Of a DNA stretch of 29,762 bases, positions 1 through 29,762 are shown in pieces (within the stretch, counting starts at the first letter, position 1; each line of letters opens with the position of its first letter). The DNA lies in the IMG/VR virus record IMGVR_UViG_3300042386_000224, positions 1-29,762 of that record, one strand, 5' to 3'. Origin of the DNA: a virus. Both the position numbers and the translations under genes were made by a program. The notes below the pieces were generated by a model. The model had not been told where the DNA came from. It searched no databases and saw only the letters and a list, made by a program, of their open reading frames with translations.

Positions 1-2
1 TA

Positions 3-3000
3 AACGAATATAAACACTATATTTCTTCCAGAGGTGATGCATATGAGCGTTTCAAGTCTATGGATTGGCTTAGAAATAATGGCTACTCTTTCAGTAATCA
101 TGCTTTTGTTGACCATCGGGCTAGGATCTATGATCGTGGCCTTATTAGTCCGCAATCAGGAGAATCATTCAGACCTTTCTTAAATACTGAAGTTGAAAAA
201 GTTCTTGGTGAAGATGGTTATAGAAACTTTAGAGATCAAATAGGCGCGTTCATGGGCGGTCTGAATGATGTATTTGAAGGCAGATATAATTCATTGTCAT
301 TTACAGGCAGACAAAAGATTGCTGATAAATTGTGGCCAGAGATGGTAGATATTGGTAATAAAATGTTACGTGGTAAACCAGGAGATATTCGCGCTATATT
401 AGAGTCTGATATGGTGCAATTAGTTGAAGGCGAAGAGTTAGGTAAGTTCTTTAGGTTTGCTATGGAAGCGGCTAAGATAGATAATTATCTAAATGAAAAA
501 CCACTAGCTGTTATCGTAAAAGGTAATCCTAAGTTTATAAAAGGTAATCCGTTAGCTGATAAGTTTTATAACGATATAAAAGCTAAGTTAGAAAATAACG
601 GTTATCGAGTTGAATTTGACATTGGTGCAGATTTTACTGAACCTGATCAAAAAGCAGCATTAGTAGTTGGGCATTCGAGAGGCGTAGATAGATTGAAATA
701 TGCAGCTAAAACATCTAAAACATTTGAAATAAAAACTAAATCAGATGTTGGAAGTAGTCCTTTGCATTACACTTTGTCTGAGTCAGATTTGAAAAATTTA
801 GCTTCAACTAATAGAATGAATTCCTATAAAACTGCTCTTGCTCTTGAACAAGATGCTTCGTCATCTGGTGCACAGATTATTGCTTTAACTACTAAGAATA
901 AACAGCTTGCATCGCTATCTAATGTTGTTCCTACAAATCAGAAAAGACGTCTATATGATGAAATTGCTGCAGCAACATTTAATGATCCACGATTTAAAGT
1001 ATTAAATGAAAGATTAGGTCTCAATGAAAAGGATTTACGTAAAGCTGCAAAAGCTCAAAATATGGTTACGTTTTATGGAGCTGGAGAAAGAACTGGAATT
1101 CTTAATGTTGAAGGTAAGCTTGCAAAAGTATTGGAAAAGAAACCTGCAAAACCGCCTGAAGTAAAAGTGACAGAAGGTTTGTTATCTGAAAGACAAGACT
1201 CAGCTGGCTTATTACGTGTATTAGGTGTTGAAAACAAAACAGACCCTAATTATGTAGGTACACCAGACGAAATTATTAAAGCTCAAGGTGATTTAATTGC
1301 TAAAGCTATGAAAGGTAAGTTATCTCCTGCAGAGTTAAAAGATACATTTAAATGGTTACATACCGCTGATATTGAACTAACAGATGAACGAAAAGAACGT
1401 GCTACATATAAAACATTCGATCATAAGACTGGCGAGAAATTTTCTAAAGAGAAAATAGCTGAAAATAAAGCTAAATTTGAACAGCGCTCAAAAGGCGATA
1501 CTAAGAAATATATTGCTATGCAAGTTGTAGAAGAACTCGGTGAGTTTTTGGATGAGCATTTAAAATCTTTAAATGTCCCTTCTGATTCTAGAGCTTTCAA
1601 ATTATTAGAAGCTCAAAAACGTATTTTAAAGTCAAATAGATTTGGTGAAGATACTATCATTAAAGATGAAGCTAGTGTTTATAATCTAAAGACAAATAAA
1701 CAAGCAGCTGAAATGGCTTTGGAAGATGCAGGATTTACACCTGCTACTACAGATACAGAAAAGACAATTTCAGATCTTAATTCAGCGTTACAAGAAGAAT
1801 TAGTTAATGTAGCTAAAAAGCCTGAAACATTTGCACCTACTTTAGTTGTTAGAGCTAGTGATAGAGACAAAGTATTAAATGAAATATCAGCACGTGCAGC
1901 AAGATATGAAAAGTTTGATCCTGAAACTACTGCGCAACTAAAACAATTAAGAGAAAATGTAAAAGACATATTTAATAAAGGCCTAGATCCTGGTGACGAG
2001 ATTATGGAACAGTTATATTTCCTTGATCCTGCCACTAAAGACTTAGTGGAAAAGATGACACATACCTATGATATGGTTGTTACGCCAAGAGATTTTCAAG
2101 CTATTGCTAAATTAATGTCTGAGCATCTTAGTGAACAAGTACCTATTTTAAAAGACTTTACAAAATTTTTCGGCAGATTGGCTGAAGATTACCTGACTAA
2201 TGCCAAACCTTCTCAAGCTGCTTTAGATTGGAAATCAATAGGAACTACCGCAGTTTTAGGTGTTCGTAAAAAAGGTTATGTCCTCCCTGACAGGATAAGT
2301 GAAATACTAGGACTAAAAGCTGGTGAAGCGCTATCAGAGAAATTTTTAAAACGATTTGATGGCTGGAAACCAGATGGAACATTAGCTGATTTAATATATG
2401 GTGTAAAAGCACCTAATGACAGACGTACTGGATTTAAGGTATTTAGATTAGAACCTATTGAAAAATTAAATATATCTAAAGGTTTTGAAATATTTTATGC
2501 TAATAAGCTTCCTAAGTCATGGACTAATGTCCCATGGGTAAATTTTGATGGTAAGATTATCGAACAAAATTTCACACAATCTTTTGAAGAACGATTAGCA
2601 TATAAAGATAAAGATGGTAATTGGATTAATAACTTAGTCCAAATACAACAAAAGACCGAAGCTACTTGGTGGGAACAAGTAGTAAATGCTGATGGGAAAA
2701 TAAATGATATCGCAGATGCCACAAAAGCACGCACAGCTTATGCAGTCAACGGAAACCACTCCAATGACGCAACATTGGTCAAAAATTTCCACCTATGGGG
2801 ACGAGACAATAAGATTGCCACAAGCACCATTCACGATGCGTTTTTCGCCAATGCAGCCGATATGTTGGAGGCCCGGAAGGGTATAAGAAAACTTTACGCT
2901 AATGTATTAGATAAAAATCCTGTTAAAGTTACATTAGATGAAATGTTAGCAAGAGGTTTCCCTAAAGAATTATATGATCAATATTTAAACGAAGCTATTG

Positions 3001-3149
3001 ACAAAGGATTAATACCTGTAGCAGGCAAATCAGTTGTCGGTGGTAAAATATTAACAGAAAAAGACATCTTAACTAAAAAAGATGTTATGAGTGAAATTCC
3101 CGATCCAACTAAGTTTGATGATGATTGGGGTTTCTATGGAATAGGATAA
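3..3149 (+). CDS. Single-subunit (T7/N4-class) RNA polymerase, 5'-truncated by window edge
   Basis: Reads open from nt 3, so the gene starts upstream; the ATG at 60 is internal. Numbering from that ATG, the hallmarks of single-subunit RNA polymerases appear in order: a DxxGR-like motif DHRARIY (D18-R22; Gly replaced by Ala), motif A QDASSSGAQ with catalytic D265, motif B RKAAKAQNMVTFYG with R327, K331, M335 and Y339 in exact T7 spacing, a PWVNFDG strand matching T7 HWVTPDG, and motif C TIHDAF with catalytic D926. Spacing is far larger than in T7: about 100 extra residues (145-247, containing GHSRG at 204-208) just before motif A, and about 300 or more between motifs B and C. The promoter-binding N-terminal part is not visible. 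It probably transcribes phage genes, either made in the host or packaged in the virion; its place next to the capsid genes makes packaging plausible but unproven. Base composition changes around motif C (2705-2885). Confidence 0.88.
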   Translation, partial: NEYKHYISSRGDAYERFKSMDWLRNNGYSFSNHAFVDHRARIYDRGLISPQSGESFRPFLNTEVEKVLGEDGYRNFRDQIGAFMGGLNDVFEGRYNSLSFTGRQKIADKLWPEMVDIGNKMLRGKPGDIRAILESDMVQLVEGEELGKFFRFAMEAAKIDNYLNEKPLAVIVKGNPKFIKGNPLADKFYNDIKAKLENNGYRVEFDIGADFTEPDQKAALVVGHSRGVDRLKYAAKTSKTFEIKTKSDVGSSPLHYTLSESDLKNLASTNRMNSYKTALALEQDASSSGAQIIALTTKNKQLASLSNVVPTNQKRRLYDEIAAATFNDPRFKVLNERLGLNEKDLRKAAKAQNMVTFYGAGERTGILNVEGKLAKVLEKKPAKPPEVKVTEGLLSERQDSAGLLRVLGVENKTDPNYVGTPDEIIKAQGDLIAKAMKGKLSPAELKDTFKWLHTADIELTDERKERATYKTFDHKTGEKFSKEKIAENKAKFEQRSKGDTKKYIAMQVVEELGEFLDEHLKSLNVPSDSRAFKLLEAQKRILKSNRFGEDTIIKDEASVYNLKTNKQAAEMALEDAGFTPATTDTEKTISDLNSALQEELVNVAKKPETFAPTLVVRASDRDKVLNEISARAARYEKFDPETTAQLKQLRENVKDIFNKGLDPGDEIMEQLYFLDPATKDLVEKMTHTYDMVVTPRDFQAIAKLMSEHLSEQVPILKDFTKFFGRLAEDYLTNAKPSQAALDWKSIGTTAVLGVRKKGYVLPDRISEILGLKAGEALSEKFLKRFDGWKPDGTLADLIYGVKAPNDRRTGFKVFRLEPIEKLNISKGFEIFYANKLPKSWTNVPWVNFDGKIIEQNFTQSFEERLAYKDKDGNWINNLVQIQQKTEATWWEQVVNADGKINDIADATKARTAYAVNGNHSNDATLVKNFHLWGRDNKIATSTIHDAFFANAADMLEARKGIRKLYANVLDKNPVKVTLDEMLARGFPKELYDQYLNEAIDKGLIPVAGKSVVGGKILTEKDILTKKDVMSEIPDPTKFDDDWGFYGIG

Positions 3150-3153
3150 TTAT

Positions 3154-3288
3154 ATGTCAGCAGAAATTAAAAGATGTACATGTCAACACCCTAATCAAGA
3201 TAATCTCCACGGTAAACAAATGCGTGTAATGAACCCAGATCAAAAGAAAGGTTTTACATGTACTGTATGCGGAGCAAAACACAAATGA
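3154..3288 (+). CDS. Small zinc-ribbon protein (44 aa)
   Basis: A short ORF starting ATG 3154, four bases after the polymerase stop, with AGGATA overlapping that stop as a weak ribosome site. The product has a CTC pair (C8, C10) and a CTVCG pair (C36, C39), a four-cysteine arrangement fitting a single zinc-binding ribbon. Between them lie the QDNLHGK and RVMNP segments; the same overall pattern (CxCxH, QD, YG, RVxN, CTVCG) occurs in small uncharacterised proteins of other phages. Its stop overlaps the next start (ATGA), so the two are probably translationally coupled. Function is unknown; binding to nucleic acid or to the polymerase encoded just upstream is conceivable but only a guess. Confidence 0.72.
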   Translation: MSAEIKRCTCQHPNQDNLHGKQMRVMNPDQKKGFTCTVCGAKHK

Positions 3289-3506
3289 GATTTAGTCACG
3301 CATTAGATATGATAATTGCTGGTCAAAAACTAGCACGTAGCGGTTGGAACGGAAAAGATATGTATATCAAATTAGTCAAAGCGCATGACTTTGAGTTTTC
3401 TGAATTGAATTCTCACTTTGTCATTAAAAATGTCAGAAACTCTTTTGATACATGGGTTCCTTCAGTCTCTGATTTATTAGCAGAAGATTGGGTTTTGGTT
3501 AGTTAG
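3285..3506 (+). CDS. tad2: DUF2829 / Tad2-like protein, putative anti-Thoeris factor (73 aa)
   Basis: The start is taken at ATG 3285 (ATGA overlap with the zinc-ribbon gene) and not the in-frame ATG at 3258, because the family begins at this point: MRFSHALDMIIAGQKLARSG, then WNGKDMYIKLV, and at the C terminus TWVPSVSDLLAEDWVLV. The block RxGWNGKxM and the ending WxPSxSDLLAEDW are diagnostic of DUF2829. Known family facts: Tad2 proteins carry this domain and act as sponges that bind the cyclic ADP-ribose signal made by the Thoeris defence system, so the effector is not activated. This copy is short because the variable middle loop found in longer members is reduced. Not all DUF2829 proteins have been tested, so the anti-defence role is inferred. 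It is the last gene before the intergenic control region. Confidence 0.78.
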   Translation: MRFSHALDMIIAGQKLARSGWNGKDMYIKLVKAHDFEFSELNSHFVIKNVRNSFDTWVPSVSDLLAEDWVLVS

Positions 3507-3527
3507 ACCCCGTTAAATTAACCCTAA
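3504..3527. repeat. Direct repeat copy 1, core CCCGTTAAATTAACCCTAA
   Basis: The 24-bp unit begins on the stop codon of the DUF2829 gene and matches copy 2 (3618-3641) at 23 of 24 positions. The inner GTTAA-A-TTAAC is a perfect 11-bp palindrome. It is followed by eight bases and then TCCCCC (3533-3538), an arrangement shared with copy 3 near 29720. It may be a promoter for the phage polymerase or a protein-binding site; orientation is not settled. Confidence 0.85.
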
Positions 3528-3545
3528 GTCGGTCCCCCTATATTA

Positions 3546-3616
3546 TAATCCCTTAGTTAATCAGTCTATCATATATTCTTAATAAATATACTAATAGATG
3601 TATATCTTAGGGATTA
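3546..3616. other. AT-rich interrupted hairpin between direct repeats
   Basis: Outer arms TAATCCCT (3546-3553) and AGGGATTA (3609-3616) are perfectly complementary. Inside them TCTAT (3565-3569) pairs with ATAGA (3594-3598), and TATATT (3572-3577) pairs with AATATA (3585-3590) around a 7-base loop. There is no T-run after the structure, so it does not look like an ordinary intrinsic terminator. The segment is about three-quarters A+T and lies exactly between the two direct repeats. An RNA processing site, a replication origin or a cruciform protein site are the main options. Confidence 0.55.
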
Positions 3617-3617
3617 A

Positions 3618-3641
3618 TAGAACCCGTTAAATTAACCCTAA
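3618..3641. repeat. Direct repeat copy 2, core CCCGTTAAATTAACCCTAA
   Basis: Shares 19 identical consecutive bases with copy 1 and 23 of 24 overall, 114 bp away. It lies 77 bp upstream of the scaffold start, where a late promoter for the head genes would be expected. It contains AATTAACCCT, the first ten bases of the phage T3 promoter, but is not followed by a GGG start at the T3 distance. The downstream C-run seen at copies 1 and 3 is missing here. Confidence 0.85.
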
Positions 3642-3717
3642 ACATTAAAACAAAATATCCTATAGGGCAGATTGTATCTGTTCTATGTAACTGAGTTGTA
3701 CTCAAAGGAAATTACCA

Positions 3718-4356
3718 ATGACCGAAAATGTCGAACAAGAAGAAACTAACAATACTACTCCGCCTCCTGCTCCTTCCAATCCTCCTGTGGATGATGTGGA
3801 CTCGAAAATCCAGGAAGCTCTTAAACCTATTAAGTCCAAACTTGATAATGCTTATAAGGAACGTGACGACGCGTTAAAGAAAGCTGCAGAGTATGAACAA
3901 AAAGAAAAAGAAGCTGAATTAAAAAGACTTCAAGAAGAAGGAAAACATAAAGAAGCTTATGAACTTCAGTTAGCGGAAGCCAATGCTAAATTGGAAACGA
4001 TAACAAAACGTAACATAGAACTTGCTAGGGACTTAGAAGTAAAATCTATTCTTAGTGGGTATACGTTTAGGAGTGATAAAGCTGCAGATATGGCATATAT
4101 GGATGTGGCATCGCAACTTATACAAAATGAAAATGGAGTATGGGTGCATAAATCAGGAACTGATCTAAGAACCTTTATAAAACAATTTTCTGAAGACGAT
4201 AATAATTCTTTCTTATTCAAACCAAAAGTTTCGACAGGGGCAGGTCAGACAAGTTCTAGCAGTACTTCTCAAGATACTTCGAATAAATCTTTATTCAACT
4301 TATCACAAGATGAAGTACTTAAACGTGCTGCTGAAGGGTCACTTCGCAGGAAATAA
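3718..4356 (+). CDS. Capsid scaffolding protein (212 aa)
   Basis: Recognised from position (directly before the major capsid gene) and composition. A proline-rich acidic N terminus (residues 1-30) is followed by a long charged helix rich in Lys, Glu, Gln and Ala (about 30-110) likely to form a coiled coil. Then come a mixed region (about 110-165), a Ser/Thr/Gln linker (about 170-190), and a short C-terminal helix ending in LRRK. Head scaffolds often use such a basic C-terminal helix to hold coat protein. Start ATG 3718 follows AAAGGAA (3704-3710); a small hairpin TGAGT/ACTCA (3692-3704) sits just upstream of that ribosome site. No protease motif is seen. It would be absent from mature virions. 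No sequence-specific family signature was recognised, so the call rests on context. Confidence 0.8.
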   Translation: MTENVEQEETNNTTPPPAPSNPPVDDVDSKIQEALKPIKSKLDNAYKERDDALKKAAEYEQKEKEAELKRLQEEGKHKEAYELQLAEANAKLETITKRNIELARDLEVKSILSGYTFRSDKAADMAYMDVASQLIQNENGVWVHKSGTDLRTFIKQFSEDDNNSFLFKPKVSTGAGQTSSSSTSQDTSNKSLFNLSQDEVLKRAAEGSLRRK

Positions 4357-4377
4357 ATACTTTAAGGAAAATAAAAG

Positions 4378-5601
4378 ATGGGTGCTTCAACTTTAACCCT
4401 CCCTACAGGGGTTTCGGGTTTAAATAATAACTATGTATTACAAGAAGCGATTGGTGCTTATAGCGATGAAGCTTACACCACTGCAAAGAAATTATCTGGT
4501 ACAGGTATCACTTCTTCTAATCCACAAATTGACACTAGCACAGAAACCTTTATCGGTCAAATGCGTTGGTTCAAACCATTAAACCCAACTATCAATGTTG
4601 CGTCATTAACTGACTCTACAGATGGTACAAAAACTAACTATGACACTGACTACAGCACATACATTAAAACTGTGCGTACACATGGTGCTGAAAAAGTTAA
4701 TATGCAACAAATCGTAACACAACAAGACGGTTTAGCTAAAATTGGTCGTGACTTCGGTGAAACCCGTGCTCAAGACGAACACAATGCTATTCTTTCTGTG
4801 TTAAAAGGTGTTGCTGTTTCTGAATTATTGAATGGTGCTGCCACAGGTACAGGTGTAACTGGTGTAGGCGGTCAAACATTCACCAATGATCCTGCAGATA
4901 AATCTTATGGTTTCTATGTTGATCTTGGTACAAACAAAATTACTACTGCTAATGGTGTTTCACCTGCAGGCGCTACTAACTATGCATACCAAGGCGCGTC
5001 ACGTGCTGAAGGTTTCTTAAATGCATTTGGTATGGCATTCAAAGACTATGAACCAGATTGGGCATACTTAGTTGTATCTCCTGAAACTTTGGCTTCATTC
5101 CGTTCAGCTAACTTTGTTGACGAAACAACTATTGTTGATGGTAACATTAACTTTAACACAATCTTTAACGGTAAATTCCGTTTAATTACTACACGTGCTT
5201 CACAATCATTATCATCTGCTGAATTGACTAAAATCAATACAGGTGCTGGTGTTGACGTAGTAGGTACTAAAACTTCTTTCATTGTATTGCCTGGTGCAAT
5301 CGCTATGGAAAACTTAACTGTACCTGATTCTGTTGAAGTATACCGTGATGCTAACAAATATAAAGGTGGCGGTACAACTTCTATCTGGAATCGTTGGGGT
5401 TATGTATTAGCTCCTGCTGGTTACGATTGGAATGGTGCTAAAACTGCATTCCCATCTGATGCTGACTATATGGGTGTTGTTGAAGGCGGTGTTACTAAAG
5501 CACTTACTGCAGCATCTGTTATTGGCAGCACAAGAGGTGTGTGGACACGTAAAACACAATCTGCATTATCATTAGGTATCTTGCCTGTATTCCATTCTTA
5601 A
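4378..5601 (+). CDS. Major capsid protein (407 aa)
   Basis: Follows the scaffold by 21 bases with ribosome site AAGGA (4363-4369 region) and ATG 4378. Length and position fit an HK97-fold major coat protein of the group encoded with a separate scaffold. The N-terminal third contains the segments TFIGQMRWFKPLNPTINVAS and EKVNMQQIVTQQDGLAKIGR, followed by a helical DFGETRAQDEHNAILSVLKG that would match the long spine helix. The region with YLVVSPETLASFRSANFVDE resembles capsid A-domain text, and WNRWGYVLAPAGYDWNG near residue 340-356 is typical of C-terminal P-domain strands. Codon choice changes here toward AAC, GAC, TTC and GGT, the expected bias of the most abundant phage protein. The downstream gene starts 10 bases later. 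Confidence 0.87.
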   Translation: MGASTLTLPTGVSGLNNNYVLQEAIGAYSDEAYTTAKKLSGTGITSSNPQIDTSTETFIGQMRWFKPLNPTINVASLTDSTDGTKTNYDTDYSTYIKTVRTHGAEKVNMQQIVTQQDGLAKIGRDFGETRAQDEHNAILSVLKGVAVSELLNGAATGTGVTGVGGQTFTNDPADKSYGFYVDLGTNKITTANGVSPAGATNYAYQGASRAEGFLNAFGMAFKDYEPDWAYLVVSPETLASFRSANFVDETTIVDGNINFNTIFNGKFRLITTRASQSLSSAELTKINTGAGVDVVGTKTSFIVLPGAIAMENLTVPDSVEVYRDANKYKGGGTTSIWNRWGYVLAPAGYDWNGAKTAFPSDADYMGVVEGGVTKALTAASVIGSTRGVWTRKTQSALSLGILPVFHS

Positions 5602-5611
5602 GGAGTAAGTT

Positions 5612-6094
5612 ATGGCACTAGTTAAAGGCGTTACTTCAAATGCTACTGTAACTGAGGCCAATATTTATTTCGAAAATAGATTAGATGTAGCAGCTTGGAC
5701 TGATGCCCCTGATGTACAGAAAGAGCAATCATTATGCACTGCTACATTTATGTTGGATGAATTGGATTGGATTGGAGTAGCTACAAGTCCAAATCAGTTA
5801 CTTGCACATCCTCGTAAAGATGGTGAATACTTTGATCCCAAATTAGGTATACTTGTTCCTTTAATTTCTACTGATGTTGATCAAAGAGTAGTTAAAGCTA
5901 CTTATGAGTTAGCTTATCATTTATTAAATAATGATGGATTACTCGACAACACTGGTTTAATCAAAGACTTAGAACTTAGTGGCTTAAAGCTTAGCGTCAT
6001 TAGACCTGCGGATAAAATTCCTATGGTTGTTAAGACACTTATCAAACCGTTACTCCGGAATAGCGGCAAGAGAACATGGTGGAGGGCTAATTAA
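5612..6094 (+). CDS. Head-tail connector/adaptor (DnaT-like annotated family, 160 aa)
   Basis: The first gene after the capsid gene, with ribosome site AAGGAG and ATG 5612. The N-terminal half has the pattern ANIYFENRLDVAAWTDA, then a helix with LCTATFMLDELDWIGVATSP and NQLLAHPRKDGEYFD, which fits the small neck protein family that databases often mislabel as DnaT-like ssDNA-binding. In siphoviruses this protein docks under the portal ring as the first connector. The C terminus (IRPADKIPMVVKTLIKPLLR, then basic RTWWRAN) also fits the family, where a proline-rich tail usually ends at the portal interface. It overlaps the next start by one base (TAATG), with GGAGG at 6081-6085 serving that gene. 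Confidence 0.75.
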   Translation: MALVKGVTSNATVTEANIYFENRLDVAAWTDAPDVQKEQSLCTATFMLDELDWIGVATSPNQLLAHPRKDGEYFDPKLGILVPLISTDVDQRVVKATYELAYHLLNNDGLLDNTGLIKDLELSGLKLSVIRPADKIPMVVKTLIKPLLRNSGKRTWWRAN

Positions 6095-6438
6095 TGTCTT
6101 ATAATTCATTAATTGGTAATGCACTAAATAAAGCTTTTAATGCAGCTAAAGATCTAGCTATTGAAGCAACTTTCACTAAAACAACCAATTCAGAGTTTGA
6201 TTTTAGTACTGGTGAAGTTAATGAAACGACTATACCTTCGATAACGACAAAAATAATTATTACAAAGACGTCTAAAACTCCAGAAGCAAAAACGATGACT
6301 ATTATGTTTAAAACAAAAGAAGTCGGACCGTTTTCAATGACTGACCATGTTTATATAGATGGTGATAAGTGGCATTTTGGAAATATGATTACATCTAATA
6401 ACCATATTTCTGTTGTCGAATTATTTCATGAGGTATAA
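6094..6438 (+). CDS. Head closure / neck protein (114 aa)
   Basis: Starts within the TAATG overlap and follows GGAGG at 8 bases. An N-terminal amphipathic helix (residues 1-25) is followed by a beta-rich part with TTKIIITKTSK, MTIMFKTKEVGPFSMTDHV and YIDGDKWHFGNM. A small beta-barrel protein at this place, between connector and tail terminator, is normally the head closure (stopper) ring that seals DNA in the head and receives the tail. Identity is by context and fold expectation more than by sequence motif. The next gene follows two bases after its stop. Confidence 0.65.
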   Translation: MSYNSLIGNALNKAFNAAKDLAIEATFTKTTNSEFDFSTGEVNETTIPSITTKIIITKTSKTPEAKTMTIMFKTKEVGPFSMTDHVYIDGDKWHFGNMITSNNHISVVELFHEV

Positions 6439-6440
6439 TT

Positions 6441-6854
6441 ATGGGTAAGTACGAAATATTAGAGAGAGACGTTTATTCAGTTTTTAATTCTACTGAGTGG
6501 AAAGCTGAAAACATAAAAACATTCCCGACAAATTTTGTAGTTATGAATACTACTAATGATGAATTTATTCGCGTATCAGTGATACCTAGTGGAAAACCTA
6601 TAGATAGATATTCATTAGCAGGTATTCTAATAATTGATATATTTACTGCTGCAGGCTCTGGCACAAGACGTGCTATGATTATCGCAGATACTTTAGATAA
6701 ATATCTTCTAGATAAATCTAAAACAACAAGTACAGGTAAAGTAACACAATTCGGTATTAGCAGTTTGGTTCATAATGGGCCTGACAAAGCATTGCCTGTG
6801 ATACATAAGAGTACTTATACAATTGATTTCAACTTCTACGGAAGTCCTACTTAA
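6441..6854 (+). CDS. Tail terminator protein (137 aa)
   Basis: Lies between head closure and tail tube genes, the standard place of the tail terminator, which caps the growing tube and joins it to the head. Sequence features fit: an N-terminal helix (EILERDVYSVFNSTEWKAEN), a strand VVMNTTNDEFIRVSVIPSGK, then YSLAGILIIDIFTAAGSGTR, a helix ADTLDKYLLDK, and a final strand pair HKSTYTIDFNFYG. The segment GILIIDIFTAAGSG followed by a helix is the usual core of this family, where a strand with alternating hydrophobics precedes a Gly-rich turn. GAGGT just before the start is the ribosome site. It ends 16 bases before the tail tube start. Confidence 0.75.
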   Translation: MGKYEILERDVYSVFNSTEWKAENIKTFPTNFVVMNTTNDEFIRVSVIPSGKPIDRYSLAGILIIDIFTAAGSGTRRAMIIADTLDKYLLDKSKTTSTGKVTQFGISSLVHNGPDKALPVIHKSTYTIDFNFYGSPT

Positions 6855-6870
6855 ATTTAAAGGAATTAAA

Positions 6871-7485
6871 ATGGCACATATTGATACACTTGGCGCAGCT
6901 CGTTTCACTGACTTATCTGTCAGCTTAACATCACTTGGCGCTAAAACTTCTGATGTAGAAAACACTTTTGCAGCCTTTACAAGCGCTTCTACCGTAACAT
7001 CTTATTTTGATGCTGCAGCTACAGGCGATGCTAACGAATTTATGCGTATTACGCACATTAAAGAATTCCCTGCAATTGGTCTTCCTGCTAACGTTGTTAA
7101 AGTTCCTGAATACGGTTCTAAAACATCTAAACAAATTCAAGGTCAAGCTGATTCTCCAACAATGGAAATCACACTTAACTATATCCCAGACTTATGGGCA
7201 GACAGCTATTTAGGTGGTACTGCTAGTGTTACCAACCCAACTGCAACTGCACCTAAAATTGGTGATGGTATTTTAAGATTGTTCAGATTCACTTTAATGG
7301 ATGCTGAGCCTTCAAACCACAAAGCTGTTGCAAACGGTATTGGTTCTGTTAAAAACTCTTCTTATTACTTCTTAGGTAAATTTGAAGCATTAGAAGTAAC
7401 ACCAAGCTTGACAGATGCAATGACTGCAAAATTAACAATTACTGTTCAATCAGATATTAAAGGTGCTTGGACCGTAGGGCCTTAA
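6871..7485 (+). CDS. Major tail tube protein (204 aa)
   Basis: The start is ATG 6871, preceded by AAAGGAATTAAA; an in-frame ATG at 6823 inside the terminator gene is rejected because it lacks a ribosome site and would add 16 residues overlapping that gene. The product is beta-rich, with the segments MRITHIKEFPAIGLPANVVK, QIQGQADSPTMEITLNYIP and a final FLGKFEALEVTPSLTDAMT then AKLTITVQSDIKG, as expected for the tube protein whose rings stack along the tape measure. Ala/Thr-rich loops and C-ending codons point to high expression. A strong hairpin follows its stop at 7497-7518. With a tape measure of 3892 residues, many hundreds of copies would be needed per virion. Confidence 0.82.
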   Translation: MAHIDTLGAARFTDLSVSLTSLGAKTSDVENTFAAFTSASTVTSYFDAAATGDANEFMRITHIKEFPAIGLPANVVKVPEYGSKTSKQIQGQADSPTMEITLNYIPDLWADSYLGGTASVTNPTATAPKIGDGILRLFRFTLMDAEPSNHKAVANGIGSVKNSSYYFLGKFEALEVTPSLTDAMTAKLTITVQSDIKGAWTVGP

Positions 7486-7496
7486 GCATTATTTAA

Positions 7497-7526
7497 GGAG
7501 GGTATTTCGGTACCCTCCACTTTTCT
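7497..7526 (+). terminator. Hairpin after tail tube gene, likely partial terminator
   Basis: Arms GGAGGGTA (7497-7504) and TACCCTCC (7511-7518) pair perfectly around the loop TTTCGG, followed by ACTTTTCT. The T-tract is short and interrupted, so it is probably a leaky terminator or a 3'-end stabiliser. It separates the abundant tube protein from the low-copy chaperone and tape measure genes. Confidence 0.75.
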
Positions 7527-7539
7527 ATTAGGAACCTAT

Positions 7540-7755
7540 ATGGCTCAAGATAAACCATTCAGCTTAGAGTATGTCGTTGGCATCACTGTCAAACACATGC
7601 TTAAAAGTATTGATATTAGTATTAATAAAACATTCGAAAGAACGAAAGATGATTCGCTAACTCCAGATAAGAAAACTGAAGCTTTCGAAACACTCTCAAT
7701 TTTACATCAAATGCGAGCACAACTAGATGAACGCAAAATTAATCAAGGTAAGTAA
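7540..7755 (+). CDS. Conserved-looking small protein of unknown function (71 aa)
   Basis: I do not recognise a family. ATG 7540 follows AGGAA about 10 bases upstream, directly after the tube-gene hairpin. The product is a mostly helical, charged protein with the segments FSLEYVVGITVKHMLKSIDI and TFERTKDDSLTPDKKTEAFE and a C-terminal helix LSILHQMRAQLDERK. It lies between the tail tube and tail chaperone genes, so it may help tail assembly, but no motif shows this. Its stop is one base before the chaperone start, so the two are probably coupled in translation. Confidence 0.6.
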   Translation: MAQDKPFSLEYVVGITVKHMLKSIDISINKTFERTKDDSLTPDKKTEAFETLSILHQMRAQLDERKINQGK

Positions 7756-7756
7756 C

Positions 7757-8080
7757 ATGTCAGAAGCAAAAGGTATTAAAGCACTTGTTGGTCAACGTAT
7801 GACTAAAACAGTTAAATTCTTAGGCAGTGATGTTAAGATTTCTAAACTATCTGTTTCAGAAGTTTTAGATATTCAAAACAAAGCCAAAGACGCTGAGAAA
7901 GATGAAAATGCAGGTTTAGAATTACTCAAATCAGTTGTTCGTTCAGCTGTCGATGGTGGTGCTGATCTTGATGATTCAGATTTCGATAGTTTCCCTATGG
8001 ATGAATTATCAAAACTCTCTAATGAAATTATGAAATATTCAGGTCTAGGCCAAGGTCAAGACGCGGGAAAGTCATCTTAA
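7757..8080 (+). CDS. Tail assembly chaperone, gpG-like (107 aa, zero-frame product)
   Basis: The start is ATG 7757 (MSEAKGIKAL), not the in-frame ATG at 7727 inside the previous gene. The product carries the segments KISKLSVSEVLDIQNKAKDA, SVVRSAVDGGADLDDSDFD and SFPMDELSKLSNEIMKYSGL, a pattern typical of the G-type tail assembly chaperones that coat the tape measure protein before the tube polymerises. The acidic DDLDD-like turn and the last helix SKLSNEIMKYSG are the strongest identifiers. A lambda-type slip site lies four codons before the stop, giving a longer GT product. Neither form is expected in mature virions. Confidence 0.87.
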   Translation: MSEAKGIKALVGQRMTKTVKFLGSDVKISKLSVSEVLDIQNKAKDAEKDENAGLELLKSVVRSAVDGGADLDDSDFDSFPMDELSKLSNEIMKYSGLGQGQDAGKSS

Positions 8081-8415
8081 GTGCAGAAGAGTTACCGATA
8101 TTTGAATTAGCTTTTCATCTCAAAATGCCAGTGTATCAAATCTATGAAGAAATGACTTATGAGGAGATGCTAGGTTGGTTTAGTTATTTAGAACAAAGAC
8201 CAATAGAGTGGCGAGCAGATGATAGAGCAGCTAAATTAATTCAAGTGCAAGGTGTTAAAGAAAAACCTTGGCAACTTTTTACTTCATTAGATGCTATTTA
8301 CAATCCAAAATCTAATAAGAAAGACGGTGACTTTGATGCTAATAGCTTTAAACGTTCTGGATTCTTTCAAAAACTTGCAAGCGCCTCTGGTGGCGAAAAT
8401 TTATTTGGAGGATAA
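7757..8415 (+). CDS. Tail assembly chaperone GT, made by -1 programmed frameshift
   Basis: Ribosomes that slip at 8065-8071 leave frame G after GGA AAG and continue at GTC 8071, giving GKVILSAEELPIFELAFHLK and then MPVYQIYEEMTYEEMLGWFS. This T part is open in the -1 frame across the G stop and runs to 8415, so an ATG at 8125 is internal and not an independent start. It ends with the region SGFFQKLASASGGENLFGG. In lambda the G:GT ratio matters for tail assembly: G coats the tape measure and the T domain recruits the tube protein. The same division of work is expected here. The fusion would have about 219 residues. Confidence 0.85.
8065..8071 (+). promoter_or_regulatory. Slippery heptamer GGGAAAG for -1 frameshift
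   Basis: In the zero frame it reads G-GGA-AAG, the same heptamer as in phage lambda G-T. Slippage to GGG-AAA keeps good anticodon pairing and moves translation into the open -1 frame, three codons before the G stop at 8078-8080. I see no strong hairpin right after it; lambda also works without an obvious one. Confidence 0.87.
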
Positions 8416-8416
8416 T

Positions 8417-8713
8417 TTGTCTGTAAAAATAAATATGAATTTCAAAAAAGAGTTAGTAAAGAAATTCGAAAACAACAAAGAAGCGGAGTTACATAAACTA
8501 ATTGATGCTTTGAAAGATGCTACACCTGTAGATACAGGTAATGCCAGAGACGGATGGAAGATAGAAGACGGACGTATAGTTAATCATGTAGAATATATTG
8601 ATGAACTAAATGCAGGTTCTAGCACACAAGCGCCATCTCATTTTATTGAGAGAACTTTGTTGTCCTTCTCAGAAGTAGACGCAAATGGTGTCATTGTAAC
8701 ATCAGCTAATTAA
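8417..8713 (+). CDS. Tail completion / minor tail protein (98 aa), TTG start
   Basis: The best start is TTG 8417: GGAGG (8407-8411) stands five bases before it and overlaps the end of the GT frame. An ATG at 8435 has no own ribosome site, and the distant ATG at 8291 would add 42 residues of out-of-frame text. The product has a helical N terminus (FKKELVKKFENNKEAELHKL) followed by ATPVDTGNARDGWKIED and VNHVEYIDELNAGSSTQAPS, then a helix HFIERTLLS. The TPVDTGNxRxGW and LNxGSSxQAPxxFIE motifs are typical of HK97 gp10-like/tail completion proteins of small size. Such genes usually sit near the neck genes; here it follows the chaperones. A terminator separates it from the tape measure gene. Confidence 0.7.
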   Translation: MSVKINMNFKKELVKKFENNKEAELHKLIDALKDATPVDTGNARDGWKIEDGRIVNHVEYIDELNAGSSTQAPSHFIERTLLSFSEVDANGVIVTSAN

Positions 8714-8721
8714 GACAACAC

Positions 8722-8758
8722 ACCCCTGAAGAATCTAATGATTCCTAAGGGGTTTTTT
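8722..8758 (+). terminator. Intrinsic terminator before tape measure gene
   Basis: ACCCCT (8722-8727) pairs with AGGGGT (8748-8753), and the inner GAATC (8731-8735) pairs with GATTC (8740-8744) around TAAT, followed by TTTTTT (8753-8758). This is a full stem plus T-run. The ribosome site of the tape measure gene (AAGGAG, 8761-8766) starts right after it, so it likely attenuates tape measure expression. Confidence 0.85.
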
Positions 8759-8774
8759 ATAAGGAGTATAAAAG

Positions 8775-11700
8775 ATGTCAGGCATTGTAATTGATGTCGA
8801 AGCAAGGGTCGACAAGGCCCAAAGAGATTTAGAGCATTTAAATAATTCTGTAAGCAGTATTAGTAAAAGTGTATCAAGTGTAACTTCAGGATTTTCTAAG
8901 TTAGCAGGTGCTTTATCAGTAGGTGGAACAATTGTTGCATTAACACAAATTGATTCTACTTTTACATCTATTGAAAATAATATAAGATTAGTCACAGGAG
9001 CTACTAAAGAGTTTGGTGCCGCATATATTGAAGTACAGAAAATTGCCAATGAGACACGTTCTACTTTTGAAAGTACTGCTCAGATTTTTGCTAAACTGGG
9101 TATTGCAAGTTCATCATTAAATGCTTCATCTGAATCAATTTCAAAAGCCGCTAAGTCATTGCAAATGGCCGGTATGGTTGCAGGAGGTTCTACTGAAGGA
9201 TTTAAAGCTGCAATGATGCAATTGGGGCAAGCACTAGGTTCAGGTGTTTTACGCGGTGAAGAATTTAATTCTATAATGGAACAAGCTTTACCTGTTGCGC
9301 AAATGATTGCTGACTCTTTAAATATTTCAGTAGGCGCATTACGTGAAATGGCTAACCAAGGCCGCATAACTTCAGAAGTAGTGTTTAATGCTTTACTCAC
9401 ACAATCTACAGCAATTGAGAAAAAATTTAAATTAACTGGAGCAACTTTAGGCAGCGGGATTGATAAAGCAAGAGAATCTTTCTCAATATTATTTAATGAA
9501 ATTTCAAAAAGTTTTGGTATATCTTCAGGACTGGGAAATCTATTCTTTAAAGCCGGTCAAAGCGCATCAGCCTTAGCTGATGATATTAAATTAATGTCAT
9601 TAAATATGAATATATTTTGGAGAGAATGGTCTCCAAGATTATCTAATGCTTTTTATCCATTTATATTTGCTTTTAATAAAGCAATGGCCCTAGTAAAGAC
9701 TATTTTAGCTGCGTCAGGTATTGAAAAATTTTTAATTAATATGTGGCATGAAATGGAATATGCTGCTGTTAATGTAATTAGAAGAGTTTTTACTAATTTA
9801 GAAAATACTGGTAAACTATTAAAAGCATTTGACAAGGGTAATTTATTTACAGGAACTATTGATTCACTAAAACTATTACCTAAAGTATTCGGAAGTATGT
9901 TAAATATGACAATTTCGGAATATGAAGACTGGGGAAATACTTTTATCAAGAAATCCAAAACTAAATTTTATGTAATGGGGCAGACATTTGCAAGTGGCGG
10001 CCAATACTTAATGGGAATGCTAGGCAATGCAATCGCTAGCTATGGATTAAACCTTAGTGGATTAATTCCCGGTTTTACATCTTTAAGAGATTTAATTGTA
10101 GATAGAACATTAAAACCTATAATAAAGATGTTTAAAACATTAGGTAATAATTTAGTATTCTCTGAATTTGATTTTATAACAAAACCACTTACGCTGCTTG
10201 GCACAGCATTACGTAAGCTACTAGGAGAAGACTTAGTAGAAATGGTAGTAGCTGTTTCCGAAAAGTTTGATACGTTTAATACTATTCTTGCAAAGATAGT
10301 TGCAGCTATATTTCCTCCATTGCGTGGATTATGGGCATTAATAGAGTTAATAGGTGATACTGGCAGCGTTATTAATATTTCATTAAATGCCAATTTATTT
10401 AATGCTAGTTACAATTTTGTTTCATCTAGACTAAAATTATTATATAGAACTATTAAAGATTTTACAACAAATACTGATTTGTTTAAAACATATGGCGAAA
10501 AAGTAACTTCAAAATTAAAAGAAAGTTTTAAAACGGATGGAATAAGCATATGGTATAAAAGTATTTTCGATGGTCTTAAGACTCAAATTGTCAGAGATTT
10601 AAAAGCTTTAAATACAGAGATAGAAAATATTTCCGGCAAATTAGGTTTTAAAATAAATATTTCTGCTTCATTAAAATCTGCTGCAGCTACTATACGTAAT
10701 TTTTCCGAAACAGTAATAGGCTACTTCAGGCTGATATGGGATAAAGTTGTTGGTCATTCATATTGGACAGATACAATTTCAGAGATTAATAGTTCGTCAG
10801 AAAAACTATCAAGTGGACCTCTAGGGAAAATTATATCATTTGCTAAAAATGTTATTGCTACTTTCAAAGGTTTATATAGTTCTATAAAACAATTTATATC
10901 AGAATTAAAAACATCAACAGTAGTTATTGATGTTGATAAATACAAAAGTACTTTTGAAGATATAAAACAATTTTTACTTGAATTAAAAGAAAAAGCAATT
11001 GCATTTGGAGATACTATTGCTGATGTTTGGAATAAGCTTAAAGATCCTGACTATCTAAATAGTGAAGAATTTAAGACTAAAATAAAATCTGCATTTAGTG
11101 AAGTTAAACAATGGATAAGTGAAGCGCAAGCTAATATAAATATTGTAATTGAAAGCGAAGGGTTTAAGACGGTTGTTTCTGAAATAAAGTCTTTAGGTAG
11201 TGTGCTATCAGATACCATTGAAAAATCAGTAGGTAAAACCGCACCTCAATTTGCTGAAGCTTTTGTAGCAACATTTGCGGCTTTATTAGCTCAAAAATTC
11301 ATGCCCGATGGACCAATCGGCTCATTCATTAAAAATACACTAGTATTATCTGCTGTACATGCATGGGCAAGTATTGAATCATTGTGGGAAAGTCTGCCTA
11401 GTGCGTCTATTGGTGTAAAGATAGGGCGCGTAATAGGAACAGCTATTGGCACTGCTATAGGTTATTTAATTACAGAATTACCTAGTATATTGAAACAAGT
11501 ATTTGGATTCTTAGGCGGATTTGGACAAGGTCTTTTAGAAGGTTTATTTCCAATAGGTGGGTTTGTAAGTGGTATATTTACACTATTAGAGGGAATGGGT
11601 TTAAACACCGCTTTTGGGCTAATAGGTACATGGCTTTTTGGAAGTAAAGTGCTTTCACTGTTTGGCATGCTTGGCTTATTTACAGAAAAGATTGCTGCAT

Positions 11701-14700
11701 TAAGTGCTCTGACTGCAGGTGTAGGCAGATTCTTTGCTGGAAATTTAGGGTCTTCGGCATCAACATGGGCAGCAAGTCCTTTAGCGTTTATCTCTAGAGA
11801 ATTATTCGGCCCTGGTCGTAAAACAATGATGCTTGGAATGACTGCGCTTGCTCTTGATATGCTTGGAGCGTTTGATGTAGTGTTTAAAGATAGTCCCTTA
11901 ACACATACTATATTTCAAATCATTACAGGCGGTTTTGCTATATACGGAAAAGAAGTATTTTCTTATATAACGAAAGGTGTCCTATTTCCGATGATAAATG
12001 AATTAGCTATTGCTATTGCACCATATAGTGTAAGATTAGCAACGCTGCTTTTCAGTTTGGTAATACCGCCATTAAATCCTGGTGCGCCATTCTTAGAAAA
12101 GATGTTTAGCAAATCATTAATATTTATTGAAGAATTAATGAGTAATCTTGGAATTCTTTTATTATTTATTAAAGATATTGCATTTGCATTTATTAAAGTT
12201 TTTGATTTTGCTAAATTTATGCGTGTAGGCGCAATTCTTGCTGTTACTACTGCGCTTGGGTATCTGATTGCTAATTTAAAAGAATTGAATAAACTGCCAG
12301 AAACAAAAGTTGATGTAGCTCAAGCAGATCTTCCAAAGAAAGATATGTATACGCAATTAGTTGCAAATATGCAGGAAAATAAAAATCTTTCTACAACTGT
12401 ATTTGATCCTAATACTGCTACAGCATCTGCTGATACCACTATGACTGATGCGACATATTTTAGAAGTCGTTGGGATCAGATTAAAGACGGTTGGCAGTCT
12501 TTAAAAGATAAATGGAGTGAAGGTGTAGACAACTTTACAGAAAATGTAATTAGAAAAAATACACCAAGTTCCTTTGATCAATCTGAATTAGATTCTATGC
12601 TCATGGGGCCTAAGTTACCTAAAACAGGCCTTGACAGTACTATGGAGGCAATGAAAAAAATTTGGGGCGATCGTAAAGCTGAATTTGAAAAATTCGTAAT
12701 AGCAGTACAGGCTGGTGATTTCAATAAACCTTCTGTACCCGAACAAACCTTTTTAAATAAAGAACTTACAGGTACAGGCGGATTTAAATACAACCTAGAG
12801 ACTCAAAAAGCAATTAATCCTACAGCAGATGCAATGGCAGATGCAGGACAATCAATTGTCAAAGAATTGATACCATTAAATATTGTATTAGACAATTTAA
12901 GTGGTGCTGTCAAAGGGGATATATCATATTTTGATGCATTTACTGAATCTGTTACAGGGTTATGGAAAGGATTTAGACAGTTAAGACACGATATTGGTGC
13001 GCCATTTGTTGAATTAGCCAAAGCATTATCTACTTTTGGTAATACAGCTATGCTTGTAGGAATGTTATCAGCTATATTACTTATGATAAAAGCCGCTGTG
13101 CATTTTGCAAACAAACTTTCTGCCGCAGTGGGAGTCGAAGCAATAAATCTTCAAATTTTAAACTTTATAAAAAATGCATTATTGTTTAGAGCGGCAATTG
13201 TAGGTGTTGAAGGTATTATAATTGTGTGGTCAGTCGCTATCGGAATAGCTATAGCCGCTTTTAGTGACTTCTCTGATTACATGTCTTCGAGTATGACACA
13301 GCTTCAAGCAAAATTACAGCAATACACTCAAGAAATTGGAGATGCTGTTGTTGCAAGTGGTGTTTCATTTTCATTACTTTCCGCTATCGGATGGGATGTT
13401 GTATACAATCTACTAGCTGCTGTTGGAAGAGCTCTTTTATTTGTAACGATAAAATTTAGAAAAGTTATATGGGAAACTGTAAAATTAACTTATACTCTAG
13501 TTGAGGCAACAGCATTCGCGTTCTTTGATTTAATTAAAGCGCTTTTTACCATGGATTTTGCACCTTTCGTAGCAAGACTTAAAGCAACCGTTGATACTGT
13601 AAAAACATTATTTGCAACATTTGCAAGTACAAAAGCGTTCTTTGTTATTTCATTTGCATTTATAGGTTATGAGACATTTATAAACTATTATTCAAAAGCC
13701 GGAGAACAAGCTGGATATGGTTTTGTAGATGCATTTATTGAAGCTATATCAAATAAGACTACACAACTGTTGGCGTATTTAGGTGTAATGTTATTAAGTT
13801 TTCGTTCTATTATTAATGCGCAGTTTACTTCAATTTTAACATTGCCAGTATCGCTACTAGGTACAGCAATGGGCGGTATTACACGTATAGCAGCAAGTCT
13901 TGCAGGTGGTTTTGCAGGAGAGTATATCGCCAATGTAATGTTACATCGTCCAGAATTAGAAGGAATAGGCAACTTAATTGGTGCAATTATAGGTTGGAAG
14001 TTAGGAAAATCATTATCTACAGCAATTATTGAATCTGCAATGAGTCCTTTAAAGAAAGGATTTATCGGACTATTAATAGCTGGCATTACACTGGCTTTTG
14101 CTATATTTGAAGGATTTGTCAATACGTCTAAAAGCTGGTCAGAAAATCTTAGTGATGTGATTGTAAAACTTAAAGAAATTTTAGGTTTCAAATATGAGCC
14201 AATGGATATTACATCAGGGTTGTCTAAGCAACAAAAAGGCTTACTTGCAACTGCAGGTGTATCTATTAGCTATGATCTTTCTCAAGTAAATCGTGAGCTA
14301 TTGACTCCAAAAGTAAGAGAAGGCTTAGACGGTGCAGTATCTAAATTTGCTGACAGTATTGACGATTTCCGTAAAACAAGTATTGAAGGTAGTCGTGACG
14401 AAATAGATAAAAGCATTGAAGATCTTCAAGCTCGAAATAGAGCTGTTGAAATATGGGCGCAAAGAGCTGTAGCTGAATCTAAGTTTGATATACAAAAAGG
14501 AATTCCTAAACTTAAAGAAAGTTTGAAAATTGGTGAATTAACTAATGAGCAGAAAGCTGTTTATGGGTTTAATTCTAAAGTTGCTAATCAAGAAATTGCA
14601 TCTAAAATTGGAAGTAATAAATTACCTGAAGCAGACCTGTATCAAATTGATGTAAAGTTAAATGATACTAGTTTGACGATGGTATTAGATGATATTAATA

Positions 14701-17700
14701 AATCTTTTGAAAGAAATACATCGGCCATTACAGCTCCATTTGACGAATCTATTAGAAATGCATTAACAACATTAAATAAAGCAACACCAGCTTTAATAAG
14801 CAGTGTAAAAGAAGCTTTACCTTTTGCTAATCCTGAGATTAAAAGTCAAAAATATTTAGATGAAAATATCTATAAAAATTCAGAAGCTATAAAACCGCTT
14901 ATAGCAGAGTTGAATAATTTAGTAATAGCTCGTAATAAATATATTTGGCAAATGGAAGACGCTGCTAAATCTCAGCAGAAATTTAATAAGACTATTTCAG
15001 ATGCTAAAGCGATAGGTATTAAAATAGATTCAAATTCTTTTATAATGACAGATGAATTAGCAGGTAAGTTTAATTCATTAACTGCATCTATTAAAAGATT
15101 AGATCAACAAGCTCAAGAAACTGATAATACAGATGTAAGAGTAAATCTTAAAATTACAGCAGAATCTTTAAAGCAATACGGTCAAGCATTAGCAGATAAA
15201 AACGCAAGTGCTGATAAATCAATAAGAGAATCTATTAAAGGATATTCTGAAGAATTAGGTTTTCAATTACCTAAAGCTTTTGAAAATTTACCTAAAACTG
15301 ATTTAGAAGGCCCTTTAGCTGCCGTAAGAGATACTAAATTTAAAGCTACAATAGGTAAAGTTGCATTACCAGAAATTCCTGAAAAGCCAGGGCTGATGAG
15401 TCAATTAGAAGGCACAGCGCAATATAAGAAACTACAGGATGAGTATAATAATATTCTTCAAATCAGAAAAGATATTGAAGAGGCGGGAAATACAACATCT
15501 TTAGATTTAGAAATTACTAAATATTCTGAGTTGCAAAAGTTAATGGAGAAAGCAAAAACCAATCCATTAACAGCTAAGTTGTTGACAGATGAAGCTCTTT
15601 TAAGTAATTCTATCAATAGAGTAACCTCAGAATACGCAGGATACACTAAAGAGAAAATTGACAGCATTGGTATAGAATTAGCTGATATAAATCTTCAAAA
15701 ACAAATCTATAAAGATAATGGTGAGAAATTAGCTGAACTAAATAGCAGAGCTGAGAATTTAGTGTCTTCAATAAAATCAGTAGATTTAGTACCACTTAAA
15801 GAAAGTTTTGGCGTATTTATTAGTGAGATATCTGATAAGGAAATTCAATTAATTTCTCCAGAGCAAGCTGAAATATTAAGACAATCTGCTTTACATATTG
15901 CAAATCTTAAAGAGCAATTAACAGCTTTAGCTAAAACACCTAATTCTGCAGACAAGCAACGTGAGATATATCAACAAATTGTTGCAGAAGAAGATAGAGG
16001 CCGCAAAGTTGCTGTTGAATCTTCTTTAGCAAGAAAAGGTACTTTAACCAGTGGAAGGCTTTCAGCAGCTGCAGACTTAATGAATCGTAAGTATGTTAAT
16101 CAAGATAGTCTAATGACTTTATTTGGTATGAATGCTGCGATTGAATCTTTGAAAGAAAAGATTTCATCTACAAAAGATCCTGAATTATTTGTACAATGGA
16201 AAAATGAATTAAATTCTGCTGAAAAGAATTTAGAAAGATTTAAATCTACTTTTGATGATATTACTTCTAAAACAAGCAATGTTAGAGATATATTCAAAAC
16301 TGATATAACAGACAGAGATTTAGCTAAATTGCCTAATGGCATTGTTAGAGGTTTAATTGGTGCAGCTCAAAAATTCAAAATTGAACTAGAAGATGCGTTA
16401 TCCCAGAGTGGTGATGAATTTAGTGACAAGGCTAAAAATCTATTTGGCAAATTAAAAGAAATTGAAAGAGCTGGAACATTTATTACATTTTTCAAAGATC
16501 TTGCAAATAGCGTAGAAGAGTCATTTACTGATGGTATTGATGCATCATTAGCTAAAATAAAAGCAGGATTGCCAGAATTAAATATTAGTGCATATAGACT
16601 CTCTGCAATGTCTGATCAAGGAAAAGGATTAGCAAGTGAAGCTTCTAATCTTTCAATGCTAAATCGTATTGCTGGTATGTCAGGACTTTCTGATGCACAA
16701 AAAGAAATTTTAAACAGATTTGATAAAACAAACTCTGCTGAAATTCTTAAAAAGCTTACAGATGATTTTCTAAGTAAAGGTTCTGATTTAAACAAAATGC
16801 TTCAAACCCCCTTAGAAAATAGCATTGACGCCACTAAGACATTAACAACTAGCCTAGATAATTTAGGCATTAAAGTTGATGAGCTGGCAGGATCTATGGC
16901 AACAAAGAGTTTAGAAGTGCCTGCTAAAGAAACACCAAGTGTATTATCGCCATATATGCCTGAAGCTAAACCTTCTACAGGCCCAAGAACTTCTTCATGG
17001 CTTGATAGTGCAATGGATAAGATTCATTCTACTATTAAATCTCCTGCAGCAAAACCTGTATTTGAAGCTAATGTAGAAAAATGGAGTGATTTGATTAATG
17101 ATGCGATTAAGGAATTTCCTGGCGTAACCGCAGAAATGGTCAAAACAGTTGTACAACATGAATCTCAAGGGTACAATATACCTGCAAAAGTCAAGCCAGG
17201 CGTAATAGATACTTCTTTTGGATTAGGACAAATAAATAATGCTACTGCAAAATTCTTAGGTGTTGATAAAACTAATGAAGCAGACTCTTTAAGAGGCATA
17301 GCTAAATACTTGTATCTTAACCTTCAAATGTTTAAGAATATTCCTGATGCATTCAGAGCATATGCTGCTGGTCAGACCGGTGCTAAACTAGGAAGAGGTT
17401 ACGATAAGCAAGAAGAGTTCATGGCAATCTATGAGGGCAGAGCTGGCATCAAAGCTGGCAAAGCTGTAGCAATGGAAGGACGTAAGCCTACTGAACCAAG
17501 TGAGCAAAAAGTTTCTAATGTTAGTTTATCTAAATTTCAAGCTACATCTGCACAAGCTGCGCAAGAAGCAACAATTAAATATACATCCGAAAAAGCCAGA
17601 TTTGATGAAATTAGAAATAAATTTGGTGAAAATATTAGAGGAGCTTTAGTTGATTTTGGTGTTGTAGATAAGGAACTTGCTAATAAACTTGGAGAAGAAT

Positions 17701-20453
17701 CAGTTCAATTTTTACTAGGTATTACTGAAGATATTAATACTAAAACAGATATGATTAATGCAGCCGCAAGTAAGGGGCAGCCTGTAGAAGGATTTTTAAG
17801 TTCATTGAATCAGCTTACAACTCTACGTACGTCTTATAATGAAGGTTTAAATGCTAATCAGCCTTCTAATCGCATGCTTAATTTTGTTGCATTTGAAAAA
17901 GGTGCAGGTAAAAATGTTGATGCAGTATTAGACAAATTTAGTGGACTAGGAAAAGATATTGTATCCAGTATGAATCCTGCTGAAAAAGCTACACTTAGAG
18001 CAATGTCTATATACCGTGAATCTTTGCAAGATAAACTTGATTCAGAGAAAAAGTCTGGTTTATCTACAGTAGATACTGCAAAGAAAATTACTGATTTAGA
18101 TGAAAAGATGAAGGAAATGGGAGACTCTGTTACTGAAGCAGCTAATGCGGCTAAAGAAGCAGGTAAAACATTTGCAGATTCATTTACATCTACGTTTAAA
18201 GATGCATTTAAAGGTTTATTAAATCAACAAAAAGATGAAGATAAATCAGTGCTTGGAACTTTTGGCAGCAAATTAATGACTGGTATTAAAGATCAAGTTG
18301 TTGATATGTTTACAAATTCTTTTACTAATACAATAGGCCTTGGTAAAAATGGTCCATTGTCTAGAGCATTTAATAATGCAGGTAAAGGCATTTCATCTAT
18401 GTTCAGCGGTATTGGATCTGGTATAAAAGATATCTTTACAGGTAATATGACATGGGACAAGTTTAGTGGCGGTATTAGTGGCTGGTGGGACGATCTTACT
18501 AAGAAAGATATTTCCAATATGTCTCCTGAAGAAATTCAGATGTCGGCTTCTAAAATCTTTGCTGATGCTGTTAATAAGTTTGCAGGGTTAAGTGGTGGCG
18601 CGGGAGGCAGTGGTGGCGGTAGTAATTTACCAAGTTCACTTCCCAATATTAAAGCTGATACTGGTAATTTCTTTACTAATATGTTTGAACCAGGTGGTAT
18701 ATTTGGTGATGACCTTCAATCAGGAACTCCTGGTGCTGATAATTTTGTTGGCCCTATTCAACCTGGCTCACAAGGTGGATCTGATTTTGTTGGACCGCTA
18801 CAAGGCACAACAACAGGCGCTGACAGTTTCGGCTTTGGCATAGAGGAGTGGTTTAAGAATCTTGATTTTGGCTTTGCTGCAACTGGTGGTAAAATAAGCG
18901 GACCAGGTACTGGCACATCTGATTCTATTCCAACAATGCTATCTAATGGCGAATTTATTATTAATGCTAAAGACACTAAAGAAAATATAGCGTTGTTAGA
19001 AGCAATTAATAGCGGAAAAGTACTTAGAAGATCAGCAGGCGGTATCATTAGTGGTTTAGCGGGTGTCGCTGGAGCCGCAGGTAATTTAGCTGGTGCAGGT
19101 GGTAATAGCACACTTGGCGGAGCTATAGGTATTGCTGGTGCATTAGGAAATTTCTTAAATTTATTAAATGGCAATCCTAGTGATAAATTACTACAAGCCG
19201 CAATACACTTAGAGGCAGCTGCAACAGCATTGGAGACTGCTGTGAGTGCAGGAGGATTAGGCGGTGCGGTTGATAAAATGGCAGGCGTGTTTGATGCTAA
19301 GACTGCTAATTCACTTGGAGTGTCTAATGGTATAGATGCAAATGGTAATAATATCAATTATGCTCCAGGAACAATACCAGAAGGTATGACTAACTTATCT
19401 AGACAAACAGGAATGGATAGTGCTCAAACTTTTGCGTTACCTGATAGTGGGGGTGGTCCAACAGATATTACTCCATTAATAGGCTCAGGCACTATGAACG
19501 GTAGCCCTGCTCCATTAGCTGGAATGATAGGCGAACCTGGAAGCGGTGGCGGCATATTCGATTTCTTTAAAAATCTTGACTTTTCTAAAATGTTTGGAGC
19601 GTTTGGATTTGCAACTGGTGGTCAAGTCACAGGCGCAGGAACAGCTACTTCAGACTCTATTCCGGCTATGTTGTCTAATGGCGAATTTGTTGTAAATGCT
19701 GCAGCTACTAGAAAGAATTTACCTATGTTAATGGGTATTAATAATGGTGAAGTTGAACACCACTTCTTAGGTGCATTAGCGGGTGTTATGTCTATTGCAA
19801 GCTCAGGCATGAGTATTGGTCAACAAGCCGCATCTATGGCAGATGGTGGCGGAGGCGGTGGTGGCGGAGGCATTATGGATATGATAATGAAGCTACTTGG
19901 ACCAATCTTTAAAATGATTGGACCGCTTGCTAAGATATTCCCTGCTATTGGTAATTTATTTGGTGGTGGCGGTGGATTTGATGGCATAGGTAATATATTT
20001 GGTGGTGGTTCTGGCGGTGGTGGCGGAGCACTCTCTGCAGACAGTCTAGGCTTTTCATCTTTAAGCATGGCTACAGGCGGTACTGTAACTGGCCCAGGAA
20101 CTAGTACATCTGATTCAATCCCTGCTATGTTATCTACAGGTGAATTTGTAGTGCGTGCTTCAGCCGCGTCACAGCACCGTAATTTACTGCATCAAATTAA
20201 TAATGGCCAAATACCAACATTTGCTACAGGTGGTCTTGTAAACGCATCGAGTTCTGTGATGGCGACGCCAACCACAAGGAGTGCTAAGCCAGTTGTCAGT
20301 ATGTCTACAGGCAAAGGCAAAACACAACAAGTAATCAATTTAAATATAACTGGAGATATCTCTAGACAAACAAAATCTGAGATATATAAAATGATGCCAT
20401 CTATTGCAGATGGTGTTAATTCACAAAATCGAGAAACAGGATATAAACGATAA
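8775..20453 (+). CDS. Giant tape measure protein with transglycosylase domain (3892 aa)
   Basis: ATG 8775 is 8 bases after AAGGAG. Residues about 45-210 match the tape measure N-terminal domain (TRSTFESTAQIFAKLGIASS, GSGVLRGEEFNSIMEQALPV, NQGRITSEVVFNALL). Several hydrophobic segments follow (near 885-960, 1423-1445, 1481-1498, 1762-1782), then long helical text (about 1820-2700). A lytic transglycosylase-like domain lies at about 2770-2905, with QHES (E2796 as the likely catalytic Glu) and SFGLGQIN at 2814-2821. The C-terminal part is Gly-rich and contains three copies of ATGGxVxGxGTxTSDSIPAM at about 3369, 3613 and 3766. The protein sets tail length, and its transglycosylase may open peptidoglycan during DNA entry. 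Lambda gpH has 853 residues for a tail near 150 nm; by simple scaling this tail would be about 600 nm. The stop overlaps the next start (TAATG). Confidence 0.93.
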   Translation: MSGIVIDVEARVDKAQRDLEHLNNSVSSISKSVSSVTSGFSKLAGALSVGGTIVALTQIDSTFTSIENNIRLVTGATKEFGAAYIEVQKIANETRSTFESTAQIFAKLGIASSSLNASSESISKAAKSLQMAGMVAGGSTEGFKAAMMQLGQALGSGVLRGEEFNSIMEQALPVAQMIADSLNISVGALREMANQGRITSEVVFNALLTQSTAIEKKFKLTGATLGSGIDKARESFSILFNEISKSFGISSGLGNLFFKAGQSASALADDIKLMSLNMNIFWREWSPRLSNAFYPFIFAFNKAMALVKTILAASGIEKFLINMWHEMEYAAVNVIRRVFTNLENTGKLLKAFDKGNLFTGTIDSLKLLPKVFGSMLNMTISEYEDWGNTFIKKSKTKFYVMGQTFASGGQYLMGMLGNAIASYGLNLSGLIPGFTSLRDLIVDRTLKPIIKMFKTLGNNLVFSEFDFITKPLTLLGTALRKLLGEDLVEMVVAVSEKFDTFNTILAKIVAAIFPPLRGLWALIELIGDTGSVINISLNANLFNASYNFVSSRLKLLYRTIKDFTTNTDLFKTYGEKVTSKLKESFKTDGISIWYKSIFDGLKTQIVRDLKALNTEIENISGKLGFKINISASLKSAAATIRNFSETVIGYFRLIWDKVVGHSYWTDTISEINSSSEKLSSGPLGKIISFAKNVIATFKGLYSSIKQFISELKTSTVVIDVDKYKSTFEDIKQFLLELKEKAIAFGDTIADVWNKLKDPDYLNSEEFKTKIKSAFSEVKQWISEAQANINIVIESEGFKTVVSEIKSLGSVLSDTIEKSVGKTAPQFAEAFVATFAALLAQKFMPDGPIGSFIKNTLVLSAVHAWASIESLWESLPSASIGVKIGRVIGTAIGTAIGYLITELPSILKQVFGFLGGFGQGLLEGLFPIGGFVSGIFTLLEGMGLNTAFGLIGTWLFGSKVLSLFGMLGLFTEKIAALSALTAGVGRFFAGNLGSSASTWAASPLAFISRELFGPGRKTMMLGMTALALDMLGAFDVVFKDSPLTHTIFQIITGGFAIYGKEVFSYITKGVLFPMINELAIAIAPYSVRLATLLFSLVIPPLNPGAPFLEKMFSKSLIFIEELMSNLGILLLFIKDIAFAFIKVFDFAKFMRVGAILAVTTALGYLIANLKELNKLPETKVDVAQADLPKKDMYTQLVANMQENKNLSTTVFDPNTATASADTTMTDATYFRSRWDQIKDGWQSLKDKWSEGVDNFTENVIRKNTPSSFDQSELDSMLMGPKLPKTGLDSTMEAMKKIWGDRKAEFEKFVIAVQAGDFNKPSVPEQTFLNKELTGTGGFKYNLETQKAINPTADAMADAGQSIVKELIPLNIVLDNLSGAVKGDISYFDAFTESVTGLWKGFRQLRHDIGAPFVELAKALSTFGNTAMLVGMLSAILLMIKAAVHFANKLSAAVGVEAINLQILNFIKNALLFRAAIVGVEGIIIVWSVAIGIAIAAFSDFSDYMSSSMTQLQAKLQQYTQEIGDAVVASGVSFSLLSAIGWDVVYNLLAAVGRALLFVTIKFRKVIWETVKLTYTLVEATAFAFFDLIKALFTMDFAPFVARLKATVDTVKTLFATFASTKAFFVISFAFIGYETFINYYSKAGEQAGYGFVDAFIEAISNKTTQLLAYLGVMLLSFRSIINAQFTSILTLPVSLLGTAMGGITRIAASLAGGFAGEYIANVMLHRPELEGIGNLIGAIIGWKLGKSLSTAIIESAMSPLKKGFIGLLIAGITLAFAIFEGFVNTSKSWSENLSDVIVKLKEILGFKYEPMDITSGLSKQQKGLLATAGVSISYDLSQVNRELLTPKVREGLDGAVSKFADSIDDFRKTSIEGSRDEIDKSIEDLQARNRAVEIWAQRAVAESKFDIQKGIPKLKESLKIGELTNEQKAVYGFNSKVANQEIASKIGSNKLPEADLYQIDVKLNDTSLTMVLDDINKSFERNTSAITAPFDESIRNALTTLNKATPALISSVKEALPFANPEIKSQKYLDENIYKNSEAIKPLIAELNNLVIARNKYIWQMEDAAKSQQKFNKTISDAKAIGIKIDSNSFIMTDELAGKFNSLTASIKRLDQQAQETDNTDVRVNLKITAESLKQYGQALADKNASADKSIRESIKGYSEELGFQLPKAFENLPKTDLEGPLAAVRDTKFKATIGKVALPEIPEKPGLMSQLEGTAQYKKLQDEYNNILQIRKDIEEAGNTTSLDLEITKYSELQKLMEKAKTNPLTAKLLTDEALLSNSINRVTSEYAGYTKEKIDSIGIELADINLQKQIYKDNGEKLAELNSRAENLVSSIKSVDLVPLKESFGVFISEISDKEIQLISPEQAEILRQSALHIANLKEQLTALAKTPNSADKQREIYQQIVAEEDRGRKVAVESSLARKGTLTSGRLSAAADLMNRKYVNQDSLMTLFGMNAAIESLKEKISSTKDPELFVQWKNELNSAEKNLERFKSTFDDITSKTSNVRDIFKTDITDRDLAKLPNGIVRGLIGAAQKFKIELEDALSQSGDEFSDKAKNLFGKLKEIERAGTFITFFKDLANSVEESFTDGIDASLAKIKAGLPELNISAYRLSAMSDQGKGLASEASNLSMLNRIAGMSGLSDAQKEILNRFDKTNSAEILKKLTDDFLSKGSDLNKMLQTPLENSIDATKTLTTSLDNLGIKVDELAGSMATKSLEVPAKETPSVLSPYMPEAKPSTGPRTSSWLDSAMDKIHSTIKSPAAKPVFEANVEKWSDLINDAIKEFPGVTAEMVKTVVQHESQGYNIPAKVKPGVIDTSFGLGQINNATAKFLGVDKTNEADSLRGIAKYLYLNLQMFKNIPDAFRAYAAGQTGAKLGRGYDKQEEFMAIYEGRAGIKAGKAVAMEGRKPTEPSEQKVSNVSLSKFQATSAQAAQEATIKYTSEKARFDEIRNKFGENIRGALVDFGVVDKELANKLGEESVQFLLGITEDINTKTDMINAAASKGQPVEGFLSSLNQLTTLRTSYNEGLNANQPSNRMLNFVAFEKGAGKNVDAVLDKFSGLGKDIVSSMNPAEKATLRAMSIYRESLQDKLDSEKKSGLSTVDTAKKITDLDEKMKEMGDSVTEAANAAKEAGKTFADSFTSTFKDAFKGLLNQQKDEDKSVLGTFGSKLMTGIKDQVVDMFTNSFTNTIGLGKNGPLSRAFNNAGKGISSMFSGIGSGIKDIFTGNMTWDKFSGGISGWWDDLTKKDISNMSPEEIQMSASKIFADAVNKFAGLSGGAGGSGGGSNLPSSLPNIKADTGNFFTNMFEPGGIFGDDLQSGTPGADNFVGPIQPGSQGGSDFVGPLQGTTTGADSFGFGIEEWFKNLDFGFAATGGKISGPGTGTSDSIPTMLSNGEFIINAKDTKENIALLEAINSGKVLRRSAGGIISGLAGVAGAAGNLAGAGGNSTLGGAIGIAGALGNFLNLLNGNPSDKLLQAAIHLEAAATALETAVSAGGLGGAVDKMAGVFDAKTANSLGVSNGIDANGNNINYAPGTIPEGMTNLSRQTGMDSAQTFALPDSGGGPTDITPLIGSGTMNGSPAPLAGMIGEPGSGGGIFDFFKNLDFSKMFGAFGFATGGQVTGAGTATSDSIPAMLSNGEFVVNAAATRKNLPMLMGINNGEVEHHFLGALAGVMSIASSGMSIGQQAASMADGGGGGGGGGIMDMIMKLLGPIFKMIGPLAKIFPAIGNLFGGGGGFDGIGNIFGGGSGGGGGALSADSLGFSSLSMATGGTVTGPGTSTSDSIPAMLSTGEFVVRASAASQHRNLLHQINNGQIPTFATGGLVNASSSVMATPTTRSAKPVVSMSTGKGKTQQVINLNITGDISRQTKSEIYKMMPSIADGVNSQNRETGYKR
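18870..20215 (+). repeat. Three in-frame copies of a tape measure C-terminal motif (about 50 codons each)
   Basis: Copies begin near 18879, 19611 and 20070. Each encodes ATGG, then GxGTxTSDSIPxMLSxGEF, a helix of about 15 residues and INxGxV/I. They are separated by Gly-rich spacers, with nearly pure Gly runs near 19847-19870 and 19966-20028. Most tape measure proteins that I know of carry this motif once. Confidence 0.85.
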
Positions 20454-21085
20454 TGGCATACGGTATCTGGGACGGAACAAAGGTTATTGCTGCATTCACT
20501 AGTCCAATGACAGTAAGAAGCAATCATCCGATATTCTCATCAGATACCCTTTCGTTGAAAAGACTGACATATAGACGTACAGCTCAAAGATGGGAGATAG
20601 ATACGAAGCTATCTCCCCTTCACACAACAGCAAACGAACTATTTGTTAATTTTGTAACGAAAGGGCATGGTGAGGTTGTTAAAGCACTGATGCCCCAAAA
20701 TGTTGGGGCAAAAGCAAACTTAACAATGACAGCTACAATGACTGCAGAAGCAACTGCTGCAAGTGAATCTTCATTATGGGTTCAAGCCGTAACTTCAGGA
20801 AATGGTGGCAAACTATTACCTAAAGGTACATTTATACAATTTGCAACTGAATCACATACAAAAGTATATATGTTAACACAGGATACTATAACGTCAAGCT
20901 TAGAGCATTTTAAATTGCATGTGTATCCTCAGTTAAGAAAAGCTGTTGTTGATGGTCAAGGTATTAGATATAAAGATGATATTATTATTAATATGAAATA
21001 TGATACGGACACTGTTATAGGTATGGTATACGAAGATGGTATACTTATGGATAATGGTTCCATTAAATTAATCGAGGCAGTATAA
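20453..21085 (+). CDS. Distal tail protein / minor tail protein (210 aa)
   Basis: Starts at ATG 20453, overlapping the tape measure stop (TAATG). Sequence features include SPMTVRSNHPIFSSDTLSLK, RRTAQRWEIDTKLSPL and, near the C terminus, KDDIIINMKYDTDTVIGMVY, followed by a strand GILMDNGSIKLIE. The product appears beta-rich and lies where lambda has gpM/gpL and other siphoviruses have the distal tail (Dit) ring. I recognise it as a conserved virion protein of this gene position but do not see a named domain. It most likely forms part of the ring or hub joining the tube to the tip protein encoded two genes later. Its stop overlaps the next start (TAATG), which suggests coupled translation and stoichiometric production. 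Confidence 0.65.
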   Translation: MAYGIWDGTKVIAAFTSPMTVRSNHPIFSSDTLSLKRLTYRRTAQRWEIDTKLSPLHTTANELFVNFVTKGHGEVVKALMPQNVGAKANLTMTATMTAEATAASESSLWVQAVTSGNGGKLLPKGTFIQFATESHTKVYMLTQDTITSSLEHFKLHVYPQLRKAVVDGQGIRYKDDIIINMKYDTDTVIGMVYEDGILMDNGSIKLIEAV

Positions 21086-21711
21086 TGATCCCTTTCTCTG
21101 AAAACATACAAAGAGCATTAAATAGTGATGCTATAGAATATTTCTCAATGGTACGAATAGAGCGTGCCTCTCATGAGACTGAAACAAAACCAATTAATAT
21201 TTATGCTTCAACTAGTCATTACAATGACATACAATTAATAGACGGTAATGATCAAAACAATCCTAAATATTTATTTGTTGCTGACGGAACTCTGCTAGCT
21301 GCTGATCCTCCTCAAAATTCTTCTATTGTAGATAGAGAACAATATAAAATTGTATTTTCTGATCCTGAATTTACAAGAATAGCAGACTTGGAGAATAGTC
21401 TTGTCGGAAGAAAGATTGAATGTAGACTTGGGTTTATCGATCCATTAAATTCTAAACCTATGGTTGATATTAATGATACAATCATAACTTACAGAGGCCG
21501 CATTGATAGCGCCAATAGAACAATTAAAGCTGGGGGTTTAGGTGAAAGTTTGATTTCAATTACCGGGTCAAGTCCAATGTGCAACTTAGATATGAAGAAA
21601 CCGTTCTTCATTACTCGTGAAAAAGTTAAAGAAATGGATGCAAAAGATACTTCCTGTGATCAAGTTTATGAAGGCTCTACCAATATAATTGTAAAGTGGG
21701 GTAGAAAATAA
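21085..21711 (+). CDS. Tail tip hub-associated protein (208 aa)
   Basis: Another gene joined by TAATG on both sides. It begins with MIPFSENIQRALNSDAIEYF and SMVRIERASH, has a central part with VDREQYKIVFSDPEFTRIAD and LVGRKIECRLGFIDPLN, and ends with GSSPMCNLDMKKPFFITREK, then DTSCDQVYEGSTNIIVKWGR. The pattern of an outer domain, an IxIxGxSPMxNLD segment and a DTSxDQVYxGS ending resembles tail proteins encoded just before gpJ-like tip proteins; this corresponds in position to lambda gpL, although no iron-sulfur cysteine set is seen (only single cysteines at widely spaced positions). Probable role: part of the distal tail that seats the central tip protein. Confidence 0.6.
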   Translation: MIPFSENIQRALNSDAIEYFSMVRIERASHETETKPINIYASTSHYNDIQLIDGNDQNNPKYLFVADGTLLAADPPQNSSIVDREQYKIVFSDPEFTRIADLENSLVGRKIECRLGFIDPLNSKPMVDINDTIITYRGRIDSANRTIKAGGLGESLISITGSSPMCNLDMKKPFFITREKVKEMDAKDTSCDQVYEGSTNIIVKWGRK

Positions 21712-24700
21712 TGGCAGCTATTACATCACTAGTATTGGCAGGTATATCACTTGTCTTATCTGTAGTTCAAATGATTCTAGCTAAGAAGCCGAAAGGCCCT
21801 GATATGTCCGGAGTAGAAGCCCGTAAAGGCTATGAAATGGTCGTTGAAGGAAAACCAGATAATTTAGCCTTAGTTTACGGCAGAGCAAAAGTAGGTGGTA
21901 TTCGGGTATTCCATGAAACAAGTGGCACATTTGATTATGTAGAAAGTAATGCTGACAAATCTTTTGTGTCAGGAGTTCAATCTAATACTACAGGAAGTAT
22001 TTTAGTAGGCAAGTATAATAATATCACTAAAAGCTATGAAGGTATTACTAAAAATTGGACAAACAAAACAAATACACAACTAGATGAAGATTTAACAGGT
22101 AAACGAAATGAATTTTTATTTTTTCAACAAGCGCTTTGCTTAGGAGAGATTAATGGTGTATATGATGTAATTATTGATGACTCTAAATATTTATCAGACC
22201 CTTCTTTAGGTACATTCGGTTCACCGCAGTATAGTAATAACTACGATAATAGTGATTCATCTGAGACTAAAAAATGGGATAACCCAAAATACCCTAGATC
22301 TGCGTATAGAATTGATGTACACCACTCTTCTGCTCAAAGAGAAATTGAACCAGATGTGCTTGTAGACGGTGGCTACGAAAAAGCTGATTCAATATTTGCA
22401 GCTAATTTTTCAGATAGAAAAGATGCAATATTTAAAGGCATGACTTATGCTTCGTGCGTATTCAGATTAGATAAAGATGATCCACAATTCAGTCAAGTTC
22501 CTAATTTACAGTTTTTAGTAGAAGGACGTAAGGTACGTGAAATAATTAAAACAGGGGATCAATATGCACTGTCTACACCTAAAGTGTATACTAACAATCC
22601 TGCGTACTGTTTATTGGATTATTTGACAGATAGTGTTGCAGGTGCTGGAATCGACATAGATGAAGAAATAGATCTTACAACTTTTTATCATGCAGCTCAA
22701 ATTTGTAATACTCCTGTAAAAATGGATGCCGAAGCTGGTGGGCATATTTGGAAACCTATTGATGGATCTCGAAATGGTGATGACCGAAATATTGGTAAAA
22801 GAAATGTACCTCTATATGAGTGTAATATTTTAATTGATACAAATAAAGCAATTAGAGATAATGTAGAAGAAATTTTAGCAACAATGTCTGATGCTAGATT
22901 AATATGGGCAAGAGGAAAATATAGCTTACTTCTTGAATATGTAAATAATGCTACCGATGACCTCATACCCCCTGCAGATATTGAACTTCATACTTTAACA
23001 GATGATGATATTGTATTAGACCAGGATATTGAAATTGCATATCCATCTGCTAGTAATAGATATAATTATTGTACAATTAAATTTCACAACGAATCAAATG
23101 ATTTTAAAGATGATGCCGTTAGTTGGCCACATAAAATCAATGATACTACTTTAAGAGGGTATGGAGGTATTAAATATCCTATTGCAGATTTTACATGGAA
23201 AGATGAAGGTGGTGCAAGGAAATTATTAAATAAATATGGCGTGTGGAATGGCACTCTTAATAATACCACATTAACTTATTATATTATAAGAAATTTTGTA
23301 GCAGGAGATGAAAATAAATCTCATTTTTATGACTTAGAATTTGCAGCTGATGACGCAGCTGTTATAACTATTTATGATGGTGCGACAAATAATATTATAG
23401 TAGGGCCAATAACTACGTCTTTTCAAGAAGGAACTTTTGTACAAAAAGTTAAAGATATTAATTTACCGCCTTTTAGAACTCAATTCGACCCCATTGCTTC
23501 AGAAGGTGGGGACGATGTATACACAATAATTCCTAATCACTATTATAAAGTCATAATAACTGCAGGTAATACTAAAGAAGAAAAGGGAGTTTCAGCAGCT
23601 CTTAAACAATCTGTTGGTACCGAAATATTATGGACTACGCGTGAGATTGCATATCAAGGTGTTCAACAGTTAGACTACACAAATACAACATATCTTCAAA
23701 TGAAAGAAGAAGATAATGGTATAGCGTTAGAATTAGAAACATCTTATGCAGGTATTACAGATTATTATCATGCATTAGCAAAAGCTGAAGAGTTAGTTAA
23801 AACAAGTAGAACTGCATACACAATAAAATTTAAATACGTAGTAAGAGAAAAATACTTTGAACCTGGTGATTACTTCATTATAAATAGTGAAACATTAGGA
23901 ATAATGTCAACATCAGCAAATGTGCCTATAGGTGAAAAGCATAATTATTTTAGAATAAATTCTGTAAAGATCTCAGAAGATAATACATGTGAAGTTAATG
24001 CTCAAAGGTTTCATTGGTCTCAGTTAGCATGGATGGATAAAGAAAATGAGTATTTACGTCCAATTAATAAGTACGCTACAGTTATTGCTGCTCCTACAGA
24101 TGTACATTTAATAAAAGAAGCTTATAACGAAAATTCTTTAGGTGTTTTAAAATGGTCTGCTGCTGAAGAAGTTGATTTGATTAATTATGTTATTTATATC
24201 TATGAAGGAAGTGATATAGATAGTATTTCTCCTCCAGTGTTTAATGAAATAGGTCGTACAATAATCGGAGAGTTTGTTTTACCGCTATTAAATATTTCTA
24301 GCGCTATATTTGCTGTGCGCACGCAAACACGTACAGGCTTTTCGCCTTATGCTTACAGTAGCACAGTAGAAGCAGAAATGTTCGATAATGCAGTTTACAC
24401 ATATCCAGGATTTTCTATTTCTAATGTTAGTAATGTTATATCATGGACAGCATTTAGCGTATACAAAGATAGTATAAAGCTGGGCGATGTTGCTGCCGGT
24501 TCACACACAGCTTTGACACAAGAAGGCATCTTATATATTTATTATGATAATGGTATGCTTTTCTCGTATGACGTTAACGCGTTTAGAAATAAACGGCTAG
24601 TTGCAACGTATGAGCATGGGGTTGTAATAAAGCCTATTAAAGTACAAATATATCCGCCAACATCGCTAAAGGTTACGGGGAGTTCTGATACAACTTTTAA

Positions 24701-27700
24701 CACAAAAGATGTTGAAATCAGTTGGGAGAATTTATCTGTACAGCCTGTAAAACCCTCTAAATATTTAGTACAAATTTTGAGTCTTGCAGATGACTTAAAG
24801 AAATCTTACACAATTTCCTTAACGAGTTTTAAACTAACTAAGGAAATGAATGTCGAAATTTTTGGGACAGCGACAAGATCTTTTAAAATTAAAATTTACG
24901 GAATTGATGCTGCAAACAATGCAACTACTGGTTATTTAAGTGCTACCTTATCTAATAACGAACCAAGTAGTCTAGATTTGACAATTACAAAAGGCATTAC
25001 ATCGTCTATTGTTCAATCTGAAATTGATTCAGATAAAGATATTATAAAATATGTATTTAAGCAATACACAAGTGCTAGTGCCATAGTAGCTGGGGAGGAG
25101 ATAGAGTCTACTTCTAATTATGCTGTATTCAATACAGAAGCTAATACTAACTATTGGTATACAGTTACTGTGTATGATGATTATGGCGTAGGAACTGAGA
25201 GTGATAAGCTATTATCTAAATCTGGGGGTATAAATTCAGATTCTATATTTTTATATAAAAGATCTACAGCTACAACTATTAGTGTGCCTTCTACTACATT
25301 ATCATACACATTTTCTACAAAAGCGTTAGCAGGTGCTTTAGATGGATGGTCTACATCCATTCCAACAGGTACTGATCAATTATATATGACAATGGCATCT
25401 GTTATTTCGATTTCAGATATAGATGATATATTGGCAACTGAATGGGCCACACCTGTTAAATATGAGACAGGTTTTGTAAGCTTTAGAAGCGCTATTGTAC
25501 CTGCTTATCAACGATCTGTAGATGTTTTAACAAGCAACCCTGGAATTGTTACTTATGATTTTACAACGAATTCTATAACTACCGAGGCATTGGCTAACGG
25601 GTGGCAAAAGACTATTCCGTCAGGAAATGATCCATTATATATTACAACAGCTATTGCAAATAGTAAAGAAACTACAGATAGTATTGCTGCAAGCGAGTGG
25701 TCAACTCCGGTTGTGCTTTCAAAAGATGGTCAAAAAGGTCAAGGCAAGGTAAAAGGAATTAGTTTTTGTAGACATACTGCAGCTCCTAACCCACCAGCAT
25801 CTACAGATGGTACTTTTTCAGCACCCAATGCAACTGGCGTAATTACTGTTGGCAGTCCTGCTGTAGCTGTTACGGGTGTAACATGGAGTGATGGCATTCC
25901 TCCTGGTGAGTCTCAATTATACATGACAACTAGGTTATTTACTAGCGATGCTGTTGGCCAAGGCGATTGGACTACTCCTGTAGCTATTTCAAAGACAGGG
26001 CCAGGTAGTAAGATACGCTATATATTTAGTTCTTCAACATCTGCTACAGCACCAGCTTTACCTTCTACAAATATTACAGCTGATACAACTGATTGGAAAC
26101 TAACAGGAGCATCTGATTCGCGTTGGATGAGTGTTCAAGTTAATACACTTGATGCTACTAATACTATCGTTAGTTCATATGGTGCATGGTCTACTGCAGC
26201 TTTAATAAAGGGTGAAAAAGGTGATACTGGCTTAAGTGCAGTCCTGTCTAATCAGTATCAAGGCATTCCATGTAATGCGGCAGGTACTCCGTTAACAGGG
26301 GCGTTTAATACTGCTACTACAACAATGCGTGTATATAAAGGTAGTACTGAGATTACGTCTTTATGTACATTTAGCGTTACTAAAACTGATGTGACGTGTA
26401 CTGAAGCGACTACAAGTAGAACACAAACAGTTACTGCGATAGCTGCAAATACAGGTAGTGTTAAAATCACTGCAACTGAGACTGCAACAAATCTAACCGT
26501 TGATGCTGTATTTTCATTAGCTAAACAATTACAGGGGCCACAAGGTGATTATGCCAACGGTACAGACGCTGTTTTGTATGAAGTTTCTGCAAACTCCCCT
26601 ACAACAGTAAAAAGTTTAGCTGGAACATATTCACCAACTACTATTGTATTTTCGTCATTTAGGACTGTAGGCAATAGTGGTAAGTCTGCATATTCTGCAT
26701 ATTGGCGTGTTTATATAGATGGTGTAGAAACTGAAGTAGTGACTGATGCCCAAGCTACAGCAACAACTACACGAACTGTAACGGTATCAGGCGCCAGTAC
26801 AGTAGCGGTAAAAGCCTATTGGCATCCATACAGGACAGATCCATATTTTCTTGATATGGATACAACTACAATAGTACCTGCAGGACCGAAAGGTGCTGAT
26901 TCAACAGTTCAAGGGCCTAATGGTGCTGGTTCTTTAGTGGTGTATAAAGCTGGAACAATGGCAAGTTACCCTGCTAAACCAACAGGACTTTCTTATGCAG
27001 CGAGTACAACAGAATACACTACAGGATGGAAAATAGCGTCTGCAAATGTTACATTAGGTAGTGGAGAGATTTTATTTCAGTGTGATGGGAGTTATGTTGC
27101 AGGAGGTACAACAATAACGTGGACAGAAGTATATCCTAGTTTATTAAAAGTAGGTACATTAGATGCAATTACTGTAATAACTGGAAATTTAAAATCTGCA
27201 AGTACAGGTAGACGTCTTACTATTAATGATAGCAATGAACACGAATTTAGATGCCTAGATGCAAGTGGTAATCAAGTAGCTACAATGGGTGATGATGGTT
27301 CTACATCTGCGGAAGAGATTTTCAGAGCCGACTTAAGATATACACAAACTTATGGACAAGCTAATTCGGCATCTACCGCATTTAATGCTGAAATGCCTGG
27401 AAGTTTGACAGGACGCGGTGCTAATTATACATCAACAGGTTTCCAAGCAACGACTACAGACTCAGACGCAAATAATAATCCTCGATTATTTGGTGCTATA
27501 GGGCGTATGCGTGCAAATTCTGTAGGAACAGTTGATACCGGTTATGGTGCATTATTTCTATCATCTATAAAAGATGCCACTAAGATGAAACGTGCATATC
27601 TTGCAATGGAAGAATCTGGATTTGATTGTGGCGCTTATATTGATTATAGAATTCGCTATCCTATAATTGGCCAGTTTATGGCACGAACTGATGTGACATT

Positions 27701-28172
27701 ATCTACGTCTACATCAGCAGGTTTATTTAGATATTTATCATATAGAGATAGGCCTCCAGGATCCTTTCCTGGGTGGGACGCGTATAACGAGGTAACATTA
27801 GCAGATGCAACTTACGCGGTAAATGCTACTGGCTCTATGAAGACAAATAGCAGTATGACTGCAGCAAGTTACGTTACTTCATCAGATGAAAGATTAAAAG
27901 ATAACCTTGTACCTATTCCAAATGCATTAGATAAAATTAGTACATTAACAGGTTATACATTTACTTGGAACGATTTAAGCAAACGGCATGAAACTGCAAT
28001 TAAAAATGATGTCGGTTTAATCGCACAACAAGTTAAAGAAGTGTTACCAGAAGCTGTATTTGAAGATGAAGAAAACTATTTACAATTAGACTATACTTCA
28101 ATAATTCCGTTATTAGTGAATGCTATTAATGAATTAAAAGCTGAAGTAGACAACTTGAAAGGAAAACTATGA
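21711..28172 (+). CDS. Tail tip / central fibre protein, gpJ-like, with C-terminal peptidase S74 chaperone (2153 aa)
   Basis: The N terminus is a hydrophobic helix (1-25), then KPDNLALVYGRAKVGGIRVF, the usual start of a gpJ-type hub. The hub part extends to about 790 and includes KFKYVVREKYFEPGDYFIIN. Fibronectin-III-like domains follow (about 795-890 and 980-1070). Next come about four repeats, roughly 75-95 residues apart, with the pattern GWSxxIPxGxxxLYMT and EWxTPV (first Trp blocks near 1211, 1297, 1390, 1460). An Ig-like block (about 1510-1605) is flanked by collagen-like KGEKGDTG and GPQGD. The end is an S74 intramolecular chaperone: SSDERLKDN (S2058 is the likely self-cleavage Ser), DVGLIAQQVKEVLPEAV and YLQLDYTSIIPLLVNAINEL. 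S74 domains help trimer folding and are then cut off. The repeat and Ig regions are probably the receptor-binding part. Confidence 0.88.
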   Translation: MAAITSLVLAGISLVLSVVQMILAKKPKGPDMSGVEARKGYEMVVEGKPDNLALVYGRAKVGGIRVFHETSGTFDYVESNADKSFVSGVQSNTTGSILVGKYNNITKSYEGITKNWTNKTNTQLDEDLTGKRNEFLFFQQALCLGEINGVYDVIIDDSKYLSDPSLGTFGSPQYSNNYDNSDSSETKKWDNPKYPRSAYRIDVHHSSAQREIEPDVLVDGGYEKADSIFAANFSDRKDAIFKGMTYASCVFRLDKDDPQFSQVPNLQFLVEGRKVREIIKTGDQYALSTPKVYTNNPAYCLLDYLTDSVAGAGIDIDEEIDLTTFYHAAQICNTPVKMDAEAGGHIWKPIDGSRNGDDRNIGKRNVPLYECNILIDTNKAIRDNVEEILATMSDARLIWARGKYSLLLEYVNNATDDLIPPADIELHTLTDDDIVLDQDIEIAYPSASNRYNYCTIKFHNESNDFKDDAVSWPHKINDTTLRGYGGIKYPIADFTWKDEGGARKLLNKYGVWNGTLNNTTLTYYIIRNFVAGDENKSHFYDLEFAADDAAVITIYDGATNNIIVGPITTSFQEGTFVQKVKDINLPPFRTQFDPIASEGGDDVYTIIPNHYYKVIITAGNTKEEKGVSAALKQSVGTEILWTTREIAYQGVQQLDYTNTTYLQMKEEDNGIALELETSYAGITDYYHALAKAEELVKTSRTAYTIKFKYVVREKYFEPGDYFIINSETLGIMSTSANVPIGEKHNYFRINSVKISEDNTCEVNAQRFHWSQLAWMDKENEYLRPINKYATVIAAPTDVHLIKEAYNENSLGVLKWSAAEEVDLINYVIYIYEGSDIDSISPPVFNEIGRTIIGEFVLPLLNISSAIFAVRTQTRTGFSPYAYSSTVEAEMFDNAVYTYPGFSISNVSNVISWTAFSVYKDSIKLGDVAAGSHTALTQEGILYIYYDNGMLFSYDVNAFRNKRLVATYEHGVVIKPIKVQIYPPTSLKVTGSSDTTFNTKDVEISWENLSVQPVKPSKYLVQILSLADDLKKSYTISLTSFKLTKEMNVEIFGTATRSFKIKIYGIDAANNATTGYLSATLSNNEPSSLDLTITKGITSSIVQSEIDSDKDIIKYVFKQYTSASAIVAGEEIESTSNYAVFNTEANTNYWYTVTVYDDYGVGTESDKLLSKSGGINSDSIFLYKRSTATTISVPSTTLSYTFSTKALAGALDGWSTSIPTGTDQLYMTMASVISISDIDDILATEWATPVKYETGFVSFRSAIVPAYQRSVDVLTSNPGIVTYDFTTNSITTEALANGWQKTIPSGNDPLYITTAIANSKETTDSIAASEWSTPVVLSKDGQKGQGKVKGISFCRHTAAPNPPASTDGTFSAPNATGVITVGSPAVAVTGVTWSDGIPPGESQLYMTTRLFTSDAVGQGDWTTPVAISKTGPGSKIRYIFSSSTSATAPALPSTNITADTTDWKLTGASDSRWMSVQVNTLDATNTIVSSYGAWSTAALIKGEKGDTGLSAVLSNQYQGIPCNAAGTPLTGAFNTATTTMRVYKGSTEITSLCTFSVTKTDVTCTEATTSRTQTVTAIAANTGSVKITATETATNLTVDAVFSLAKQLQGPQGDYANGTDAVLYEVSANSPTTVKSLAGTYSPTTIVFSSFRTVGNSGKSAYSAYWRVYIDGVETEVVTDAQATATTTRTVTVSGASTVAVKAYWHPYRTDPYFLDMDTTTIVPAGPKGADSTVQGPNGAGSLVVYKAGTMASYPAKPTGLSYAASTTEYTTGWKIASANVTLGSGEILFQCDGSYVAGGTTITWTEVYPSLLKVGTLDAITVITGNLKSASTGRRLTINDSNEHEFRCLDASGNQVATMGDDGSTSAEEIFRADLRYTQTYGQANSASTAFNAEMPGSLTGRGANYTSTGFQATTTDSDANNNPRLFGAIGRMRANSVGTVDTGYGALFLSSIKDATKMKRAYLAMEESGFDCGAYIDYRIRYPIIGQFMARTDVTLSTSTSAGLFRYLSYRDRPPGSFPGWDAYNEVTLADATYAVNATGSMKTNSSMTAASYVTSSDERLKDNLVPIPNALDKISTLTGYTFTWNDLSKRHETAIKNDVGLIAQQVKEVLPEAVFEDEENYLQLDYTSIIPLLVNAINELKAEVDNLKGKL

Positions 28173-28351
28173 GTTATTTATTTGCACGATTAAAAGAGCC
28201 ATCTACATGGTTTGGTATTATATCTTCTACTTTAGCATCATTAAGTGCTTTTAAAATAGTCGAACTATCACCAGAACAAATGGACGGTATATTAGCATTG
28301 TCTGTTGCTATATTAGGCGGTGGACATGTAACTTCAAAGGATCCTGAATAA
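28169..28351 (+). CDS. Small holin-like membrane protein (60 aa)
   Basis: Overlaps the tip protein stop by ATGA. The product begins MSYLFARLKEPSTWFGIISS, has a hydrophobic helix at about 11-28 and a second, weaker one at about 40-52 (ILALSVAILGGG), and ends in a polar tail HVTSKDPE. The start RLKEPSTWxGI is common in short phage proteins annotated as holins or as unknown membrane proteins close to lysis genes. No endolysin gene follows in this window, so a lysis role is not proven; it could also be a membrane-anchored accessory protein. The next gene begins one base after the stop. Confidence 0.6.
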   Translation: MSYLFARLKEPSTWFGIISSTLASLSAFKIVELSPEQMDGILALSVAILGGGHVTSKDPE

Positions 28352-28352
28352 T

Positions 28353-29021
28353 ATGGCGAAAAAACCTAGACGTACTCAAGAAAACATTATTGAACCTACT
28401 GGCGAAAAAGAGTTAGCTCTTTTAACTGATGCACAAAAACGATATTACAACTCTATTAAATCAAATATAATCACATTTGGTGTTGGAGTTGCTGGTACAG
28501 GTAAATCATATGTAGCATTATCATATGCTGCACAATTACTTCAGAACAAGCGAATATCAAAGATAATTGTGACTAGACCCGCAGTAGAAGCTGGTGAATC
28601 ATTTGGATTCTTACCTGGGGAGTTAGAGGAAAAATATGCTCCCTACATTGATCCAATAAAAGATATATTGAATAAAAGACTAGGTCATTCGTTTACAGAT
28701 TACTTATTTAAACGTAAAGTAATTGAAGCAAGGCCATTGGCATTTATCAGAGGTAGTACATTTGAAAATACATTTATATTATTAGATGAAGCTCAAAATT
28801 GTACTCCTGCTCAAATGAAAATGTTCTTAACGCGTATTGGAGAAAACACCAAAGTAGTTATCGATGGTGATATTCAACAGAAAGATATTAAGGGTGCGTC
28901 TGGATTAGCTGACGCTATTTCTAGATTGCATGGTGTTAATAAAGTGGGTATTGTTACGTTTGATGTCGAAGATATTGTACGTAGTGGTATCTGTAAAGAA
29001 ATTGTAAAAGCTTATTTATAA
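28353..29021 (+). CDS. phoH: PhoH-like P-loop ATPase (222 aa)
   Basis: ATG 28353 with AAAGGA about 10 bases upstream inside the previous gene. Walker A is GVAGTGKS (45-52), followed by VTRPAVEAGESFGFLPGELE (from about 73), a PhoH signature, and Walker B FILLDEAQN (141-149, D146/E147). VVIDGDIQQKDI (168-179) fits the sensor region. The family is related to helicase ATPase cores and has been linked to RNA metabolism in bacteria; phoH genes are common in phages from marine and freshwater habitats, but their role in infection is not known. Length is that of a single PhoH domain without the extra N-terminal PIN domain of PhoH2. A strong terminator follows the stop directly. Confidence 0.92.
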   Translation: MAKKPRRTQENIIEPTGEKELALLTDAQKRYYNSIKSNIITFGVGVAGTGKSYVALSYAAQLLQNKRISKIIVTRPAVEAGESFGFLPGELEEKYAPYIDPIKDILNKRLGHSFTDYLFKRKVIEARPLAFIRGSTFENTFILLDEAQNCTPAQMKMFLTRIGENTKVVIDGDIQQKDIKGASGLADAISRLHGVNKVGIVTFDVEDIVRSGICKEIVKAYL

Positions 29022-29030
29022 TAGGAGAAT

Positions 29031-29057
29031 GGCCCTGACTTCGGTTGGGGCCTTTTT
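29031..29057 (+). terminator. Intrinsic terminator after phoH
   Basis: Arms GGCCCTGAC (29031-29039) and GTTGGGGCC (29044-29052) pair through nine positions, two of them G-T, closed by a TTCG tetraloop and followed by TTTTT. It lies 9 bases after the phoH stop and ends 4 bases before the ATG of the next gene. Confidence 0.92.
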
Positions 29058-29061
29058 ATAT

Positions 29062-29517
29062 ATGATTATACGAAAAATTAAAAATAAAGATGAATTACAT
29101 GATTGTGTTAAAATCTATATGAAGTTTTCACAACCAGAATTAATAAGAGCAGATTATGATACATCTGTAAGATCAATGCGTCAAATAATTGGTGTTAGAG
29201 GTTTCCTCAGAGTTGCTGAAGTAGATGGTGTAATAAGAGCATGGCTGTTGGCTGACATAAGAAAGAATGAGTGTATTAAAGATCCTGTACTACAACAATG
29301 TTTCTTTGCTTCTGATTTAACAGGTACTCAAGCTGTCAAAGCTGTAATACTCCTTCATGAAGAATTAATTGAAGAAGCAAAGCGTAGAGAGATTAACTGT
29401 ATTATTTCAAACGGAAGCAATGTAGACGAGAAAAACGTTTTCACACGGATTCTCGAAAAACAGGGCTGGAGTAGGATCGGATACGTAGCTACATGGCATT
29501 TGGACGAGCATCCCTGA
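29062..29517 (+). CDS. GNAT-fold acetyltransferase-like protein (151 aa)
   Basis: The start is put at ATG 29062 (MIIRKIKNKDELHDCVKIYM), a typical GNAT first strand and helix; the in-frame ATG at 29029 would translate the terminator hairpin and has AGGAG only one base upstream. The body includes GFLRVAEVDGVIRAWLLADI (strands 2-4), AVILLHEELIEEAKRREINC (a helix and a strand) and the ending FTRILEKQGWSRIGYVATWH, the usual GNAT C-terminal pair. The acetyl-CoA loop Q/R-x-x-G-x-G/A is not seen in canonical form (TGTQAV is the nearest), so catalysis is uncertain. No ribosome site stands before the start; the terminator T-run is there instead. From about 29405 on codon use becomes GC-rich, unlike the rest of the gene, and the shift continues downstream. 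Confidence 0.7.
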   Translation: MIIRKIKNKDELHDCVKIYMKFSQPELIRADYDTSVRSMRQIIGVRGFLRVAEVDGVIRAWLLADIRKNECIKDPVLQQCFFASDLTGTQAVKAVILLHEELIEEAKRREINCIISNGSNVDEKNVFTRILEKQGWSRIGYVATWHLDEHP

Positions 29518-29716
29518 TGATGGTGATGCCAAAATTTTCCGCGACAAGAGGGGCAGTTTCTGCACGAATTTTGGTGGGCGTGAAATCTGGGCGTGTGTGG
29601 CGCGTGCGTGTCGGGGCATCACTGAGGGATCAGCGTGCCAGCCGCGTGCCGTGTACCCTAGTTTCTGGTGCCAGAACGGGCGGCTCTGAGCCAGTGCGTG
29701 CGAAAATTTTGACACT
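29518..29716. other. GC-rich non-coding island with multiple inverted repeats
   Basis: Bases 29581-29700 are 78 of 120 G+C, against roughly a third in surrounding genes. Perfect complementary arms include GTGATGCC (29523-29530) with GGCATCAC (29615-29622), CCAAAATT (29529-29536) with AATTTTGG (29567-29574) enclosing GCAG/CTGC, AGCCGC (29640-29645) with GCGGCT (29680-29685), and TTCTGG (29663-29668) with CCAGAA (29671-29676). Some of these overlap and compete. No convincing protein is encoded on either strand. It may be a structured RNA, a packaging or replication site, or imported DNA. Confidence 0.5.
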
Positions 29717-29737
29717 GAACCCGTTGAATTAACCCTT
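29717..29737. repeat. Third copy of the control repeat, CCCGTTGAATTAACCCT
   Basis: Differs from the core of copies 1 and 2 by one base (GTTGAATTAAC in place of GTTAAATTAAC). As at copy 1, a C-run follows after 8-9 bases: TT and then ten Cs (29746-29755). It lies after the last late gene, where it could drive the next operon beyond the window. Confidence 0.8.
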
Positions 29738-29762
29738 CAGACGTTCCCCCCCCCCTCAATTA

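Follow-up and report, generated by a model that had tools for sequence, protein, structure and literature searches.

The analysed stretch of DNA, here called the window, comprises 29,762 nucleotides of a virus (IMG/VR record IMGVR_UViG_3300042386_000224) and opens within a long reading frame on the plus strand (3-3149), the 5' end of which is open, as the gene begins upstream of the window edge. The window sequence is contained at 100% in the 77.5-kb IMG/VR contig L004, where the full gene spans 7511-13147 and encodes a product of 1878 residues; its start at 7511 lies 2490 bases before the third base of the window. In the full protein, residues 146-250 are a Phage_Mu_F domain (PF04233, E 1e-13; 52.2 bits versus a cut-off of 29.6), and the N-terminal 370 residues match the head morphogenesis family PHROG_241 (E 3e-60), followed by the polymerase part. 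The frame within the window matches RNA_pol (PF00940, E 6e-11; 42.2 bits versus a cut-off of 22) and the RNA polymerase family PHROG_414 (E 5e-20). The sequence-only reading of this DNA had placed a polymerase gene at 3-3149; the polymerase is real, but the gene is incomplete there, the whole protein having 1878 residues and a Mu-F N-terminus. The features of the window are:

3-3149, plus strand: C-terminal 1048 residues (831-1878) of the Mu-F/RNA-polymerase fusion, by PF00940 and a fold match to T7
111-125, plus strand: DxxGR motif, here DHRAR (D37-R41, Gly to Ala), by hhalign to T7 DWRGR
492-794, plus strand: candidate mobile in-frame insert 1 (residues 164-264, 101 residues), just before motif A, by DNA identity versus flanks
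852-869, plus strand: motif A with the catalytic D284 (DASSSG), invariant in 54 of 54 relatives, by hhalign to T7
1050-1079, plus strand: motif B (K350...Y358-G359), invariant in 54 of 54
1143-1838, plus strand: candidate mobile in-frame insert 3 (residues 381-612, 232 residues), between motifs B and C, by DNA identity versus flanks
2832-2837, plus strand: motif C (H944-D945), invariant in 54 of 54
3509-3527, plus strand: class M promoter-like motif CCCGTTAAATTAACCCTAA, copy 1, upstream of the scaffold and capsid genes
3623-3641, plus strand: class M promoter-like motif, copy 2, upstream of the scaffold and capsid genes
3718-4356, plus strand: scaffold gene, downstream neighbour (PHROG_206, E 1e-8)
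4378-5601, plus strand: major capsid gene, downstream neighbour (PHROG_247, E 1e-18)
29720-29738, plus strand: class M variant CCCGTTGAATTAACCCTTC, where the presumed early region begins, just outside the window

The portal gene lies directly upstream of the fusion gene (PHROG_145, E 1e-55). The order portal, fusion, scaffold, capsid is the usual place of a minor-head protein of the Mu-F / SPP1 gp7 type, and the polymerase is found there as the C-terminal portion of this protein. Thus, the portal gene, which had seemed to be displaced by the polymerase, is simply the gene immediately upstream. PF04233 was found once per genome, within the fusion, in 13 of 13 genomes. The genome also carries siphovirus tail genes, among them a 3892-residue ORF at window 8775-20453, which is in tape-measure position and is a gene separate from the fusion. 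A 43-residue ORF with a CxC...CxxC pattern resembling a zinc ribbon is located between the polymerase and the scaffold gene (3154-3285). Attempts at prophage or host assignment gave a phage contig binned with a gammaproteobacterial MAG as the sole lead.

The motifs DxxGR, A, B, and C had been read from the sequence, and they are indeed present with the same residues: D284, K350, Y358, and D945 in ORF numbering from base 3 correspond to D265, K331, Y339, and D926 if numbering starts at the ATG of base 60. The AlphaFold model of the window ORF, which was based on a 36-row alignment and was of moderate quality (pLDDT 67.5, pTM 0.56), aligned end to end with residues 347-883 of T7 RNA polymerase (Z 20.2, 424 residues, 3.2 A, 17% identity). 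Structure prediction had been proposed as a check, and a T7-type polymerase fold was thus found. Taken together with PF00940, PHROG_414, and motifs A, B, and C, this predicted fold supports the assignment as a single-subunit RNA polymerase. From the fold alignment, we infer that D284, K350, Y358, and D945 would cluster in one active site.

A relative with a more compact protein was modelled over residues 346-1545 (pLDDT 78.4, pTM 0.71), and residues 225-1200 of this model, that is up to its last residue, aligned with residues 36-883 of T7 RNA polymerase (1s76; Z 22.0, 532 residues, 3.6 A). In view of this alignment, the protein is predicted to be a complete T7-type enzyme with palm, fingers, and thumb that includes the N-terminal domain. 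The same model matched the yeast mitochondrial polymerase as well as it matched T7. The N4 virion RNA polymerase (vRNAP) gave Z scores of 11-12.6, as compared to 20-22 for the T7 and mitochondrial enzymes, although rate differences could also depress the N4 score; N4 vRNAP is therefore not the obvious nearest kin of the predicted enzyme. At the sequence level, kinship between the two found no support, as hhalign gave no significant match when the family profile was compared to the N4 vRNAP domain. A polymerase "like that of N4" had been suggested, and this likeness applies to the logic of the system, kinship being unsupported and the fold being nearer to the T7 and mitochondrial enzymes. Sequence searches of the PDB returned nothing useful with the raw protein, and weak matches to T7 and N4 RNAP2 with the family profile.

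By a profile scan, genes for relatives were found in at least 549 stretches of IMG/VR. Among 50,697 phage records, the fusion occurs only in EBPR siphovirus 1, DSS3_VP1, and DSS3_PM1, where the annotation in every case refers to the head half or reads hypothetical. The Mu-F plus polymerase architecture is common to EBPR siphovirus 1, DSS3_VP1, and all 54 full-length relatives that we aligned. The aligned proteins reach down to about 60% identity, with DSS3_VP1 at about 28%, and the catalytic D, K, Y, G, H, and HD as well as both charged residues of DxxGR are invariant in them. The glycine of DxxGR, which had already been noted to be an alanine in the window, is alanine in 49 relatives, glycine in three (DSS3_VP1 included), and valine in two. 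The dN/dS of the polymerase part was about 0.05-0.11 where dS was measurable, some pairs being near saturation. This strong purifying selection, together with the invariant catalytic residues, suggests that the polymerase is a working enzyme, and catalytic activity may be expected from these signs of conservation.

The spacing between motifs A and C had attracted attention, with 661 residues between D265 and D926 as compared to 275 in T7, and both figures are correct. However, the spacing is 431 in the compact relatives, 430-455 in others, and 318 in DSS3_VP1, so that the wide spacing is real but is no family trait. What had been concluded from the very wide spacing must be dropped, as most of the extra length comes from an apparently recent mobile insert: insert 3 accounts for most of the excess (230 of the 661 residues) and is missing from about half of the close relatives. 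Of the two insertions that had been named as the cause, the one between motifs B and C thus explains this part, whereas the one before motif A lies outside the A-to-C interval. Insert 1 is rarer than insert 3 and is absent from most relatives. Group I introns were also considered as a cause of the wide spacing and rejected, as Rfam found none within the window and only in relatives.

Both inserts look recently mobile. The DNA of insert 1 is 98% identical to that of contig L033, with flanks of 81-84% identity, and insert 3 is 90% identical to that of L036, with flanks of 75-81%. In contig L049 (10505-11182), a 232-residue insert-3 module is present in frame at the insert-1 site, so that this module has occupied two different sites of the protein. 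Homologs of insert 1 are small stand-alone hypothetical genes of phiKZ-like (nucleus-forming) jumbo phages; it resembles gp115 of Burkholderia phage FLC9 and gp429 of 201phi2-1. Neither insert could be given a function. Inteins were rejected, as there are no intein end residues and no C-terminal His-Asn, and the ORF reads through. We propose that both inserts are optional mobile domains that are dispensable for catalysis.

The polymerase genes of some relatives are split by group I introns (Rfam RF00028), some of which carry HNH ORFs:

L018, 820-1380: two group I introns
L019, 2390-2691: group I intron
L022, 10746-10981: group I intron
L042, 1197-1432: group I intron
EBPR siphovirus 1, gp48: group I intron

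The intron sites are in motif B, at two adjacent positions, and close to motif C, which implies that homing has repeatedly targeted the catalytic motifs. The fusion gene of EBPR siphovirus 1 is interrupted at motif B, with an HNH ORF between the parts. Around motif C in the window (2697-2880), the GC content at third codon positions is about 0.49, as compared to about 0.2 in the rest of the gene, and some relatives with a more divergent upstream flank share this patch almost unchanged. It is perhaps an old co-conversion tract of an intron.

A stand-alone second single-subunit RNA polymerase is encoded in 18 of the 18 near-complete records tested (17 IMG/VR contigs and DSS3_VP1). It is mostly one frame of 690-790 residues, and it is split or extended in some records. 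In the phage's own genome (G001), it is located on the minus strand at contig positions 71554-73603 as frames of 548 and 404 residues with an ORF between them, and it is probably split by an intron.

Two classes of promoter-like motifs were found in six genomes. The class M motif CCCGTTAAATTAACCC has 34 sites on the coding strand and one on the opposite strand, with an expectation of about 0, and the sites are intergenic and mostly ahead of operons, including scaffold/capsid. Class M sites form pairs (3509-3641 in the window) with a distance of 114 or 156 bases, which recur at corresponding positions of two genomes and enclose a CCCCC run and an AT-rich stretch. The class E motif GCGGAAA-N4-GGTATCTTATATGA has 19 intergenic sites on the coding strand as compared to two on the opposite strand, counted as the core with one mismatch, for which 0.1-0.75 sites per strand are expected. 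In all six genomes, the second polymerase is preceded by at least two class E sites at a distance of about 1-6 kb. When all viral contigs were scanned with the class E pattern alone, 65 stretches were returned; among the 19 contigs that were new to the analysis, 14 contained the fusion, including 12 of the 13 longer than 53 kb. This retrieval demonstrates co-occurrence within the lineage, and shared descent alone would give the same result. Neither motif was found in DSS3_VP1, as expected if promoters diverge with their enzymes.

Contiguous blocks of such length resemble T7-type promoters more than sigma-70 promoters. A hairpin is the hallmark of N4 vRNAP promoters, and no conserved hairpin of this kind was seen in the class E motif. 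The class E motif could be read by the host polymerase. A search of the early region for host sigma-70 promoters gave 26 promoter-like sites versus 34 expected in shuffles and thus no enrichment. The TGGGGCGCACAACTAGAA repeat was rejected as a promoter, as it falls inside coding sequence.

Based on the fusion, its place next to the portal, the predicted fold, the catalytic residues, the second polymerase, and the motif distribution, all of which are directly supported by sequence and models, we propose that the phage builds a minor-head protein whose C-terminal two thirds are an active T7-type polymerase, and that this protein is packaged, ejected, and starts an early-to-late cascade. We assign this reading a probability of about 0.68. 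The Mu-F part would anchor one or a few copies at the portal inside the capsid, and upon infection the fusion protein would exit through the tail together with the DNA. Its polymerase would then transcribe the early genes, including that of the second polymerase, from GCGGAAA-N4-GGTATCTTATATGA, and the second polymerase would in turn transcribe the middle and late operons from CCCGTTAAATTAACCC. Catalytic activity, packaging, ejection, and the pairing of each enzyme with its motif are what we infer here from the analysis as a whole. As a counterpoint to ejection, a protein of about 1500-1900 residues must pass a siphovirus tail.

The sequence-only reading had offered a late-gene polymerase or a packaged virion polymerase, and we favor the packaged one because the enzyme is the C-terminus of a minor-head protein and because a second polymerase is present in every near-complete relative. 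If it served the late genes, the fusion would be made late and cut or kept in the cell for their transcription, and packaging would be incidental. The position of the gene in the late operon amid head genes fits such a role, as do the class M motifs directly downstream of the fusion and ahead of scaffold and capsid. However, a late polymerase that is itself encoded in the late operon would come too late for the genes depending on it, every near-complete genome already has a separate stand-alone polymerase, and being fused to the sole Mu-F protein of the phage would direct the polymerase to the capsid. We thus consider a late-gene polymerase unlikely.

Transcription by T7 RNA polymerase pulls the phage genome into the cell, and this coupling of transcription and entry is established. 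Transcription-coupled genome entry has also been proposed for phage P23-45 (PMC10770324). The fusion could likewise be packaged and ejected for DNA entry, its transcription pulling the genome in while the host RNA polymerase makes the first mRNAs. We regard this as quite improbable, as all six genomes have a conserved, phage-specific early motif ahead of the second polymerase, which suggests a dedicated early polymerase; besides, a role in entry and a role in gene expression are mutually compatible. It is highly improbable that the polymerase domain is a structural relic without catalysis on a Mu-F fusion. The replacement of the DxxGR glycine by alanine or valine in 51 of 54 relatives and the strong divergence from T7 (only 17% identity in the fold match) would agree with a relic, but every catalytic residue is kept even in relatives with about 60% identity and in DSS3_VP1 with about 28%, and the dN/dS of 0.05-0.11 likewise speaks against it.

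The proposed packaged polymerase has precedents for its parts. Each SPP1 capsid contains one to two copies of the Mu-F protein gp7, bound to the portal (PMC5576092), and delivery of Mu-F fusions into the host has been proposed (PMC5512222). Mu-F fusion proteins and polymorphic toxins share with our protein the N-terminal Mu-F domain and a C-terminal effector that is predicted to be delivered with the phage DNA (PMC5512222, PMC5576092). However, the reported effectors are toxins, nucleases, ADP-ribosyltransferases, and others, whereas the C-terminus here is an RNA polymerase; a family search of the fusion matched no toxin family, and a Mu-F/RNA-polymerase fusion was not found in PMC5512222 or PMC5576092. 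The siphovirus P23-45 of Thermus has a virion RNA polymerase, gp96, fused to the tape measure, a second RNA polymerase that is not in the virion, and two distinct promoter motifs (PMC10770324), all of which parallels the present case, but its enzymes are two-barrel (cellular-type) polymerases fused to the tape measure, as opposed to a T7-type enzyme fused to a Mu-F minor-head protein. Coliphage N4 (Schitoviridae) shares a T7-type palm polymerase among head genes (gp50) and a separate later RNA polymerase. The N4 vRNAP has about 3500 residues with its own ejection and C-terminal domains and belongs to a podovirus, in contrast to the C-terminal polymerase, N-terminal Mu-F domain, and siphovirus tail genes found here. 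N4 vRNAP is reported to be almost always fused to a metallopeptidase domain (PMC5512222), and according to Iyer et al., N4-like virion RNA polymerases are restricted to N4-like phages.

Virion RNA polymerases have been described for few groups, namely N4-like, phiKZ-like, and crAss-like phages and P23-45. The fusion is probably a virion RNA polymerase with a new carrier (Mu-F) and a separate origin. We found no description of a Mu-F/RNA-polymerase fusion in a literature search; the DSS3_VP1 genome paper (Curr Biol 2021) was beyond reach, and the novelty is therefore provisional. Beyond the mechanism itself, we lean slightly towards a broader view, in which portal-tethered T7-type enzymes would form a separately evolved class of virion RNA polymerases that is widespread in uncultivated siphophages, has a dedicated early promoter, and drives a two-polymerase cascade without host RNA polymerase, its gene being, in addition, a preferred target of group I introns, at the catalytic motifs, and of mobile in-frame domains. 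This would place a T7-type enzyme with at least hundreds of homologs in siphophages, on a small, well-known Mu-F anchor of known capsid site. If true, a Mu-F protein carrying an enzyme that has to function in the new host would directly support the delivery of Mu-F fusions along with the phage DNA. With the two promoter motif classes, a model of ordered transcription becomes readable from metagenomic genomes.

As there are cultured relatives, DSS3_VP1 and DSS3_PM1 (Naomviridae), the presence of the enzyme in the virion, its promoter use, and its independence of the host polymerase are directly testable. The fusions of these phages and of EBPR siphovirus 1 (gp47-gp49) are true homologs at the same place after the portal. 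In DSS3_VP1, the portal is followed by a 1463-residue "minor head protein-like protein" that lacks both inserts, and the record names only its head part.
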